Assembly: GCF_000194605.1 (NCBI RefSeq)
Contig: NC_015321.1
Coordinates: 3,472,001-3,536,000, forward strand
Source: Fluviicola taffensis DSM 16823
Lineage (GTDB): Bacteria; Bacteroidota; Bacteroidia; Flavobacteriales_D; Crocinitomicaceae
DNA length: 64,000 bases
Direction of reading: 5' to 3'
The notes under the pieces are model-generated. The model was not told the DNA's origin and did not search any database. It worked only from the letters and a program-made list of their open reading frames with translations. Positions 1-64,000 of this stretch are shown in pieces. Each line of letters begins with the position of its first letter. The stretch's first letter is position 1. Both the position numbers and the translations under genes were made by a program.

Positions 1-2
1 GT

Positions 3-404
3 GATAATAGTAGTGATAAAGGTCGTGTAAGGGCAGTGCGACCTTCTATAAACAATAAGAAACAGATGAAACAAGTAAACAATTTGGAGGAAGAAAAAAA
101 TTCTTCCTCACAAAAGCCAGGGAATATGAAAGCTGAAAAATCAAAATCAAATCAGTTTGTTAAGCCGGATCTGCGAACCGTCCGCGAACATTTCAAGGAA
201 AAGAACTTTCCGGAACTCGAAGCGCAGAAATTCTTCAACCACTTCGAATCCAACGGCTGGCTCGTCAGCGGAAAAACACCCATGAAAAACTGGCAGGCAG
301 CAGCCAGGAACTGGATGCTCAACCACGAAAAATTCAAATCTCCGTTCGTTCCAAAAAACAAGTTGAGCACCGATCCGGATAAAAACTACTCCGAACCATT
401 GTAA
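3..404 (+). CDS. Replication-module protein of a mobile element, 5'-truncated by the window edge
   Basis: The frame is open from the first complete codon at base 3, so the gene probably starts upstream. The visible N-terminal part is N/S/K-rich and looks like a disordered linker. GTG at 36 and ATG at 66 or 126 are weaker alternative starts. The C-terminal 70 residues form a compact domain (VREHF, EAQKFFNHFESNGW, MKNWQAAARNWM) that I associate with the C-termini of phage and mobile-element replication proteins in Bacteroidota. A DnaC-like ATPase follows 20 bp downstream, which fits a replication initiator or helicase-recruitment pair. The family call is from memory of the motif; the exact role is not provable here. 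Confidence 0.6.
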   Translation, partial: DNSSDKGRVRAVRPSINNKKQMKQVNNLEEEKNSSSQKPGNMKAEKSKSNQFVKPDLRTVREHFKEKNFPELEAQKFFNHFESNGWLVSGKTPMKNWQAAARNWMLNHEKFKSPFVPKNKLSTDPDKNYSEPL

Positions 405-424
405 AACACTCGAAAAGTCAAATT

Positions 425-1045
425 ATGCAGCTCTATACCATCCAGGACAACAAGAAAATTTACGATAGCGCAGCCTGTTTCCATTATTTGAATGAAGCTG
501 GAAAAGCGCAGTACGGCCAAAATTTCCAGCTGCAGCGCGAAGACCATTCCATCATCATGAAATTGTTGCTTTACGCAATCAAGGATGAAGACGGATGCCG
601 GGAAAGCAACATTGATTTGCGGAAAGGAATCCTGTTGAGTGGTCCGGTCGGCTGTGGCAAAACCTCACTCATGAACTTGGTCCGTCCGTTCTTCGATCCG
701 GATCGCAGACACCTCATGAAGCCCGCGCGCGATATCACCTTCGAATTCATCAAAGATGGTTACCAGGTCATTCACAAATACGGCAAGTCATCCAACATTT
801 ATTGCTTCGACGATCTAGGCATTGAGCAAAACATCAAGCATTTCGGAAACGAATGCAATACCATGGCCGAGATCCTGCTAAGTCGGTATGATCACCTCAT
901 CTACTCCAAAGTACTCACGCATGGAACTACAAACTTGAATGCGAATGAACTTGAAGCTATGTATGGAAATCGTGTGCGGTCAAGGCTGCGGGAAATGTTC
1001 AATTTGATCTCATTCCCGGCTTCGGCAAAGGATAAGAGAAAATAG
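425..1045 (+). CDS. DnaC-like P-loop ATPase of a mobile element
   Basis: This 206-aa protein has a Walker A motif GPVGCGKTS (residues 73-81), a Walker B CFDDLG (127-132), and a C-terminal THGTTNLNANEL / YGNRVRSRLREMFN segment typical of DnaC/IstB-like AAA+ ATPases that load replicative helicase or assist transposition. It lies 20 bp after the replication-type gene and probably shares its transcript. A decayed second copy of the same family lies at about 29090-29403, so the element type has visited this region twice. Helicase loader is the preferred role; transposition ATPase is the alternative, but no cognate transposase is adjacent. Confidence 0.75.
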   Translation: MQLYTIQDNKKIYDSAACFHYLNEAGKAQYGQNFQLQREDHSIIMKLLLYAIKDEDGCRESNIDLRKGILLSGPVGCGKTSLMNLVRPFFDPDRRHLMKPARDITFEFIKDGYQVIHKYGKSSNIYCFDDLGIEQNIKHFGNECNTMAEILLSRYDHLIYSKVLTHGTTNLNANELEAMYGNRVRSRLREMFNLISFPASAKDKRK

Positions 1046-1367
1046 AATTTGTTTTAAAGAACCTAAAAACGAAGAGAGATCTAAATTCCCCCCTTCGGAA
1101 AATAGAGATTATTTCCCATTTGATTTGGAGTAAATACAAAAATGGACGTAAAAAGAAAAGTGAGCCCGCTTTGAGGTCACTTTTTGCATGGGTTAAAACG
1201 TGATTGCTCCTTGTTTTAGTCGAGTGTATCCCATGATTGTGCTATGAGAAAAAGAACACTTCGTTCATTGATCCTAATAGCAACAAGAACACCCTCACAC
1301 ACGCACCAATCTGATTAAGAAGGTTACTGATTTTTAAGATGCTTTTTACTTGCTTGTTGTTGAGCAT
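1046..1367. other. Intergenic region between the mobile-element tail and the sulfur island
   Basis: No gene is supported. The stretch contains one terminator-like hairpin (1157-1185). The rest is AT-rich and marks the junction between the plus-strand element genes and the minus-strand sulfur operon. I saw no insertion-sequence ends or direct repeats. Confidence 0.6.
1157..1185 (+). terminator. Hairpin terminator after the DnaC-like ATPase
   Basis: AAAGTGA (1157-1163) pairs with TCACTTT (1177-1183) and runs into a T tract. It could also end the convergent minus-strand operon. Confidence 0.6.
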
Positions 1368-2096
1368 TCATTTCGATTTTAGGTTTTTCAGTTGATACGT
1401 AAAATTCAGATAGAGATTGTTTTCGTGCCCTTTTGTTGTACTAGCCAAAGATAATCGGGTAATGTGCATATAACCAATATCAAATTTTAAATTTGGTAAA
1501 AGTTTGTATTCGATATTCAGTCCTAAACGGTCATGATCAAAGAAATGATGATGTGTCGTTCCAGAAAGGTTAAAAAGCAGCTCGTCAAAAATGCTCACTT
1601 TTAGCTTTCGGGTAAAATCGTAGCGAATGCCAAAACGGTTTCGTAATCGTGTGATGTCTGATTGATGATTGTCAAATATCCGGTATTCAAGGGCTGACCT
1701 ATCTACTATATAAAAATTTTTCAGGATCTCGTGTTGTAATTCAACTGCTACCGAAAAACGAATTTCACTGTTTGGTATAGCTGTTTCGTCTGCCTGCTCT
1801 TGTATGATTTTATAATTTGAAAAATAAGCGAATGGCGAAATTGAAAACTTTACATCTTCACTGTGTTGGTAATGCACCCAGTTCCTGTAAGCAAACATCA
1901 AATTATTATCAAATATATTCTCGTTTTCAAAGCCGTTTTGTCTCCTATGCTGAAACTCGTTAACTATTTTGAATTTTTCGCCGACTGGAATGCTTAACGT
2001 ACCTCGAAACCAAGCATTGTAATGATGTTGTGCCTGTAAATTTTGGACAATAGATATCCACATCGCTGTTATCAGCAATTTCCGAAACCAATACAT
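1368..2096 (-). CDS. DUF2490 outer-membrane beta-barrel-like protein
   Basis: This 242-aa protein has an N-terminal signal peptide ending near LQAQ, then alternating aromatic strands (YNAWFRGTLSI, FQHRRQNGFENENIFDNNLMF, YRNWVHY, ELLFNLSG, DRLGLNIEYKLLPNLKFDIGYMH) that match the DUF2490 family, a predicted porin-like barrel. It is the last gene of the minus-strand sulfur operon, 12 bp after the DUF6691 gene. Position suggests a role in sulfur-compound passage or envelope stress, but that is inference. DUF2490 proteins have no established substrate that I know of. Confidence 0.75.
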   Translation of the reverse strand: MYWFRKLLITAMWISIVQNLQAQHHYNAWFRGTLSIPVGEKFKIVNEFQHRRQNGFENENIFDNNLMFAYRNWVHYQHSEDVKFSISPFAYFSNYKIIQEQADETAIPNSEIRFSVAVELQHEILKNFYIVDRSALEYRIFDNHQSDITRLRNRFGIRYDFTRKLKVSIFDELLFNLSGTTHHHFFDHDRLGLNIEYKLLPNLKFDIGYMHITRLSLASTTKGHENNLYLNFTYQLKNLKSK

Positions 2097-2108
2097 AAAC
2101 GTTATTAT

Positions 2109-2609
2109 TTAATGAGGCAGCTTCTCTCTGAGAAGACCATAAACCCATGTTCCACCAATGGCACTTAGCAAAGTTACTGCAATAACAGTCGCTCCAGTAC
2201 CAATCTGTGCAAAGAGTGGACCTGGGCATGCTCCGGTAATGGCCCAGCCCAAACCGAAAATAAGACCACCATAGATTTGACCTTTATTCAATGTTTTAGA
2301 TGCAATTTTAATGGGTTCGCCGTAAATGGTTTTGATGTTGAATTTTTTGATGAATAAAACCGAAATCATACCAGTTATTACAGCACTTCCAATGATGCCA
2401 TACATGTGAAAAGATTGTAAGCGAAACATTTCTTGTATGCGAAACCAGCTGATAACTTCTGATTTTACGAAGATGATGCCAAACAATATGCCTACAATCA
2501 GGTATTTGATATTATGATACCATTTGTGCTTCAACAAGCTTTCATTTACACACATTGCGTCTAATTCACGATTTTGTAAATCTTTTTCTATATCTCTGTT
2601 TTGTTGCAT
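2109..2609 (-). CDS. DUF6691 / YeeE-YedE half-transporter, second subunit
   Basis: This 166-aa membrane protein has a single GLGWAITGACPGPLFAQIG motif, the cysteine-containing signature of YeeE/YedE (TsuA-like) thiosulfate and sulfur transporters. It has about four hydrophobic segments. An N-terminal extension of about 30 residues precedes the first segment. It sits 12 bp downstream of the other half (2622-3185), so the two probably assemble into one transporter, as in other split Bacteroidota pairs. The conserved Cys is expected to relay sulfur along the pore. Context with MBL-rhodanese supports uptake or export of reduced sulfur. Confidence 0.8.
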   Translation of the reverse strand: MQQNRDIEKDLQNRELDAMCVNESLLKHKWYHNIKYLIVGILFGIIFVKSEVISWFRIQEMFRLQSFHMYGIIGSAVITGMISVLFIKKFNIKTIYGEPIKIASKTLNKGQIYGGLIFGLGWAITGACPGPLFAQIGTGATVIAVTLLSAIGGTWVYGLLREKLPH

Positions 2610-2621
2610 CTCGTGTGGATA

Positions 2622-3185
2622 TTAAAGTGAAAGTATAAATGGTAGGATAAGGTTCGCCATAATAAACCCACCGATCATAAAGCAAATGGTGGCAATGAGC
2701 GAGGGTAACTGTAAATTAGATAGTCCCATAATAGCGTGTCCGCTTGTACAACCTCCCGCATAACGCGTCCCGAAACCTACCAAAAAGCCACCGCCTACCA
2801 TTAAAATAAAGCCTTTAAGGGTAAATAAGACAGACCAGTTCATAATATCTTCAGGTACGAGGTTATTGTAATTGTTTATACCATAACCAGCTAATTCTTT
2901 TGCCAACTTTGGGTTGATATGAATAGGTTCAGGATTAGACAAAACATTGATGGCTATCATACCACCTAAGAATATCCCGAATACAAAAACGAGGTTCCAA
3001 ATTTCTTTCTTCCAATCATACTTAAAGAATGGAATATTGGCAGGTATGCAGGATGCACAAATATGTCTCAGTGACGAGCTTATTCCAAATGATTTGTTAC
3101 CAATTATTAAAAGTACTGGTACGGTTAGTCCTATTAAAGGGCCAGCTACGTACCAAGGCCAGGGTTGTTTTAAAAATTCTAGCAT
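2622..3185 (-). CDS. YeeE/YedE family sulfur transporter, first subunit
   Basis: This 187-aa protein has about five membrane segments and the motif [23 protein letters not shown], the Cys-bearing YeeE/YedE signature (GCTSGH). It is half the length of a fused transporter and is followed by the DUF6691 half 12 bp downstream. It belongs to the operon that begins with the MBL-rhodanese gene at 5344; a 105-bp gap separates it from the methyltransferase, so an internal promoter is possible. Role: movement of thiosulfate or persulfide sulfur across the inner membrane, by family. Confidence 0.82.
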
Positions 3186-3290
3186 TTATTTTTATCTATT
3201 TCATTAATTAATATTTCCAATTCTTTTACCTGAATGCCAAATACAAGAAGACAATAACTTTATCGGTTGCTCACGTATTCTTTTGATTTT

Positions 3291-3923
3291 CTATTTTTTT
3301 GTGAGGTTAATAAATACTTCCGAATTGGCTCTTGAAGGAATACTGTTGTAACAATCGTCCATCGTTTTAATTGTAAAATACGGATCAAAAATCGGCTTGT
3401 ATTCGCACGGGCACCCGCCGAAAGGTGGAAACGACTGGTTAAATTGTTTGTCGAACAACACACCTATTATTTTACCATTCGGATGGAGCAATGAAGCCGT
3501 TTTTTCTGAATATTCATTTCGCCTATCGGGTGGAATAGCACAAAAAAATGTTTGCTCAATGATTAAATCGTAACTACCCTGATGAAGAAAAAAGTCTTCG
3601 CACAAAACGTTTATTTGTGGTTTGTCGGCAAACTTTTCTTTTAACGTTTCAATTGCTTTCGGCGCAATGTCTATCAGGGTAATGTTTGCAAATCCTTTCG
3701 CAATAAGATATTCTGCTTCGTAGGCATTGCCGCAACCGGGAATCAGGATGGCTACATTTTTATCGTGGTATTGTGCCATATAATCCGTAATGGCAGGTGA
3801 AGCCTGTCCAATATCCCAGCCTGTTTCATTTTTTTGCCAACGTTCGTTCCAATAGCTTTGGTCTAGCGGATTTTCGCATTGCGTTACGCAACATTTGATA
3901 TCATTTTCTTCTTCACTAATCAT
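3291..3923 (-). CDS. TPMT-family thiol S-methyltransferase
   Basis: This 210-aa protein matches the thiopurine/thiol methyltransferase family: WNERWQKNETGWDIGQASPAI near the N-terminus, a SAM-binding region AILIPGCGNAYEAEYLIAKGF with the following acidic LIDIAP, and EQTFFCAIPP in the middle. Such enzymes methylate sulfide, thiols or halides using S-adenosylmethionine. It lies 14 bp after the MBL-rhodanese gene, so detoxification of sulfide or thiols by methylation is plausible. The GGCPCEYKPIFDPYF segment is typical of the Bacteroidota branch. Substrate is not determinable from sequence. Confidence 0.85.
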   Translation of the reverse strand: MISEEENDIKCCVTQCENPLDQSYWNERWQKNETGWDIGQASPAITDYMAQYHDKNVAILIPGCGNAYEAEYLIAKGFANITLIDIAPKAIETLKEKFADKPQINVLCEDFFLHQGSYDLIIEQTFFCAIPPDRRNEYSEKTASLLHPNGKIIGVLFDKQFNQSFPPFGGCPCEYKPIFDPYFTIKTMDDCYNSIPSRANSEVFINLTKK

Positions 3924-3937
3924 TTTTGCTAACTGAT

Positions 3938-5344
3938 TTAAATTTTACCGAGTGACATAATTGTTTTACCATTTTCTGCTAACCATTCTTTCATTCCGCC
4001 TGAAAAGTTTTTAACGTTTTTAAAGCCGTTTTTAGCAAGGATAGAATATGCAATCGATGATCGGTCACCTGCCTGACAATGGATAACTACCTGTTTGTCT
4101 TTACTGATCATATCCAAGTTGTCCTGCAATGTTCCAAGAAATACATGATCCGCATTCTCAATGTGTCCTGCTTCATATTCCGATGCACCACGAATATCTA
4201 CTATCTGCACATTTTCCTTTCCAACGTAATTTTTAAATTCTTCCAAAGAAATGACATCTGCCGTTTGTAGCTCAATTCCCATAGCATTTACATCTGAAAT
4301 GTAGCCGTAAATATTGTCCAAGCCTATACGCATCAGTTTACGGGTCAAATCTTCCATCTGACTGTCTTCGGCTACCAAAATAAACTGCTCCTGATAGTTC
4401 AACACCCAACCGCACCAAGTAGAGAAAGAGTTATTACCCTGAATGTTTAGAGTGTTAGGGATAAAACCTTTGGCAAATTCCACTTTATTTCGGGTATCTA
4501 TCACCTTAAAACCTTTTTCATAGGCAGAAATAAACTGATCTTTGTCTAACTTGGGGTGTTTCAGAACCTCTGTCAATAATGGACGATCAACCTTATTCAA
4601 GTGCTTCATCATGGCGAAGTACTTCGGTGGTTCGGGCTGGTCGGCTAAAAGATAGTCGATAAAGCCTTTTTCATTTTCGCTGTATTGAAGAGCCCAGTTT
4701 CTAATTTTCTCATATCCAACTGTAGAACTCGCTACGGCTCCTAAAGCTTTTCCACAGGCTGAACCTGCTCCATGCCCTGACCATACCTGAACATATTCTG
4801 GAAGTGCGGCAAACTTTTTCAATGACTGGAACATTTGTTTGGCTCCATCTTCTTTTGTACCAGCAAGCCCAGCAGCTTTTTCCAATAAATCAGGACGGCC
4901 TATATCCCCTACAAATACAAAATCTCCTGTGAACACCATAACGGGCTTATCTGTCGCCGGATGGTCGGTCAATAGATAACTAATGCTTTCTGGCGTGTGA
5001 CCTGGCGTATGTATCACTTCTAAAGAAAGGTTGCCCACCTTGATGATATCACCCTCTTTAAGCCCTTCATGCGGGAACTGGTACTGCCAGTCTTTGCCTC
5101 CTTCGTCTGAAAGGTACATTGTTGCATTTGTTACTGCTGCAAGTTCCCTTGAACCACAAAGAAAGTCTGCGTGTATGTGGGTTTCAGCAATGTGTGTAAT
5201 GCGGAGATTGTTTTGTTTTGCAATGTTGAGATATACATCAACATCGCGTTGTGCATCAATTACTATAGCTTCCCCAGTTCTTTGACAACCAACAACATAG
5301 CTACCTTGTGCCAGACTTTTATCATAAACGTGTTGAAAAAACAT
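3938..5344 (-). CDS. MBL-fold persulfide dioxygenase-like protein with two rhodanese domains
   Basis: This 468-aa protein has an N-terminal metallo-beta-lactamase domain with the metal ligand motif THIHADF (about residues 56-62), a later HTPGHTPES and GDFVFVGDIGRPDL, as in ETHE1/BlaA-type persulfide dioxygenases. Two rhodanese domains follow. The first (about 270-350) lacks the usual active cysteine, since the loop reads LVAEDSQ. The second (about 365-460) has HCQAGDRS with the catalytic Cys. The expected role is oxidation of glutathione or protein persulfides to sulfite with sulfur transfer. It is first in the minus-strand operon, under a promoter with the shared operator at 5412-5425. Confidence 0.9.
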   Translation of the reverse strand: MFFQHVYDKSLAQGSYVVGCQRTGEAIVIDAQRDVDVYLNIAKQNNLRITHIAETHIHADFLCGSRELAAVTNATMYLSDEGGKDWQYQFPHEGLKEGDIIKVGNLSLEVIHTPGHTPESISYLLTDHPATDKPVMVFTGDFVFVGDIGRPDLLEKAAGLAGTKEDGAKQMFQSLKKFAALPEYVQVWSGHGAGSACGKALGAVASSTVGYEKIRNWALQYSENEKGFIDYLLADQPEPPKYFAMMKHLNKVDRPLLTEVLKHPKLDKDQFISAYEKGFKVIDTRNKVEFAKGFIPNTLNIQGNNSFSTWCGWVLNYQEQFILVAEDSQMEDLTRKLMRIGLDNIYGYISDVNAMGIELQTADVISLEEFKNYVGKENVQIVDIRGASEYEAGHIENADHVFLGTLQDNLDMISKDKQVVIHCQAGDRSSIAYSILAKNGFKNVKNFSGGMKEWLAENGKTIMSLGKI

Positions 5345-5381
5345 ATTTCTTTGGTTTTAATTATTATTCTATTTCAGGATG

Positions 5382-5425
5382 CGAAATTACAATGTTCTTT
5401 TTCCTCGTACAGCTACTTTGGTTAC
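5382..5425 (-). promoter_or_regulatory. Crp/Fnr-type operator plus -7 box for the MBL-rhodanese operon
   Basis: On the minus strand TGTAAC-CAAA-GTAGC-TG (core 5425-5412) is followed after 22 bp by TAATTTCG (5389-5382), a Bacteroidota -7 box with one change. The same spacing occurs at three other promoters in the island. With the start site about 12 bases after the first box base, the operator is centred near -41.5, a class II activator position. Confidence 0.65.
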
Positions 5426-5668
5426 ACAAGGATGTTTTTGTTTCTGATTGGGCAATTTCCTGTTTCTAATTTCCCATACATTAATAGTTCGTATTCGTAA
5501 ATCTTTACTTCACTTTTAAATGTCTTGTACAAAAAGATACAATATCCAGCCAATAAAATGGACTAATTGTAGCCTTTCACGTTTTAGGTAAGCTCACAGT
5601 GTCGAGGTTACGCAAACACATAGAAGAATAAGTAGGGTTCGGTTGGGTAGAAATAAAATATTCTTTAT

Positions 5669-5712
5669 GTAACAAAAGTAGCTGTGCAGGTTTTTGAATT
5701 GATGCAAATTTG
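5669..5712 (+). promoter_or_regulatory. Crp/Fnr-type operator plus -7 box for the TauE/SafE gene
   Basis: GTAAC-AAAA-GTAGC (5669-5682), preceded by T and followed by TG, is separated by 22 bp from CAAATTTG (5705-5712). The layout and spacing equal those at 5382-5425, 6859-6902 and 9980-10023. The predicted start site gives a short leader of about 16 nt before ATG 5733. Confidence 0.6.
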
Positions 5713-5732
5713 TCGTATCAATTCAAAAATCT

Positions 5733-6539
5733 ATGGATGTAATAGGGTATATAGCATCAATTTTTATAGGGATCTCTTTAGGACTAATTGGTGGCGGAGG
5801 CAGTATTCTTACTGTTCCTGTTCTAGTTTATTTATTTGGTCTTGATACAATATTAGCTACTGCATATTCTCTTTTTATAGTTGGTTCCACAAGTGCTGTA
5901 GGGTCTTTTTCTTATTTCAAAAAAGGATTGGTAAGTATCAAAACAGCTATCGTTTTCGGTATTCCATCCATTGCCGCTATTTTTCTAACTAGAAGATACA
6001 TACTTCCTGCTATCCCACAGGATGTATTTACTATTGGAAGCTTCACTGTTACAAAAGACATACTGCTTATGCTACTTTTTGCAGTGTTGATGGTTGCTGC
6101 ATCGTACAGTATGATAAAGAAAAATCAACAGACAAGTGAAGAAATTCCATCCCAACAAACATTCAATTATTTTCAAATTCTTTTGCAGGGCGTTTTTATT
6201 GGTACAATCACCGGATTGATTGGTGCCGGTGGTGGCTTTCTTATTATCCCAGCTCTGGTAAACCTACTGAAGTTACCAATTAGAACAGCTGTGGGGACAT
6301 CATTGGTTATTATTTCTATCAATTCGCTAATGGGATTTTTGTTTTCCCTATCCCACACATCAGTACAATGGGGATTTTTGCTGAGTATAGCGGCAATTGC
6401 TATAGTTGGTATACTCATCGGCAGTTACCTTTCAACACTAATAAAGGCTACGAAGTTAAAGCCCATTTTTGGTTGGTTTGTGCTGATAATGGGGCTTTAC
6501 ATCCTTCTCAAAGAAACGTTGTTCACACTAAAATCATAA
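5733..6539 (+). CDS. TauE/SafE family sulfite/organosulfonate exporter
   Basis: This 268-aa inner-membrane protein has about eight hydrophobic segments in two repeats. Each repeat carries the glycine-rich TauE/SafE signature: GLIGGGGSILTVPVLVYLFG near residue 18 and GLIGAGGGFLIIPALVNLL near residue 160. The family exports sulfite, sulfoacetate or related anions. Downstream of a persulfide dioxygenase, which yields sulfite, export of sulfite is the natural reading. A truncated sulfide:quinone oxidoreductase gene starts 4 bp after its stop, so the ancestral unit probably contained both. It has its own operator-promoter at 5669-5712. Confidence 0.88.
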   Translation: MDVIGYIASIFIGISLGLIGGGGSILTVPVLVYLFGLDTILATAYSLFIVGSTSAVGSFSYFKKGLVSIKTAIVFGIPSIAAIFLTRRYILPAIPQDVFTIGSFTVTKDILLMLLFAVLMVAASYSMIKKNQQTSEEIPSQQTFNYFQILLQGVFIGTITGLIGAGGGFLIIPALVNLLKLPIRTAVGTSLVIISINSLMGFLFSLSHTSVQWGFLLSIAAIAIVGILIGSYLSTLIKATKLKPIFGWFVLIMGLYILLKETLFTLKS

Positions 6540-6543
6540 TAAT

Positions 6544-6705
6544 ATGGAAAAGCATTATCAAATAATTATCGTTGGCGGTGGAAACGCTGGATTATCTGTG
6601 GCATCACAATTACTTCTTAAAAGAAAGGGGTTGAATATCGGTATAATTGAACTATCAGAAAATCATTATTATCAACCGGCATGGACATTAGGAACAAAAT
6701 TTTAA
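6544..6705 (+). pseudogene. N-terminal remnant of sulfide:quinone oxidoreductase
   Basis: ATG 6544 opens a 53-codon frame ending at TAA 6703. The product has the FAD-binding motif IIVGGGNAGLSVASQLL near its N-terminus and HYYQPAWTLG near its end, which is the start of a Bacteroidota FAD-dependent sulfide:quinone oxidoreductase (normally about 400 residues). After the tryptophan-threonine-leucine segment the frame breaks off, and the next 200 bp contain no recognisable remainder, so the gene was cut by deletion. It follows TauE/SafE by 4 bp. Loss of the sulfide-oxidising enzyme would leave persulfide formation to another route. Confidence 0.8.
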
Positions 6706-6858
6706 AAGGCACTGCTTAACTATTGTAAGGTTGTATCGTTTGGTTTTGTCGAGGCTACTTTGGCCCGATAGAAATTTTACTCGTTGTCTTCATTTTTTTG
6801 ATCAGTATATTATTATTGGAATACCTACTTAGTTACTTACCACAGAGCAAATTCAAAT

Positions 6859-6902
6859 GTAACATTTGTAACAGATTCCGACAGATTCAAACGGTAACTT
6901 CG
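6859..6902 (+). promoter_or_regulatory. Crp/Fnr-type operator plus -7 box for the rhodanese operon
   Basis: GTAAC-ATTT-GTAAC (6859-6872), preceded by T and followed by AG, is separated by 22 bp from TAACTTCG (6895-6902). This is the direct-repeat-like variant of the shared motif. The predicted start site lies about 13 nt before ATG 6920. Confidence 0.6.
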
Positions 6903-6919
6903 TAGAAATATATCAGACT

Positions 6920-7126
6920 ATGAAAACAAATATGGGAACCGCGGATCGGGTTATCCGCACATTATTAGCAATAGTAGCTATTGTCCTTTTTTACAATGGG
7001 GTTATTCATGGTACATTAGGAATTATCTTGATCGTATTTTCTGTCATTTTCCTGCTTACAAGTTTGGTAGGATTTTGTCCTTTATATGCTCTGGTTGGCT
7101 TATCAACTAAGAAAAAACGGAGATAA
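6920..7126 (+). CDS. DUF2892 (YgaP-type) small membrane protein
   Basis: This 68-aa protein matches DUF2892: MGTADRVIRTLLAIVAIVLFYNG, then two membrane helices and GFCPLYALVGLSTKK. In YgaP this hydrophobic module is fused to a rhodanese; here two rhodaneses follow as separate genes, so it may anchor sulfur-carrier proteins to the membrane. It is the first gene of the 6920-9911 operon, and its stop codon overlaps the next start (TAATG). Confidence 0.85.
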   Translation: MKTNMGTADRVIRTLLAIVAIVLFYNGVIHGTLGIILIVFSVIFLLTSLVGFCPLYALVGLSTKKKRR

Positions 7127-7350
7127 TGAACGGAGAAAAATCTAAAATTGTGCAACTTGTTAATACATACAAGTGGACAATTATCGGTGCTGTAGCAGGT
7201 GCATTGGGAGGATATTTGTACTACTATTTTGTTGGTTGTGCAAGCGGAACCTGTGCAATAACATCCAGTCCTGTAAACAGCACGCTTTACGGTACCCTCA
7301 TGGGAGGTCTTTTGTTCAGTATGATCAAATCACCAACAAACAAAAAATAA
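7126..7350 (+). CDS. DUF6132 family small membrane protein
   Basis: This 74-aa protein has one clear membrane segment (TIIGAVAGALGGYLYYYFVG), a CASGTCAITSSP motif with two cysteines, and a second hydrophobic stretch (LYGTLMGGLLFSMI). This is the DUF6132 pattern, common next to rhodanese and DUF2892 genes in Bacteroidota. Its start overlaps the preceding stop and it lies 13 bp before a rhodanese, so translation is coupled. Function unknown; the paired cysteines next to sulfur-transfer genes suggest a sulfur-related role, which is inference. Confidence 0.8.
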   Translation: MNGEKSKIVQLVNTYKWTIIGAVAGALGGYLYYYFVGCASGTCAITSSPVNSTLYGTLMGGLLFSMIKSPTNKK

Positions 7351-7363
7351 TAATAGTTCACTT

Positions 7364-7642
7364 ATGGATTTGAAAACAACATTATCAAAAAAGGGATGCA
7401 CAATAGTTGATGTTCGGTCTCGAGATGAATTCCGTTCAGGTCACGTTACGGGTTCATTGAACATTCCATTGCAGGAATTGAAAGAAAGAATAGATGAAAT
7501 CAGACAATTGACCAGTCCTTTAGTGCTCTGCTGTGCATCTGGAAATCGAAGCGCTCAGGCTCAAAATTGGTTAACATCTCAGAACATTTCCTGCGTCAAT
7601 GGCGGGTCATGGATGGACATTAATTATTTACAAAATAAATAA
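7364..7642 (+). CDS. Single-domain rhodanese
   Basis: This 92-aa single rhodanese has VDVRSRDEFRSGHVTGSLNIPL and the active loop CCASGNRSAQA, where the first or second Cys carries the persulfide. The length is close to the minimal rhodanese fold. No signal peptide is visible, so it should be cytoplasmic. It precedes a second rhodanese by 9 bp; the two share VDVRS, GH, GS-NIPL and CCASG-RSA and look like a tandem duplication. Role: sulfane-sulfur transfer from thiosulfate or persulfides. Confidence 0.88.
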   Translation: MDLKTTLSKKGCTIVDVRSRDEFRSGHVTGSLNIPLQELKERIDEIRQLTSPLVLCCASGNRSAQAQNWLTSQNISCVNGGSWMDINYLQNK

Positions 7643-7651
7643 ATTAGAATA

Positions 7652-7969
7652 ATGGGTTTTTTACAAAACATACTCGGTTTAGGACCAAAAGCTGATTACA
7701 AGGATCTTATGACTAAAGGTGCTCTAATTGTAGACGTACGGTCAAAAGGAGAGTTTCAGGGTGGGCATATTCGTGGTTCCATAAATATTCCCTTGGATCA
7801 ATTGCGCAATGAACTCGCTAAGCTCCCTAAAAAGGATCGCACAATTATTACTTGCTGTGCAAGTGGTATGCGCAGTGCCTCTGCAAAAACAGTTTTAGAA
7901 TCAAATGGCTATGCCGATGTTCATAATGGCGGGGGTTGGAGTAGTTTACAAAATAAGCTAAAAGTATGA
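7652..7969 (+). CDS. Single-domain rhodanese, paralogue of the preceding gene
   Basis: This 105-aa rhodanese has VDVRSKGEFQGGHIRGSINIPLDQL and active loop CCASGMRSASA. A short N-terminal leader MGFLQNILGLGPKADYKDLM, absent from its neighbour, may be a helix for partner contact. The stop overlaps the next ATG (ATGA). Tandem rhodaneses with slightly different N-termini suggest division of labour along a sulfur relay; which donor and acceptor are used cannot be read from sequence. Confidence 0.88.
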   Translation: MGFLQNILGLGPKADYKDLMTKGALIVDVRSKGEFQGGHIRGSINIPLDQLRNELAKLPKKDRTIITCCASGMRSASAKTVLESNGYADVHNGGGWSSLQNKLKV

Positions 7970-8157
7970 TTTCGAGAGTATTCACCGGCTGGCATTTAGT
8001 TCGATTACTGTACGTGGTTGCAGGCATCGGAATAATTATTGCCTCAAGTGCTGAGCGACAGTGGTTCGGTATCATATTAGGCGGTTACTTTACGGTGATT
8101 GCAATATTCGGTATAGGATGCGCTACTGGAAACTGCCGTGTTCCAAAAGAAAAATAA
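7966..8157 (+). CDS. Small two-helix membrane protein, DUF2892-like
   Basis: This 63-aa protein has two hydrophobic helices (LVRLLYVVAGIGIIIAS and WFGIILGGYFTVIAIFGIG) and a C-terminal CATGNC cysteine pair. It resembles DUF2892/YgaP membrane modules. Its ATG overlaps the rhodanese stop. The C-x4-C pair next to rhodaneses may accept sulfane sulfur at the membrane; that is inference from position. Confidence 0.75.
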   Translation: MISRVFTGWHLVRLLYVVAGIGIIIASSAERQWFGIILGGYFTVIAIFGIGCATGNCRVPKEK

Positions 8158-8168
8158 ATTATTGAGTT

Positions 8169-8567
8169 ATGATAAAGGATATTGTTTATTCTGTGGCAAA
8201 GAATCGGTGTCCGAAATGCCACAAGACACCTGTTTTTAAAACAGGCAGCGCTTTCAATCTTCGGCACTTTATGGAGATGAACGAAGTGTGTTCCATTTGC
8301 AATGAAAAATACGAAAAGGAACCCGGGTATTATTTCGGCGCCATGTACGTCAGTTATGCCCTGATGGTTGGAGTTTTTGTTGTAACTTGGATAATCGATA
8401 GCTGGTGGCTCCATTTGGATGTAAGCATATATCTTATTTCACTCGTATCGTTGATTATTTTATTGGTACCGGTTACTTTTCGGGTATCCCGGCTCATTTG
8501 GTTAAATTTCTTTATTACTTACGACCCCTCTTACTCTAAACGACATAAACAAAACGATAAAATATGA
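8169..8567 (+). CDS. DUF983 family membrane protein with zinc-ribbon-like cysteines
   Basis: This 132-aa protein begins with a cytoplasmic CPKC ... CSIC pair (residues about 15-44), then EPGYYFGAMYVSYALMVG and two long membrane helices, as in DUF983. Function is not established for the family. It overlaps the rhodanese-thioredoxin gene by 4 bp, so it is part of the sulfur operon. DUF983 genes are also found outside sulfur contexts, so a specific sulfur role is only suggested by operon membership. Confidence 0.82.
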   Translation: MIKDIVYSVAKNRCPKCHKTPVFKTGSAFNLRHFMEMNEVCSICNEKYEKEPGYYFGAMYVSYALMVGVFVVTWIIDSWWLHLDVSIYLISLVSLIILLVPVTFRVSRLIWLNFFITYDPSYSKRHKQNDKI

Positions 8568-9262
8568 AACAAATTCTTTTAGCAAGTATCGTCTTTTTAT
8601 TTACCGCTTGCTCAAACGGGCAGTCAACCAACCTTAATGCCGAACAGTTTGCTTCTGAATTAAAAGCCAATCCGGAAGCAACGATTTTAGATGTGAGAAC
8701 TGCTGGTGAGTTTGAAGGTGGACACATCGAAAACGCCAAAAATGCAGATTGGAACGGTTCTGATTTTGATCAGAAAATAAAAGATCTTGACCCTTCACAG
8801 CCTGTTTTCGTATATTGTCTCAGCGGTGGCCGTAGCGCTTCTGCAGCCGCTCATCTGCGCGAAAAAGGCTTCAAAAAAGTGTATGAACTCAACGGTGGTA
8901 TTTTATCCTGGAGGAATGCCAGAATGCCGGAATCCACAGTAACGACCAAACCCACGGCATCCAGTGTTTCACCGGAAGATTATGCGAAGCTAATTGCTTC
9001 TGGGGATGTGATAATTGTAGATTTTTATGCGCCCTGGTGTGCTCCATGTAAAAGAATGGAACCTATGCTTAACCAGTTATCCAAGGATTATGAGGGAAAA
9101 GCAAAAATTATACGCATTGATATAGATCAGAGTAAAGAACTTGCTACACAGATGGGAATCACCCAAATACCTTTGTTTATTGGATACAAAGAGGGAAAAG
9201 AGACAGGGAAACATATTGGAGAAGCTTCGCGCGAACAGTTAGTGAAAAAATTTGGGCTTTAA
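8564..9262 (+). CDS. Exported rhodanese-thioredoxin fusion lipoprotein
   Basis: This 232-aa protein has a lipoprotein-type signal (ASIVFLFTACSNG, Cys at about residue 16), a rhodanese domain (about 25-120) with active loop CLSGGRSAS, and a thioredoxin domain (about 135-232) with WCAPCKRMEP. The pairing implies that the thioredoxin module reduces the rhodanese persulfide in the periplasm or outer leaflet, releasing sulfide or passing sulfur on. It overlaps the DUF983 gene by 4 bp and is followed 19 bp later by the Crp/Fnr regulator. Confidence 0.88.
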   Translation: MKQILLASIVFLFTACSNGQSTNLNAEQFASELKANPEATILDVRTAGEFEGGHIENAKNADWNGSDFDQKIKDLDPSQPVFVYCLSGGRSASAAAHLREKGFKKVYELNGGILSWRNARMPESTVTTKPTASSVSPEDYAKLIASGDVIIVDFYAPWCAPCKRMEPMLNQLSKDYEGKAKIIRIDIDQSKELATQMGITQIPLFIGYKEGKETGKHIGEASREQLVKKFGL

Positions 9263-9281
9263 TTTTGTTTACCTTTATTGA

Positions 9282-9911
9282 ATGAAAATTGATTCGTTTT
9301 TTAATACTGTTTTTGAACCTGCACTGATTCAAGAAATTGAAAACAATAGTATTGCAATGTCACTTAAGGCTGATGATCCAATTCTTCAGCCCGGACAATT
9401 GATCAAACATATTCCACTCATTCTGTCAGGCACGGTAAAGGTTACCCGTACAGATGAAGATGGGCGGGAATTATTGTTGTATTATGTCAATCCACTTGAA
9501 AGCTGCGCAATGACACTTTCCTGTTGTATGCAGCAGCACGAAAGCGAAATTTCGGCAGTAGCAGAGGACGATGTGGAATTACTCGCTGTGCCACTTCAAA
9601 TTATGGATCAATGGATTTTGAAATTCCCTTCATGGAGAATATTCGTAATGAAAACAATGCAGCAGCGTTTCAACGAAATGTTGAAAGCGATCGATCAGCT
9701 TGCATTTCAAAAACTGGATGAACGGCTGGTTAATTTTCTTCGTGAAAAATCGAAGGCAACAAACTCTTCGCTCATCAACCTTTCACACGAACAGATCGCT
9801 ACACAGCTTGCCTCCTCAAGGGTCGTCGTCTCACGCCTTTTGAAAGCACTGGAAAACGACAAAAAGATACTTCTTTACCGCCATCAGATTAAATTGCTTA
9901 AAGGTTTTTAA
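9282..9911 (+). CDS. Crp/Fnr family regulator, probable controller of the sulfur island
   Basis: This 209-aa protein has a cyclic-nucleotide-like beta-roll (ILQPGQLIKHIPLILSGTVKVTRTDEDGRELLLYYV), a cysteine cluster SCAMTLSCCMQQHESEIS after the roll, a dimer helix, and a C-terminal winged HTH with LSHEQIATQLASSRVVVSRLLKALE. The Cys cluster (C-x6-CC) could sense redox or persulfides, as proposed for other sulfur-island regulators; that is inference. It sits last in the 6920-9911 operon. Four promoters in the island carry GTAAC-N4-GTNRC motifs at class II spacing, the expected form of a Crp/Fnr dimer site. Confidence 0.88.
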   Translation: MKIDSFFNTVFEPALIQEIENNSIAMSLKADDPILQPGQLIKHIPLILSGTVKVTRTDEDGRELLLYYVNPLESCAMTLSCCMQQHESEISAVAEDDVELLAVPLQIMDQWILKFPSWRIFVMKTMQQRFNEMLKAIDQLAFQKLDERLVNFLREKSKATNSSLINLSHEQIATQLASSRVVVSRLLKALENDKKILLYRHQIKLLKGF

Positions 9912-9979
9912 TTGCAGATTAGGCGTACTCAATCTTTTTTCAAAAAAGTATCATCGAGGCATAAGTTTCGTTACAAATT

Positions 9980-10023
9980 GTAACAAAGGTTACTGAAGTT
10001 CGTGCTTTACTTCATTAATTTTG
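9980..10023 (+). promoter_or_regulatory. Crp/Fnr-type operator plus -7 box for the DoxX-DsrE-SoxB-like unit
   Basis: GTAAC-AAAG-GTTAC (9980-9993) is the most symmetrical of the four motif copies; it overlaps a second palindrome GTTACAAATTGTAAC (9970-9984). After 22 bp comes TAATTTTG (10016-10023), an exact TAnnTTTG box. The predicted start of transcription coincides with ATG 10028. Confidence 0.7.
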
Positions 10024-10027
10024 ATCC

Positions 10028-10375
10028 ATGTCATTGTTTAGAATAAAATACGGAAATATTTTGCTGCTCACATTAGTGATGTTAGTCGGTATTCCGTGTT
10101 CGATGAAAAGGGATTTGAGCCAATTGCTTCGCCCAGGATCATCTGACATAGCACTCAATGGAAAAACTAACCCCAAAACACTTTGCTCAAGTTTATATGC
10201 GCAACGGGAAGGTGATCAGAAAGTAGAATGTAAGAAAGCCGTTCTTCGAGTATCTCTTGCTAATGACGAACCACTTAGGGAGGGCTTAACCTCAATGATT
10301 AGCTTACCTGATCTGTTTTCGCAACAAAAAGAAAAAATTCCTTCATACCTGATATTTGAGCGCTTCCTGATTTGA
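10028..10375 (+). CDS. Hypothetical protein, first gene of the DoxX/DsrE unit
   Basis: This 115-aa frame starts with a hydrophobic segment (NILLLTLVMLVGIPC), possibly a signal peptide or lipobox-like end, and then a polar region with no motif I recognise. The promoter at 9980-10023 predicts transcription from about 10028, so ATG 10028 would be leaderless; in-frame ATG 10079 and 10103 are alternatives. It lies 52 bp before the DoxX gene. Coding status is moderately supported by position only. Confidence 0.5.
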   Translation: MSLFRIKYGNILLLTLVMLVGIPCSMKRDLSQLLRPGSSDIALNGKTNPKTLCSSLYAQREGDQKVECKKAVLRVSLANDEPLREGLTSMISLPDLFSQQKEKIPSYLIFERFLI

Positions 10376-10427
10376 TTAAAATCGTTTTACAGTTAATCGT
10401 AAACGCATTATTAATCAAATATTAGTT

Positions 10428-10847
10428 ATGAATAAACAACTCATGGTGAATGGTACTTCCGTTCTCATTTTTCGTATACTCCTGAGCGGCATTTTCATTT
10501 CGGCAGGTATATCACACCTTTTACAACCAGAAAAAGTTGCTGCCCGAATTAGTACGGCAGCATTTCACAAGTTCGCAGTATTTTTTGGAGATCCCCATTT
10601 ATTGGGCTTAATAACCGGGTATATTTTACTTGCTGGAGGTCTTGCGTTGCTCATGGGAATCTACGTACGCTGGGCTTCTATTGCACTTCTTTTCGTGCTC
10701 ATTCCCATTACGATCACCATACAATTAGGCAATGGCCTTCTTCATGGTCCTCTTTGGAAAAACATGGCATTGTTTGGAGGTTTGCTATTCTTCATTGTCA
10801 ATAATCCGAAGGTTTACAGTATTTACAATAAAAAATTAAAAAAATGA
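10428..10847 (+). CDS. DoxX family membrane protein
   Basis: This 139-aa protein has four hydrophobic helices and the DoxX-like pattern LIFRILLSGIFISAGISHLLQPEKVAARI with LITGYILLAGGLALLMGIYVRWA. DoxX/DoxD relatives include the small membrane subunit of thiosulfate:quinone oxidoreductase, so a role in thiosulfate oxidation is conceivable beside the SoxB-like gene, but most DoxX proteins have no proven function. It overlaps the DsrE-like gene by 4 bp. Confidence 0.8.
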   Translation: MNKQLMVNGTSVLIFRILLSGIFISAGISHLLQPEKVAARISTAAFHKFAVFFGDPHLLGLITGYILLAGGLALLMGIYVRWASIALLFVLIPITITIQLGNGLLHGPLWKNMALFGGLLFFIVNNPKVYSIYNKKLKK

Positions 10848-11287
10848 AAACATATTTTATCACCCTGCTGATCGTTCTTTGCATTTCAGGAACCAACGCA
10901 GCAAAAGCTCAGACATCTCTGGAAATTTCAAAAACAGAGCAGTCAATAAAAAAAAATGGAAAATATGCAATGCTGGTCATGAAAGCTCAACATTTGAAAG
11001 CTGCAATTATCACAGGCAAAGAATTCAAGGCTAAAAGCCCCAATATAGATTTCCAGGTTGTTATCTGCGGAGAGCTTGTAAAAGAAATCTCAGCCGATAG
11101 TCTGTTACAAGCTTTAGTCTTGGAAGCTATTCAGAACAAAGAAGTCAAATTCCTGTTCTGCGGCTTGTCTATTTCTCAATTGAAAATTGACAAAAACACG
11201 CTTCCGAAAGAAGTTCCGATAACCGATAATGGATTAATTTATCTGTTTGGTTTACAGGAACATGGTTACAAAACAATCATTCTTTAA
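10844..11287 (+). CDS. Exported DsrE family sulfur-carrier-like protein
   Basis: This 147-aa protein has a signal peptide ending near AKAQ and a DsrE-like domain (YAMLVMKAQHLKAAIITGKEFKAKSPNIDFQVVICGELVKEI ... KEVKFLFCGLSI). Cysteines occur in VVICGE and FLFCGLS, near the sulfur-carrying positions of DsrE/TusD relatives. The signal peptide places it in the periplasm, unlike cytoplasmic TusD. It overlaps DoxX upstream and lies 9 bp before the SoxB-like gene, so the three probably handle thiosulfate-derived sulfur together. Confidence 0.8.
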   Translation: MKTYFITLLIVLCISGTNAAKAQTSLEISKTEQSIKKNGKYAMLVMKAQHLKAAIITGKEFKAKSPNIDFQVVICGELVKEISADSLLQALVLEAIQNKEVKFLFCGLSISQLKIDKNTLPKEVPITDNGLIYLFGLQEHGYKTIIL

Positions 11288-11296
11288 AACCAGGCT

Positions 11297-12910
11297 ATGA
11301 AAATTGTATTTGTTGTAGTTGCGGCCGCAGTTTTTGTCGGCTGCGATCAGATAAAATCTCCAGAAAACACAGTGAAGACCATTACCATATTGCAGACATC
11401 AGACATTCACGCTTATCTGAATCCTCATACCGATCTGTTTGTTCAGGATGGTCAGGTTGTTTTTAGGGAAGCCGGAGGCCTGCCACAATTGAAAACCTTG
11501 TCTGACAGCATCCGGAAAACAAATCCCGGTGGTACGCTATTAATTGACGGAGGAGATCTTATTCAAGGTAGCGGTGCCAGTGTACGTTCACAAGGAAAGA
11601 TTTTTCCTCCTATCATTCAGGCCATGAATTACGACTTGTTGATTCCGGGCAATTGGGAAGTTATTTATGGTAAGCGTATCATGATGGAGGTAATGGGTAA
11701 GTATAAAACAAATGTTATCGCAGCCAATATGTTCCATGCTGAGGGAAATGACCCATTATTTCCTCCTTATTGGGTCACCGAGAGAAAAGGAGTAAAAATA
11801 GGCTTTATAGCATACAATGATCCTGAAGTTCCAGACCGGCAAAATCCGGCTTACAGCGAAGGCATAACATTCACTTCCGTAGAAAAAAATCTGCAATCGC
11901 TTATTGCTGAGCTTAAGAATGAAAAGAAGGTGGATATTTTGTTCCTTGTTGCCCATCTCGGAATTTCCAAACAAATCATGTTATCTAATGATCCAAAAGT
12001 CAAAGGTGTTGACTTTATCCTGGGAAATGATACTCACGAACGAATAAGACAGCCGATAAAAGGAAAATACGCGAAAGTAGTTGAGCCTGGTGCGTTCGGC
12101 TCTTTTCTAGGAAAGCTTGAACTGAAAGTTAAGAACCATAAAATTGTCAGCTACAGCTACGATTTGATAGAGGTTAATCCATCAAAATACAAAGCAGACC
12201 CTCATGTACAGCAGTTGGTCGATAGAGCTATTCTGCCTTATAAGAAAGAAATGCAAACGGTATTGGGATATACCTCAGCTCCTATATACCGATACCTCGT
12301 GGTCGAAAATCCAATGGACAATTTCATTACCGATGCGTTGCGCTGGAAAACAGGAGCTGATTTTGCTACTTCGAATGGCTTCAGGTTTGGAGTTCCTATT
12401 GTACCTGATGAAAGCGGAAGAGCTGAGATAACAACCGCCGACTTATGGCGTATGTTACCAGTAAACGAGCACATGAAAATAGGTACAGTCACGGGAAAGC
12501 AAATCAAACAGTGGCTCGAGAAGGAAATTAATAATGTTTTTGCCTCCAATTACCATGATCGTTTTGGAGGCTGGCTTGTCCGCTTTTCAGGAATGACCGT
12601 GAAATTTAATAGTTCCGCAAAAAAGGGTAGCCGTGTAGAGTCGATCACAATAAAAGGTAAACCCATAGAGCCAGACAAAACGTACAAAATGGCATCATGC
12701 AATAGAACGGGAGAACCGATTTCCACGATGTGCAGATTGAAGAATGCTGTCGATGTTTCTTTGCAGGACTACACTTTACACGATGCAGTTACCTCTTATT
12801 TAAATGAAAAACATACAGTTCATCCCGTAATAGACGGACGTGCAATTGCAACGGATCTTGGACCAGGTGCTTTTTCGCAGATGAAAGAGGGGAATTATAG
12901 TTTCAGATAG
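11297..12910 (+). CDS. SoxB-like metallophosphoesterase/5'-nucleotidase family lipoprotein
   Basis: This 537-aa protein has a lipoprotein signal (AAAVFVGCDQ). The metal-binding N-terminal domain has TSDIHAYL, LLIDGGDLIQGS, GNWEVIYG, LVAHLG and LGNDTHE. The C-terminal substrate domain has NGFRFGVPIVPD and FGGWLVRFSGM. GNWE-xx-YG and the order of motifs resemble SoxB thiosulfohydrolase more than nucleotidases (GNHE), though the N is nucleotidase-like. SoxB releases sulfate from SoxY-bound thiosulfate; no soxYZ is visible here, so the substrate is uncertain. It is last in the 10028-12910 unit, and a strong bidirectional terminator follows. Confidence 0.8.
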   Translation: MKIVFVVVAAAVFVGCDQIKSPENTVKTITILQTSDIHAYLNPHTDLFVQDGQVVFREAGGLPQLKTLSDSIRKTNPGGTLLIDGGDLIQGSGASVRSQGKIFPPIIQAMNYDLLIPGNWEVIYGKRIMMEVMGKYKTNVIAANMFHAEGNDPLFPPYWVTERKGVKIGFIAYNDPEVPDRQNPAYSEGITFTSVEKNLQSLIAELKNEKKVDILFLVAHLGISKQIMLSNDPKVKGVDFILGNDTHERIRQPIKGKYAKVVEPGAFGSFLGKLELKVKNHKIVSYSYDLIEVNPSKYKADPHVQQLVDRAILPYKKEMQTVLGYTSAPIYRYLVVENPMDNFITDALRWKTGADFATSNGFRFGVPIVPDESGRAEITTADLWRMLPVNEHMKIGTVTGKQIKQWLEKEINNVFASNYHDRFGGWLVRFSGMTVKFNSSAKKGSRVESITIKGKPIEPDKTYKMASCNRTGEPISTMCRLKNAVDVSLQDYTLHDAVTSYLNEKHTVHPVIDGRAIATDLGPGAFSQMKEGNYSFR

Positions 12911-12971
12911 AGAGGAGCGGAATTATTCAGTCCGACCCGTTGGATTGTCCAGCTCAAAATTGATATGAATC

Positions 12972-13005
12972 AAAAGTCACATTGGAATAATCCAGTGTGA
13001 CTTTT
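12972..13005. terminator. Bidirectional terminator between the SoxB-like gene and the 13154 gene
   Basis: AAAAGTCACA (12972-12981) pairs perfectly with TGTGACTTTT (12996-13005) around a 14-nt loop, with T-rich sequence on both sides, so it can serve both converging units. Confidence 0.75.
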
Positions 13006-13153
13006 ACTTTTGACTTTCGTTCTATGGCTGAATCACCGCGAAGTATTTTCAACGCATACTTTTCACGATCAATCTCTGGACGGATACGTATTCTAAGTGC
13101 CCGAAATAAGGCAATAGGAGAACACCATCCCTGCAAAGTTATCATTCAGGTCT

Positions 13154-13771
13154 TTATACCGATTCAGATTCAAGGTAATCATATAATTCTTCCGCCAGTT
13201 CGTCGATCCTGTCCTGGTTGAATGGTACTTGTAAGTCTCTTACTTTAATCGCCCGTGCTGCATAATTCCGGTAAACCTGATCTACACGCGTATCAGACAA
13301 TTCTTCAATACCCATTACTTCAAACACAATTTCGTCTATCCCCAGCATATAATGATCCGGAACCAGTGGGATTTCAGACAGCTTGGTAGTAAGCTTAATA
13401 TTCAACAGATCCATAGTAATAAGGCGGATAATCTGGCTTTTTGAAATCTGTTGTTTCATGGTATATAATTTAGATGGTCGCGGTTGAAGACTTTCGAGAT
13501 AAGCGTAAATGTCCAAGGCGTAGTTTGAGAAATTCCGGTCACCGTGGAGCGGGAAATATTTCGCCAATGCTACAAGTTCCATATATTCGTCATACTTCAT
13601 ATCGTCAGCTGGCAAAGGAATTCCCATCAACCGGAATATGGTACTTCCGAGATTTAAATGATAATCTCCGGCATCTATACCAATGTCGCGGAGATTATTT
13701 ATTAGCTTTTGATTGAGTAGATCGTCCTGGATTAAGGAAAGAATCAATTGTTTAGATGATAATTCTCTCAT
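13154..13771 (-). CDS. Hypothetical protein made of two homologous repeats
   Basis: This 205-aa protein consists of two related halves of about 100 residues. The first has SKQLILSLIQDDLLNQKLINNL and IFRLMGIP; the second has SKSQIIRLITMDLLNIKLTTKL and VFEVMGIEE. Each half ends in a segment with YA(L/A)-type helices. No signal peptide, membrane segment or catalytic motif is visible, and I do not recognise the family. It is monocistronic on the minus strand between the sulfur island and the first defence genes; an all-alpha adaptor is possible but unproven. Confidence 0.7.
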   Translation of the reverse strand: MRELSSKQLILSLIQDDLLNQKLINNLRDIGIDAGDYHLNLGSTIFRLMGIPLPADDMKYDEYMELVALAKYFPLHGDRNFSNYALDIYAYLESLQPRPSKLYTMKQQISKSQIIRLITMDLLNIKLTTKLSEIPLVPDHYMLGIDEIVFEVMGIEELSDTRVDQVYRNYAARAIKVRDLQVPFNQDRIDELAEELYDYLESESV

Positions 13772-13921
13772 AAGTGCGCAAATAAGGTTATTATAATAAA
13801 GTTTTAAATCATTTTTAGATAACGTAAAATTATAACAAAGAAATGAATTAGAAAAATAAATTGATTTAATAAGTTACTTTATTGCTAAAATAAGTTATCA
13901 ACATGATTGTTTTGTAAAACA

Positions 13922-13929
13922 TATATTTG
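13922..13929 (+). promoter_or_regulatory. -7 box of the orphan XRE regulator
   Basis: TATATTTG matches TAnnTTTG and lies 40 bp before ATG 13969. No TTG at the standard distance is present, so the assignment is tentative. Confidence 0.35.
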
Positions 13930-13968
13930 CTGTGAAATGATAATAAGTTCACGTATACCGTTACTAAA

Positions 13969-14178
13969 ATGACTAAAAGAGTAATTAACAGAATCAAAGT
14001 GGTACTTGTTGAACAAGGGCGAACCAACAAATGGTTAGCTGATAAACTTGGAAAAACAACACCAACTATTTCAAGATGGTGTACCAATGACATGCAGCCT
14101 TCTTTAGAAACTTTGGTTCAAATTGCTGATGTCTTGAAAGTAGATATTCGCGAATTATTGAATCCTACGAAAGATTAA
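13969..14178 (+). CDS. Orphan XRE family transcriptional regulator
   Basis: This 69-aa helix-turn-helix protein (WLADKLGKTTPTISRWCTNDMQPSLETLVQIADVLKVDIRELLNPT) has the size of restriction-modification controller proteins. It is closely similar in pattern to the XRE gene that opens the defence operon at 29505 (WLAEKLGKS, PTIEVLYQIAKIL, PKELLN). Nothing coding follows for 500 bp; the downstream system may have been lost and replaced, or it controls the 14678 operon at a distance. Confidence 0.82.
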   Translation: MTKRVINRIKVVLVEQGRTNKWLADKLGKTTPTISRWCTNDMQPSLETLVQIADVLKVDIRELLNPTKD

Positions 14179-14677
14179 TTGCAATGTCCTGACCAGTCTA
14201 AACGTCAAATTTATCCTCGGACGTTTAATGGCTGCAGACTTGGCTATCTATGTTCCCATCCGGTTTGAAGATCCCGCTTCATCAATAGCAAAGATCGATT
14301 AGCAAGAGGTATCAACTTGTCTTCGAATCCTATCAGCAATATTTCCCTGCGTCCTGACAAGCCCTGTGCCCAAAGCCGCTTTTCATGTGCCATCTCACCA
14401 GCCCAACGCCATAAAAAGCCGCTTTTGTCACCGCACACAAGAGTAATTCACTGTTTCCGCTCCGTTACTCTACGCTCCTACAGCTTTTACACTTGCTTTT
14501 GCCACTGCACACTGATACCACAACAAATCTTTCCATTGATAGCTAATCTGTGTTTATAGATAGCCGTCAAATACTAATAAATTGCATTAAATAAATTAAT
14601 GTGGCTACTTAAAAAATCAAGGGATTCTAAATGTTGTTATATTTAGCGCGGATTAAAATATCGATAAACTGAATATT
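14179..14677. other. Non-coding spacer with hairpins, scar-like
   Basis: No convincing gene. It contains hairpin TAAACGTC/GACGTTTA (14199-14206 with 14220-14227) and an inverted repeat AGAGTAA/TTACTCT (14440-14446 with 14465-14471). The segment around 14458-14478 (CGCTCCGTTACTCTACGCTCC) resembles motifs at 20524-20541 and, in opposite orientation, 24606-24627. The C-rich, pyrimidine-biased composition differs from the flanking genes and looks like the remains of a mobile or conjugative element. Confidence 0.5.
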
Positions 14678-14896
14678 ATGACCAGGTTTGGAGAGTACTT
14701 AAACAAAAAATCGATAAAGAAAGCTGAAGTTTCAAGGAAAACCGGTATCAGCCCTTCTCGTTTGAGTGAGTTAGCATTAAACGAATCGACTAATCTCAAA
14801 GCAGAAGAGTTATATCTTGTTGCGTTGGCGATTGATGTTAATCCAATTGAAATTTTGGAAGTAGTGTTCAAAGATCTAAAACTAATCTCTAAGTAA
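14678..14896 (+). CDS. XRE family regulator, first gene of the GHKL-receiver-HNH-methylase operon
   Basis: This 72-aa helix-turn-helix protein (VSRKTGISPSRLSELALNESTNLKAEELYLVALAIDVNPIEIL) has one base between its stop and the start of the 812-aa ATPase gene, so it is almost certainly cotranscribed and probably autoregulates the operon, as C proteins do for restriction-modification genes. Such control would delay nuclease expression until methylation is established. Role inferred from size, fold and position. Confidence 0.85.
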   Translation: MTRFGEYLNKKSIKKAEVSRKTGISPSRLSELALNESTNLKAEELYLVALAIDVNPIEILEVVFKDLKLISK

Positions 14897-14897
14897 G

Positions 14898-17336
14898 ATG
14901 GCTAAAATTCCATTTACAGTATCGGCAAGAACCGCAAAATTAATAGGCCAAGAGAACTTCGCAACCTCAGAAGGAGCGGTTGTGGAGCTTGTTAAAAACT
15001 CCTATGATGCCGATGCAAAAAATTGCATCATAATATTTGAAAATCATGGAGATTTTAGTAAAACTCCATGCATTTATTTGATTGATAATGGAACTGGAAT
15101 GACTAGTGAGATTATCAAAAATCAATGGATGAAAATTGGAACAGATGATAAACTTCAAAACTATTTATCTGAAAGTGGCCGTGTAAAAACAGGAGCCAAA
15201 GGTATTGGCCGTTTTGCTCTTGACCGGCTAGGTCTTGGTTCGGAAATGCAAACTATTTCTGAAGATAAAGAGACAAAAATTATTGAAGCCTCAATCTGGA
15301 GTGTACAATGGAGTGACTTTGAAAAGCTAGGAGTTGCAATACATGAAGTCAACGCAAATCTAGATACTGTTGCGGAACTGGATATCAAATCCTATTTACT
15401 TGAACATTTTGGTGGTTTTGAGAAAATCAAAGAGGTACTGGAAGAAACAGAGTTTAAGTTCGGAACAATATTAAAAATTCATCCACCAAAAGATGAATGG
15501 GATGAAGAGTCAATGAAAAGCTTGTTTGACAATCTTGAAGTTTTGATTCCACCTCAAGAGCAACCGGAATTTAGTGTACATTTATTTTCCACGGCTCATC
15601 CTGAAGAATTTGGAAAGGTAAACAGTGCGTATTACGATGATTTTGACTATAAAGTTAAAGCAGAGTATTTGGCTGACGAATCACACAGTATTAAACTAAC
15701 GATCACAAGAGAAGAGTTAGATGTAAATTTACTGGAGAAATCATATGGCGAAGTATTTGATAATAAATTATTAAAGAAATTCCCATATACCTTATCCGAT
15801 TTCAAGAAAAAAACTTTTACAATATCCAAGACTATAACGGAACTCATAGGTTCTAAATCTAGTGATGAAAATCTTATCAGCAAGATAGGAGAATTTGATT
15901 TTACATTTTACTTTCTAAAAAACAAAATTGATCCGGAAGACAAGAAAAGATTTCCATATAAAAATATTTCCTCTGCCAATAGAAAAGCATGGCTCGAAAA
16001 ATTCGGTGGTGTAAAAATTTTCCGGGATGATTTTAGAGTACGTCCATATGGAGAGAGCGGTCAAGATTGGCTTGGTTTGGGAGAGAGACAAGCAAAAAGC
16101 CCGGCAGGACCAGGACAAAGATTGGGTGGTTATAGAATTGGGTCAAATCAAATTGCTGGAACGGTTAATATATCGAGAATTGCAAATTCAAGTTTTCAAG
16201 ATAAATCCGGTCGTGAAGGAATTCAGGAAAATGATGTTTTCGAACTGTTCAAGAATATTCTTATTGAAGTTATTGCAGAGTTTGAAAAGGATCGGAACAA
16301 AATAATGTTTTGCCTTGCACAGCTTGCTAAGCAGAAATTTAAGGACGACGAAGACAAGAGAAAGGCTCAAGAGGAGGCAGACCGAATTCTAAGAGAAGCA
16401 GCTGAACAGGCTGAAAACAATAATAATTCGAATGAAAATTCAGATGAAAATTCAGACGATAATTCAAATAATGGTACAGATGATAATTCAAGTAACTCTG
16501 GACCAACCGTTTCGGAAGTAATTCTTGCGAAGGCAACAAAAATTTTCGAACAGGAAATAGAAGATAAGGATGAAGAGATCCGTTTATTACGTGGATTAGC
16601 TAGTGTTGGCTTAATTATTTCGTCGTTTGCTCACGAGTTAAAGGGACTTAGAAGCAGGCTCTCACCGAGAACTGATTTTTTAATCGCGGAATTAAAGAAA
16701 TATATAAAAGAAGAAGACCTTAAATCTGTCAATCAACAAGATAATCCATTTTACATGATTCAACTGATCCAGGAAGAAGATGTAAAACTCAAACACTGGC
16801 TTGATTACTCATTGAGTACTTTGAAAAGAGACAAGCGAACACGAACCAACATTAACATTGGAGAGTATTTTGAACTTTTCGAAGCAAATTGGCATCAAGC
16901 ATTGGTACAACGAAAAGTCAATGTAATATTGAAAGGTAATAAGAACGCGACAAACGTAATTCGTGCGTTTGAAGTGGATTTGGATGCTATTTTCAATAAC
17001 CTTTTGTCAAACTCGTTAAGTGCATTCAAAGATAAAAAAGGCAATTATCAAAGGGAAGTGACCATTGATTGGGTTGATAAAGGAGAATTAATTGAAATTA
17101 CTTTTTCAGACAACGGTTGTGGACTAGCTCCAGAGTATCAAAGCGAGCCTGAGAAAATCTTTACTTACAACGAATCATCCAAAAGAGATCGCAAAGGGAA
17201 TAAAATAGGAACCGGAATGGGTCTTTATATCGTTTCATTGGTTATTAATGATTATAACGATGCAAAAGTTGAGCTTATCCCTGTAACGGATGGATTTTCG
17301 ATTAAAGTAACAGTACCTAAAAGAAAAAATCAATAA
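14898..17336 (+). CDS. Large defence ATPase with an N-terminal HSP90-like GHKL domain and C-terminal histidine-kinase-like module
   Basis: This 812-aa protein carries two separate GHKL sites. The first is HSP90/MutL-like: ELVKNSYDAD (about 30-39), DNGTGM (63-68), GAKGIGRFA (99-107). The second is kinase-like: a candidate phospho-His in FAHELKG (about 580), N box NNLLSNSLSAF (about 700), DNGCGL (about 738), GTGMGLYIV (about 771). An N/D/S/E-rich low-complexity linker (about 507-535) separates the halves. No membrane segment, so it should be cytoplasmic. A receiver protein follows directly, pointing to phosphotransfer. Likely the sensor or switch of the operon. Confidence 0.85.
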   Translation: MAKIPFTVSARTAKLIGQENFATSEGAVVELVKNSYDADAKNCIIIFENHGDFSKTPCIYLIDNGTGMTSEIIKNQWMKIGTDDKLQNYLSESGRVKTGAKGIGRFALDRLGLGSEMQTISEDKETKIIEASIWSVQWSDFEKLGVAIHEVNANLDTVAELDIKSYLLEHFGGFEKIKEVLEETEFKFGTILKIHPPKDEWDEESMKSLFDNLEVLIPPQEQPEFSVHLFSTAHPEEFGKVNSAYYDDFDYKVKAEYLADESHSIKLTITREELDVNLLEKSYGEVFDNKLLKKFPYTLSDFKKKTFTISKTITELIGSKSSDENLISKIGEFDFTFYFLKNKIDPEDKKRFPYKNISSANRKAWLEKFGGVKIFRDDFRVRPYGESGQDWLGLGERQAKSPAGPGQRLGGYRIGSNQIAGTVNISRIANSSFQDKSGREGIQENDVFELFKNILIEVIAEFEKDRNKIMFCLAQLAKQKFKDDEDKRKAQEEADRILREAAEQAENNNNSNENSDENSDDNSNNGTDDNSSNSGPTVSEVILAKATKIFEQEIEDKDEEIRLLRGLASVGLIISSFAHELKGLRSRLSPRTDFLIAELKKYIKEEDLKSVNQQDNPFYMIQLIQEEDVKLKHWLDYSLSTLKRDKRTRTNINIGEYFELFEANWHQALVQRKVNVILKGNKNATNVIRAFEVDLDAIFNNLLSNSLSAFKDKKGNYQREVTIDWVDKGELIEITFSDNGCGLAPEYQSEPEKIFTYNESSKRDRKGNKIGTGMGLYIVSLVINDYNDAKVELIPVTDGFSIKVTVPKRKNQ

Positions 17337-17337
17337 C

Positions 17338-17970
17338 ATGTACAGAATCGGATATATTGATGAAGATGCGGGACAAAGAAGTTCCTTCTATCATTTTTTA
17401 AAAGATGAGTTTGACATCGTTCTTTTTGAAATGAACGATACAACAACTGCAGATACACTCGTTGAAGATGTTTTCCAGTCGGGCATCGATATGTTGGTGC
17501 TGGATTTTCGCTTAGATGACAATGGGGATTTCGACTTTAATGCAGATTCATTAATTGAAAAAATTCAGCAACGAAATTACTATTACCCCCTTGTAATTCT
17601 CACTTCACATGAACTGGATGCTTTGGATCATATCTCTAACGCGAACCTAGTTAATGGTAAAGAGGATATGTTGGGCAAAAATGTTGCTGTATTTAAACAG
17701 AAATTATCGAAAATAATACAGTCATATAAGTCTCGATTATCAGAAGCTGAAAATGAGGTCCAAGAGTTAGAGAAAAAACGTCAAAGTGATACGGGTTTAT
17801 TACCTGCAGAGGAAGATCGCTATGTTGAGCTGAATAATTTCCTTGAAAAAACTACATCCGCAAAGAGTACTATACCGAGAAGTTTTTATTCAACAGACAC
17901 CAACAAAAAGTTAGATCAACTAATAGAAAAAACAGAAGCACTCCTTTCACGAATTGAAAATAAAGACTGA
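17338..17970 (+). CDS. Receiver-like protein with coiled-coil tail
   Basis: This 210-aa protein has a receiver-like domain: acidic pair in IDED (8-10), phospho-acceptor candidate D56 in LVLDFRLDD, and T89 in VILTSHE. A long helical, charged C-terminal region (QSYKSRLSEAENEVQELEKKRQ) is a coiled coil, with no DNA-binding domain. It starts 1 bp after the kinase-like gene and overlaps the HNH gene (TGATG). It may carry a phosphoryl signal from the ATPase to the nuclease or methylase. The domain is divergent, so receiver is a likely rather than certain call. Confidence 0.75.
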   Translation: MYRIGYIDEDAGQRSSFYHFLKDEFDIVLFEMNDTTTADTLVEDVFQSGIDMLVLDFRLDDNGDFDFNADSLIEKIQQRNYYYPLVILTSHELDALDHISNANLVNGKEDMLGKNVAVFKQKLSKIIQSYKSRLSEAENEVQELEKKRQSDTGLLPAEEDRYVELNNFLEKTTSAKSTIPRSFYSTDTNKKLDQLIEKTEALLSRIENKD

Positions 17971-18584
17971 TGTACCCATTTAGAATTAAAACTCCGGAAC
18001 ATAGGCCAGATAGAGCAGTCTGTGACCATTATTCTTCATACAGAACTACGCTGAGAGAGGATTTTGAAAATCGCTGTGGGTACTGCGATAGTTTAGATTT
18101 AATTCGAATTAGAAGTTTTGCTATTGACCACTTCATTCCTCAAAAACCAAAGGATTTCACACATACTGTTCCACCAAACGATTATTACAATTTGATTTAT
18201 GCTTGTAACTATTGTAATACTTATAAATCGAACAAATGGCCAACCAAAGATGCCAGCCATCCAAATGATGGAAAAGAGGGCTTTATCAAACCGACTATTG
18301 ATGATTATAAATCGAGATTTAATAGATCGAAGGAAGGACGTATAATTCCGGTTAACGAAGGGGATTTAGTAGCTAAATATATTATCGACGAACTAAAGCT
18401 TTGGCTTCCTGTACACGAACTTATGTGGAAGCTAGAAAAACTCAAATCTCAAAATGACAAAATTAATTCCGCCCTAGAAAAAATAACAGATGAAACACTG
18501 AGAAGTGAGGTTCAGGGAGTTCATTACCAAGTATTACTAATGCTAAATCAAATACAGGATAGTATTTTCAAAGAGAATGAATAA
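17970..18584 (+). CDS. HNH endonuclease
   Basis: This 204-aa protein has a zinc-type HNH core: CGYC (36-39), DHFIP (53-57), a following asparagine-containing PPNDYYNLIYACNYCNTYKSNKWP with CNYC (79-82), which is the classic DH-N-CxxC HNH arrangement. A helical C-terminal third (VHELMWKLEKLKSQNDKINSALEKI) may bind partners. It overlaps the receiver gene upstream by 1 bp and the methylase downstream by 8 bp. It is the obvious nuclease effector of the operon. Relatives occur with retrons, Septu and other defence systems. Confidence 0.88.
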   Translation: MYPFRIKTPEHRPDRAVCDHYSSYRTTLREDFENRCGYCDSLDLIRIRSFAIDHFIPQKPKDFTHTVPPNDYYNLIYACNYCNTYKSNKWPTKDASHPNDGKEGFIKPTIDDYKSRFNRSKEGRIIPVNEGDLVAKYIIDELKLWLPVHELMWKLEKLKSQNDKINSALEKITDETLRSEVQGVHYQVLLMLNQIQDSIFKENE

Positions 18585-20403
18585 GGAATTACAAACATAT
18601 CTCAAGTCTTATTCGTATGATCCGATCAAGGTCAATAAGCTTATCGTGTCCAATTTTTTGAATGCTAATTCAAAAGACAAGGTTAAAGGTAAATTACTAT
18701 CATCTCTAAGAATCAAGAAAAACTCTCCAGATTTCAAATTGGTTGAAGAATTCTCTCGAATTCATACATTACGATCGATTGAAGATTTAATTGAAGCATT
18801 TGAATTTGTTATTTCACCTCAGGAGAAAATAGTTTCTGGGGCTGTTTACACACCTGAATCAATCAGGGATTATATTATCACAAGTACTTTATCCAATACG
18901 AATGACTTAACAGGTGTGAACCTATGCGATCCGGCATGCGGTTGTGCAGGTTTTCTATACACTGCTGCGAAATATTTAAAGCAGCAAACTGGGAGAACCT
19001 ACAAACAGATTTATCGCGACAATATTTTTGGTTTGGATATACAGGAGTATTCAATTGAGAGGTCCAAAATATTACTTTCTTTAGCAGCCTTACTTGAAGG
19101 TGAAGATGTTGACTTCGATTTCAATTTATTCACAGGAAACGCTCTTTCGTTTAATTGGAATGAAGAAATAACGGGCTTTGAAGGATTCCATGTAATTGCC
19201 GGAAATCCACCTTATGTCTGTTCAAGAAATATTGATGATGAATCCAAAGACCTTTTGCAGAATTGGCAAGTGTGTTCTACAGGTCACCCTGATTTGTACA
19301 TTCCTTTTTTTGAACTTGGAATGACTTACCTGAGACCTGGTGGTATTCTTGGGTATATCACTATGAATTCCTTTTTTAAAAGCATCAATGGGCGGGCAGT
19401 TCGTGAATATTTAGCTCAATTTGACAATACAATTATTGATTTCGGTGGATATCAAGTATTCAATTCAAAGTCTACCTATACATGCATCTGCTTCATTCAG
19501 AATCGCGCATCAGATACACTGAATTACGCGAAACTGAATTCTCTGGAGGCTCTAAATGAGAATATCCAATTTCAGACAATTAGTATTGAAGAATTGGATC
19601 ATTTTAATGGTTGGAATCTTCAGGAAATAGAATTACTTAATCGAATCGAATCAGTTGGCACTCCACTTGGTGACAAATTCAAGACCAGAAACGGAATAGC
19701 AACATTAAAAAACAATATTTACATCTTCAAACCAATCGAAGAAGATGAAAATTTCTACTACTTGCAAAATGGTCATGTTTATCCTATTGAAAGAGGAATT
19801 TGCACAGACATTATAAACTCAAACAAATTCACTAAACAGTCGTCTGTTGATGCTATTCGAGAGAAAGCCATATTCCCATATCGCTACGTTGATAACAACG
19901 TTCAATTAATCGATGAACAAGAATTCCGTGATGCTTATCCAATGGCTTATCAATACTTGAGGGATAAACAAAAAATTCTAGCTGATCGCGATAAAGGAAA
20001 AGGAAAGTATGAGAAATGGTACGCATACGGACGAAACCAGTCACTAGAAAAAATGCCATTTAAGTTATTCTTCCCGCACATTTCATCTACAAGTCCAAAC
20101 TTTGTAGAGAATGAGGAACAAAATCTTCTATTTTACAATGGGCTTGCTTTAGTTGCTAAAACGCGTGAAGAAATCCAGGTAATGAGAAAAGTACTTGGTT
20201 CAAGATTATTCTGGTTCTACGTAACAAAATCAAGTAAGCCTTACGGATCTGGTTATTTCTCATTAAGTCGGAATTACATTAAAGGATTCGGTATCTATCC
20301 TTTTGATAAAAAAGAAATTGCTTTCCTTATCAAAGAAAAAAATCAAAAAAAGATAAACGAATTCATTGAAGAAAGGTACAAAGTAGATCTTTCTGAAAAC
20401 TAA
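18577..20403 (+). CDS. Eco57I/TaqI-class N6-adenine DNA methyltransferase
   Basis: This 608-aa protein has SAM motif I DPACGCAGFLY (from residue 118) and catalytic motif IV NPPY (210-213), preceded by GAVYTPESIRDYI as in class gamma methylases. The C-terminal 300 residues, with PHISSTSPNF and GSGYFSLSRNYIKGFGI, resemble TaqI-like specificity domains. There is no nuclease motif in the chain, so cleavage must come from the HNH partner. It overlaps HNH by 8 bp and ends the operon. Confidence 0.88.
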   Translation: MNKELQTYLKSYSYDPIKVNKLIVSNFLNANSKDKVKGKLLSSLRIKKNSPDFKLVEEFSRIHTLRSIEDLIEAFEFVISPQEKIVSGAVYTPESIRDYIITSTLSNTNDLTGVNLCDPACGCAGFLYTAAKYLKQQTGRTYKQIYRDNIFGLDIQEYSIERSKILLSLAALLEGEDVDFDFNLFTGNALSFNWNEEITGFEGFHVIAGNPPYVCSRNIDDESKDLLQNWQVCSTGHPDLYIPFFELGMTYLRPGGILGYITMNSFFKSINGRAVREYLAQFDNTIIDFGGYQVFNSKSTYTCICFIQNRASDTLNYAKLNSLEALNENIQFQTISIEELDHFNGWNLQEIELLNRIESVGTPLGDKFKTRNGIATLKNNIYIFKPIEEDENFYYLQNGHVYPIERGICTDIINSNKFTKQSSVDAIREKAIFPYRYVDNNVQLIDEQEFRDAYPMAYQYLRDKQKILADRDKGKGKYEKWYAYGRNQSLEKMPFKLFFPHISSTSPNFVENEEQNLLFYNGLALVAKTREEIQVMRKVLGSRLFWFYVTKSSKPYGSGYFSLSRNYIKGFGIYPFDKKEIAFLIKEKNQKKINEFIEERYKVDLSEN

Positions 20404-21102
20404 TCTTCTGTTGGAATCAATTAGGTTTTCAATCCATAATCCTTCTAAAATCACAGGGAAGGTAAATCGGTCTTCCTCCTGGTCTTCACAGCTTCATAAA
20501 ACATAAAAACAAGGGTAATACAAGCTCCGTTGCTCTGCGCCCTTGTTTATAGCGTTCACTATAGCCAATAGTTCAGAATTCACTTTTGGCTGTTCACTTG
20601 TTTTCTTCGCCTGTTCGTCCTGCGTCGTCAGTCGCGGCTACTCTGCCACCCCAAGCCCCTGAAAAGGTGTTCCCGGAAGCTCGTCCCTCACTCTCGTCCA
20701 CAATTAATTCATGGGGTGTCACCGCCGCTTAAGTAATGCTCGCCTGCTACATCGCTCGGGCTTCGGGTTTGTCACATTTTTTGTAGCCAGGCACAGCCAC
20801 TTGCGCAAAACAAAAAAACCGCCAAACCCTCGTGCATTCTGCATAGGTCATTCCCACAGTTTCCAACTGTTCTCCATTTCCACCCTCGCTCAACTCGCGG
20901 GCGGCTCGCGTCGTTCCAGTCGTACCTTCTTCCACTTGCTTCACAGCTTCCGGAAACCTCCAGCTGTTCGCCTGCTGCCTTGCTCCACGCGGCAGCGCTC
21001 AGGGCTGTTTTACCTAGACTATAATAAAATTTATGTCATTTTGGCATTAAATGTTTTTGGGAACACTGTTTGATAGAGATAGATTTATAAATTAATCTAA
21101 TC
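20404..21102. other. Long C-rich non-coding spacer between two defence systems
   Basis: About 700 bp with no credible gene; open frames in it are low-complexity and rich in S, R, P and C. It contains a 9-bp inverted repeat AAACAAGGG/CCCTTGTTT (20507-20515 with 20540-20548) that encloses GCTCCGTTGCTCTGCG. The cytosine bias is abrupt relative to both neighbours. I interpret it as a remnant of a larger mobile element that separates the methylase operon from CBASS. The last 60 bp, AT-rich, must hold the CBASS promoter, but I cannot pick the boxes. Confidence 0.5.
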
Positions 21103-22086
21103 ATGCTACTGAATAATAATCAATTAGGCGTCTTTGTCAAAAAGATAAAACTTCAGCCAGAAAATATGGCTAAGTACAGAGATCAACTCACAAATCTGAA
21201 AGAGAAACTAGAAAAAAAGATATCTGACGACACAAGTAATGGTTTGAAGGTTACCAAATATCTGATCGCTGGCTCATGGAAAAAACACACAATATTAAAA
21301 CCAACTGGGGAAAACCCTATTGATATTGATTTGATTCTGTTTGTTTCAGGGGATAATAATGTTCAAAATGATCTGAAAAAGCTCTACGATTACATCATTG
21401 AGTACCTGAAAGCGATTTACCCTCAAAAAGATATTGACAGAGATGTCGATGCTGAAGGAAACACTAAATCGCTCACGATTACATTTACAGGTTCCGGATT
21501 ACAGGTAGATATCGTTCCTGTAGTTTCATTGGCCTCTCCAGCTGAATATGTATGGCAACCAAGCAGACGGGGAGGAAAAAAGTACATTACAAGTATTTCA
21601 AAACAATTAGGGTTTTCAGCAAATCTCAGAAAGAATAATCCTTCTTACACGTCTATTGTTAGATCACTAAAATGGTGGAAGAACTATAAAGAACTATGTC
21701 CAACAGATTCAGAACCTGGATTATCATCTTTTACTATTGAACTTATCGTCGCGTATTTGGATGAAGAGTTTGGAGTGGAAACCAATATCGAAGAAGGAAT
21801 TATTAGATTCTTCCAATTCATGAGCTCACCAAATTTCCCGATAATTAAGTTCAGTGATTCGATTAATTCTGTCCCTGCAACATTTGACTCACCAATATAT
21901 GTAGCAGATAATACAAATAAGGAAAATAATGTCGTTAAACGACTTGATCGCACCAAATGGCAAGAAATATTTGACGAAGCCGAGGCAGCTTTTGACACAT
22001 TGAATATTGCACAATCTAAAAATAACGAAGGAGATACCATCCAAGAATGGAAAAGTGTTTTTGGACCATCTTTTAATATTAAATAA
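21103..22086 (+). CDS. CBASS CD-NTase (oligonucleotide cyclase)
   Basis: This 327-aa protein has the nucleotidyltransferase signature GSW (57-59), two metal-binding aspartates in DID (D74, D76) and the third in LQVDIVPV (D136), so the site looks intact. The helical C-terminal domain follows CD-NTase architecture. Followed by HORMA and TRIP13-like genes, it is the cyclase of a type III CBASS that makes a cyclic di- or trinucleotide signal on phage infection. Nucleotide product not predictable with confidence here. Confidence 0.93.
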   Translation: MLLNNNQLGVFVKKIKLQPENMAKYRDQLTNLKEKLEKKISDDTSNGLKVTKYLIAGSWKKHTILKPTGENPIDIDLILFVSGDNNVQNDLKKLYDYIIEYLKAIYPQKDIDRDVDAEGNTKSLTITFTGSGLQVDIVPVVSLASPAEYVWQPSRRGGKKYITSISKQLGFSANLRKNNPSYTSIVRSLKWWKNYKELCPTDSEPGLSSFTIELIVAYLDEEFGVETNIEEGIIRFFQFMSSPNFPIIKFSDSINSVPATFDSPIYVADNTNKENNVVKRLDRTKWQEIFDEAEAAFDTLNIAQSKNNEGDTIQEWKSVFGPSFNIK

Positions 22087-22088
22087 CT

Positions 22089-22598
22089 ATGTACGGAACT
22101 ACTACTAAAACCAGTACTTACACAGTACTTGACATCAGAAAAACATTTGAAGGCTGCGAAGCTGATATTAGAACAATTGCTAGAAGAACAGGAAAATGGT
22201 CTATGGAATACGTGGATAATATTTTCCATGACATACTAAAACTCGCTGAGGGAAATTACTTAAACTCAGTTGATATTATACTTCAAGAAAATGTATCGGA
22301 TAAGGTTGTAAGAGCTTCTAAATTCCTCGTTAATTCACTTGGAAATGCAAGTGATAGTGACAGAGCCGGAAAAAATAATGATTGGACTGATATTCCTAAC
22401 ACACATCTTTCTGTCATTTTGTCATACACCCAGAAATGGAAAATGCTTACTGCTGAAGGTAAAAAAAATGTGACCGAAAACTTTAAAGTTTCCTGGGGAC
22501 CGTCATCAATAGATAACAGTTTTCCTCATTTAGCGAAGAATGACGCTCAATTATACGCAAGTAAAGGGTATGAACTTCAAAAAACCAACTACAAATGA
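22089..22598 (+). CDS. CBASS bacterial HORMA protein
   Basis: This 169-aa protein matches bacterial HORMA domains of CBASS: STYTVLDIRKTFEGCEADI at the start, VRASKFLVN in the middle, LSVILSYTQKWKML, and a C-terminal WGPSSIDNSFPHL ... YASKGYELQK safety-belt region. In type III CBASS, HORMA closes around a peptide and activates the CD-NTase. It begins 3 bp after the cyclase gene and overlaps the TRIP13-like start by 4 bp. Only one HORMA gene is present. Confidence 0.88.
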   Translation: MYGTTTKTSTYTVLDIRKTFEGCEADIRTIARRTGKWSMEYVDNIFHDILKLAEGNYLNSVDIILQENVSDKVVRASKFLVNSLGNASDSDRAGKNNDWTDIPNTHLSVILSYTQKWKMLTAEGKKNVTENFKVSWGPSSIDNSFPHLAKNDAQLYASKGYELQKTNYK

Positions 22599-23482
22599 TA
22601 GAATCAATATTTGATAACATCCTAGAATTGCCTAGTGCTTCAATTGCCGAAAGAACAAAAAATCTGATCGGTTTTGAAAGCAAATTTGAGCGAATCTTTT
22701 CAAATCTGAAATTGTTGCTTGATCAAGAAGGATTGATTGAGTGGAGTAAGAAATTTCACAAGGTTGAACTTCCAATTATTGGTCAGTTAAAAGATAAATA
22801 CCCGCTAATTATCCTCGCTGGAGATGCTGGTACTGGAAAAACTGTTTCGGCTGAAGCTATAGCTGACAGGATGGTAAGGGAGCTGAAAAAGGAAGGTTTT
22901 TTCCTGAAATTAAATACAAGAGTTAGAGGAGAAGGTTTGCATGGTCAAATGGGAAATTTAGTAAATGATGCTTTTTCTGAATTAAAGAGACAAGCAGGAA
23001 AACGTAGAATTGCTTTTCTTTTGATTGATGAAGCTGATGCAATAGCATCAACGAGATCAACAATGCAAATGCACCAGGAAGAAAAAGCAGCAGTAAACAC
23101 ATTGATTCAAAAAATTGATGAAATACGTGAACTGAACGGCAGAGCAGTCTTATTTATGTCAACAAATCGTCTTCATTTTATTGACGAAGCAATTGTTAGA
23201 CGTGCTGCAATTATTTTGGAATTCGAAAGACCTATTAAAGAAGAAAGGATTGAGTTATTTAAACAAAGTCTTGAAGGAATTGACTTTTCCACAAAGCAAT
23301 TAGAACATTTAGCAGAAATTACGGGTCCGGAAAAAAATGATGGACTTGGTTTTTCATTTTCTGATATCAGACTTAGAATTCTTCCGGAAGCCATCGCTGC
23401 TTCATTTCCTGACAAAGAACTAACATATGAAATTCTAACGGAAACAATTTCTAAAATAAAACCTAGCCCTCAAATTATATGA
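22595..23482 (+). CDS. CBASS TRIP13/Pch2-like AAA+ ATPase
   Basis: This 295-aa AAA+ protein has Walker A GDAGTGKT (76-83), Walker B LLIDEADAIAS, and a sensor region STNRLHFIDEAIVRRA with arginines. TRIP13-like remodellers in type III CBASS open the HORMA protein and switch the cyclase off, preventing self-activation. It overlaps HORMA upstream and the NUDIX effector downstream by 4 bp each, so the operon is strictly coupled. Confidence 0.9.
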   Translation: MIESIFDNILELPSASIAERTKNLIGFESKFERIFSNLKLLLDQEGLIEWSKKFHKVELPIIGQLKDKYPLIILAGDAGTGKTVSAEAIADRMVRELKKEGFFLKLNTRVRGEGLHGQMGNLVNDAFSELKRQAGKRRIAFLLIDEADAIASTRSTMQMHQEEKAAVNTLIQKIDEIRELNGRAVLFMSTNRLHFIDEAIVRRAAIILEFERPIKEERIELFKQSLEGIDFSTKQLEHLAEITGPEKNDGLGFSFSDIRLRILPEAIAASFPDKELTYEILTETISKIKPSPQII

Positions 23483-24300
23483 AAAAACTCATACCATTTA
23501 TAGTGGCAATAATCCTAATGATTATTGGCTTTATTGAAAATAAGCACTTTTGGGAAACGAAGTTTGGTCAAGCTGGCATTGTGACATGTATTACACTTCT
23601 TGTTACATTCATAACGGATAACTATGGAAAAATTAGATTTCATTTTATCACAAAATGGCTTCACGGAAAGAAAGACATACGTATATCCATTGCATATCTA
23701 TACCGCATAAAATCTGGAAATTCTTATCTTTTAGTGAAAAGTAGAACGAGAAACTATTATCAGCCTGTTGGTGGCTGTTACAAAACACTTCCGGGTTCTG
23801 AACAGAAATTTGAAGATTTAGGAGTTAAGCCGGATCGGAAATTTGAAACAGAAAAAGGTATTGCTAAAAATGATTTGCGAGTATATGTTAAAGGAAAATA
23901 TGTGATAGATTTTTTAAAATGGTTTGATTCAAAAAAGGATAGAGAAATTTCACCTTGGAGAGAGTTTTGCGAGGAGTTAATTGACACAAGTATACTCCCG
24001 TGGAAACAATTTCGATTCATTGATTACAAATTTAAAGATCAAGTAAGATCTCCAATTATTACAATGGATAATGGAGGAAAAGGAATGTTCATTTTTGATA
24101 TTTTCGATCTTGTTGTAAATGATGAGCAAAAGCCAATCTTAGAGAAATTGCAAGAACAAACTGCCTCTGAATATATTTGGGCAACTGACGAATTAATTCA
24201 ATCTTTGGGTCATGATATTGGTACAAAACAATATCATTATGAAATATCTCCCCATACAAAATACGCTCAAAACCTAAAATGGTCAAAGGAGAACAAATAA
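23479..24300 (+). CDS. CBASS membrane-NUDIX effector (Cap16-like)
   Basis: This 273-aa protein has two N-terminal membrane helices (residues about 4-19 and 32-47) and a C-terminal NUDIX-like domain with SPWREFCEELIDTS, the R-E-x-x-E-E core of the Nudix box, and a NYYQPVGGCY strand. This layout is that of Cap16-type effectors, in which the NUDIX domain senses the cyclic nucleotide and the helices disrupt the inner membrane. It overlaps the AAA+ gene by 4 bp and ends the operon. Confidence 0.85.
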   Translation: MKKLIPFIVAIILMIIGFIENKHFWETKFGQAGIVTCITLLVTFITDNYGKIRFHFITKWLHGKKDIRISIAYLYRIKSGNSYLLVKSRTRNYYQPVGGCYKTLPGSEQKFEDLGVKPDRKFETEKGIAKNDLRVYVKGKYVIDFLKWFDSKKDREISPWREFCEELIDTSILPWKQFRFIDYKFKDQVRSPIITMDNGGKGMFIFDIFDLVVNDEQKPILEKLQEQTASEYIWATDELIQSLGHDIGTKQYHYEISPHTKYAQNLKWSKENK

Positions 24301-24647
24301 CTTCTTCATTTAATTCATCGCCAAGTTAAAAAATAAAAAATGAACGCAAAGTTGGGGCTTGGCTAGCCTTACTGCAAGGTCAAGCCCTTCGGGTTTTACT
24401 CAAATAATCTCCACCCTTGGTTTTTCGTTCCTGGTATCGTTTTTCCTGGTAGTTCAAATCTACACTACCCAACCAATTCCCGTGATGAGGTCGGGTAGTA
24501 TTTTTTGAGCAAAAAACCTTGCATCCAGTCAATCCAAGCCCCGGAAAAAGGGCTTTCTTTTTTCTTTTTTTTTCCGTTTTTTTTCTTCCTTCTTTTGAAA
24601 TAATTGCGCGGAGCGAAGCGACAGAGCATAATTTTTAATCCATAATT
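24301..24647. other. Spacer between CBASS and the mobile-element cassette
   Basis: No gene. It contains a purine-rich motif GCGCGGAGCGAAGCGACAGAGC at 24606-24627 just upstream of the DUF6943 gene and poly-T/C tracts at 24555-24595. The motif resembles, in reverse orientation, those at 14458-14478 and 20524-20541. A hairpin ACTACC ... GGTAGT (24466-24471 with 24493-24498) is also present. Confidence 0.5.
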
Positions 24648-25067
24648 ATGTTTCAGTTTAAGCTAAAATGCCACCGCGTGAACGAAGAATACAAAGGTTT
24701 CCACTTCTTCATTCTCAACAAGGGTTTGAATAGTGGAAAACCGCTTAATGAGCCTTGCCCGAACTGCTTCGTTTGCATCTGCCAGTCCGAACAGGAAAAA
24801 GAATCCCTCTACTGGATCACTTTCGCGTTGTGGCAGGGAAACCGTTTCCGCGAATTCCTCTACGGTTCTGCAATCCCGTTCATCAGGATCAACGATCTGA
24901 AAAACTGCCTGAAATACGGAATTGAAGGCAGTAAAAGAAACAACAAGATCTTTTATTCAGGTATAGAACTGCTTCAGGAGATAACCACTAAAGATCTGCG
25001 TCATAGGGAGATTTTGAAAACCTTAAATAAATTGAAGTACGCCCTGATAAGAGACATTTTAAGGTAA
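24648..25067 (+). CDS. DUF6943 family protein
   Basis: This 139-aa protein has CPNCFVCICQSEQEKESLYWITFALWQGNRFREFLYGS and IRINDLKNCLKYGI, the pattern I associate with DUF6943, a Bacteroidota mobile-element family without known function. A CxxC-x-C cluster may bind metal. It is convergent with the small-gene cassette 25131-26858, with a strong bidirectional terminator between. It recurs next to the same kind of cassette in other Bacteroidota, as far as I recall. Confidence 0.75.
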   Translation: MFQFKLKCHRVNEEYKGFHFFILNKGLNSGKPLNEPCPNCFVCICQSEQEKESLYWITFALWQGNRFREFLYGSAIPFIRINDLKNCLKYGIEGSKRNNKIFYSGIELLQEITTKDLRHREILKTLNKLKYALIRDILR

Positions 25068-25075
25068 AACTAAAA

Positions 25076-25102
25076 AAGGTCGCCCGAAACCCGGGCGACC
25101 TT
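25076..25102. terminator. Bidirectional terminator between DUF6943 and the small-gene cassette
   Basis: An 11-bp perfect stem, AAGGTCGCCCG (25076-25086) with CGGGCGACCTT (25092-25102), loop of 5 nt, flanked by A tract on the left. Strongest hairpin in the element. Confidence 0.8.
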
Positions 25103-25130
25103 CACGATCAATTTTATTTCAAAGAACGTT

Positions 25131-25313
25131 TTAACGTTTCATTTTCTTTACCAGCCACTTCAAAAACAACGATACGCCAAAACTTACAATGGCTCCGACA
25201 GTTGCCAGGATCGCGGTCTTGATATAATCCTGCGAACCAATGTTCGCGGCCACGGTGATCACCGTTCCGGTTGCCGTTCCCAGTGCGGTACTATGTTCAT
25301 TTGGCTGAATCAT
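25131..25313 (-). CDS. Small single-span membrane protein of the virion-like cassette
   Basis: This 60-aa protein has a polar N-terminus, a weakly hydrophobic region GTATGTVITVAANIG, one clear membrane helix (TAILATVGAIVSFGVSLFLKW) and a basic tail LVKKMKR. The size and topology resemble holins or minor coat proteins of small phages, but no family motif is visible. It is the last gene of the minus-strand cassette. Confidence 0.65.
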   Translation of the reverse strand: MIQPNEHSTALGTATGTVITVAANIGSQDYIKTAILATVGAIVSFGVSLFLKWLVKKMKR

Positions 25314-25338
25314 AAAGTTGCTTTTAAACGGTTAATAA

Positions 25339-25548
25339 TTATTCAGCTGCCGTCAAGGCAGCAACGGAGGCAGAACGTTGAATATGCACGCTCAGAAACA
25401 GGCTTTCCGTATCCTCGGTGGTTTCCTCGTCAACTTCAATTGCCACAAGGTTTACTTTGTCAGCCAGTTCAGTTCCTGCCTTGAAACGAGGTCGTTTTTT
25501 ATCCTTGATAGTCACGACCAATTCACTTTTTACTTTTTTCTGTTCCAT
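25339..25548 (-). CDS. Small cassette protein with RPRFKAG motif, copy 1
   Basis: This 69-aa protein is a tandem paralogue of the next gene: LVVTIKDKKRPRFKAGTEL-xDKVNLVAIEVDEETTED-LFLSVHIQRS. It has an acidic middle and alternating hydrophobic residues, consistent with a small beta-structured protein. No signal peptide. Function unknown; a spike or minor structural role is speculative. Confidence 0.65.
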   Translation of the reverse strand: MEQKKVKSELVVTIKDKKRPRFKAGTELADKVNLVAIEVDEETTEDTESLFLSVHIQRSASVAALTAAE

Positions 25549-25593
25549 TTTTACTGGATTTTAGAGTTTATACACTTTCCCCACGATAGGGAT

Positions 25594-25800
25594 TTACTTA
25601 ATTTTCAAGAGCCTTTTCGAATACAGATGGAGTTTAAGTTCCATCACATTCGAATCGCGCTCTTCCGTTTCGTTTACCTCAACGGTGAGATTCACAGCAC
25701 TGCTCAATTCAGCCCCGGCTTTAAACCGCGGACGCTTCCTGATCTTGACCTGGAGCACCAGGTCATCTTTTGGTACGCGGTTCTTTGAGAAAATTCCCAT
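25594..25800 (-). CDS. Small cassette protein with RPRFKAG motif, copy 2
   Basis: This 68-aa protein shares LVLQVKIRKRPRFKAGAEL-SAVNL-EVNETEE-ELKLHLYSKR with its neighbour, so the pair arose by duplication. It differs in the N-terminus (MGIFSKNRVPKDD). Same orientation, 45 bp apart. Function unknown. Confidence 0.65.
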   Translation of the reverse strand: MGIFSKNRVPKDDLVLQVKIRKRPRFKAGAELSSAVNLTVEVNETEERDSNVMELKLHLYSKRLLKIK

Positions 25801-25822
25801 GTGTACTTTTTTAAGGGTTCAA

Positions 25823-26032
25823 CTATTGTCTGTCTGCCACCACCGCTTGCGCCACCGCCGTCGCAACCGAACCCGCAACGACCAAATAACCGCCAACGGT
25901 TACGAGAGTGGCAGGAATGGCTACAGGAGCGGCGAGAAGCGCGCCACCCGCAGCTGTCACAATCAGACCAAAATTTCGAAGCTTCCTGAAGAACTTCGGG
26001 GTGGGTGACTTCATGCGTTTGATAATATTCAT
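25823..26032 (-). CDS. Small two-helix membrane protein of the cassette
   Basis: This 69-aa protein has a basic N-terminus (MNIIKRMKSPTPKFFRKLR) followed by two hydrophobic helices rich in A, V and G (FGLIVTAAGGALLAAPVAI and VTVGGYLVVAGSVATAVAQ). The layout fits small phage membrane proteins or holins. It lies between the RPRFKAG pair and the 249-aa protein on the same strand. Confidence 0.65.
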   Translation of the reverse strand: MNIIKRMKSPTPKFFRKLRNFGLIVTAAGGALLAAPVAIPATLVTVGGYLVVAGSVATAVAQAVVADRQ

Positions 26033-26108
26033 TGGTCCTTTCTTGTGGAAGAGATTCAGGCATCATGCCCGAACCTCCTTCCGGATGAATAAATAATTTA
26101 CTGGAGTT

Positions 26109-26858
26109 TTACGCCACTTCCACAATGCACAGCGCATTGAAAGCGCCATTCTTCAGCGAGTATTGAACAGCATTTACTTCCTGGAAGAATTCAATCATCA
26201 GGAGAAAAACGCCTACACCCGCGCCAGCTGGTTCCGCAGCCGGAACCAGGTTGACGTTGCTTGGAGTGGCATCGATAGGAAGGTTTACAGCATCTGTAAA
26301 CTCAATCGTTTGCTCATTCGTCACAAAGTCAATCTTAGCCCAGCCACCGCGCAAAGTCATGTGCGTAGCACCTCTCGGGAAAGCAACATCGTTCAACGGA
26401 ACCAGGTCCGTGATGTTGATCTCGCCCGTACCGGTATCAACCTGGTAGGATTTGTACAGCACACTTCCCAAAACAGCCCTGTTGTTGAAATTGAATCCCT
26501 TCAGGCGCGCTTTGGCAGCAGGAAGCGCCATTGCCGTTCCAACCGTTCGTTCACCTCGCGCGCTCGTCGCATCGAGATTCTTGATCGATGTCATGAGCTT
26601 CGTCAAACGGGCGGTTACCCTTCCGTCACTCGCAGACATCATCAACGTCCGGACAGCATCGCGAACCAACTTTCCCGAAGTCGCGGAAGAACCAAACTCG
26701 GCTCCGTTTTCGCGAGTCCTGGCAAATGCCGGATCGTTTGCAATACGCGTTCCATCAACACCACCTTTTTCACGCACAAGATTCCCATCCCTTGACTGGT
26801 AAAATGAGAGGTCGCCAACTTTTCCTTTCAGCTTAATGATACCTTTTTGTCTTGCCAT
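26109..26858 (-). CDS. Conserved 249-aa cassette protein, possible major structural (capsid-like) protein
   Basis: It begins MARQKGIIKLKGKVGDLSFYQSRDGNLVREKGGV and then has NDPAFARTRENGAEFG and SGKLVRDAVRTLM, a pattern I recall from many Bacteroidota hypothetical proteins. The C-terminal half is beta-rich (HMTLRGGWAKIDFV, VGVFLLMIEFFQEVNAVQYSLKNGAFNALCIVEVA). There is no signal peptide or catalytic motif. Size, beta content and placement first in a cassette of tiny membrane proteins suggest a virion coat protein; this is inference and a structure prediction would be decisive. Confidence 0.75.
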   Translation of the reverse strand: MARQKGIIKLKGKVGDLSFYQSRDGNLVREKGGVDGTRIANDPAFARTRENGAEFGSSATSGKLVRDAVRTLMMSASDGRVTARLTKLMTSIKNLDATSARGERTVGTAMALPAAKARLKGFNFNNRAVLGSVLYKSYQVDTGTGEINITDLVPLNDVAFPRGATHMTLRGGWAKIDFVTNEQTIEFTDAVNLPIDATPSNVNLVPAAEPAGAGVGVFLLMIEFFQEVNAVQYSLKNGAFNALCIVEVA

Positions 26859-27078
26859 AATCGTATAGTTTTTGATTTAGCCGATTGCGACCTTCGCAAC
26901 CCTTAAACATCATTCATATCGCGAATAGAATTTCAGTCCGTTACGTTAAAGTTATGTTGGTAAAACGACCCTTTTTTACGTGTAATAACGCTTGTGGTGC
27001 TTTGGTTTACTTTACTTTGAAACCATGGTTCACCCATCATAAAATTTGCCGTGATTCGGCTCATTTTGGTGCGACATA

Positions 27079-27297
27079 ATGAATAGCGTAAGTATGTTTA
27101 AAGTATGGATAGTGTATGAAAACTATACCGAAAGAAAACAGCGGCGCATCGTGATCACCTTAGAAGCAAAAGGCTTCACGCTGAAAGCATATCACGAAGT
27201 GAACGGCTTACGACATACGAAAGCATATAAAGGCTTGCAGAATCTCCAAAAAAACGCACACAACGCACGAGAAAAAAATAAGATTTTACCTCATTAA
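27079..27297 (+). CDS. Small basic hypothetical protein
   Basis: This 72-aa frame, possibly starting at the second ATG (27094), encodes a basic protein (VWIVYENYTERKQRRIVITLEAKGFTLKAYHEVNG ...). The first 30 residues look beta-stranded, the rest helical. It is divergent from the 249-aa gene and precedes a promoter-like element. I do not recognise it; coding status is uncertain. Confidence 0.4.
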   Translation: MNSVSMFKVWIVYENYTERKQRRIVITLEAKGFTLKAYHEVNGLRHTKAYKGLQNLQKNAHNAREKNKILPH

Positions 27298-27309
27298 ATT
27301 TGGTCTGTT

Positions 27310-27343
27310 TTGTAGGCAGATACTAAGTAAAGTCGTATCTTTG
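27310..27343 (+). promoter_or_regulatory. Bacteroidota-type promoter
   Basis: TTG (27310-27312) and TATCTTTG (27336-27343), an exact TAnnTTTG box, separated by 23 bp. No open reading frame follows before the terminator at 27509, so the product would be a non-coding or vestigial RNA. Confidence 0.5.
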
Positions 27344-27508
27344 TAGTGTAGGAAAAGTTCTTTGATTCAATACAAAACAATGCAATTTTCAAGAGACCCA
27401 TTCGGGTCCCTGAATTAAGCGAGTTTTCACAAAATATAGTATTTACAAGGGTTTCCCCCGCATTTGGCTAGTCCCAGCCGAATCACAAACGATTCCAGCG
27501 GGATCACT
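27344..27508 (+). ncRNA. Possible non-coding transcript or attachment scar
   Basis: Between the promoter and the terminator lies about 165 bp without a gene. It contains a hairpin GAGACCC-ATTC-GGGTCCC (one G-U pair) near 27395 and two imperfect tandem segments ending TCCCAGCCGAATCAC and TTCCAGCGGGATCAC (about 27471-27507). The second is close to the 3' end of a tRNA (T-stem plus acceptor CGGGATC-A), but no tRNA body is present. Either an element-encoded RNA or an att site derived from a tRNA end. Confidence 0.35.
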
Positions 27509-27535
27509 AGAAAGCCTCCTTTAAGGAGGCTTTCT
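27509..27535 (+). terminator. Strong hairpin terminator
   Basis: AGAAAGCCTCC (27509-27519) pairs perfectly with GGAGGCTTTCT (27525-27535), loop of 5 nt. T content after the stem is modest. The 27541-27725 stretch after it, up to the insertion sequence, shows nothing else. Confidence 0.7.
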
Positions 27536-27725
27536 TCGTTAATACCTACCAAATTTCAAGCAGGTACAGCGTTTTCATGCTTTTATCTGTTCTCAACAAA
27601 AACAAATAATTTCAATTAAAAACAAAAAATCAGCTAGCTATTTAGCCAGCATATTTTCTGTTATATCTTGCTGGCTGAGAATTGCTACAAACCAATAGTA
27701 TAGGATCAAGACCAAATTCTGGGGA

Positions 27726-28718
27726 CTAAGCATAAATTTGCGTTAATCGGAATAAAAAATATTGGATATCCCTAACACCTCTAAATTGAGATCTAAATGC
27801 TTTTATTTTGGCATTAAATGCTTCAGCGGAAGCATTTGTACTTCGGTTATCAAAGTAATTGAGGATTGTTTTGTAATGATTTTGGATTGTTCTAGATATG
27901 GAGTTGAAAGATTTAAAACCAGCTTTAGTTACTTTTTCATGCCATTTGGCCAATTTGGTGTAAGCGTAAATTTTGTCTTTGGTTTGTTCAAAAATCCCTT
28001 TCAGTTGTTGTGCTAGTTGATAAGCTATTTGGATATCTGGATAAAGATAAAATAGGATTTCCGCTCGTTGTTTTTGATTGAAGGTCCATTTAGAAGGTTT
28101 TTTATAAAGTACGTATCTGCTTCTTGCTAATAATTGCCTGATGGTATCTCCGTTTTCAAGGATAACAGGATGGTATGCTTTCTTTTGATTCTTTGCTTTT
28201 TCAATGGCTTCATTTTCTGCATCGAGCGCTTCCCATCGATGCTTTACGCGAAGCTCCTGAACGGCTTCCAAAGCTAGTTTTTCGACATGGAAACGATCTG
28301 TAACAAGCACAGCATCTGGAAAGTTTCTTTTTGCAATCAAATTCATGCTTCCAGCCATATCCAGAGTTATTTCTACTACCTTTTTACGAAGCTTTAGTGG
28401 AATTTTTTGAAGTATTGTTGTAATGTATTCGGAGTTGGTTCCTGTTATAATTGCGACAATGGATCCTTGTTTTCCTTTGGCTGCTTTGTTGGTGATGATG
28501 GTGTAAAGCTCACCCTGAGATAGAGAGGTTTCATCCAGGGATAAATGAGTTCCAATATTATCGGTAAAAAGTAAATACTCTTTGGCATGAGCAAGCTGTT
28601 CCCAGTTCCTAAAATCACTTAACCAATCCTTATGCTGTCGTTGTAGTTTCTTACCCTTGACACCATAAAATGAACCAATAGTATGACAGCTGAACGGTTT
28701 AGAAGCGACTGATTTGTT
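27726..28718 (-). CDS. ISAon1-like (ISL3-type DDE) transposase, main frame
   Basis: The frame is open from about 28718 without an early ATG; reading it gives SKPFSCHTIGSFYGVKGKKLQRQHKDWL, LSLDETSLSQGELYTIITNK, then LDMAGSMNLIAKRNFPDAVLVTDRFHVEKL and ASAEAFNAKIKAFRSQFRG. D in LSLDET, D in VTDRFH and E in AEAFNAKIK are the likely DDE triad. ATG 28358 would remove the first catalytic Asp, so the real product must start upstream, joined to the N-region by a +1 shift or by reinitiation. The catalytic residues and length look intact. Confidence 0.8.
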   Translation of the reverse strand, partial: NKSVASKPFSCHTIGSFYGVKGKKLQRQHKDWLSDFRNWEQLAHAKEYLLFTDNIGTHLSLDETSLSQGELYTIITNKAAKGKQGSIVAIITGTNSEYITTILQKIPLKLRKKVVEITLDMAGSMNLIAKRNFPDAVLVTDRFHVEKLALEAVQELRVKHRWEALDAENEAIEKAKNQKKAYHPVILENGDTIRQLLARSRYVLYKKPSKWTFNQKQRAEILFYLYPDIQIAYQLAQQLKGIFEQTKDKIYAYTKLAKWHEKVTKAGFKSFNSISRTIQNHYKTILNYFDNRSTNASAEAFNAKIKAFRSQFRGVRDIQYFLFRLTQIYA

Positions 28719-29052
28719 TTAAAAAAGAGGCAAACTCATCGGTCATGCGAGTACCTTTAGCAACGATATTCCAATCTCTTTGAACAATCTCCTTGGTGTT
28801 CTTATCAGTCCATCTTCTGCGCTTTACATGCAGAAAAACATGTTTACCTCTGAGTGGAAAATCCTGAATCGTAATTTCATCATGGAATCCTTTAGAGATT
28901 AATTCTTTATGAAGATGCTCTGTTGGTGGTTTATTTAATTCTTCAAAGTAAAGATGCAACGTTTCATTTTGCTTTTCAACTTTCATGAAGTCAAAGAAAT
29001 CAACCAATAACTCTGGAAGTACCAGTTTCAATAGTTCAATTTGTGGATCCAA
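28699..29052 (-). CDS. ISAon1-like transposase N-region protein
   Basis: This 117-aa frame starts at TTG 29052 and has PELLVDFFDFMKVE and LRGKHVFLHVKRRRW-DKNTKEIVQRDWNIVAKGTRMTDEFASFLKQ, a zinc-less DNA-binding N-region typical of the family. It ends 19 nt inside the main frame. A run of T6A4 at 28715-28726 near the overlap is a possible slippery site. Start codon choice is uncertain. Confidence 0.75.
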   Translation of the reverse strand: MDPQIELLKLVLPELLVDFFDFMKVEKQNETLHLYFEELNKPPTEHLHKELISKGFHDEITIQDFPLRGKHVFLHVKRRRWTDKNTKEIVQRDWNIVAKGTRMTDEFASFLKQISRF

Positions 29053-29089
29053 TCGCTTTTTTTTCCAAAGTTCTAAATTCTATTCAAAT

Positions 29090-29403
29090 TCCTCCCCAAC
29101 TTTTGTGATTGATCCGCTAAACAGTAATTTTTTAGCCAGCAAATATGAAGACAAATCTAAAGCTAAGTTTTTTGTTTTATCCAAAATAACATCAAGCAGT
29201 TCGGCAATGAAACCAACTCCATGGCAGAGATACTTTTGCATAGATATGATTTACATGTAAATCTTGGAATTGTAACCCATGGCACTACCAATTTGAATGC
29301 GAATGAGTTGGAGAAACTGTATGGTAATCGGGTTCGTTCACGGCTGCGGAGTATGTTTAATTTGATATTATTTCCGCTGTCATCTTTTGACAAGCGGAAA
29401 TAA
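29090..29403 (+). pseudogene. Decayed copy of the DnaC-like ATPase
   Basis: The last 72 codons (from 29188) are clearly homologous to the ATPase at 425-1045: NIKQFGNETNSMAEILLHRYD, IVTHGTTNLNANELEKLYGNRVRSRLRSMFN. Just upstream VFCF joins directly to IQNNIKQF, a 12-bp deletion that removes the Walker B residues DDLG, and an in-frame TAA (29164) plus a frameshift near 29160 separate the earlier KYEDKSK segment. The N-terminal half with Walker A is absent, replaced by the insertion sequence. Confidence 0.75.
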
Positions 29404-29451
29404 AGGTTGAGCCAATTGCGATTATTAAGTTGTTCATAACTCTCCTGTTTT

Positions 29452-29476
29452 TACCAACTATCCGTTGGTATTTTTT
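29452..29476 (+). terminator. Hairpin with T run upstream of the XRE gene
   Basis: TACCAAC (29452-29458) pairs with GTTGGTA (29464-29470), followed by TTTTTT. It reads as a terminator for the ATPase remnant, but it lies 35 bp before the XRE start and could also be that regulator's operator. Confidence 0.6.
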
Positions 29477-29504
29477 CCTAAATTCATCATCTCATTTTTA
29501 TCAC

Positions 29505-29705
29505 ATGAACCGAATAAAAGATGTTCTTCAAGAAAAAGGTATTAAGCAAACCTGGTTAGCAGAAAAGCTAGGTAAAAGCTTCAATATGGTTAATGATTAC
29601 TGCAACAATCGAAGACAACCAACAATTGAGGTTTTATATCAAATTGCTAAAATATTATCTGTTTCACCAAAAGAATTATTAAACGATCAATCGAATGAGC
29701 ACTAA
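29505..29705 (+). CDS. XRE family regulator heading the PLD-helicase/methylase operon
   Basis: This 66-aa protein (start ATG 29505; the longer frame upstream is hydrophobic and less likely) is a compact HTH: WLAEKLGKSFNMVNDYCNNRRQPTIEVLYQIAKILSVSPKELLN. Its 3' end overlaps the helicase start by 11 nt, so translation is coupled. By analogy to restriction-modification C proteins it probably controls the operon. It resembles the orphan at 13969. Confidence 0.85.
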   Translation: MNRIKDVLQEKGIKQTWLAEKLGKSFNMVNDYCNNRRQPTIEVLYQIAKILSVSPKELLNDQSNEH

Positions 29706-32700
29706 GTTTTTTACAAATACTGAGGATAAGACCGTTTTCCAAAAATTCAAAGGGATTCTTGAAAACATGAAAGACATTTATGCATTTCATGCAGTGGTTG
29801 GTTATTTCAGATCTTCAGGTTATTTTGCTTTGCAAGAATATTTAAAAGATATCAAAGACATAAAAATCCTTGTTGGAATCAATGTTGATGAAATGTTTGC
29901 AGAGTCACAACGAAAAGGATTGCTCTATTTTGGTGATGAAACTAAAACAAAACATGAATTTTTGAATTGGTTTATCCAAGACTTGAAAGATGCGAAGTAC
30001 TCAGAAGAAGTTGAAAATGGAATTTTAAAATTCATTGAAGATTTGATTTCTGGTAGAATTGAAGTTCGTGCACACAACTCTAAAACTTTGCATGCTAAGT
30101 TCTATTTATTTCTTCCAGAAGTACATACAGAGCATTCCGATGGTTGGGTAATAATGGGGTCTTCAAATCTCACTGAAGCTGGGCTTGGAATCAAAAAATC
30201 TCCAAATTATGAATTGAACATTGCATTGAAAGATTATGATGATGTTGAGTTTACTAAAAAAGAATTCAATATCCTTTGGGAGCAATCTACTCCAATCCTT
30301 CCAGCAGATATTAAAGAATTCAAGAAGAAGACGCATATTGGACAAAATTATACTCCTTTCGAGATTTACCTGAAATTACTAATCGAGTATTTCGGTAAGA
30401 ATATAGACTATGATCCTGATACCGTTGGAGATCTTCCCAAAACCTATAAAAAATTAAGTTACCAAATTGATGCAGTAAACCAAGGTTTCTCAATGTTAAT
30501 GGAGCATAATGGGTTTTTCCTTTCGGACGTTGTCGGTTTAGGTAAAACAATAGTTGCTTCAATGATTGCTAAACGCTTTATGATAGCTAATGGCTCCATG
30601 AACACGAAAATATTGGTTGTTTATCCACCTGCATTAGAAAAAAATTGGAAAAGCACATTCCGAATGTTTGGTTTGGATAAACACACAAAATTTATAACCA
30701 ATGGTAGTTTGGATAAGATTATCAAAGGTGATGATCTCAATTATTGGTTGAAAGAGGATTATGATTTGATTCTTGTTGATGAGGCACACAAATATAGAAA
30801 TCACGCTTCAGCAACTTTTGCTCAATTGCAGCGGATTTGTAAGGCTCCAAGAAATGGTGATGGATTGGTAAAAGGAAAAAACAAAAAAGTAATGTTGATT
30901 TCTGCTACGCCATTAAATAACAGACCTCAAGATTTATACTACCAATTATTATTGTTCCAGGATGCAAGAAAGAGTACTTTACCTGTAACAAATCTCCAGT
31001 CTTTTTTCGGACCAATAGTTCGTGAGTATAGAGACATAATGAAGGAAGATAATCCGGAAATACAGCGAATTCGTGATATGTATAATCAAATTCGTGAGCG
31101 AGTGATTTCTCAAATTACCGTGCGTAGAACAAGACGCGATTTAAAGAACTATCCTAAATACATTGATGATTTGAAAGAACAAGGAATTGTTTTTCCTGAA
31201 ATAGCTCCTTTAAAACCAGTTGTATACTCTTTGAATTCCAAATTAGGCAAGTTATTTTATCAAACCATTTTCTATTTAACCGATGAAGATAAAGTCAACT
31301 ATTTCAGGTATCAAGCTATTCGCTTCTTGAATCAAGACGACAGAGATAAATATTATGAGCAAGCAGTTCTCGTTTCGAAGTCGCTTGCTGGAATCATGAA
31401 AACATTGATGGTGAAACGATTGGAAAGTAGTTTTCATTCGTTTAAAATCACCTTGAGAAATTTGATGGTCTCAACTGAACGAATGATTCAAATGTTTGAG
31501 AATGACAAAGTCCTAATTGCTCCTGATTTGAATATAAATGAGTTAGTTGAGAAAGGCTTTTCAATGGAAGAGATTGAAGAGTTAATTGAAAAAATAAGTG
31601 TTGAAAATCCTAGAAACAATGTATTTAAAGCTGAGGATTTTGATCCGGATTTTTTGGAAGGGCTAAAAAAAGACCATTCGTTATTAAAAGACTTGTACAA
31701 ACAATGGTCCGAAATCAAAGAAGACCCCAAGTTGGATGAACTTCTAAAGACCTTTGAAAACGAATTGTTCAATAAAGAGATTAACCCAACTGGACAGTTA
31801 GTAATTTTTACAGAAAGCAATGATACAGCAGAGTATTTGTATGAAAAGCTGAAGGACTATGACGGCAAAGGTGTGTTGAAAATCTCTTCTGAAAACAGGA
31901 AAAAGGTTTTTGAAACGATTCAGAAAAATTTTGATGCAAATTACATTGGTGAGCGAAAAGACGATTACCATATTCTAATTACAACAGATGTTTTGGCTGA
32001 AGGTGTAAACCTACATCGTGCGAATGTATTAGTAAATTATGATACACCATGGAACGCAACCCGTTTAATGCAAAGAACGGGGCGTATTAATCGAATTGGA
32101 AGTATTGCAGGTGTTGTTTACAATTACAACTTCTATCCCTCGCAACAAGGTGATGAAGAAATTAAATTGTATAAAAATGCCCTAATTAAGCTTCAAGGAT
32201 TTCACAGTGCCTTTGGTGAAGATGCTCAAGTCTTTACGCATGAAGAGTTAGTTGAACAGTTTGAATTATTCAAAGAAGGAATGCCTGACGAAGAAGATAA
32301 GCGCCTCAAATATTTGCGTTTCATCCGGGAGTTTAAAGATGCTAATCCTATTGAATTTAAGCGTATCAAAGCTTTTCCTATGAAAGCGCGAACAGCTCGT
32401 AAGAATTCAAATGCAAAAGATGATTCATTGAATAACGCAAGCTTGGTCTTTTTGAAATCACCATATAAAATGGAGTTCTATAGTGTTTCTGCTGAAAAGA
32501 AGGTAGTGCCTTTAACTTTCATTGAAGCTGCTGAGTATTTTGAATCAAATGCTTCCGAACTGTCTGGTGAATTGCCTACTTCTCATTTTGGTCAAGTGCA
32601 AGCTGCATTAGATGAATTTGATAAAGAATTTTTCAGTTCTACTGACGAAGGTGTTACAACGACGGATAAAGCTGATGCAATTAGTGCGCAAGCCAAAAAG

Positions 32701-32994
32701 TTCTTACGTGAACAAAAAGGGATTACACGTAGTGAAGAAACCAAAAATGCTTGCACTGAATTGATTGAATTGGTAGATAAAGGAACATTTACTCCTTTGC
32801 CAAATGAAATTCGAAAAATGAAACGTGAGTTGGATAAGCGTTCGATTACTCACGGTCAAGTAGATAATCTGATTATTCTACTTTCTAAAAAATACAGTCT
32901 TTCTTCCAGTGAAACAGATTCAAGTGATTCTCAGCAAGAAATTGATGTAAATATTACTCCTTCCATTGTGATCACTGAAACTTTTGTTCCATGA
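29695..32994 (+). CDS. PLD-nuclease plus SNF2-type helicase
   Basis: This 1099-aa protein has an N-terminal phospholipase-D-like domain with HAK (H133) and GSSNLTEAGL, a Walker A DVVGLGKT (about 278-285), DEAH box LVDEAHKYRN (about 362-365), SATPLNNRPQDLYYQ, and helicase motif VI MQRTGRINRIG (about 790). PLD domains act as nucleases in restriction enzymes such as NgoAVII/CglI-like and DISARM systems; here the nuclease and translocase are one chain. It overlaps the XRE gene and the DUF1016 gene. Confidence 0.9.
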   Translation: MSTKFFTNTEDKTVFQKFKGILENMKDIYAFHAVVGYFRSSGYFALQEYLKDIKDIKILVGINVDEMFAESQRKGLLYFGDETKTKHEFLNWFIQDLKDAKYSEEVENGILKFIEDLISGRIEVRAHNSKTLHAKFYLFLPEVHTEHSDGWVIMGSSNLTEAGLGIKKSPNYELNIALKDYDDVEFTKKEFNILWEQSTPILPADIKEFKKKTHIGQNYTPFEIYLKLLIEYFGKNIDYDPDTVGDLPKTYKKLSYQIDAVNQGFSMLMEHNGFFLSDVVGLGKTIVASMIAKRFMIANGSMNTKILVVYPPALEKNWKSTFRMFGLDKHTKFITNGSLDKIIKGDDLNYWLKEDYDLILVDEAHKYRNHASATFAQLQRICKAPRNGDGLVKGKNKKVMLISATPLNNRPQDLYYQLLLFQDARKSTLPVTNLQSFFGPIVREYRDIMKEDNPEIQRIRDMYNQIRERVISQITVRRTRRDLKNYPKYIDDLKEQGIVFPEIAPLKPVVYSLNSKLGKLFYQTIFYLTDEDKVNYFRYQAIRFLNQDDRDKYYEQAVLVSKSLAGIMKTLMVKRLESSFHSFKITLRNLMVSTERMIQMFENDKVLIAPDLNINELVEKGFSMEEIEELIEKISVENPRNNVFKAEDFDPDFLEGLKKDHSLLKDLYKQWSEIKEDPKLDELLKTFENELFNKEINPTGQLVIFTESNDTAEYLYEKLKDYDGKGVLKISSENRKKVFETIQKNFDANYIGERKDDYHILITTDVLAEGVNLHRANVLVNYDTPWNATRLMQRTGRINRIGSIAGVVYNYNFYPSQQGDEEIKLYKNALIKLQGFHSAFGEDAQVFTHEELVEQFELFKEGMPDEEDKRLKYLRFIREFKDANPIEFKRIKAFPMKARTARKNSNAKDDSLNNASLVFLKSPYKMEFYSVSAEKKVVPLTFIEAAEYFESNASELSGELPTSHFGQVQAALDEFDKEFFSSTDEGVTTTDKADAISAQAKKFLREQKGITRSEETKNACTELIELVDKGTFTPLPNEIRKMKRELDKRSITHGQVDNLIILLSKKYSLSSSETDSSDSQQEIDVNITPSIVITETFVP

Positions 32995-34133
32995 AAATAA
33001 ATAGCCTCGTTCATCAAATTCAACTGATCGATTCTAATCTTTCAGTTCAAGCAAATAAAGCAGTAAATCAATTGCTTACAATGCGTAACTGGCTAATTGG
33101 TCATTACATTGTTGAGTTTGAACAAAAAGGTGAAGAAAGAGCAACTTATGGCGATAAATTGATTGAAACACTAGCTGAAAATCTAAAAATCGCTAATGTA
33201 AAAGGTTTGTCTTCTAGAAATTTAAACTTGTTTCGAGAGTTTTATTTCGCTTTTCCTGAGATTCTGCAGTCAGTGACTGCAGTATTGGATAACCCTTCAA
33301 ATAAGATTTCGCAGTCACTGACTGCAGAATTGAAAAACGTAGAATTGGGAACTCTTCAGTCACTGACCGAAGAGTTGGAAAACAGGACCCAAAGCGTTGA
33401 TAGCACACAAGATTCTCTCGCTACTAAAATGATTGAATCGCTATCATTCACACATATAACACTACTCATTCCAATTTCAGATCCATTAAAACGAACCTTC
33501 TATATCATTGAAGCGATTAAAGGTACATGGTCAGTCCGCGAACTAAAACGACAAATCAATGCCTTGTTGTTTGAACGCTCTGGAATTTCTAAAAAGCCAG
33601 AATTGTTAATACCCCTTGTTCAGACAGTTCCGGAACAACAAAAAGGTTTGGTAAAAGATGTGTATACGTTCGAATTTTTAGGACTACCGATCAAAGATGC
33701 TGTTGAAGAATCAGATTTAGAATCAGCACTCTTAGATCATTTACGTGAGTTCATATTAGAATTGGGTCATGGATTTTGTTTGGAAGCAAGACAAAAAAGA
33801 ATCCTAATCGGCAACGAATACTACTTCATTGATTTAGTATTCTACCATCGTATATTGAAATGCCATATTCTCATTGAATTGAAAGTGGAAGAGTTCAATC
33901 ATGCGAATGCTGGTCAACTAAACACATACCTGAACTACTACAAAAAAGAAATGAAGGAAATCGGTGACAATGAACCAATTGGAATATTGTTAGTAACTGA
34001 TACAAACCAAGCATTGGTAGAATATGCAACTGCAGGAATGGATCAAAACCTTTTTGTCAGTAAATACCTCCTGCAGTTACCAAGTATTGAAAAATTGACC
34101 ACATTCATTAACCAAGAATTGAAAAGCATTTAA
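32991..34133 (+). CDS. DUF1016 (YhcG-like) PD-(D/E)XK nuclease
   Basis: This 380-aa protein has the DUF1016 N-terminal half (MRNWLIGHYIVEFEQKGEERATYGDKLIETLAE) and a C-terminal PDDEXK nuclease: FVDLVFYHR-type IDLVFYHRILKCHILIELKVEEFNHANAGQL with catalytic E-x-K in IELKVE. Between them lies an insertion with three short repeats (QSVTAVL, QSLTAEL, QSLTEEL) encoded by palindromic DNA. It overlaps the helicase by 4 bp. The family is a common accessory nuclease in type I restriction loci. Confidence 0.88.
   Translation: MKINSLVHQIQLIDSNLSVQANKAVNQLLTMRNWLIGHYIVEFEQKGEERATYGDKLIETLAENLKIANVKGLSSRNLNLFREFYFAFPEILQSVTAVLDNPSNKISQSLTAELKNVELGTLQSLTEELENRTQSVDSTQDSLATKMIESLSFTHITLLIPISDPLKRTFYIIEAIKGTWSVRELKRQINALLFERSGISKKPELLIPLVQTVPEQQKGLVKDVYTFEFLGLPIKDAVEESDLESALLDHLREFILELGHGFCLEARQKRILIGNEYYFIDLVFYHRILKCHILIELKVEEFNHANAGQLNTYLNYYKKEMKEIGDNEPIGILLVTDTNQALVEYATAGMDQNLFVSKYLLQLPSIEKLTTFINQELKSI
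33264..33374. repeat. Three palindromic repeats inside the DUF1016 gene
   Basis: CTGCAGTCAGTGACTGCAG (33264-33282, perfect), GCAGTCACTGACTGC (33311-33325, perfect) and a 23-bp copy CTCTTCAGTCA-C-TGACCGAAGAG (33352-33374, one mismatch). All keep the core CAGTCA-S-TGAC and all are in frame, about 43 bp apart. Confidence 0.75.
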
Positions 34134-34138
34134 ACACC

Positions 34139-37100
34139 ATGGATAAAGCACAATTACAAAAGATATTTTCAAATGCTTATAACCATGAGAATTGGCTTGA
34201 AGTATTAAAAACCGTATTTGGCGCACGCCAACTATTGGTGCAACCAAAACAAATATCGCTTCCTACAAACGATCTTGCTGACAGTGCATTTGAATTAGGA
34301 AATATAACAACAACAGACGATCGAATTATAGGTTTGTATAAAATTGAAGTAAAAGCGAACGTGTTTTTAGAACGCAATAAAGTTGGGTTACGGAAATTAT
34401 TGCGGGAGGTTTATCAATACGATGTAGATGGAGCATTAGTTGTCTTTGTACAAGAGAATAAATGGAGGTTGTCATTTGTTTCTGAAGTAAAGGTTTTAAA
34501 TAATGAAGGAGAAGTAATAACTGAAGCAACCGAACCTAAACGTTTTACATATCTTTTAGGAGAAGGGGAACAAGTGCAAACACCAACTATTTTCCTTAGT
34601 AAACTTTCAGGAAAAGTATTTTCTCTAGAGGATATCAGAAGATCATTTAGTGTAGATGTACTGAATGAAGAATTTTACAAGATTATTCAACAGAAATTCT
34701 ATGAATTGGTGGGGGGTAAAATAGGATCCGTAAAAAAACAAACGGATTTTGGAGATGGGAAGTTAATTCTGCCAGATCTTACAAAGGATGCAAGACAGGT
34801 ATATCAAGAATTTGCAGTCCGATTAATAGGTCGTTCTGTATTTTGTTGGTTCCTCAAAATGAAAAAAGAAAAGAATGAGGCTTCTCTTATAGCAGAGGAA
34901 TTACTTTCCTCAAAAGCTGTTAATGCTAATAAAAATTATTACCATACAATTCTGGAGAGATTGTTCTTTCAAACATTGAATACACCTATGGACGAACGGT
35001 TGGATAATCTTCCATACGGCTGTGAAAAAGTTCCCTTTTTAAATGGAGGGCTTTTTGAGCCAGGTGTTGATGACTATTACAGACTTAATAAATTAACAGG
35101 TCTTTCCGAAAATATTGATACTCTAATCATATCTGATAAATGGTTTCAATCTTTTTTTGAAGAATTAGAAAAATACAATTTTACAATCGACGAAAACTCG
35201 GTTACCGATGTTGAAGTTAGTGTAGATCCAGAAATGTTAGGGCGGATTTTCGAAAACTTATTAGCAGAAATAGATCCGGATAGTGGCGAAACAGCGAGAA
35301 AAGCAACAGGGAGTTTTTATACTCCCCGCGAGATAGTTGATTATATGGCGACAGAATCGTTGGTGCAGTACATTCATAATAAAACAACTATTTCTCAGCA
35401 TAAATTGCGTACTGTTTTTAAAATGTCAGAAAACGCTGAAATTGAATTCAATGAATCAGATAGAATTGGAATTCTGAAAGCCCTAGATACAGTGAAAATA
35501 TTAGATCCTGCTTGCGGGTCAGGAGCATTTCCAATGGGGGTACTACAAAAAATCGTTTTAGCCCTACAAAAATTAGATAAAAATGCTGTGTGGTGGATAA
35601 AGCAACGTATCAATGAAAATAAAAATGCAACAGCGAGAAAAGCCGTAAAAGAAAAATTAGAAGGAAATTCACAGTATGCACGTAAAATAGGAATTATTCA
35701 GAACTCACTATATGGAGTAGATATTCAGCCGATAGCGGCTGAAATATCGAAACTACGTTGCTTCTTGACTTTAGTGGTCGATGAGCGCATTGATGATTCA
35801 AAACCCAACCGTGGAATTGATCCATTACCTAACCTTGAATTTAAGTTTGTAACTGCAAACACCTTGTTGAAACTTCCAGAACAACAGTCACGAGGTTTAT
35901 TTGATCATTTCGAAGAACTAGAAGAACTAGAGCAGCTTAGAACAGATTATTTACAAAGTTCAGGAAATGAGAAATATAAGATTAAGGATCAATTTCCACA
36001 AGTTCAACGGAAAATCTTTAAAGAACAAATGAACTTGTTTGTTGATACTGAATCTAGAGCCTATAAATTAAGTACTTGGGAGCCATTTGGTCATAACAAA
36101 GCTGAGTGGTTTGATCCAGATTGGATGTTTGGAGTCAATCAATTTGATTTGGTGATCGGAAATCCACCTTATGTTCAATTACAAAAAGATGGTGGGAAAT
36201 TAGCAAAACTATACCAACATTTAAATTATGAGACATTTGAAAAAACTGGTGACATATATTCGCTTTTCTACGAAAGAAGTATAGAATTACTTAATGATAC
36301 AGGAATATTATGCTTCATTACTTCAAATAAATGGATGAGAGCAAAATATGGAATGAGTCTTCGCCATTTTTTCGCTAAAAAAACGACACCAATTCTTTTA
36401 GTAGATTTAGGAAATGTACAGGTTTTTAGAACGGCTACTGTAGATACCAATATATTATTTACGAAATCAAAATTATATTTGAAAAGTAGTGACTTCACAA
36501 ACTTTGAAGTAATAAAATTAAATTCAGATTTTGATATAAAGCAACAAAGTATAAGTCACTATATTTTAAATAATAAGTATCCTTTAACAAATATAGATTC
36601 AAATGCCTGGGTTGTAGGCGATAAGGATATTTATGATATCAAAGATTTTATCGAAAATCAAGGGATACCATTAAAAAACTGGTTAATTAAAATCAATAGG
36701 GGTTTATTAACTGGATTCAATGAAGGTTTTATTATACATGAAGACGACAAAAACCTTTTAATTCAAGAAGATTCTAATTGTGAACACATAATTAAACCAA
36801 TACTTAGTAGTTCTCGAAATATTGAAAAATGGTATCCTAACTTTGAAAATAAATTTTTGATTACTATCAAAAGCGGATGGACAAATCTTTACAGAAACGG
36901 CAAAGAACCAGAACAATTTTTCAAAGATTCATTCCCTTCAATATATAAATATCTTAAGTTCAAGGGTGACGCATATACAGGTAAAGATAAAGGATTATAT
37001 AGACGTGATGATAAAGGTGACTATTGGTGGGAATTAAGAAAATGCGCATATTATGACGATTTTGAAAAAGATAAAATAATTTTTCTTGACATTACAAAGT

Positions 37101-37654
37101 ATTTTCCATTCGTTTATGATGAAAATGACCACTTTTTGTGTACTGATCGGTTTTTCATTATGAGTGGTGAACATTTGAAATATCTTACTTGTATATTTAA
37201 TTCAAAATTATTTTATCATTGCTTTGCCGATGATTTCCCTGAATTGCAAGGTGGCAGTAGGAAACTCCAAAAAATATTTTTTGAAAAAATTCCAGTAAAA
37301 AGAGTTTCTGAATCTGAAGAAATACCATTTATTAAAATAACTGACTATTTAGTCTCCCTTAAAAAGGAAAATTCTAAAGAATTCAATGACAATTTTATTT
37401 TAATATATTTCGAGCAAATTGCCAATGCTTTGGTATTTGAGTTGTACTTTAAAGAAGAGTTTAAAATTCGTAACCTTTACATTGCTAAATATATAAGTGA
37501 TTTACCAGATTTAAATATTAGTGAAATAGCAGTTCATCAACTTCGGAAAATTTATGTTTTAATAAACCAAGAAAATCACCCATTAAAAGAAGCTATGTTT
37601 AATATGCTTGCTATTCCTCAAATTGAATTAATTATGAACAGTAGCAAAATATGA
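34139..37654 (+). CDS. Large Eco57I-class N6-adenine methyltransferase (type IIG/PglX-like)
   Basis: This 1171-aa protein has GSFYTPREIVDYM before SAM motif I DPACGSGAFPMGVL (from about residue 456) and catalytic NPPY (675-678). The N-terminal 300 residues (LLREVYQYDVDGALVVFVQENKWRLSFVSE) resemble type IIG proteins, but no clear PD-ExK motif is visible. The C-terminus (LQGGSRKLQKIFFEKIPV) is a TaqI-like specificity domain. It lies 5 bp after DUF1016 and overlaps the ATPase by 4 bp. It would supply self-protection or a BREX-like modification. Confidence 0.88.
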   Translation: MDKAQLQKIFSNAYNHENWLEVLKTVFGARQLLVQPKQISLPTNDLADSAFELGNITTTDDRIIGLYKIEVKANVFLERNKVGLRKLLREVYQYDVDGALVVFVQENKWRLSFVSEVKVLNNEGEVITEATEPKRFTYLLGEGEQVQTPTIFLSKLSGKVFSLEDIRRSFSVDVLNEEFYKIIQQKFYELVGGKIGSVKKQTDFGDGKLILPDLTKDARQVYQEFAVRLIGRSVFCWFLKMKKEKNEASLIAEELLSSKAVNANKNYYHTILERLFFQTLNTPMDERLDNLPYGCEKVPFLNGGLFEPGVDDYYRLNKLTGLSENIDTLIISDKWFQSFFEELEKYNFTIDENSVTDVEVSVDPEMLGRIFENLLAEIDPDSGETARKATGSFYTPREIVDYMATESLVQYIHNKTTISQHKLRTVFKMSENAEIEFNESDRIGILKALDTVKILDPACGSGAFPMGVLQKIVLALQKLDKNAVWWIKQRINENKNATARKAVKEKLEGNSQYARKIGIIQNSLYGVDIQPIAAEISKLRCFLTLVVDERIDDSKPNRGIDPLPNLEFKFVTANTLLKLPEQQSRGLFDHFEELEELEQLRTDYLQSSGNEKYKIKDQFPQVQRKIFKEQMNLFVDTESRAYKLSTWEPFGHNKAEWFDPDWMFGVNQFDLVIGNPPYVQLQKDGGKLAKLYQHLNYETFEKTGDIYSLFYERSIELLNDTGILCFITSNKWMRAKYGMSLRHFFAKKTTPILLVDLGNVQVFRTATVDTNILFTKSKLYLKSSDFTNFEVIKLNSDFDIKQQSISHYILNNKYPLTNIDSNAWVVGDKDIYDIKDFIENQGIPLKNWLIKINRGLLTGFNEGFIIHEDDKNLLIQEDSNCEHIIKPILSSSRNIEKWYPNFENKFLITIKSGWTNLYRNGKEPEQFFKDSFPSIYKYLKFKGDAYTGKDKGLYRRDDKGDYWWELRKCAYYDDFEKDKIIFLDITKYFPFVYDENDHFLCTDRFFIMSGEHLKYLTCIFNSKLFYHCFADDFPELQGGSRKLQKIFFEKIPVKRVSESEEIPFIKITDYLVSLKKENSKEFNDNFILIYFEQIANALVFELYFKEEFKIRNLYIAKYISDLPDLNISEIAVHQLRKIYVLINQENHPLKEAMFNMLAIPQIELIMNSSKI

Positions 37655-39618
37655 AACGGATATCCGAAATAGAATTCGTCAATTATAAAGCATTTTATAA
37701 TAGAGGTGAAGAAAATAAAATAATTATACCAGAAGGAAAGAGTGTTTTGATTTATGGTGAAAATGGAAGTGGGAAATCAAGTGTTTATGAGGGTTTGAAA
37801 CAATTTTTCAATAGTTCGGATAACACTGTAGAAGTAATTCCGTCAAGACACATCGCAGTTTCAAAAACAAGGATCAAAAATGAAGATACCGATATACAAT
37901 CGGAAGTATTAAACGATGTGTCAGTAAAAATAACTTTTACAGATGTTCACGGATGTGAACAACGCGAATTTGGCGTGACAAATAACAATATCCAAGGAGC
38001 AAATTATATTGCACAAGCAAATTTATTGAATAGTTTTCTATCTTATCGTGAATTACTACAAACATATTTAATGGATGATTTACGGGATAGAACCGAGTTT
38101 CGAAGAAGGTTTGCGAATCTATTAATTGAAAATATCCTGGCTAAACAAAAAAATAGCGTAACTCAAAGATCTTATCTTCACTCATGGGAATCTCTTTTTG
38201 CTCCTAGAGCTTGGTATAAAGAAGAAAACTTAGCTTTATTTGCTCAAGGTTTGGATCTAGATATCCGAAGAATAAATTTAATCCTAAATGAAATTATTAA
38301 ATTTTTCGAGCCACATCTTGAAGTTCAATTAGTGTTTATCGAGCCTTATATTGACTATATACATTCTTCTAAAAAAGAACGAACGGGAAAACATCCGATT
38401 TGTGAAATTGATTTATCAGTTAGTTTATTTGGTTTGGATACTGAAAATGATGAAGAAAATCATTTAACGGTACTCAATGAAGCTCGATTGTCCGCATTGG
38501 CAATTTCAATTTATTTTGCAGCTTTAATAAACACACCCCAGAATAATTTTGATTTTAAAATTCTTTATTTAGACGATATTTTTATAGGTCTAGACATGAG
38601 TAACCGACTACCTCTTTTAAATATTCTAAAAAACTTCAAAAAACCAATAATTGAACACTTTGTTGATGAAGAGAATGATAATAAAATAATTGAAAGAATA
38701 AAACGTAATGCAGATGTAATTCAAACAGAGCCAGAACCTTTCTTTACAAATTATCAAATTTTCATTTCAACTTATGATAGATTTTGGTTTCAAGTTGCTA
38801 AAAACTGGTTTGAAACAAAATCTAAAGGAAAATGGTGTTATTTAGAATTATATGCGAATCAAAAAGTAGGTTTAGCATTCAATACTCCTTTGTTTTTTAA
38901 TTCATTAGATTATATCCAAAAAGCTGAATTTTATTATTCTAAACATGATTATCCTTCTTGTGCAAACCATCTTAGAAAAGCTTTAGAAAAGAGAATAAAA
39001 GAACTACTTCCAGCAAATAAGCATTACGGTGAGTATTTTGACCATGAAACTGGAATAACAGAAATCAAAAAACTAAAAACTTTAAATCAATATTTAGAAA
39101 AATTCATTGATTTTTGTCAAGACAATAGTATTAATGCTTCAGAATTGACTGATTTAAAAAACTTAAAAGATTGGTATTTTAACCCTTTTTCTCATGACAA
39201 TATTGGAACACCAATTTTTAAACGAGAATTAGATCTTGCTTTTGATTTAGTTTCAAAACTTGAGCGCTTCACATTTAATATTTTACTTGATGCAGGTCAA
39301 CATCTTTATTTTGATTTCGACAACGAATTAGGTCAAACACGTAGGTATATGATTGAATTGCAAGAGAATTTAAGGTGGATTGAATCTGAACAAGGTATTT
39401 TATTGACTAATCCTAAAATTAAATGTTTTGAGTGGGTAAAAAATGGAGAAACACAAACCCAAGATTGGGACGGTAAATTAATTACTTTTTACAATAACAA
39501 ATGGAAAGCTTTGATAAAGGATCAATCATTACCTGATTATTCAATGGAACATGTATTGAATTCAATTAAATACTCAAATAATAAAAAATCATTAATAGAA
39601 CTTATTGCATTGCTATGA
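37651..39618 (+). CDS. RecF/SMC-like ATPase of the defence operon
   Basis: This 655-aa protein has Walker A GENGSGKSS (about 33-41) and Walker B ILYLDDIFIGLD (about 308), with LSALAISIYFAAL as the ABC-signature region. The C-terminal half (LDYIQKAEFYYSKHDYPSCANHLRKALEKRIKELL) is helical, HEPN-like in composition. Such ATPases pair with nucleases in OLD/Gabija, Lamassu and Septu systems. It overlaps the methylase and the GHKL stub by 4 bp each. Confidence 0.85.
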   Translation: MKRISEIEFVNYKAFYNRGEENKIIIPEGKSVLIYGENGSGKSSVYEGLKQFFNSSDNTVEVIPSRHIAVSKTRIKNEDTDIQSEVLNDVSVKITFTDVHGCEQREFGVTNNNIQGANYIAQANLLNSFLSYRELLQTYLMDDLRDRTEFRRRFANLLIENILAKQKNSVTQRSYLHSWESLFAPRAWYKEENLALFAQGLDLDIRRINLILNEIIKFFEPHLEVQLVFIEPYIDYIHSSKKERTGKHPICEIDLSVSLFGLDTENDEENHLTVLNEARLSALAISIYFAALINTPQNNFDFKILYLDDIFIGLDMSNRLPLLNILKNFKKPIIEHFVDEENDNKIIERIKRNADVIQTEPEPFFTNYQIFISTYDRFWFQVAKNWFETKSKGKWCYLELYANQKVGLAFNTPLFFNSLDYIQKAEFYYSKHDYPSCANHLRKALEKRIKELLPANKHYGEYFDHETGITEIKKLKTLNQYLEKFIDFCQDNSINASELTDLKNLKDWYFNPFSHDNIGTPIFKRELDLAFDLVSKLERFTFNILLDAGQHLYFDFDNELGQTRRYMIELQENLRWIESEQGILLTNPKIKCFEWVKNGETQTQDWDGKLITFYNNKWKALIKDQSLPDYSMEHVLNSIKYSNNKKSLIELIALL

Positions 39619-39812
39619 GTAAAATGTACGCCGAAATAAAGCGCATTGTTGATGAAGATATCAGCCCTCGTATGACACAAATTGATGTCATTAACGAAGC
39701 TATAACTAACGCTATTCATGCAGATGCTACTGAAATAGTTTGTGAGTTAGGATCTACAGATAATCCTGTTGATGATGGCGAATCAATTGTTACAGCCAAA
39801 AAAGTAAAATGA
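39615..39812 (+). pseudogene. N-terminal stub of a GHKL ATPase
   Basis: This 65-aa frame overlaps the previous gene by 4 bp. It has DVINEAITNAIHADATEIVCEL, the N-box region of HSP90/MutL-like ATPases found in defence operons, but the later motifs (DNGxG, GxGxG) are absent and the frame ends at a stop after 65 codons. No continuation is seen in the next 130 bp. It is either a truncated gene or a short adaptor that kept only the N-box helix; truncation is more likely. Confidence 0.65.
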
Positions 39813-39939
39813 ATCTATTATCATTTATTTTAGTTATGTATCAAAAAAGGATTTTCAATTCAATACAATAAATGAACTATATGATAAAAAAAGCAAGAAT
39901 TAACTTATAAGTGAATTATAATTTGTAACATTGAAATAA

Positions 39940-40431
39940 ATGAATAGCTTTGCCGTTGAAGTGTGGGATGACGAGGGATCAAAATGTACATTGTATACAG
40001 TTAAACAACTGGATGCTTCATACAGTGAAACGGATAAATTCTTTTTAAAAAGCAGAAATAATGACACTCTAAAAAGAAATTTTCAAGAAATAGCAAAATT
40101 TTTAACAACTATAATTGGTGAGGTAGACGGAGCTCTTTCCATTTATTTTAGAGAAGAGCGAAGTGCAAATGGAATTCCACCCAAAGGTGAAATTGAAAAA
40201 GATACCATTACATTCTTTCATATAAATTACCCTTTGCGCTTATATTGCTTGAGAATTAGTAATGAAATAGTTGTATTATTCAATGGTGATGAAAAAACGA
40301 GTGATGCTGCTCAAGATGGAAAAACGAGCATGGTATTTTACGAGGCGCAACAATTTGCAGTTAAAATTCTTAAAGCATATAATTACGGTGAATTTCAGTT
40401 TGGTCAAACAGAAGAAATAATCATTGATTAG
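39940..40431 (+). CDS. HigB/RelE-like toxin of a TAC module
   Basis: This 163-aa protein has FQEIAKFLTTI, and FFHINYPLRLYCLRISNEIVVLFNGDEKTS followed by AQQFAVKILKAY, the pattern of HigB/Gp49 (RelE-fold) toxins with basic residues in the strand region. RelE-fold toxins cleave mRNA on ribosomes. The length exceeds classic HigB by an N-terminal and a mid insertion. It is followed 32 bp later by an XRE antitoxin and then a SecB-like chaperone. The fold call is from local pattern and context. Confidence 0.75.
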   Translation: MNSFAVEVWDDEGSKCTLYTVKQLDASYSETDKFFLKSRNNDTLKRNFQEIAKFLTTIIGEVDGALSIYFREERSANGIPPKGEIEKDTITFFHINYPLRLYCLRISNEIVVLFNGDEKTSDAAQDGKTSMVFYEAQQFAVKILKAYNYGEFQFGQTEEIIID

Positions 40432-40463
40432 GAATACTTGAAACACCATTAAAATTTAGAAGT

Positions 40464-40859
40464 ATGAGAAGTGAAATCTTACAAGAAATTCTAGACGAAA
40501 CTCCGAAAGACGTGGAGATCTTTGTGCGTTGGTATGCAGATATCATCAAAAGAATCAATCAAATATTGACTGAAAAAGGCATGTCTCAAAAAGAATTGGC
40601 TGAAAGCTTGGATAAAAAACCTTCAGAAATTAGCAAATGGCTAAATGGTGAGCACAATTTCACATTAAGATCGCTTGCAAAACTACAGGCAGAATTAGGA
40701 GAAGAATTAATTCAGGTCCCTTCTGTGCATGTGGTTGATTCTTCCTTGCATAAGGAAGTAAGTTTTACTGTTTGGAGAAACAGAAGCTATCCTTCAAATA
40801 GCAAGTTTGAAAAGTTTAATGTTACAACCCATAAAAGCCCATCGAGTCGTGTCAGCTAA
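40464..40859 (+). CDS. HigA-like XRE antitoxin with chaperone-addiction tail
   Basis: This 131-aa protein has a central HTH (KGMSQKELAESLDKKPSEISKWLNGEHNFTLRSLAKLQAELGEEL) and about 50 extra residues at the C-terminus (VWRNRSYPSNSKFEKFNVTTHKS), hydrophobic and poorly folded. In toxin-antitoxin-chaperone systems such a tail makes the antitoxin depend on a SecB-like chaperone. Its 3' end overlaps the chaperone gene. Confidence 0.82.
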   Translation: MRSEILQEILDETPKDVEIFVRWYADIIKRINQILTEKGMSQKELAESLDKKPSEISKWLNGEHNFTLRSLAKLQAELGEELIQVPSVHVVDSSLHKEVSFTVWRNRSYPSNSKFEKFNVTTHKSPSSRVS

Positions 40860-41292
40860 AGTGATCGCAGATAAAATCCATATAACTGGATTTCGCATTC
40901 TTCATGCGGAAATGAACAGTCCATTCGATTTTGACACGAATGCGATTAAATTATTTGATAACACTACAAAATTTGATTTGGCGTTTAATTTGGAAGAAAA
41001 TTTGATTAAATCAGATTTTTTTATTGAAATTAAAACTGAAAGCAAAGAGAATACAAATTTGGAGGAAGCAACGGCAAAATTCCATTTTGCATACATTTTT
41101 AATGTCGAAAACTTCAAGGAATTAACGGTTGTAGTAGATGACACTAATTTGGATATAAACGGTGGTCTAGCAAATTCATTAGCATCTATTGTTTATTCAA
41201 CCACGCGTGGCATACTTATGACTCGTTTTCAAGGAACTGCTTTGGCGGATTTCATCTTACCTGTAAGAGATCCGAACGAACTGATAAACTGA
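40819..41292 (+). CDS. SecB-like chaperone of the TAC module
   Basis: This 157-aa protein (start ATG 40819; a TTG at 40807 is possible) has a long beta-region, FHFAYIFNVENFKELTVV, and a C-terminal LANSLASIVYSTTRGILMTRFQGTALADFILPVRDPNELI that matches the SecB pattern (IVYS-TRG at the dimer helix, ILPVRDPN at the end). Overlap of 41 bp with the antitoxin gene fits translational coupling. Housekeeping SecB is not usual in Bacteroidota, and the position makes a TAC chaperone the best call. Confidence 0.82.
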   Translation: MLQPIKAHRVVSAKVIADKIHITGFRILHAEMNSPFDFDTNAIKLFDNTTKFDLAFNLEENLIKSDFFIEIKTESKENTNLEEATAKFHFAYIFNVENFKELTVVVDDTNLDINGGLANSLASIVYSTTRGILMTRFQGTALADFILPVRDPNELIN

Positions 41293-41323
41293 TTCTTTCT
41301 ACCTTCAAACCAAACTACTCTGA

Positions 41324-42289
41324 ATGATTGGTAAACAAATTGGTGTCTTTTTTCTGCTAGCAGTTGGATTATCTGGCTGTAGTTCTGAAAACACGAAAGA
41401 AGACAAAACGAAAACGGATTCTGAAGTTGATGTACAAAAGAAAACCCATTCGGAAGATGAGGTCGCTTTATCCAAAGAATCGGATAGAGACCCGAATACC
41501 GAAAACGTGTTTCGACGTTACGATGCCGTAAAAAAAATCCTAAAAAAATGGAATCAGGCAATTAGTGAGCACCAGTTATCAGATCTTGAAAATCTGTATG
41601 CAGATGACGTGTTGTATTATGCTAAAAAGATGACCAAGCAAGCAATTCTTGCCCAAAAATCAGACTGGTTAAAAAAACATGCATCTTACAAACAAGAATT
41701 GGGGTATTCCGAAGTTTATTACAATGACAGAGATACACTGGGAGTAGAATTTGTAGCTCAATTCACTAAAATTTGCATCGAAAACAAGAAAAAAACTGAT
41801 GTCGAATCGTATTTGTATTTCAGAAAATTCGGTAATGACTGGAAGATTGTTCGCGAAACGGATGCTATTACAGAAGTGAATGTGGTACGGAAGAAACCAG
41901 TGGTGAATCTTCCAGCAGGAGAATACGCATATTACGTCGGACAATGGTCAGATACGCGGGATATTCCTCAGTTTGCACATGATATGGTGCCTTATAATTC
42001 ATCGTTGGATTTCACAATCGGAGATGAGGGAATTTCAGGTGTTTATAGTGAGTATAGCGGGACAGCTAGAAGTCGTACTTATTACTTGGTTAAAAGTGGC
42101 AAGGTAGATAATGGAATTCTTGAATTAAAGATGATTTATTCACAGTTTGCTGATCCAACACCGGAAGATTTTGACGCAAATGAAGAAACTGAAACATGGA
42201 GCTTCAAGATTCTTGAAAACAAAGAACTAGTTTGTCTTTCAAGCGAAAATTTGACGTTGTATTCAAAAACGCTGATTCAAGTTAAATGA
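41324..42289 (+). CDS. Lipoprotein with NTF2/SnoaL-like domain
   Basis: This 321-aa protein has a lipobox (LAVGLSGCSS, Cys about 19), a charged linker, an NTF2-like domain (about 70-185: KKILKKWNQAISEHQLSDLENLYADDVLYYAKKMTK ... YLYFRKFGNDWKIVRETDA), and a beta-rich C-terminal third (YYVGQWSDTRDIPQF ...). Function unknown. A degraded copy of its 5' region lies at 43036-43152, evidence of past duplication. Confidence 0.75.
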   Translation: MIGKQIGVFFLLAVGLSGCSSENTKEDKTKTDSEVDVQKKTHSEDEVALSKESDRDPNTENVFRRYDAVKKILKKWNQAISEHQLSDLENLYADDVLYYAKKMTKQAILAQKSDWLKKHASYKQELGYSEVYYNDRDTLGVEFVAQFTKICIENKKKTDVESYLYFRKFGNDWKIVRETDAITEVNVVRKKPVVNLPAGEYAYYVGQWSDTRDIPQFAHDMVPYNSSLDFTIGDEGISGVYSEYSGTARSRTYYLVKSGKVDNGILELKMIYSQFADPTPEDFDANEETETWSFKILENKELVCLSSENLTLYSKTLIQVK

Positions 42290-42413
42290 TAACTGATAAC
42301 TGATTGATTTTTAGTACTTGTCTGATTTTTCATGTGAAAATGAGTTAAAAAGGCCTTTTTATAGCCTTGAATACCTAGATTTACGGCATTCTAACAACAC
42401 GTATTTCGATACT

Positions 42414-43025
42414 ATGAAAAAACATTTCTTATCTCTAATGGCTGTTTTCTTTTTGCTCAGCTGTAATCCAATCATGAAGAAAATGTATGGGATTAAAGAC
42501 CCAGAACTTGAAAGTGAAAAAGGTATCAAGAAAAGTGCTTTGAAAAACGATATGGATACGAGCAATATTGTGACAGTATATAGTCGGGTTTATCCTAAAA
42601 TGTTAAAAGGACGCTCCATTCCAGATGCTTCGATTTACGATAGTCGAGGGAATTACATCGAATACAGACAAAGCGATACTTCTTGCAACGCTGGTTTGTT
42701 TGAATTTATTCCCAATTTGAATGTGGATACGAAGTATAATCAGCCAGATAGTTCAAATCTATCGGTCGAATTATTCAAGTTTCGAGATCTCAAAGGAAAT
42801 CCAATCAAAGAAGTTGAAAAAGCTGATTTCTACGTGTTGATTTACTGGGCGGTTTGGACTGGTAAATTGAACAAAAATCATGTCAAAGTTTGGGAAGATT
42901 TGGCAAAGAATAATAAAAACTGTAGAGTTAAGGTAATCAAAGTAAACCTGGATTTTCAGGAACATTGGGACATTGCGGATCAAGAAATAATTGTGGGATC
43001 AGCTAAAAAGAAGAAAATGAAATAA
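42414..43025 (+). CDS. Hypothetical lipoprotein, thioredoxin-like C-terminus possible
   Basis: This 203-aa protein starts best at ATG 42414 (lipobox FFLLSCNP, Cys about 15), as the longer frame from 42318 lacks a signal. The second half, ADFYVLIYWAVWTGKLNKNHVKVWEDLAKNNKNCRVKVIKVNLDFQEHW, has the order of a thioredoxin fold (YWAVWTGK in place of WCxxC) without cysteines, so any redox activity is absent. Function unknown. Confidence 0.72.
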   Translation: MKKHFLSLMAVFFLLSCNPIMKKMYGIKDPELESEKGIKKSALKNDMDTSNIVTVYSRVYPKMLKGRSIPDASIYDSRGNYIEYRQSDTSCNAGLFEFIPNLNVDTKYNQPDSSNLSVELFKFRDLKGNPIKEVEKADFYVLIYWAVWTGKLNKNHVKVWEDLAKNNKNCRVKVIKVNLDFQEHWDIADQEIIVGSAKKKKMK

Positions 43026-43395
43026 CTCGTTATTAGATTTTTTCTACCTTCAAAAAACTACATTCAATGATTTGTAAATGAATCCTTGCTTTTATTCTGG
43101 TAGCTGGGGAGATTAACTAGCTTTAGTTCCGAAAAATCTGAAAGAAGCTAAAAAATGAAAACCATCTTTGGTGTTGAGAAGGTTAAAATACATTGCTTCA
43201 TAAGATGAGGTTGTTTTTGAAATTTTCAGAGCAAGAAATGTGTCCAATGAATTTTCAATCTAAGAAAATCTGTTTGAATCTCAAATAGAGCTAATTGATT
43301 AAACAAAAATTATTTTATTCCATCTTTTAATCAGAACTTCTTTCTTCTTTGCTTAAAAAGTAGCATTTTTGGATACAAACTAGTTGTTTAATTAA
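43026..43395. other. Intergenic stretch containing a decayed lipoprotein copy
   Basis: Apart from the duplicate remnant at 43036-43152, the stretch is AT-rich with multiple stops and no feature I can name. Confidence 0.55.
43036..43152 (+). pseudogene. Degraded duplicate of the start of the 41324 lipoprotein gene
   Basis: The stretch from TTTTTTCTACCTTCAAA through ATG 43067 aligns base by base with 41287-41400 (TTTCTACCTTCAAAC ... ATGATTGGTAAACAAATT), including a shared CTAG-TTAGTTC(T/C)GAAAA tail. The copy has a stop four codons after ATG (TGTAAATGA) and several other changes, so it is dead. Confidence 0.7.
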
Positions 43396-43860
43396 ATGAA
43401 ACCTTTTATGGACACAAACGAAACCGAGAAATTGAACGAAACCGACGGAGCAATCCAAACTTATATTGTACAACCAGTTATGCTGCCGATTCTTCCGGCA
43501 AGTGGAAATTCGTTGGCAGAAACTTTCAATATCGATGCAGTATACATAGTTGCAAATGGACAATTAAATGTTATTATGTCATTTATGATTCCTGCAAATG
43601 TAAACCCAAGTCAAGTATCGATCAAACAATATTATTCGTCCACTGAGCCGAGTAGCTTATCTTTTTATGCGAGTTATGCATCAAACTTAACATCCGAAAT
43701 TGTGCAAGTAAATTGTAAGTTTCGAGCAAGTACAACTGATGCAAGAGGTAGAGCAATCTCTTTGGGAAGTGTTTTAAGCATCTCCACTATGGTTGTTTGT
43801 ACTGTTGGGCCAAAAACTTCTCGTGGAGTTATGACTTCAGTCAGAACTACAGAAGTATAA
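43396..43860 (+). CDS. Hypothetical protein, beta-rich
   Basis: This 154-aa protein has a polar N-terminus and a beta-rich body (TYIVQPVMLPILPASGN, AVYIVANGQLNVIMSFMIPANV, SIKQYYSSTEPSSLSFYASYAS, VLSISTMVVCTVGPKT). No signal peptide is visible. It ends 3 bp before the TPR histidine kinase gene, so it may be cotranscribed. I do not recognise the family. Confidence 0.6.
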   Translation: MKPFMDTNETEKLNETDGAIQTYIVQPVMLPILPASGNSLAETFNIDAVYIVANGQLNVIMSFMIPANVNPSQVSIKQYYSSTEPSSLSFYASYASNLTSEIVQVNCKFRASTTDARGRAISLGSVLSISTMVVCTVGPKTSRGVMTSVRTTEV

Positions 43861-43863
43861 AGA

Positions 43864-45609
43864 ATGTTTTATTTGAATACATTTGTTAATTGGATAAAAG
43901 CGCCATTAATTGTGGTGCTTTTTTTTATTTCTTTTCATTCATTTTCTCAACGGTCTGATAATAATAAATTCATTGATGAGAAAACACAAATATTGGCTAA
44001 AAAGTCTCCCGATCTAGAAAGGTTATCAAGGGTAGTTGTTTTTGCGCAGCATGAGAACTGGGACTCTGTTTTGGTGAATACACAACAATTAGTGCAAAAG
44101 GTAAAGGATCCAAAAATTCTCGATTTTATTCATTATTATCGTGCTGAAGCATTTCATAAAAAAGGAATTCTCAAATATGCCTTGAAAGAATTTTCTCTTG
44201 TTAGAAACGATTTTGAGTTTAAGACGATGGTCCGTTTCAATCGAGGTGGAATCTTCCTTTTACAGGAAAACTATAATGAAGCCTTGGATCTTTTCAAAAG
44301 TATTGATACGAATGATAAAAAAGGGGTTAATATGATTCGTATTGACGCTCTGCTACACAACATAGGAATTTGTTATTTGCATTTGCAAAGTTACGTCAAA
44401 TCGGAAAATTATCTTTTGAGAGCAATACAGAAGATTGAAAAAAGAAAAGATTACGTTTCACTAATCCACTCATACATTGCATTGAGTACCCTTTACTACG
44501 AACAATATCAAGACGATAAAGCAATAACTTATTTTGAGAAAGCTTATATTCTATCAAGGAAATATGGATCAAAAGAATTGAAACTGAATACAGCGCTAAA
44601 TATGGCGGTTGTAGAGGAAAATAGAAAAAGATTCGATATTGCGTTAGAATACCGAAAAGAATATGAAATTTGGAAGGATTCTCTCAATGATCAAAATAAA
44701 ATATACGAAGTTGCTCAAATAGAAAAAAGGCTTGCAGTAGAGCAAAAACAGCAACGAGTTGAGCTTTTGGAAACGGAAAATAAATTAAAACAATCACGTT
44801 TAACTTCTTACCTCATTGTGGCAATATTACTTGCTTCAATCTTGGTTTTCGGAATTTACTTTTACCGTCAAAACGTTTTGCGTTCGCGCGTTATTTTACA
44901 TCAAAAACAAGAACTCGATTTATTGAACGCTACAAAAGATCAACTATTTTCCATTGTTAGTCATGATCTTAGGTCTTCTGTTCATGCTTTGGGTGTCAGT
45001 AACAATCAACTCAAAGACAAAGTTGAAAAGCAAGAGTATTCCAGCTTGGAGAATCAATTGGAAGAAAGCAGCGTAATTGCTACGAACACCTACAATATGC
45101 TCGATAACTTGTTGAATTGGGCACTATTACAAACGAATGGCGGTTATTTCAAACAAGAAATGCATCGTTTGAGCATGTTGATCGATCAAGTAGCTTATAA
45201 TTTTAAAGGTGTTTTGAATCAGAAAGACATTCAGTTTGAAAATACGATTCCAAAATCGGTAAAAGTATTTGTAGATGCTGAATCACTCAAGATTGTATTG
45301 CGCAATTTCATGGACAATAGCATCAAATTCTCAAATCCAGGCTCAAAAATTACCGTAAATCTAGAAAAAGAGGAGGAAGGGTCGGTTTGTTTCAATTGGG
45401 AAGATACTGGAAGAGGAATGTCGGAGGAAACACGTATAAAGTTGTTGAGCGATTCGCCTCAATTGACAAAGAAAGATCATGAAAAAGAAATTGGCTCAGG
45501 ATTGGGTATGAATTTATGTAAGTCAATGCTAGCAAAAAACGGAGGGAAGTTGGATATTTGGAGTCGAAAAGAGGAGGGAACAACAATGAGTGTGACCTTA
45601 AAGAAATAG
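43864..45609 (+). CDS. TPR-containing sensor histidine kinase
   Basis: This 581-aa protein has an N-terminal signal-like helix, a TPR-type region (about 60-300, with LHNIGICYLHLQSYVKSENYLLRAI and ALSTLYYEQYQDDKAITYFEKAYIL), a coiled coil, a membrane helix (YLIVAILLASILVFGIYFY, about 318), a phospho-His in FSIVSHDLRSS, and a catalytic domain with NFMDNSIKFSNPGSKI, DTGRGM and GSGLGMNL. It is followed 1 bp later by a LytTR regulator, its likely partner. Confidence 0.9.
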   Translation: MFYLNTFVNWIKAPLIVVLFFISFHSFSQRSDNNKFIDEKTQILAKKSPDLERLSRVVVFAQHENWDSVLVNTQQLVQKVKDPKILDFIHYYRAEAFHKKGILKYALKEFSLVRNDFEFKTMVRFNRGGIFLLQENYNEALDLFKSIDTNDKKGVNMIRIDALLHNIGICYLHLQSYVKSENYLLRAIQKIEKRKDYVSLIHSYIALSTLYYEQYQDDKAITYFEKAYILSRKYGSKELKLNTALNMAVVEENRKRFDIALEYRKEYEIWKDSLNDQNKIYEVAQIEKRLAVEQKQQRVELLETENKLKQSRLTSYLIVAILLASILVFGIYFYRQNVLRSRVILHQKQELDLLNATKDQLFSIVSHDLRSSVHALGVSNNQLKDKVEKQEYSSLENQLEESSVIATNTYNMLDNLLNWALLQTNGGYFKQEMHRLSMLIDQVAYNFKGVLNQKDIQFENTIPKSVKVFVDAESLKIVLRNFMDNSIKFSNPGSKITVNLEKEEEGSVCFNWEDTGRGMSEETRIKLLSDSPQLTKKDHEKEIGSGLGMNLCKSMLAKNGGKLDIWSRKEEGTTMSVTLKK

Positions 45610-45610
45610 A

Positions 45611-46360
45611 TTGATGGAAAAAATTAAAATACTGATTGTTGAAGATACAGTTGCTGAAAGTGATAGATTGATCGAAACATTAACTTCCAGTCAATTTGAT
45701 GTAGTTGGTGTTGCCAGGTCTCATCAGGAAGCCTTGCAATTATTTTATGCAAATAAAGTAGATATTGTTGTCATAGATATTTTCCTAAATGGAATTCCTG
45801 AAGGAATCACCTTTGCTGAAACCCTCAATAACGTTCCACAATCTGCCAGGCCATTTGTGTTTTTAACAAGTTCTACAGATAGAAGTATTTTTGAGCGGGC
45901 CAAATTAACAAAGCCTTATAGTTTCTTATTGAAACCTTTCAATCCTTTGGAAGTGCTTTATGCGCTAGAAATGGCCATCGAAAAATTCTACAATCAACCA
46001 GATATTTTTCAAAGTGATGAGGAAGACACCGTAATAAGTTCCGATTTTTTGTTCATTAAGAAGAAAGATTCCTTGAAGAAAGTGGCCGTTTCTGATATCG
46101 TAAACATCGAGGTGGAAGAACGCTATTGTTCTATTTTTGTTGGGGAAGAGAAGTTTGTGATTCAAATTTCATTGGCCAAAATAACCACCCTCCTTGATTC
46201 AACAATGTTCCATCGCGTTCACCGAAATCACATTGTGAATGCGCATGAAATTGAAGAAATTCAACCTTCCGATGGATTATTAGTCATGAGCAATAAATCG
46301 ATCATTCCTATCAGTGATCACTACAAAGATGTTCTCAATCAATTCAAGATTATTAAGTAA
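45611..46360 (+). CDS. LytTR-family response regulator
   Basis: This 249-aa protein has a receiver domain (ILIVEDTVAESDRL, phospho-Asp in VDIVVIDIFLN, FLTSS, LLKPFNP) and a LytTR DNA-binding domain (SDIVNIEVEERYCSIFVGEEKFVIQISLAKI ... FHRVHRNHIVNAHEIEEI). It is coupled to the TPR kinase gene (1 bp). LytTR regulators bind paired direct repeats; no site was identified. Confidence 0.92.
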   Translation: MMEKIKILIVEDTVAESDRLIETLTSSQFDVVGVARSHQEALQLFYANKVDIVVIDIFLNGIPEGITFAETLNNVPQSARPFVFLTSSTDRSIFERAKLTKPYSFLLKPFNPLEVLYALEMAIEKFYNQPDIFQSDEEDTVISSDFLFIKKKDSLKKVAVSDIVNIEVEERYCSIFVGEEKFVIQISLAKITTLLDSTMFHRVHRNHIVNAHEIEEIQPSDGLLVMSNKSIIPISDHYKDVLNQFKIIK

Positions 46361-46829
46361 ACATCCTTTATGGCCATATTACCCCAAGTTCTCATTGGAA
46401 GTTTAAAAGGTTTCTGGTAAGGTGATTTATGTACTTTTAAACCATCCACTATGCGAATTTTAGGTAATGGATTTTCAATAATAGTGACATTCAAACCTTT
46501 GTGTTCTTCTACCTTCGTGTCACGTCTTTCAGACTACACTCCGTCTTCACCAGCCAAAGCTGGCTCTTCTTTGCGGTTAAAATAAGGCTAGATTTATAAT
46601 AATTTACCTGACTTAAATAGATAATTTCCTCTGCTAAGAATCTATTAAAATCAGTGTATCAGTTGTAACTATCAATGTGAGTTAATTGGATTACTCTAGT
46701 TTCATGTTGCATTTTCACTTTTTCATGACACCGATTCCTCCTTTCGTGACATTCAGAGGAAATCAAAAAGATAAGAGTTCTATACTTGTTCTAGTCATCG
46801 ACGCAGTTCTATATTAATTGCCGACTAAA
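46361..46829. other. Intergenic region, no gene
   Basis: About 470 bp of AT-rich sequence with stops in all frames. A small hairpin AGCCAAAGCTGGCT lies near 46551. Nothing further is supported. Confidence 0.55.
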
Positions 46830-47258
46830 ATGAATAAAATGGAAACAGATACAGCTTTAAGAATTTCACCCATTCCAGAATCTAAAATGGTTCTTACTGA
46901 AATTAGACTTTTGGGACGTTATTTCGAATTGTATTGGTGTTTTACACAAGGAGATAGTTTACCTTTTGATTTTCCTCAGGAACAGTTAAATGAATTTCCT
47001 GATCGATCTTATAAACAATTGCTGATGACTGCGATTGCTAATAAAATGAATACAATAAATACCTATCTAGCTATTCAAAATGAATACTTAAAGGATTATT
47101 ATGTGTTGTATTTGCATTATGCGAATGGAATGGATATTCCTTCAGATTTTCCAGAATCTATTTTAGATCAATTTCCAACCAGAAGCTATATTCATCAGTT
47201 GAAAGGTGCAATTACAAATCTTCAAAAGGATATTAATACTGAGAAAGCTAACATGTAA
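46830..47258 (+). CDS. Small hypothetical protein with an internal duplication
   Basis: This 142-aa protein (ATG 46830; TTG 46818 is the alternative) consists of two similar units of about 50 residues: YFELYWCFTQGDSLPFDFP-QLNEFPDRSYKQLLMTAI and YYVLYLHYANGMDIPSDFP-ILDQFPTRSYIHQLKGAI. Key shared positions are LY, G, P-DFP, FP-RSY and AI. No signal peptide or known domain. A hairpin terminator follows. Confidence 0.7.
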   Translation: MNKMETDTALRISPIPESKMVLTEIRLLGRYFELYWCFTQGDSLPFDFPQEQLNEFPDRSYKQLLMTAIANKMNTINTYLAIQNEYLKDYYVLYLHYANGMDIPSDFPESILDQFPTRSYIHQLKGAITNLQKDINTEKANM

Positions 47259-47317
47259 GAATAAATATTGCTGATTACCTAAAAGATCAAAAAGATGCCT
47301 AATCGTCACTTTCACAT

Positions 47318-47346
47318 AAAGCAGAGGTAGTAGCGGCCTCTGCTTT
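47318..47346 (+). terminator. Hairpin terminator after the 46830 gene
   Basis: AAAGCAGAGG (47318-47327) pairs with CCTCTGCTTT (47337-47346) and is followed by T residues. Confidence 0.75.
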
Positions 47347-47459
47347 TTAACTACTTAAGAAGTTTTAAGAGAATATGAATATAGTTTGCTTCCTCTTGCG
47401 TAAAAAATACATCCTTGAAAGCAAAATTCATATTATTACAAAGGATGTATAAAATAAAG

Positions 47460-47645
47460 AATCCTCTGCCGACTCCAGTCAGCAGAGGATTTTCTCTTAC
47501 CCAATAAGTTGAAGAGCACTTATTGGGCTGTTTTTTTAGTTCTTTACTAATCGGATGGTTTCAAGACCATTTTCGTGAATTACTTTCAACTGATGCCTAA
47601 ATAAAAGGAATAAAAATCCTCTACTAGCAAAGCCAATAGAGGATT
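47460..47645. repeat. Tandem degenerate hairpin units
   Basis: Unit 1: AATCCTCTGC/GCAGAGGATT (47460-47469 with 47482-47491) and then CCCAATAAGT/ACTTATTGGG (47500-47509 with 47518-47527) with a T7 tail. Unit 2: AATCCTCTA/TAGAGGATT (47615-47623 with 47637-47645), followed by TTAC-GCAATAAGTG, where the second stem has decayed. Stem sequences and order are shared, so this is a duplication, not chance. Confidence 0.65.
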
Positions 47646-47877
47646 CCCCTTACGCAATAAGTGTAGTAGCATTCGGGTTATCGAGTTGTTTCAGTTTAGT
47701 TTTTAGGAATGAAATTCAGATTTTAGCCTGATTCATTCAATGTTCAAAATCGTAAATTAATCAGACAAATATCTGTCTTTTGGATGTTTTAGAATACAAG
47801 GGGAAACCCTCGTTTTTAGAGAAAATACTCACCGATTCGTTTCAAACAGGTATTTTTAACAGGAAATGTCTTATTGA

Positions 47878-49866
47878 ATGAATAATCGATTCGCAAACTT
47901 TCTGGGAATTACGCTAGTGCTTTTATTGAATTCTTGCTCTGAAACAGATACTCGTGTGATTTATCATAAGGAAACAAGTGTGGATGTAGATAAGACATGT
48001 ACTTGGCTTTCTAAAAGGGCTTATTTTCACGATGCTGATTATTATTCAGTTTTTAGAAATTACTACGAAAAGCAATTAAAAAATACCCGTTTTGATAAAG
48101 CAGCGATTGCACTGTCTGAGCTGACCGAACAAGAAATGTATTTTTCCTTTTTTCAGAAGAGCACACTCGATACAGTTCGTTCCTTTCAAAAGATGATTGA
48201 ACCGAAACTTTCTTGGGACAGTACATTATTTGTGGAATCATATATTGGTAACTATTACATCAATCAATCGAAATACCGCCAAGCAATTCCTTATTTTCGA
48301 AAAATAACAGTAAACAAACCATTTAATTACAATACCTGTGTGGAAGTTGCACATGGATATGGGGATATGGCTTTTTGCTATTTCGCTATGGGGCAACAAG
48401 GAAAAGCACTTCGATACAATTCGAAAGCGCTCGCATTATTCAATCAAACCACTAATTATACAGGACGTGGTGGTATTTATGACAACATGGCATTGGTGAA
48501 TTTGTATTCTAAAAATTACCCAGAGGCAGAAGTGTGTTTTGATAAAGCAATGGCTGATTACAAGCGCGTAAATGATATGGGGAATGTATTTATCTCCTTG
48601 CACAATAAAATCATTTTATATCAGGAAATGGAAGATCCAAGACTGTATGAGTTGATTGATTCGACCTATCATTTATTTAAGAAAAGTAAAATTGCGGACG
48701 AATCATTGGAAGTAGCACTTTCTTCATTTTATGTAGATATGTTATTGCATGAGGGGCGAAACTCAGAAGCAAAGGCAGTTCTCTTCGATATGAAGAAGAA
48801 TGTGGATAAACTGAATTCTGTTGCTTCAGATGCTGATTACATTATTGCTTTAGCAAACTATCAGATAAAAGCTGGAGAAGGAATAAAGGATATCAAATTG
48901 ATAGAAAAAGCATTGAAAGCTGTTGAAGAACAGGATGATTATCAAAATCAGATAGCTTTTGGACATGTACTGAAAGATAATGCGGTATTGACCAAAAATT
49001 ATGAGAAAGCTTATCTCATTTCAGAGAAACTAAAGGATGCTGAGAATATGATCAACAATCAAAAGATGATCACAAAAACCTTGGAGTTGAATAAGTTGTA
49101 TGAAACTAAACGCAAAGAAAGACAAATTAACAATCAAAAGGAAGTGATTGCAAGTGGTAGAATAACGATTGCTCTACTTGTTTCTGCTTTAATGGGATTC
49201 TTTTTGATTATAGTGGTAGTCTCCTTTCGTCAAAAGCAAAAGAAAAACAGATCGGAAAATAGAAGAGCATTAAGATATACCAAGCAACTTTTATTAAAGA
49301 CAGAGGAGGAACGCAAACGTATCGCAAGTGATTTACACGATAGCGTAAGTCATGATTTGTTGAATTTGAAAAATTCTATTGGAGGAAATGCGAGTCCTGC
49401 GGGCGAAAAAATTGACACAATTATCAATGATATTCGCAGTATCAGTAGAAATTTGCACCCTGTGATGTTTGAGAAGGTGGGATTGAGTGCAAGTGTTGAA
49501 CAATTGGTTGATCGGGCACAATCTGTAAATCGTTTAATGGTAACTTCAGACATTGTGTATCACGGATCTTTGTCTGTTTCCAATGAATTACAAGTATATC
49601 GTATCATTCAAGAAGCTCTTTCAAATATTATCAAGTATGCAGAAGCTGTTGCAGCAAAGATTATTATTCGAGAAGAAACAAATCATTTGCAGATTCAAAT
49701 CAAAGACAATGGCTTAGGATTTAATGTATTGGAAACTTTGTCTCGAAAAGATGCATTTGGTTTGCATAATATTATTGAGCGAAGCAAAGCTATTGGTGGT
49801 GTAGCCAAAATTCAATCCGATAAAAACGGAACCATTATTACTATTGACCTAAAGAAAACCCCATGA
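47878..49866 (+). CDS. TPR sensor histidine kinase of the NarX/DegS (HisKA_3) type
   Basis: This 662-aa protein has a lipobox-like start (LVLLLNSCSE), a TPR region (about 100-420, with VAHGYGDMAFCYFAMGQQGKALRYNSKALALF), a membrane helix (ITIALLVSALMGFFLIIVVVSF, about 430), and a HisKA_3 core ERKRIASDLHDSVSHDLLNLK with phospho-His, then YRIIQEALSNIIKYAEA and DNGLGFNV / FGLHNIIERSKAIGG. Paired with the LuxR-type regulator that overlaps by 4 bp. Confidence 0.9.
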   Translation: MNNRFANFLGITLVLLLNSCSETDTRVIYHKETSVDVDKTCTWLSKRAYFHDADYYSVFRNYYEKQLKNTRFDKAAIALSELTEQEMYFSFFQKSTLDTVRSFQKMIEPKLSWDSTLFVESYIGNYYINQSKYRQAIPYFRKITVNKPFNYNTCVEVAHGYGDMAFCYFAMGQQGKALRYNSKALALFNQTTNYTGRGGIYDNMALVNLYSKNYPEAEVCFDKAMADYKRVNDMGNVFISLHNKIILYQEMEDPRLYELIDSTYHLFKKSKIADESLEVALSSFYVDMLLHEGRNSEAKAVLFDMKKNVDKLNSVASDADYIIALANYQIKAGEGIKDIKLIEKALKAVEEQDDYQNQIAFGHVLKDNAVLTKNYEKAYLISEKLKDAENMINNQKMITKTLELNKLYETKRKERQINNQKEVIASGRITIALLVSALMGFFLIIVVVSFRQKQKKNRSENRRALRYTKQLLLKTEEERKRIASDLHDSVSHDLLNLKNSIGGNASPAGEKIDTIINDIRSISRNLHPVMFEKVGLSASVEQLVDRAQSVNRLMVTSDIVYHGSLSVSNELQVYRIIQEALSNIIKYAEAVAAKIIIREETNHLQIQIKDNGLGFNVLETLSRKDAFGLHNIIERSKAIGGVAKIQSDKNGTIITIDLKKTP

Positions 49867-50483
49867 ATATTGTTATTGCTGACGATCACCCATTTACCCT
49901 TCAAGGAACACAAAGTTTCGTGGAATCTTACGGTTATAGCGTTATTGGAACTTGTGCCAATGGTGTTTCTGCTTTGAATGTTATTCAATTGCGCTTGCCA
50001 GATATTGCTATTTTGGATATCAATATGCCAGCTTTGGATGGATTAGACGTTGCAAAAAAAATCCACGACCTGAAACTGAAGACAAAAGTGATTCTGTTGA
50101 CAATGCACAATGAAATGACTTTGTACAATAAAGCCAAAGAATACGGCGTTTATGGCTACATTCTCAAAGAACACGCGCAGGTCGAATTGAAAAATTGTCT
50201 AGCGGAAGTAGCAAAAGGAAATCAATATGTGAGTGATTCTTTGCTGAATGATTTGGTGAGTGTGCGTGAAACAGGGACGAGTGAATTGGATAAATTGACA
50301 TTTTCAGAGCGCAAGATTATCGAATTAATTGGGCAACAAAAAACGAGTAAACAAATTGCTGAAATGTTGTTTTTGTCTGAGAAAACGATTGAGGGACACC
50401 GTTCGAATATTATTGAAAAGCTGGGTTTGCCAAAAGAAAAGAATGTGCTCCTTAAATGGGCCATGAAAAATGGATTGGAATAA
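49863..50483 (+). CDS. LuxR/NarL-family response regulator
   Basis: This 206-aa protein has a receiver (IVIADDHPFTLQGT, phospho-Asp in DIAILDINMPALDGLD, LLTMHNE, K in YILKEH) and a LuxR HTH (FSERKIIELIGQQKTSKQIAEMLFLSEKTIEGHRSNIIEKLGL). It overlaps the TPR kinase by 4 bp and forms a two-component pair with it. Confidence 0.93.
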   Translation: MNIVIADDHPFTLQGTQSFVESYGYSVIGTCANGVSALNVIQLRLPDIAILDINMPALDGLDVAKKIHDLKLKTKVILLTMHNEMTLYNKAKEYGVYGYILKEHAQVELKNCLAEVAKGNQYVSDSLLNDLVSVRETGTSELDKLTFSERKIIELIGQQKTSKQIAEMLFLSEKTIEGHRSNIIEKLGLPKEKNVLLKWAMKNGLE

Positions 50484-50763
50484 TTCCTTTTCAAAATGAA
50501 AAAAACAGGTTTCAATTTGAACAATTTTCCCTGTCGACTCCAAACAAAATTCTAATCATTTATCTGTCGAATTATTAAATGTTTTTAAGCGCTAAAAGTT
50601 AGTAAAAACAGCTGTTTTAGGTGTTTTTTGAATAAATAATTTGAGCTTTTTAAATCGATTTAGTCCGTGTCATTAATCCTTTAAATGTAACTTTTTTTGC
50701 TTGGTATAGTTGTTGTCTATACGCAATCACCAAGACTGAAACAGTTCATAATAATTAAAGAGT

Positions 50764-51159
50764 ATGGGACGTTTTTTTTCAATCAGTTTATTCGCAGCAT
50801 TAATTAGCAATGCTTTTGTTTTTGCTCAAAAACAGACTCCAAACCCAATTCGGTTATTGGTGCAAGAAACTCGTGTGATTGCTCCGTTTATTAGTAACGA
50901 ACTTCCTACCACAAGCGAATCCGGTTCATCTGCCCCCGTAACAATGCATGTTTACAACAACATGTCTTCAAATTACTTAACACTAGAGGTCTTAGGAGCT
51001 TCAAAAGTGATGGAATTTCAATTAATTAATGAAGATGGACAAGAAATGTATTCAGGAACAATCCGTGGTACTCAGCTTGTTGAAATAGAATCTTGGCCTA
51101 CAGGTACATACTATTTTTTGTGTGGTTCAAAGCGCGAAAAGATAGACCTAACGAAATAA
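50764..51159 (+). CDS. Small secreted protein resembling a T9SS C-terminal domain
   Basis: This 131-aa protein has a signal peptide (LFAALISNAFVFAQ) and a C-terminal half with the layout of a T9SS sorting domain: VYNNMSSNYLTLEVLGASKVMEFQLINEDGQEMYSG, then WPTGTYYFL. Almost nothing else lies between, so it is a stand-alone sorting-domain-like protein. Function unknown. A strong bidirectional terminator follows. Confidence 0.65.
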   Translation: MGRFFSISLFAALISNAFVFAQKQTPNPIRLLVQETRVIAPFISNELPTTSESGSSAPVTMHVYNNMSSNYLTLEVLGASKVMEFQLINEDGQEMYSGTIRGTQLVEIESWPTGTYYFLCGSKREKIDLTK

Positions 51160-51180
51160 GTGATTATTCATAAAAACAAA

Positions 51181-51210
51181 AAAGCCGATTTGAACATTCA
51201 AATCGGCTTT
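51181..51210. terminator. Bidirectional terminator
   Basis: 14-bp perfect stem AAAGCCGATTTGAA (51181-51194) with TTCAAATCGGCTTT (51197-51210), loop of 2 nt, A and T runs on the two sides; it serves the converging genes 50764 and 51229. Confidence 0.85.
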
Positions 51211-51228
51211 TTCAATAAATTCTATTTT

Positions 51229-53412
51229 TTATTGAACGCTTATTGCACGTTGAGAAGTTCCATTTTCAGAACTCAAACGAACAAAGTAAATTCCAGGTTC
51301 AACAGTAAGATTCATTCCAATCATTGTTTCTCCTTGAGAAACTAATTGGTTTGCAACTTGTTTTCCTTGCGCATCTACAATCGTAATTTGTGATTCAACA
51401 GTCAATGCATCAAAAGTTATTTGGAAAGTTCCGTTATTTGGAACAGGGTAAATCTGCATAGATGCTTCAGCTAATTCATTGATTCCAGCTGTACATGCTT
51501 CAATCGTAACGTTTACAGTATCTGTAATCGTACAGTTTGCATTGTCAACAACCGATAATACAACTTCACCTGAATTTTGTACTGCATAAGAATTGAAATT
51601 GTTGTTTACACCATTCCAAGTATACGAATTGTAACCAAAACCTCCAGGAATAATGTACAATCCATCTTCTGAACATACGGTTGTATCTACTCCTAAATCA
51701 ACTGTGTTGAATGTAAAAGTGATTTTATTCGGGCAGGCATAATTTAAAGATGTTGCAGCTAATCGTGAAGCAGTATCCGAAATTTGGAAGTAGAATAAAG
51801 TCTCCTCGTCACCTCCAAAAGTAGATGTACCACCTTCATAATGTCCATAAAAACGATTGTTCAATGGGTGAGCGATAAAGCTAGCCATATCTGAAAAATC
51901 TGTAATTGGCATGATACTCGTAGCGGAGTCAGCAGTGAAATTAAAATCTACGATAGAATCATTATCATCTCTAAAATAAGCATGACGATCAGTACCATCA
52001 AATCCTGACATACCCCAATCTGCCCAGTTTTCTGATCCATATACATTTAGTTCATGCTGTCCCATTGGTGTTACCAAGCCGTTTAAAATAGAAATGTGGT
52101 AAAAATCATAATTTCCATAAGCAGTTCCAAGAATCAATTCATTGTGTCCGGTAAGAATCACGCCTTGATCACCATCTGTAGCAATTGTTACAGGTTGAGT
52201 CAAGAGGATAATTTCAGAACCGTATGATAAATCTTCGTTCAATGAACGTAAAGCATTTACTGTAAACCCTTCATCATCTAGATCGTCATTTGGTGTATGC
52301 GGAGCTACAGTGTTGTAAAGCGTATACAATTTCAATTGTGCTAAGTCTGTAAAGATTCCATCACGTCTTGGCAATTCGACCCCATTTTGCAAATCCAAAT
52401 CATATCGAGCAGTAGCCTCATCCCCAACAACGTAAACATAGTTTGCTGTAACTGCAATTCCTCCGCGATCATCATCACTAAGAACTTCATGATCAACAAT
52501 CTGATGATTGCTTGTGTCCAGGGAATTTATTTGATAATAAAAAGGACCTGATACTTTTGCAGAAAAAACTTCTGTTGGACTAGTAGTAATTGGATTTAAA
52601 GTAACATCCGTTCCAATTCCAATCGCATTCGATAAATTTAAATTTGTAGCATAAACGGTAGAAATATTACCCGTATTTAGCACTGGAGATGTATTCTCAC
52701 AAGTCAGTATAGATTGATCTGCTGGACTTTCAATTACTATGAATTTGCTACTATCTTGGGTGTAACATCCGTTAGCTTCTGTAAATGTGTATGTAACATT
52801 ATATTCACCAGTAGTTAAGTTTGATAAATTAAGTACATTGTTTGTAATCCCATTACCAGAGAAATTTCCTCCAGCAGGAGATCCTACTAGATTGAATGGA
52901 CCTTCCGACTCACAAAAATAGTTGTCAGTAAATGAGAAACTTGCCTCTTGAGCTGGAACTCCAGTTGTACAATAGTTGTACTGAAGTTTAGCACGGATTC
53001 GGTTGTAATTACAATAAGGATACACATTTCCTTGTTTTACAAACTTGTAAACTACACTTCCGCCATACGTATTAATAGTTGCGAAGGGTACTGTAATACT
53101 CGTTGTGAAATTAGTACAGTCGTATGTGGATGGAGAAGTGAAATTACCTACCAATACCAATCCAGGACCATAAATATTGTAGGAGCCACCTGGTTGAAAA
53201 TAAGCGGATCCATCCATTATCAAGGTTGCATCTTCATAAGCTCCATTCATTAACGAATTGAAAGTATAATACATGGTATCGTTGGAGTTATTTACAGGAT
53301 TGTAGTTATCGTTGGTAGGTGTGCTTCCGTAACTAGAATAGGTTTGCGAATAACCGTTCAATGCTACAAGCATTGATGTGAGCAAGCTCAAGATGAAGTA
53401 ATTTTTTTTCAT
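51229..53412 (-). CDS. Secreted T9SS type A sorting-domain protein
   Basis: This 727-aa protein has a signal peptide (LLTSMLVALNGYSQ), an N-terminal region with a spacious SFMNG-type beta fold, a PKD-like segment (CESEGPFNLVGSPAGGNFSGNGITNNVLNLSNLTTGEYNVTYTF), a long middle region (GGIAVTANYVYVVGDEATARYD) and a T9SS sorting domain at the end (YPVPNNGTFQITFDALTVES, PGIYFVRLSSENG). It is exported through the type IX system. Function unknown. Confidence 0.88.
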   Translation of the reverse strand: MKKNYFILSLLTSMLVALNGYSQTYSSYGSTPTNDNYNPVNNSNDTMYYTFNSLMNGAYEDATLIMDGSAYFQPGGSYNIYGPGLVLVGNFTSPSTYDCTNFTTSITVPFATINTYGGSVVYKFVKQGNVYPYCNYNRIRAKLQYNYCTTGVPAQEASFSFTDNYFCESEGPFNLVGSPAGGNFSGNGITNNVLNLSNLTTGEYNVTYTFTEANGCYTQDSSKFIVIESPADQSILTCENTSPVLNTGNISTVYATNLNLSNAIGIGTDVTLNPITTSPTEVFSAKVSGPFYYQINSLDTSNHQIVDHEVLSDDDRGGIAVTANYVYVVGDEATARYDLDLQNGVELPRRDGIFTDLAQLKLYTLYNTVAPHTPNDDLDDEGFTVNALRSLNEDLSYGSEIILLTQPVTIATDGDQGVILTGHNELILGTAYGNYDFYHISILNGLVTPMGQHELNVYGSENWADWGMSGFDGTDRHAYFRDDNDSIVDFNFTADSATSIMPITDFSDMASFIAHPLNNRFYGHYEGGTSTFGGDEETLFYFQISDTASRLAATSLNYACPNKITFTFNTVDLGVDTTVCSEDGLYIIPGGFGYNSYTWNGVNNNFNSYAVQNSGEVVLSVVDNANCTITDTVNVTIEACTAGINELAEASMQIYPVPNNGTFQITFDALTVESQITIVDAQGKQVANQLVSQGETMIGMNLTVEPGIYFVRLSSENGTSQRAISVQ

Positions 53413-53647
53413 ATATAGATTTTGAGCAAAGCTAGGTTATTGAGGGGTGCAAAATCTATAAACGGGGAAATCAGGGGGTAACCCTTGCAGTGGAAAAAGA
53501 GAGGCTAAAAGCGAAATAGAATCAATTGGTACCATCTACCGAATTTTTGAAAATCTTCCATCGGTGATTCGGTTTAATGCGTAAATTTAGAGTGTCTTTT
53601 TTAGAAGAAAAATTCGAACAAAAAGGCGACTAATCTGTTTAAGGTTT

Positions 53648-54562
53648 ATGGAACAACAAACCATTATCAAGGTTCAGAATTTATCTAAGAAATTTGGTTC
53701 CTTCGAAGCAGTGAAAAATGTTTCGTTTACGGTGAATAAAGGAGATGTTTTTGGGTTTTTAGGGCCAAATGGAGCAGGGAAGAGCACCACGATTCGATGT
53801 TTACTCTCGCTAATTAGTCCAGATAGTGGAAGCATTGAATTATTTGATAAATCACTGAGTAAAAACCGCTCTGAGATTTTGGCAAACATCGGTAGCATTA
53901 TCGAAAAACCAGATTTCTACAAATATTTATCTGCACAAAAGAATTTGGAAATTTTTGCACGAATTTCTGGTGCAAATGTGTCGAAAAAAGAGATTGCAGA
54001 AATGCTAGATTTCGTTGGTTTAGGCGATCGGGCAAAACATAAAGTGAAAGGATTTTCTCATGGAATGAAACAACGCTTGGGAATCGCACAAACCTTGTTA
54101 CACAAACCCGAATTAATCATCTTGGACGAACCAACAACTGGTTTGGATCCACAAGGAATTATTGAAATCCGAAATTTAATTCTTCGCTTGAAGAACGAAC
54201 AAAATAAAACGATTTTACTGTCATCTCATCAATTATCTGAAATTGAATTAATAGCCAATCGAATGGTGATTATCAACCAAGGGAAATCGATTGTGGAAGG
54301 TTCTGTAGAAGAATTGTTGAATAGTGAAGAAACCCTTGTTCGAATAGAAGTAGATCAAGTAGATTCGGCCATTGAATTGATTCGCATGAAATTTAATCCG
54401 CAAGAAATCAGTCGAACTTCAGCGAACGAATTGGAAGTATTCATTTCGAAAAAGCTTGTTCCGGAAATTACCAAAGAATTGGTATTGGCAGGGTTTGCAC
54501 TTCATTCCATCGAACCGAAGCGCAAACTAGAAGATTATTTCATTAAAACCATTCAGTCCTGA
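53648..54562 (+). CDS. ABC transporter ATP-binding protein
   Basis: This 304-aa protein has Walker A GPNGAGKST (about 37-45), signature FSHGMKQR, Walker B LIILDEPTTGLD and the switch His in LLSSHQ. The C-terminal 80 residues (EELLNSEETLVRIEVDQVDSAIEL) are a regulatory extension common in CcmA/NatA-type importers and exporters. It overlaps the permease start by 1 bp. Confidence 0.93.
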   Translation: MEQQTIIKVQNLSKKFGSFEAVKNVSFTVNKGDVFGFLGPNGAGKSTTIRCLLSLISPDSGSIELFDKSLSKNRSEILANIGSIIEKPDFYKYLSAQKNLEIFARISGANVSKKEIAEMLDFVGLGDRAKHKVKGFSHGMKQRLGIAQTLLHKPELIILDEPTTGLDPQGIIEIRNLILRLKNEQNKTILLSSHQLSEIELIANRMVIINQGKSIVEGSVEELLNSEETLVRIEVDQVDSAIELIRMKFNPQEISRTSANELEVFISKKLVPEITKELVLAGFALHSIEPKRKLEDYFIKTIQS

Positions 54563-55404
54563 TGCTTTTCAAGAACACATATAACGAATTGATCAAGATT
54601 CTTTCGAAACCCAGAAGCTATTTGGGATTGGGAGCTTTGACAATTTTAATAGGAATCATCATTTTTGCTATGAAAGCAGATGGTGAGTCTATGGTTTCTT
54701 TCGTAACAGCTAGTTTCGAGCAAACGCTTTCATTCAATGGAAAATTGGTCAATGGAAACTTAATTGCATTTATTATTTTGCAAATGTTGGTGGTACATAT
54801 TCCGCTTTTAATTGCTTTGGTAACTGGGGATTTGATTTCAGGTGAGGCAGCTATGGGAACCATTCGCATGTTGGCCAGTAAACCTATTTCCAGAACACAA
54901 ATTGTGCTTTCAAAATTTATAGCTGGCGCAATTTATACCCTTGTCATTACTCTTTGGTTAGGAATTTTATCACTATTGGTTTCGCACCTTGTTTTTGGAG
55001 CTGGAGATTTGATGGTTCTAAATAGCGATGGGTTGGTTATTTTGCCTGAAGCAGATATTTTATGGAGATTTGGACTTGCTTTTGGCGTGGCTTATTTGTC
55101 CTTGCTCACCGTTGCAACACTTTCCATTTGTTTATCGGCTTTTGCTGAAAATTCTATCGGACCAATCGTTGCAACAATGGCCATTATCATTGTTTTTACA
55201 ATCATCGGAAGTTTGGACGTAAGTGTGTTTGATTCCATCAAACCGTATTTGTTTACTACCCACATGGCTTCTTGGCGAAGTTTCTTCGAAGAGCCTGTTC
55301 CTTTCGATCAGATTCTGAATTCTGTCGTTATTTTACTCATTCACATTGTGTTATTGGTAGGCATTACGATTTTCAAGTTTAACAAAAAAGACATTACATC
55401 CTGA
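54562..55404 (+). CDS. ABC-2 type permease subunit
   Basis: This 280-aa protein has about six membrane helices and the ABC-2 pattern LIALVTGDLISGEAAMGTIRMLASKPISRTQIVLSKFIAGAIYTLVITL. It pairs with the upstream ATPase. Substrate unknown; the third gene of the unit encodes a LolA-like periplasmic protein, so an envelope function is conceivable. Confidence 0.88.
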   Translation: MLFKNTYNELIKILSKPRSYLGLGALTILIGIIIFAMKADGESMVSFVTASFEQTLSFNGKLVNGNLIAFIILQMLVVHIPLLIALVTGDLISGEAAMGTIRMLASKPISRTQIVLSKFIAGAIYTLVITLWLGILSLLVSHLVFGAGDLMVLNSDGLVILPEADILWRFGLAFGVAYLSLLTVATLSICLSAFAENSIGPIVATMAIIIVFTIIGSLDVSVFDSIKPYLFTTHMASWRSFFEEPVPFDQILNSVVILLIHIVLLVGITIFKFNKKDITS

Positions 55405-56105
55405 TGAAAAAAGCAATTCTGTTCGGTCTGTTGTCTCTGACATTTCTGTCATTTGGACAAACGCCGGAAGATATTATTGAAAAAATCAATGCGAAGTTAG
55501 CAACAGTTAAAGATTATACTGTGAACGCGCATATTGATGCAAATATTCCAATGATTCAAATCATGCCTTCTAAAGCAAAGATTTATTTCAAGCAAAAGGA
55601 TAAATTCAAAATTGAATCGAAAGGAATTACCATTTTGCCGAAGCAAGGATTTACTGAACTCAATACGTTTTTGTCTGATAAGTCAAAGTATACTGCTGTT
55701 TTTGGAGATTCGTTAGAGATTCGAGGCGTTGATACTAGATTGATTAATATTATTCCCAATTCGAGTTCGGGAGAAATCATTTTGGCAAAGATTTGGGTGG
55801 ATCAAAAGAATTCGGTCATTATGCGTTCTCAAGTGACCACTCAGAGTAATGGAACAGTCAAAACGGATTACAAATACGGGGCTCAGTTGAGTTTTGGTTT
55901 GCCAAGTGAGTTGAAATTTGAAATTGATGTAAAGAAGTTTAAAATGCCCAAAAGTGTTGCTGCGGATATCAACAAAACTTCCACTGATAAGAAAAAGACC
56001 AAGTCAAAACCAAAATCCAAGGGGATAATTACGATTACTTTGACAGATTATGTGGTCAATGCAGGTTTAAATGACAGTTTTTTCAAAGAAAAAAAGTCTA
56101 AATAA
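55404..56105 (+). CDS. LolA-like outer-membrane lipoprotein carrier family protein
   Basis: This 233-aa protein has a signal peptide (LLSLTFLSFGQ), then a LolA/LppX-type beta half-barrel pattern (DIIEKINAKLATVKDYTVNAHIDANI, AKIYFKQKDKFKIESKGI, IWVDQKNSVIMRSQV) and a basic, lysine-rich insertion (STDKKKTKSKPKSKG) near residue 195. It starts at the permease stop. Classic LolA function is not certain given the ABC context. Confidence 0.8.
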   Translation: MKKAILFGLLSLTFLSFGQTPEDIIEKINAKLATVKDYTVNAHIDANIPMIQIMPSKAKIYFKQKDKFKIESKGITILPKQGFTELNTFLSDKSKYTAVFGDSLEIRGVDTRLINIIPNSSSGEIILAKIWVDQKNSVIMRSQVTTQSNGTVKTDYKYGAQLSFGLPSELKFEIDVKKFKMPKSVAADINKTSTDKKKTKSKPKSKGIITITLTDYVVNAGLNDSFFKEKKSK

Positions 56106-56170
56106 GAACGTCGCAGTGATTCATTGTTATAAAATCGGTAGCGGCGTGCAATAATTTGAGTTACAGCAAA

Positions 56171-56202
56171 AAAAGTTCAATCGAAAGGTTGAACTTTTTT
56201 TT
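56171..56202 (+). terminator. Terminator of the ABC transporter unit
   Basis: AAAAGTTCAA (56171-56180) pairs with TTGAACTTTT (56189-56198), loop TCGAAAGG, then a T run. Confidence 0.8.
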
Positions 56203-56221
56203 ATGAAAATGAATTTTTACA

Positions 56222-56263
56222 CGATTATTAATCGTAATATTGCAATATAGTTATTTTACGATA
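56222..56263 (+). promoter_or_regulatory. Putative ArsR operator
   Basis: Two perfect palindromes, CGATTATTAATCG (56222-56234) and ATATTGCAATAT (56237-56248), precede a CGATAT at the arsR start. ArsR/SmtB repressors bind such AT-rich dyads, so autoregulation of the arsenic operon is likely. Confidence 0.5.
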
Positions 56264-56264
56264 T

Positions 56265-56597
56265 ATGGGTGCGACTAAAACAGACCACTTTACGGATGAA
56301 CAAAACAGATTAGCCAGTATGATGAAAGCCATGGGGCATCCAGCACGTATTGCCATAATGGAATACCTCATAGAAGTGGATACTTGCATTTGTGGAGATA
56401 TTGTGAATGTAGTGTCTTTGGCTCAGCCAACAGTTTCACAGCATTTAAAAGAGCTCAAAACTGCTGGATTAATCAAAGGGAGCATCGAAGGAACTTCCAT
56501 TTGCTATTGTGTAGATAAAGAAGCAATTGCTGAATTACAAAGCTACTTAGCGAATGCAACTCTTCAATTAGAAAATAAAGAAAAACCCTGTTGTTAA
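56265..56597 (+). CDS. arsR: ArsR family metalloregulator
   Basis: This 110-aa winged-helix protein has the metal-binding cysteine motif VDTCICGDIV in the recognition region (the ELCVCDL-equivalent), SLAQPTVSQHLKELKTAGLI as the DNA helix, and a C-terminal CC pair (EKPCC). It opens the arsenic operon and should release DNA on As(III) binding. Two palindromes precede it. Confidence 0.92.
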   Translation: MGATKTDHFTDEQNRLASMMKAMGHPARIAIMEYLIEVDTCICGDIVNVVSLAQPTVSQHLKELKTAGLIKGSIEGTSICYCVDKEAIAELQSYLANATLQLENKEKPCC

Positions 56598-56612
56598 ATT
56601 AAATTTCAAACC

Positions 56613-57089
56613 ATGAAACTTTCAGAAATAAAAGCCATTTTACCAACGCTTGATAACGTATCATTTCAGACTCCAGACGGGAAATTCGTACCCGAACATT
56701 TTCATGTTACGGAAGTGGGCAGCATTCAAAAACACTTCATTGATTGTGGTGGGACTATTCGAAAAGAACAGGTAGTCAATTTCCAATTGTGGAATGCAGA
56801 CGATTTTGATCACCGCTTGAAACCAACAAAACTGTTGAATATTATTCAACTTTCAGAAGAGAAACTAGGGATTGAAGATGATGAAATTGAAGTAGAGTAC
56901 CAAAGTGATACCATTGGAAAATATGATTTAGGTTTTAACGGTTCGCATTTTATCTTAATCCCGAAAACAACAGCTTGCTTGGCATCCGATGCTTGTGGAA
57001 TTCCACAAACGAAACAAAAAGTGAATTTGGTTCAATTAGGTGGTGAAAATGGCGCTAGTTGTTCGCCTGAAAGTGGTTGTTGTTCGTAA
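56613..57089 (+). CDS. DUF6428 family protein of the arsenic operon
   Basis: This 158-aa protein has VPEHFHVTEVGSIQKHFIDCGGTIRKEQVVNFQLW, LLNIIQLSEEKLGI, and a C-terminal Cys-rich tail (ACLASDACG ... CSPESGCCS). DUF6428 genes are common between arsR and arsC in Bacteroidota; the cysteines may bind arsenite, but the function is not established. Confidence 0.8.
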   Translation: MKLSEIKAILPTLDNVSFQTPDGKFVPEHFHVTEVGSIQKHFIDCGGTIRKEQVVNFQLWNADDFDHRLKPTKLLNIIQLSEEKLGIEDDEIEVEYQSDTIGKYDLGFNGSHFILIPKTTACLASDACGIPQTKQKVNLVQLGGENGASCSPESGCCS

Positions 57090-57093
57090 AAAA

Positions 57094-57711
57094 ATGTCAA
57101 TGTATTCTAAAGTAAGGAACTATCTAGATGATTTGAAGAATCAATTTGATTCGATCTCAGTTGAAAGAAAGGAAATTTTGACAAAAATAGCCAACTATAT
57201 CCGCTCAAAAAAGGAGCTAGGAAAATCAACTGATTTAGTTTACATCTGCACTCATAACTCACGCAGAAGCCATTTTGGACAAGTATGGGCAAAAGCAGCA
57301 TCCGATTATTATAGGATCGAAGATGTAAATACATTTTCAGGAGGAACAGAAGTGACTTCGTTCAATCGAAATGCAATTGATGCTTTGCTACGAGTAGGTT
57401 TTGAAATGAAGCAAATGAGTGATTCAGAAAATCCAGTTTATCATGTTTTTCACGATGATGGTGAGCCTAGCATTTGCTTTTCAAAAGTTTATGATAATCC
57501 TAAAAATCCAAGTTCTGAATTTGCAGCAATCATGACCTGCAGCGATGCAGAGGAAAATTGCCCGTTTATTCCAGGAGTTGAACTTAGAATAGGAACAACT
57601 TATGACGATCCCAAAGAGTTTGATAATACTCCTTTTCAAGATCAAAAATACGATGAGCGTTGTAAGCAAATAGCTTTAGAAACGCTTTATGCTTTTTCAT
57701 TAGCCAATTAA
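57094..57711 (+). CDS. LMW tyrosine phosphatase-type arsenate reductase
   Basis: This 205-aa protein, best started at ATG 57094 (5 bp after the previous stop), has the C-x5-R motif CTHNSRR in VYICTHNSRRSHFGQ, the loop of low-molecular-weight phosphatase-fold arsenate reductases. The C-terminal half includes MTCSDAEENCPFIPG. It should reduce As(V) to As(III) for the adjacent efflux pump. Start of the longer frame (57040) overlaps DUF6428 and is not favoured. Confidence 0.85.
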   Translation: MSMYSKVRNYLDDLKNQFDSISVERKEILTKIANYIRSKKELGKSTDLVYICTHNSRRSHFGQVWAKAASDYYRIEDVNTFSGGTEVTSFNRNAIDALLRVGFEMKQMSDSENPVYHVFHDDGEPSICFSKVYDNPKNPSSEFAAIMTCSDAEENCPFIPGVELRIGTTYDDPKEFDNTPFQDQKYDERCKQIALETLYAFSLAN

Positions 57712-58785
57712 ATGAGTATGTCAGCAAATAATTGTGCTCCTGCAGCTGAGCGACAAAAATTGAGTTTTCTCGATCGATTTTTAACTCTTTGGATTTTTCT
57801 AGCTATGGGAATTGGAATTTCAATAGGGTATTTTATTCCTTCTACTGGAAAGTTTATCAACTCGTTTTCAAGTGGTACAACGAATGTTCCTTTGGCAATA
57901 GGTTTGATTTTGATGATGATTCCACCATTGACGAAAGTACAATTCTCTAAAATTCCAAAAGTAATGGGCAAACCCAAATTACTAATGGTGTCATTTTTTA
58001 TCACTTGGATTGTAGGGCCGTTTTTAATGTTTAGTTTGGCGGTTTTGTTCTTGAAAGATTATCCTGAATACATGACAGGCCTCATCATTATTGGCTTGGC
58101 ACCATGTATCGCAATGGTAATTGTGTGGAACGAATTGGCTGAAGGTAATAGGGAATTAGTTGCTGGATTGGTCGGAATCAACAGTTTGTTACAGGTGTTT
58201 TTCTTTAGCTTATACGCTTATTTTTACTTGGAAATTGTCTTGCCATTGTTTGGAGTAAATGCCTTGAAAATCGATATTACCATCGTTGAAATTGCTAAAA
58301 CGGTAGGTGTTTACCTCGGAATTCCGTTTGCAATAGCTGTTATTAGTCGCTTTGCCTTGATTCGTTTGAAAGGCGAAGAATGGTTCAAAAACAAGTACTT
58401 GCCGTTCATTTCACCCATCACCTTAATCGCTTTATTATTTACCATTGTGGTGATGTTCAGTTTGAAAGGAGAAATGATTGTTCGTATACCTATGGATGTC
58501 GTTCGTGTGGCCATTCCATTGATCATTTTCTTTGCGATTATGTTCTTTTTAATGTTTTTGGTGGGAAAATGGGCTGGAGCGAATTATTCTGACAATGCGG
58601 CGTTATCATTTACTGCTTCAGGTAACAATTTCGAATTGGCAATTGCAGTCGCAATCGGTGTTTTTGGGATTAATTCTGGTGAAGCCTTTGCTGGCGTCAT
58701 TGGTCCTCTAGTAGAAGTTCCTGCCTTGATCATCATGGTGCGGATTGCATTTTGGTTGAAAAAGAAATTATACAGCAAAGCATAA
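57712..58785 (+). CDS. acr3: ACR3-type arsenite efflux permease
   Basis: This 357-aa membrane protein has about ten helices and ACR3 signatures: WIFLAMGIGISIGYFIPSTG, GLAPCIAMVIVWNELAEG (with the conserved Cys), and SFTASGNNFELAIAVAIGVFG. It directly follows the phosphatase-like reductase and exports arsenite. Confidence 0.93.
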   Translation: MSMSANNCAPAAERQKLSFLDRFLTLWIFLAMGIGISIGYFIPSTGKFINSFSSGTTNVPLAIGLILMMIPPLTKVQFSKIPKVMGKPKLLMVSFFITWIVGPFLMFSLAVLFLKDYPEYMTGLIIIGLAPCIAMVIVWNELAEGNRELVAGLVGINSLLQVFFFSLYAYFYLEIVLPLFGVNALKIDITIVEIAKTVGVYLGIPFAIAVISRFALIRLKGEEWFKNKYLPFISPITLIALLFTIVVMFSLKGEMIVRIPMDVVRVAIPLIIFFAIMFFLMFLVGKWAGANYSDNAALSFTASGNNFELAIAVAIGVFGINSGEAFAGVIGPLVEVPALIIMVRIAFWLKKKLYSKA

Positions 58786-58842
58786 TTGATGCAAGCAATT
58801 AGCTATAATATTTGTGTAAATATCTGCCCTCTGAAGTAGAGA

Positions 58843-60570
58843 TTACTCCGTTGCGATCTTCAAAAGCGCCTCTTTCAAATCAATCCGATTCGTATCGTAG
58901 AAAATGACTCCAAGATCTGAATATTTTTTTTCAAGTGCTTTTGTGGTCTTTTTTTTTAAAGGTTCTCCCAAGTAAACGAAACAAATTCCAATTTCATTTG
59001 CTTTTAATTGGTTGATGATTGCCAGTGTTTCTTCTTTGAGCTGAAATTCACCATCAGTTAGAAGCAAGACAGAATTTACACCTTTTTGAAGTTTAGAGGA
59101 AGATAAAAGCGTTTTTACCGTTTCAAATCCGCTTTGAATATTTGTTTGACCAAAAGCATGAATATGATCAATCTTTTCAAGAATATGTTTTTTTTGATCA
59201 CATGGAATTGCTTGCATTAACACTTGTGATTTCCCAGAGAAGGTGACAATAGAAATTTGGTCTATTGCTCGCTGTATTTGCACCAAATATGAAGCGTTTT
59301 CTTTCAAATGAGTCAATTTTCCGGATTCATTCATGGAAGATGAAGCATCTAGTAAATACACTAAGTGATGAGGTTGGGCTTTGCTAATCAAAAGTGCATC
59401 TGGATGCACCTCAGATGGAATAGAGTCTTTTTCTTCTTGTTTTTTCTCTTCATACTCAAATTTGTAGGGTAATCGAGGTGCCATCAGCAATACGTTCTGA
59501 TTCGTGTCTATTTCAGATCGAGACAGGCAACAAGAAGCCGTTTCCCAATATGTCAAAGCATCTGAAATAGCAATGTAGTCGTTGTAATCATCTGTCACTG
59601 AATTGTAACTTCGAACAAAGTCGTTGTAATACTTCTGAGACGGTTTGATATAAGGTTCGGGAGTTCCTTTGGAAGAAGCGTACCAATAAATAGTACTGCG
59701 CATGGAAGTGTAAAAAGTACGGTACCTGGTATGCAACCAAAATCCACTTGATAAATATCCATATCCTTTTGTTTTGTAGAGATAAAGTGAATCTTTTTTC
59801 AATCCACTTTCATTCAATGATCGCAATACTGTATCGTGTTTGGCATTATTTGAAGAATTTTCTAGGTACAATTCATTTTCCCACTCAGTTAAGAGCTTCA
59901 TTGTTAAATTCAGTTCTTGCAGTCCTTGTTGTAATTCACCATGTGTTTTCAAAGGAGAATAATACTCATTGGTATAATCCACCAAAGCTTTGTCGAGCTG
60001 CTTAAACAGGAGGTAACATTGTTCGAACCAATTGTCGTGTGCTATGAGAATATCTCGTGCATGCCTGAATTCATTGTCCGAACGGAATATTTTTTCAGTA
60101 ATATAGTTGTTCAGAGCTTCATGCGTTTTAAATAAACTGTCAGTAGCTGCTACATAGCTTATTAAAATGGGAGCGATGGGTTCAAATAGTTTTTTGTTTT
60201 TCGCCATTGACTTGAAAACAGTTTCCTTCGCTTCCAGCCAGGGAATGTAATCTGCTTGATAAGCAGGAATCATTTTTTCTGCATTCGGAGTGATTTCTGG
60301 GAAACGAAACTTTTCTTCTAATCCAGTATAAGAAATCCAGCCTTTGTGCATGGTTTTATCGCAATAAAAATAATTTTCATTCAACTTTTTTGAACTAGTA
60401 TAAACTGCTCCTTGGAGTTTAGTTGCATCAAAATACCAGGTTTGATTGCAAAAACTGAATGCGTTCATGAGTTCTATAACGTAGTTCAGTTCCCTCATTT
60501 TTTGATTTCTGTCTTGTGAAAACAATAGGTGAGTATGAAGTAGTATGCTAATAAAAAATAGAACTTTCAT
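58843..60570 (-). CDS. Secreted VWA-domain protein
   Basis: This 575-aa protein has a signal peptide (ILLHTHLLFSQ), a long helical N-terminal region without recognised domains (about 20-390) and a C-terminal von Willebrand A domain with MIDAS DASSSMNESG (about 412), VTFSG and LTDGEF. VWA domains bind proteins through a metal ion; specific partner unknown. Monocistronic, convergent with the arsenic operon. Confidence 0.85.
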   Translation of the reverse strand: MKVLFFISILLHTHLLFSQDRNQKMRELNYVIELMNAFSFCNQTWYFDATKLQGAVYTSSKKLNENYFYCDKTMHKGWISYTGLEEKFRFPEITPNAEKMIPAYQADYIPWLEAKETVFKSMAKNKKLFEPIAPILISYVAATDSLFKTHEALNNYITEKIFRSDNEFRHARDILIAHDNWFEQCYLLFKQLDKALVDYTNEYYSPLKTHGELQQGLQELNLTMKLLTEWENELYLENSSNNAKHDTVLRSLNESGLKKDSLYLYKTKGYGYLSSGFWLHTRYRTFYTSMRSTIYWYASSKGTPEPYIKPSQKYYNDFVRSYNSVTDDYNDYIAISDALTYWETASCCLSRSEIDTNQNVLLMAPRLPYKFEYEEKKQEEKDSIPSEVHPDALLISKAQPHHLVYLLDASSSMNESGKLTHLKENASYLVQIQRAIDQISIVTFSGKSQVLMQAIPCDQKKHILEKIDHIHAFGQTNIQSGFETVKTLLSSSKLQKGVNSVLLLTDGEFQLKEETLAIINQLKANEIGICFVYLGEPLKKKTTKALEKKYSDLGVIFYDTNRIDLKEALLKIATE

Positions 60571-60653
60571 TGGTGAAAAATAGTATGCTAAGATACGACT
60601 TATTGCTTCTGAAAATTTAACAATCCGACAATTGTTTTACCACATTTACGGTA

Positions 60654-60684
60654 TTGATTGAGCAATTTCCTGTTCGTACATTTG
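60654..60684 (+). promoter_or_regulatory. Promoter of the hemerythrin gene
   Basis: TTG (60654-60656), 20 bp, TACATTTG (60677-60684) is a complete Bacteroidota promoter. It shows that the in-frame TTG at 60654 is the -33 element rather than a start codon. Confidence 0.7.
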
Positions 60685-60716
60685 TTTTAGTTGATAATCA
60701 TATTTCACAAATCAAG

Positions 60717-61391
60717 ATGAAGGAAAAACAAAAAGCTCAATTGGGAACTATCCGCTTGACAGATCGTTTGTTAGAAGAACGTCTGAAAAATTTGCCCCAT
60801 TTGGATTCTTCGTCAATTGCATTGAATGAACTCATTAGTTTGGTAAAAGAAGGAGTAACGGAATTCCCAAAAGAACTGATTCAGCAAGTAGCAATCCAAG
60901 ATTTGTTGAATGCGCTCAAGAAATCTCATGGAATCTATTTGAATATCAAGCTTCCTGAAATTGAGCAATCGATTTACAACTTATACAGCAAACAAACCAA
61001 TTCCGACAATGTTTTACTGATGCTTTGTGGCTTTTTCATTTCTTATCAGAAGAAGTTGGTGGCACACATTCAGTACGAAGAAGTCTTTTTATTTCCTTAT
61101 ATTCAATCCTTGCTTGAGTTTCAAAAATCAGGAACAGCAATTGATCGCGAACGATTTGGGAACTTTACCTTGAAGCAGTTTTTTGACAATCATTCGAACT
61201 TGGAAGAAGACTTGAACGATGTTCGGAGTAAAATCACAGAGAATATTGACGGATTAAAAACTCCGTTGGCATTCCGCATTTTCATGATACAGTTGGAGCA
61301 TTTTGAAAAAGATTTGGCCATTCATGCTGTTTTGGAAGATGATGTGCTTCTACCGAGATTAGTGGAGATGGAAATTCATTTGCTTGGCTAA
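60717..61391 (+). CDS. Hemerythrin-domain protein
   Basis: Start ATG 60717 is set by the promoter just upstream. The 224-aa protein has iron-ligand-like motifs of HHE hemerythrins: KKSHGIYLNIKLPEIE, KLVAHIQYEEVFLFPYI, FFDNHSNLEEDL and LAIHAVLEDDVLLPRL, which supply His and acidic residues for a di-iron site. Similar proteins repair iron-sulfur clusters under nitrosative stress (RIC-like) but a specific role is not shown here. Confidence 0.82.
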   Translation: MKEKQKAQLGTIRLTDRLLEERLKNLPHLDSSSIALNELISLVKEGVTEFPKELIQQVAIQDLLNALKKSHGIYLNIKLPEIEQSIYNLYSKQTNSDNVLLMLCGFFISYQKKLVAHIQYEEVFLFPYIQSLLEFQKSGTAIDRERFGNFTLKQFFDNHSNLEEDLNDVRSKITENIDGLKTPLAFRIFMIQLEHFEKDLAIHAVLEDDVLLPRLVEMEIHLLG

Positions 61392-61537
61392 AAGAGGAGA
61401 GACGTAAGACAAAAGACCAGATTAGTCTGAAGTCTCTAATCTTTCATCTTAAGTCTTTTTTGACTTTTCAATTTTACACATTCAATTTGTTTGGCTTAAT
61501 ATTTGTCTTTTCGTAACTTCAACAAAAAATAATTAGA

Positions 61538-62386
61538 ATGAAACTAACATTCCTTGCATTTGTAGCTTTGTTAAGCTCAACCTCATTTGGTCAAATAACC
61601 TTCGAACACGGAACACTAGAAGAAGCATTGGCCAAAGCGAAAACTGCCAAAAAACCACTTTTTGTAGATGTTTATGCAACTTGGTGTGGACCCTGTAAAC
61701 AAATGGCTGCAACAGCATTTGTGGATCCAGAGGTAACTGCTTTTTACAATAAAAGTTTCATTTCTTTGAAATTAGACGGTGAAAAGAATGATGGGCCAAG
61801 CGTGATGCAGAAGTATGGCATCTCAGCGTATCCTACTTTATTGTATTTCAATGCGAATGGAGAATTAGCAGGGAAAGTTGTTGGAGCTTTGCAGGCGAAA
61901 CAATTGCTTTCTAAAGGGCAAGAGATTGTTAATCCAGAAGGAAATCCGGTGTTTGCAGCAACAAAAGTTTACAACAAATCCAAAAAGAAACAGACTGATT
62001 TAAAAACGTATGTTCAAGTATTAAGCGTCAATGAACACGATTCTTTGCCAAAATATGCTGAGGAATACTACAAAAAGTATCCAAATTTGAATTTAAAAGA
62101 TTCGGTTGAATTGAAAGTGTTTTTGGCTGCAGTGCACGATTATAAATCCCCTTTGAGCAAACAATTCTTGAATGATGAGCAGAATGTGAAAAATCAAGAA
62201 GCTTATTTAGGGAAAATCAATGATTATTTCATGACGACTTATCAAGCTGCTAAAACGGCTAATAGCTTCGAAATGATGGAAAATATGGTTGTCGAAATTT
62301 TTCCGTACCTGCAAAAATGTAACATTCCAGATTTACCTTCACAAGCAGACTATTTGGTGTATGTAAAAGAGCAATTTGGAAAGTAA
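61538..62386 (+). CDS. Exported thioredoxin-family protein
   Basis: This 282-aa protein has a signal peptide (FVALLSSTSFGQ) and a thioredoxin domain (about 20-135) with VDVYATWCGPCKQMAATAF and KYGISAYPTLLYF. The C-terminal 150 residues are helical with no family call. It may act in periplasmic disulfide exchange. A strong terminator follows. Confidence 0.88.
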   Translation: MKLTFLAFVALLSSTSFGQITFEHGTLEEALAKAKTAKKPLFVDVYATWCGPCKQMAATAFVDPEVTAFYNKSFISLKLDGEKNDGPSVMQKYGISAYPTLLYFNANGELAGKVVGALQAKQLLSKGQEIVNPEGNPVFAATKVYNKSKKKQTDLKTYVQVLSVNEHDSLPKYAEEYYKKYPNLNLKDSVELKVFLAAVHDYKSPLSKQFLNDEQNVKNQEAYLGKINDYFMTTYQAAKTANSFEMMENMVVEIFPYLQKCNIPDLPSQADYLVYVKEQFGK

Positions 62387-62411
62387 AATAATTAGTTATA
62401 CTTAAGTTCTC

Positions 62412-62453
62412 AATAGAGCCAACTCATTATTAACGAGTTGGCTCTATTTTTTT
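62412..62453 (+). terminator. Strong terminator after the thioredoxin gene
   Basis: 14-bp perfect stem AATAGAGCCAACTC (62412-62425) with GAGTTGGCTCTATT (62435-62448), then a T run. Confidence 0.85.
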
Positions 62454-62573
62454 GATCTAGATGAACTGTAAGTGAGATTTGTGTAACAATCGCGTATTAA
62501 TCTGTAATGAATGATGGGTTGTTGTTGGTCACCTTTGTTGACAAGAAAGAGTATTCATCTTAAAACAAACATC

Positions 62574-62807
62574 ATGTCAACAGAAAAAAACACAAATCCA
62601 AGTTCAGAGAACAAAACAGGGTCATTTAAAATTTCAGGTGATTGGGCAAAACAATCTACTCAATTGAAAGAAAAATTCACTCAATTAACAGATTCAGATT
62701 TGAAATTTGAACCAGGTAAAGAAAATGAATTACTTACTCGTGTTGAAACGAGATTGAACAAAAAACGCGATGAGGTAATTAACATCATTAACAAATGTGA
62801 AGTTTAA
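62574..62807 (+). CDS. CsbD-like stress-response protein
   Basis: This 77-aa protein (ATG 62574, preferred over the longer frame with odd N-terminus) has ISGDWAKQSTQLKEKFTQLTDSDLKFEPGKENELLTRVETRLNKKRDEV, the CsbD pattern of WNxxxGKxKxxWGxLTDDDL in a shorter form. CsbD proteins are general stress proteins in many bacteria. A hairpin terminator follows. Confidence 0.75.
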   Translation: MSTEKNTNPSSENKTGSFKISGDWAKQSTQLKEKFTQLTDSDLKFEPGKENELLTRVETRLNKKRDEVINIINKCEV

Positions 62808-62874
62808 TCTTCATTTTTGATTAGATCAGAAGTTTAGTAGTATTTGCTAATAGAGTTCTGTTTTAGTGTACAGA

Positions 62875-62909
62875 AAAAGCGTAACCAAGGCATAAGGTTG
62901 CGCTTTTTT
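62875..62909 (+). terminator. Terminator after the CsbD-like gene
   Basis: AAAAGCGTAACC (62875-62886) pairs with GGTTGCGCTTTT (62896-62907) with one G-U pair, and T residues follow. Confidence 0.75.
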
Positions 62910-63083
62910 GCTTTGTATCATCTTCAAATCTATTGAACGTTTTTAGCTTTTGAACTCTTTTAACTTGAATTACAACTAGTGTGATATATGTAACAATTAA
63001 AGCAACTTGTGTAATACATTGAAATAACAAGAAGTTCATCTTTGTAGCGTGAAAATGAATTCACTATTAATACTCAGTAAGTC

Positions 63084-63527
63084 ATGAAAAAATCAATTTT
63101 ATCCATTATTACTTTTACAGTTTTTAGTTTTCTAATAACTAGTTGTACGTCTCGTCCAGACTCAGGAAAAGTTGAAAATGCAGCAGAAGATGTTCAAGAT
63201 GCAAAAGATGATTTGGATAAAGCAAATAGCGAATATGCAGAAGAAGTGATGAATTATCGTGCAGAAGTGCAACAGAGTATAGATGAGAACAAGCAGTTAG
63301 TTGCTGAATTGAAGAACGAAAAAGCATTAGCGAAGAAAGAGGAAGCACTTGCTAGAAATGAGAAAATTGCTGCAATCGAAAAACGAAACAGAGAATTAGA
63401 ATTGCGTATGACCGATTATAAAGGTGATAGCAAAGAAAACTGGAAAGAGTTTAAAAGAGAATTCAACAATGACATGAATGAATTAGGAAAATCGTTCAAA
63501 GATCTTGGAAAAGATAATGTAAAATAA
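63084..63527 (+). CDS. Small coiled-coil lipoprotein
   Basis: This 147-aa protein has a lipobox (FSFLITSCTS, Cys about 21) followed by a long charged helix with heptad-like pattern (VENAAEDVQDAKDDLDKANSEYAEEVMNYRAEVQQSIDENKQLVAEL). It resembles stress-induced envelope lipoproteins of the phylum; function unknown. Confidence 0.72.
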   Translation: MKKSILSIITFTVFSFLITSCTSRPDSGKVENAAEDVQDAKDDLDKANSEYAEEVMNYRAEVQQSIDENKQLVAELKNEKALAKKEEALARNEKIAAIEKRNRELELRMTDYKGDSKENWKEFKREFNNDMNELGKSFKDLGKDNVK

Positions 63528-63612
63528 ATGTGAAAAACAGTTTTCAGAATGAAGATTTTCTATTGCTCAAATCAATAGTAGAATAATTGTTCTGAGAATT
63601 GGAGAGTGGAGG

Positions 63613-63643
63613 AAGGAGTAATGTAAGAGTTACTCCTTTTTTA
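63613..63643 (+). terminator. Terminator after the coiled-coil lipoprotein
   Basis: AAGGAGTAA (63613-63621) pairs with TTACTCCTT (63630-63638), then a T run. Confidence 0.75.
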
Positions 63644-63726
63644 GTAATAAAAATTTTAATGCTAACAGAAAAATTGAGATTTAGAACCAACAAGTGATCA
63701 GATAAAGGATAACTAAAAAAAAAAAG

Positions 63727-64000
63727 ATGGGAAATTCAATCAGTAAAAGTGAATTAAATTGGTTTCAGTTATTTTTGAATCGACTCAAAATAATGTCTAG
63801 AAGCAAGCGTAAAAGAGCAGAAGTTCATCAGCAAGAAACGATGAAAATCATGGATCGAATTTCAGAAATTAAAAACAAACATCCAGAATTGATTAAGTAC
63901 TTAAATGAAATGCCACAATTTCCTACAAGTGCCAATGATTCTGAAATTCGATTGAAAGATTTGATGCAGTATCACAATTCTTTGTTGGAGCTATTGGAGA
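63727..64000 (+). CDS. Hypothetical protein, 3'-truncated by the window edge
   Basis: ATG 63727 opens a frame that reaches the end of the window (about 91 codons). The visible part is basic and helical (MGNSISKSELNWFQLFLNRLKIMSRSKRKRAEVHQQETMKIMDRI ... LKDLMQYHNSLLELLE). No domain recognised. Confidence 0.6.
   Translation, partial: MGNSISKSELNWFQLFLNRLKIMSRSKRKRAEVHQQETMKIMDRISEIKNKHPELIKYLNEMPQFPTSANDSEIRLKDLMQYHNSLLELLE

Follow-up and report, generated by a model that had tools for sequence, protein, structure and literature searches.

A conserved bacterial operon suggests restriction-like defence triggered by a two-component phosphorelay

Phosphorelays are best known for the control of transcription or motility. 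In the stretch of 64,000 nucleotides from Fluviicola taffensis DSM 16823 analysed here (the window), a phosphorelay is apparently wired straight to a nuclease beside a DNA methylase, which raises the question of whether phosphotransfer could decide when DNA is cut. Such wiring would make restriction inducible and signal-gated. The sensor half of the kinase is MORC-like and related to the MORC ATPases that act in eukaryotic silencing; bacterial relatives of those ATPases were still termed poorly understood in 2021 (PMC8011034). As a small conserved set of four genes in which the His, Asp and HNH residues are pinpointed, the cassette opens this MORC-like role to study by point mutants.

Gene layout and predicted proteins

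The operon is intact and consists of five open reading frames, all on the forward strand (Table 1). The first three genes follow one another at 1 bp each, the receiver and HNH genes overlap by 1 bp, and the HNH and methylase genes by 8 bp; place, strand and spacing agree with the first-pass annotation, which had read the five genes as one unit. The 8-bp overlap joins the HNH and Eco57I-type genes, so that endonuclease and methylase are encoded together, as in type II restriction–modification (R–M) systems.

Table 1. Genes of the operon and their positions in the window
Product	Positions	Strand	Length (aa)	Evidence
XRE/Cro-type HTH protein, probable operon controller	14678..14896	+	72	Pfam HTH_26, E 4e-9
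Histidine kinase	14898..17336	+	812	Pfam, profile matches, AlphaFold, Foldseek, VIA-align, conserved His579
Receiver protein	17338..17970	+	210	AlphaFold, Foldseek, D56 in 59/59
HNH nuclease, PtuB/retron-effector-like	17970..18584	+	204	PF01844, PtuB models, retron Ec78 HNH match
Eco57I-type N6-adenine DNA methylase	18577..20403	+	608	PF07669, PADLOC MTase_II, PDB methyltransferase matches

The kinase contains HATPase_c_3 at residues 23–130 (Pfam, E 4.1e-20) and HATPase_c at residues 693–808 (E 2.8e-15), which confirms an ATPase with both an HSP90-like and a histidine-kinase-like domain. A MORC-like module of GHKL and S5 domains (about residues 1–470) is followed by a coiled coil, a DHp domain with His579 and a histidine-kinase catalytic (CA) domain (about 645–810). 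The AlphaFold model (pLDDT 81.6), compared by Foldseek and VIA-align, predicts a Morc3-like fold, and the profile matches comprise MORC3, MORC4 and MutL as well as histidine kinases. With N-terminal GHKL and S5 domains and intact ATP motifs, the protein resembles the MORC/paraMORC ATPases.

The receiver matches Response_reg at E 0.004, under Pfam's cut-off; its fold is backed by an AlphaFold model (pLDDT 89.3) and by Foldseek, whose matches are mostly response regulators. Residues 1–118 form the receiver domain with D8/E9, D56, T89 and K108, and residues 119–210 a helical tail in which neither Pfam nor the model revealed a recognisable DNA-binding domain, just as had been described from the letters alone.

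The nuclease matches PF01844 (E 4.5e-8) and the PADLOC PtuB models (best E 1.4e-15), reaches 24.1 bits against the NCBIfam PtuB model (cut-off 150), and its family profile retrieves the retron Ec78 HNH protein from the PDB (E 1.4e-4). The methylase is assigned by Eco57I (PF07669, E 2.6e-27), N6_Mtase (E 3.3e-16) and PADLOC MTase_II PDLC03335 (E 4e-97), and adenine-specific methyltransferases are its PDB matches (best E 2.6e-18). By analogy to R–M controller proteins, the XRE protein may set expression of the operon; homologues (E 2e-25 to 8e-29) head 6 of 13 related kinase stretches examined. Positions 14500–14720 hold one imperfect direct repeat containing ATCGAT and no inverted operator repeat (C-box). 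The upstream flank (10028–12910) has no DNA match in 13 other genomes of the genus.

Conservation of the cassette across genomes

Kinase, receiver and HNH genes form a cassette in 59 of the 92 usable loci, the window's included, each time on one strand within 7.5 kb, and these cassettes span seven phyla; the 59 represent 58 distinct cassettes, as L039 and L068 apparently lie on the same contig. Two loci had been dropped before this count, one with an unrecognised kinase frame (L104) and one with only a 68-residue kinase fragment (L111). Gene order and overlap are conserved: the receiver–HNH junction measures at most 11 bp or overlaps in all 59 cassettes, and in 57 the gap between kinase and receiver is no more than 30 bp or the two genes overlap. 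An N6-methylase is recognised by profile in 56. Three further complete cassettes (L149, L150 and L151) stand outside the 92-locus counts, L148 being L054 again. In a reciprocal search of 296 unselected genomes of the class, strong HNH and strong kinase matches picked out one and the same set of five genomes; each of them, the window's own included, carries the complete four-gene set with receiver and methylase. Since 59 of 92 loci share the arrangement and every unselected genome with such a kinase is complete, the arrangement is far beyond chance. The first-pass annotation had named rare co-occurrence of the core genes as fatal to its claim; the methylase counts and the reciprocal search show the opposite.

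In a tree of 88 kinases, which leaves out frames shorter than 640 residues and L039, the cassette kinases fall within one group of 58 rows (SH-aLRT 95), and at the two members of this group outside a cassette the contigs end. C5 methylases accompany other kinase clades. All four core genes are found on plasmids in two cases, and a search of a phage collection returned only two partial, distant matches. At L105, well inside its contig, kinase, receiver and HNH genes lie downstream of a urocanase gene and the profiles used recognised no methylase; therefore the methylase may be non-essential in some loci.

The residues for phosphotransfer are retained. All 88 kinase frames with 640 residues or more have the phospho-acceptor His579. 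The first alignment of 59 rows shows His at position 579 in 57, Gln in L071 and a gap in L089; the kinases of these last two loci are split into two frames, only the first of which entered that alignment, and both were left out of the 88. Both kinase ATP sites are invariant wherever aligned, and HATPase_c_3 and HATPase_c are carried jointly by 50 of 50 cassette kinases. In the receiver, Asp56, the acid pair and Thr/Ser89 are each conserved in 59 of 59 cassettes, the lysine in only 50 (six Arg, three Asn). HNH residues H54, N74 and N83 are likewise found in all 59, and zinc-knuckle cysteines are discernible. The relay thus looks genuine, in line with the earlier reading of a nuclease and a methylase beside a His–Asp phosphorelay. 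Both phospho-acceptors have been kept across phyla, an argument for phosphotransfer being in use; cleavage gated by it is supported, rather than demonstrated, by these sequences.

Co-evolution of kinase, receiver tail and nuclease

Distance matrices for 53 loci, which leave out L039 and incomplete cassettes or kinases, correlate strongly between kinase and receiver (0.93), receiver and HNH (0.87) and kinase and HNH (0.86), whereas HNH and methylase reach only 0.29. Among 50 close pairs, the receiver domain tracks DHp (0.82) and CA (0.80), while the receiver tail tracks HNH (0.78–0.80); within this single gene, domain and tail correlate at only 0.41, and HNH with the adjacent methylase at 0.13–0.27. 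As the close pairs share loci, these correlations are descriptive. The values of 0.41 and 0.13–0.27 speak against linear linkage alone as the cause of the blocks. The clearest exchange is confined to seven loci of a single flavobacterial clade; leaving this clade out (26 pairs) gives the same ordering in weaker form, with 0.80 for receiver domain and DHp against 0.45 for tail and DHp, 0.78 for tail and HNH against 0.58 for receiver domain and HNH, 0.59 for tail and CA, and 0.65 for receiver domain and tail.

Individual pairs illustrate the pattern. Between L064 and L073 the kinases are 96% and the methylases 83% identical, but tail and HNH only 43–49%, apparently an exchanged block with edges near the receiver/tail and HNH/methylase borders. 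Conversely, the methylase differs strongly despite a similar HNH protein in, for example, L051/L053, L062/L085 and L098/L102. Because, among close relatives, divergence of the receiver half goes with that of the kinase and divergence of the tail with that of the nuclease, the data suggest a wiring from kinase to receiver, from receiver to tail and from tail to nuclease, although a few recombination events could also produce the blocks. As to the proposed R–M pair, the two enzymes are encoded together, yet a matched specificity is doubtful, as HNH follows the receiver tail whereas the methylase varies on its own.

A candidate mechanism, its rivals and related systems

On the basis of these results, we regard it as probable that the operon encodes a restriction-like system against invaders that is triggered by a two-component phosphorelay. 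By analogy to its MORC relatives, the ATPase half of the kinase would close on DNA, and a cue, most likely foreign or unmethylated DNA, would switch on the histidine-kinase half. The kinase would then autophosphorylate on the conserved His579 and pass the phosphate to Asp56 of the receiver, whose co-evolution with DHp and CA is consistent with this transfer. A change in the helical tail of the phosphorylated receiver may activate or release the nuclease, a contact to which the joint divergence of tail and HNH points, and HNH would cut nucleic acid, judging from its family most likely DNA. The methylase, exchanged independently, would mark host DNA as self and provide sequence specificity. Whether this amounts to a distinct class of restriction we put forward tentatively, at somewhat below even chances: a MORC-like DNA clamp joined to a histidine kinase would license a generic HNH nuclease through a His–Asp phosphorelay, the exchangeable receiver tail would plug in the nuclease, and an independently exchangeable adenine methylase, instead of a sequence-matched endonuclease, would discriminate self.

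Abortive infection is less likely, but is the strongest competitor. Here the phosphorelay would sense infection, the PtuB-like HNH protein would be a toxin that attacks tRNA or DNA of host or phage irrespective of sequence, and the methylase would merely quiet the sensor on self DNA. The nearest named relatives of the nuclease are indeed the PtuB effectors of Septu and retrons, and near-independent evolution of HNH and methylase (r 0.29) would fit a nuclease without matched specificity. In the available part of one account, PtuAB of retron-Eco7 leads to loss of tRNA-Tyr and Septu PtuAB is reported to degrade DNA (PMC11555353). The PtuB matches are weak, however, and the operon has no PtuA-type partner: the XRE protein, kinase and receiver match no PADLOC PtuA model, and its only ATPase domains are of the GHKL type. 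A methylase beside 56 of 59 cassettes also exceeds the needs of a pure toxin. The likeness to Septu and type I-A retron PtuAB lies in a putative PtuB-type HNH effector adjoining an ATPase, which here is a GHKL kinase working with a receiver and accompanied by a methylase.

We consider improbable a conventional type II-like system in which a paraMORC ATPase would assist HNH and methylase by remodelling or looping DNA, with DHp and receiver as a scaffold and phosphotransfer unused. Bacterial MORC relatives were tied to R–M operons in 2008, as MORC/MutL-type ATPases linked to R–M genes, and, in the portion of that work consulted, DNA remodelling or looping is proposed for MORC-type proteins (Iyer 2008, PMC2292703); the Morc3-like fold fits this proposal. 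A scaffold, however, is not expected to keep the phospho-His, the phospho-Asp, the acid pair and the kinase ATP site across phyla, and matched type II specificity predicts that HNH and methylase co-evolve, which they do only weakly. Relative to the R–M-linked ATPases as presented in the same portion, the operon shares the N-terminal GHKL and S5 module and the neighbourhood of nuclease and methylase, but also has a histidine-kinase output half and a gene for a receiver, and Pfam identifies no helicase domain in its five proteins.

Soluble pairs of histidine kinase and receiver usually regulate expression. That this pair, together with the XRE protein, serves ordinary transcriptional signalling with HNH and methylase as incidental neighbours is already disfavoured and very improbable, given a helical receiver tail without a recognised DNA-binding domain, an HNH gene directly behind the receiver in 59 cassettes, the presence of HNH in all five unselected strong-kinase genomes, and the co-evolution of HNH with that tail.

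The phosphorelay-triggered reading also has precedents. As claimed at first, the operon is unnamed in the libraries compared: the PADLOC matches of the kinase are confined to a REase_II model (E 9e-4), the receiver has no match there, and none of the proteins reaches the cut-off of any NCBIfam model. The broader claim of novelty nevertheless has to be narrowed, since a double-GHKL kinase of paraMORC type with a receiver near R–M genes was published in 2021 (Bellieny-Rabelo 2021, PMC8011034). These HEF_HK/Response_reg_2 pairs, a proposed paraMORC branch, likewise comprise a predicted soluble HATPase_c_3–DHp–HATPase_c kinase and, next to it, a receiver-like protein that has no further known domain; His and Asp are conserved in the pair, and R–M genes lie nearby. 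Their methylase partner is mainly a C5-cytosine enzyme (PMC8011034), in contrast to the Eco57I-type N6-adenine methylase and the fixed PtuB-like HNH protein found here. Assignment to this family was rejected, as both profile scans fail. At E 0.01, none of 50 cassette kinases matches PF19191 (HEF_HK) and none of 56 receivers matches PF19192 (Response_reg_2). At E up to 1 the window's kinase is absent from the PF19191 matches and the window's genome from those of PF19192; each profile has matches over the cut-off in 2 of 59 genomes. In the 88-kinase tree, the two available HEF_HK kinases make up a clade of their own, set apart by a long branch. The proteins of the window thus appear to be a related lineage that escapes these profiles, while the general idea is already published.

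Detocs, which the first-pass annotation had set aside, consists of the kinase DtcA, the phosphate buffer DtcB and the response regulator DtcC in the part of its description available to us (PMC11728103). Histidine kinase and receiver logic is tied to defence there as well, but in place of that set our operon has a kinase with a MORC-like sensor half, one receiver, a separate HNH nuclease and a DNA methylase, which upholds the distinction. CapK of CapK/CapS is also a GHKL kinase beside immune operons that responds to DNA (ssDNA); it phosphorylates a serine of a transcriptional repressor, and the portion of that source drawn on describes no receiver, HNH protein or methylase (PMC13373217).

The conserved gene set suggests that some bacteria may switch on restriction-like defence by passing a phosphate along a chain. 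An immune role had also been argued from the adjacent CBASS operon, but adjacency is weak evidence. One immediate neighbour of 150–1200 residues per side of the cassette loci (95 proteins) was scanned with PADLOC at 1e-20, as were 75 control proteins drawn from 15 arbitrarily chosen stretches in three genomes, with counts per family (one member each) and not per protein. Among the controls, UvrD-like GajB and RtcR/PspF-like models make up most of the best 25 of 38 families, along with some DRT-associated models; retron-type reverse transcriptases, a type I specificity subunit and candidate-defence models are among the best 25 of 94 neighbour families.

The operon and its gene neighbourhood

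The first-pass annotation described a five-gene operon, which we confirm and much extend: its plus-strand genes are separated, in the order XRE to methylase, by 1 and 1 bp and then overlap by 1 and 8 bp. Around the XRE start lies an imperfect direct repeat (AAAATATCGATAAA / AAAAAATCGATAAA, spaced 50 bp), which possibly constitutes an operator.

Features of the window and of related loci (L handles denote loci of relatives)
Feature	Position	Strand	Content
Window	G000:C1:3472001-3536000		G000, the window's genome, has 4,633,577 bases
Direct repeat	14655-14668 and 14705-14718		flanks XRE start
Five-gene operon	14678-20403	+	XRE 72 aa, kinase 812 aa, receiver 210 aa, HNH 204 aa, methylase 608 aa
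Frame between five-gene operon and CBASS	20711-21073		120 aa, without recognised family
CBASS operon	21103-24300		cyclase, HORMA, TRIP13, 2TM/Sa_NUDIX effector; directly downstream of five-gene operon
Second R-M-like operon	29695-39618		SNF2/PLD helicase 1099 aa, DUF1016/YhcG nuclease 380 aa, type IIG-like methylase 1171 aa, AAA/SMC-like ATPase 655 aa
TPR protein	43864-45609		carries histidine-kinase ATPase domain
TPR histidine kinase, then response regulator	47878-50483		regulator LuxR-type
Kinase-linked genes, 205-261 aa	L041 562-1347; L042 10831-11586; L043 10209-11472; L045 10311-11680		
Receivers, 356-405 aa	L108, L109, L116, L117, L118, L119, L123, L129, L040, L107, L113, L120		

Co-occurrence of the core genes across genomes, which the first-pass annotation had set as a check, was borne out. 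The locus sample comprised 13 stretches from relatives, 80 GTDB loci (the best 80 of 309 relatives) and the window, 94 in total; 92 contained a usable kinase frame, and L104 and L111 were dropped. Kinase, receiver and HNH genes lie on one strand within 7.5 kb in 59 of these 92 loci, a proportion tilted towards cassette bearers because all four query kinases of the GTDB scan came from cassettes; the distinct cassettes number 58, since L039 and L068 seem to represent a single contig. An N6-methylase is present too in 56 of the 59. The three cassettes lacking it are L063 and L106, whose contigs end near the cassette, and L105, whose contig does not end nearby and which has a urocanase upstream and no recognised methylase. 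Gene order is kinase-receiver-HNH-methylase in 50 cassettes and methylase-kinase-receiver-HNH in 6, with median spacings of 3, -4 and -6 bp. The remaining 33 loci, some of which sit on ending contigs, carry a C5-methylase (14), receiver and N6-methylase (6), receiver and C5-methylase (4), receiver only (4), N6-methylase only (2) or the kinase alone (3). Profiles confirm the same four genes on plasmid records of Bacteroides finegoldii and Salipiger profundus, and on both an integrase gene lies near the cassette.

A reciprocal test covered 296 genomes sampled from the class to which the window belongs. The HNH profile had five strong hits in them (E at most 1.1e-53, the next being 4.8e-15), as did the kinase profile (E at most 4.1e-286, the next being 1.2e-85). 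Both sets fall in the identical five genomes, the window's included, 643 to 689 bp apart, and the other four places each contain kinase, receiver, HNH and N6-methylase in that order; L148, one of these four, duplicates L054, and three are additional to the 92-locus counts. All five strong-kinase genomes have the four genes.

Protein folds and catalytic residues

Both GHKL sites of the kinase are invariant where aligned (N-box, DxGxG and glycine-box residues checked, 57/57 or 59/59). The predicted phospho-acceptor His579 is present in all 88 kinase frames that reach 640 aa, whatever their clade; in the 59-row alignment it is absent from L071 (Gln) and L089 (gap), both first halves of broken kinase genes. 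In the receiver, the predicted phospho-acceptor D56, T/S89 and the acid pair (D/E then E/D) are each conserved in 59/59 cassettes, and K108 in 50/59 (Arg in 6, Asn in 3). HNH residues H54, N74 and N83 and cysteines 36 and 79 are each found in 59/59; cysteines 39 and 82 are each absent in 10/59.

The window receiver matches Pfam Response_reg with E 0.004, under Pfam's cut-off, and 22 of 56 family members match at E 0.01. Its structure model (pLDDT 89.3) shows an alternating receiver fold over about residues 1-118 and predicted tail helices at 115-149, 156-172 and 186-209. A PDB search with this model matched 47 chains (E up to 0.001); the top two carry the title dual-sensor histidine kinase, and response regulators make up most of the rest. 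The nearest named relatives of the HNH protein are PtuB-type effectors, and the best PDB match of its family profile is the retron Ec78 HNH (E 1.4e-4). The methylase is Eco57I-type by domain search, with the adenine-specific methyltransferase 7lni as top PDB match (E 2.6e-18).

Co-evolution and proposed wiring

Across 53 loci, evolutionary distances correlate strongly for kinase-receiver (0.93), receiver-HNH (0.87) and kinase-HNH (0.86) and weakly for the methylase with kinase, receiver and HNH (0.41, 0.43 and 0.29); these and the following correlations are descriptive, as the pairs are non-independent. Fifty close pairs, drawn from 26 loci and chosen for more than 65% kinase identity and a shared methylase type with the methylase gene downstream, resolve three blocks: the DHp and CA domains of the kinase with the receiver domain, the receiver tail with HNH, and the methylase. 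Here, receiver-DHp reaches 0.82, receiver-HNH 0.50-0.52, tail-HNH 0.78-0.80 and tail-CA 0.22, and receiver and tail correlate at only 0.41 although one gene encodes both. L064 (Oceanihabitans) and L073 (Maribacter) illustrate this clearly: their DNA is 91-99% identical over the final 1.5 kb of the kinase gene, drops to 72-78% for the receiver and 46-67% for tail and HNH, and returns to 69-91% over most of the methylase gene. The apparent tail/HNH exchange is found mainly in a single flavobacterial clade of seven loci; when that clade is left out (26 pairs), the ordering persists in weaker form (tail-CA 0.59, receiver-tail 0.65). In L051/L053, L098/L102 and L062/L085, by contrast, HNH is kept and the methylase changes type or diverges much. 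Such divergence patterns provide new evidence for a kinase-receiver-tail-nuclease wiring.

Beyond the gene set, the predicted folds, the residues and the co-evolution, which are shown here, we propose that the MORC-like half of the kinase would clamp DNA, with foreign or unmethylated DNA as the trigger, and that phosphate would be transferred from His579 to Asp56. The receiver tail would then mediate activation of HNH, whose substrate would be DNA, and the methylase would be the source of self-recognition. The principal alternative retains the phosphorelay but has HNH act as a toxic effector blind to sequence, like that of retron-Eco7 (PMC11555353).

Relation to published and sister systems

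The novelty suggested at first is weakened. Iyer and colleagues (PMC2292703) connected R-M operons with ATPases of the MORC and paraMORC types, and Bellieny-Rabelo and colleagues (PMC8011034) described HEF_HK kinases with adjoining Response_reg_2 proteins near R-M genes (linkage 91.6% in 644 regions), conspicuously C5-methylases, with HNH_2 as the best-represented endonuclease domain, and proposed descent of HEF_HK from paraMORCs. As this work anticipates kinase/receiver pairs near R-M genes, the kind of system is not unprecedented. Membership of the cassette in HEF_HK/Response_reg_2 is rejected on the two Pfam models, which match 0/50 cassette kinases and 0/56 receivers, respectively; its nuclease and methylase also differ. 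In a 2026 prediction paper, a figure legend of unvalidated predicted systems includes HATPase and REC, which may or may not be the present cassette (PMC13092281). Within the open-licence literature, with subscription journals mostly outside its scope, we found neither a description nor a functional test of the cassette. The cassette is a new form of a published, functionally untested kind of system.

In a quick tree of 88 kinases, in which placement of long rows (L093 and L096 among them) is unsure, the 56 cassette kinases and L052 and L087, both on ending contigs, form one group (SH-aLRT 95) spanning Bacteroidota, Pseudomonadota, Bacillota, Cloacimonadota, Acidobacteriota, Planctomycetota and Thermodesulfobacteriota, as assigned from record titles. 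C5-methylase neighbours go with other kinase clades, and the two HEF_HK kinases in the tree, L048 and L049, cluster apart as a pair with a long branch.

Beside kinases of other clades, mostly near C5-methylases, stand the receivers of 356-405 aa. Their C-terminal part is conserved, with invariant Cys-Asp, Arg and Pro positions, and among the PDB matches listed (60 of 132) mainly the receiver part is covered. In sister systems, the kinase-linked genes of 205-261 aa stand where receiver or HNH would be; they had no Pfam match at E 0.01 and are possibly undescribed nucleases or receivers. A genome of the same genus as the window's (G013) has two different kinase systems on contigs C5 and C1: the HNH cassette, and one of the type with C5-methylase and HNH_2.
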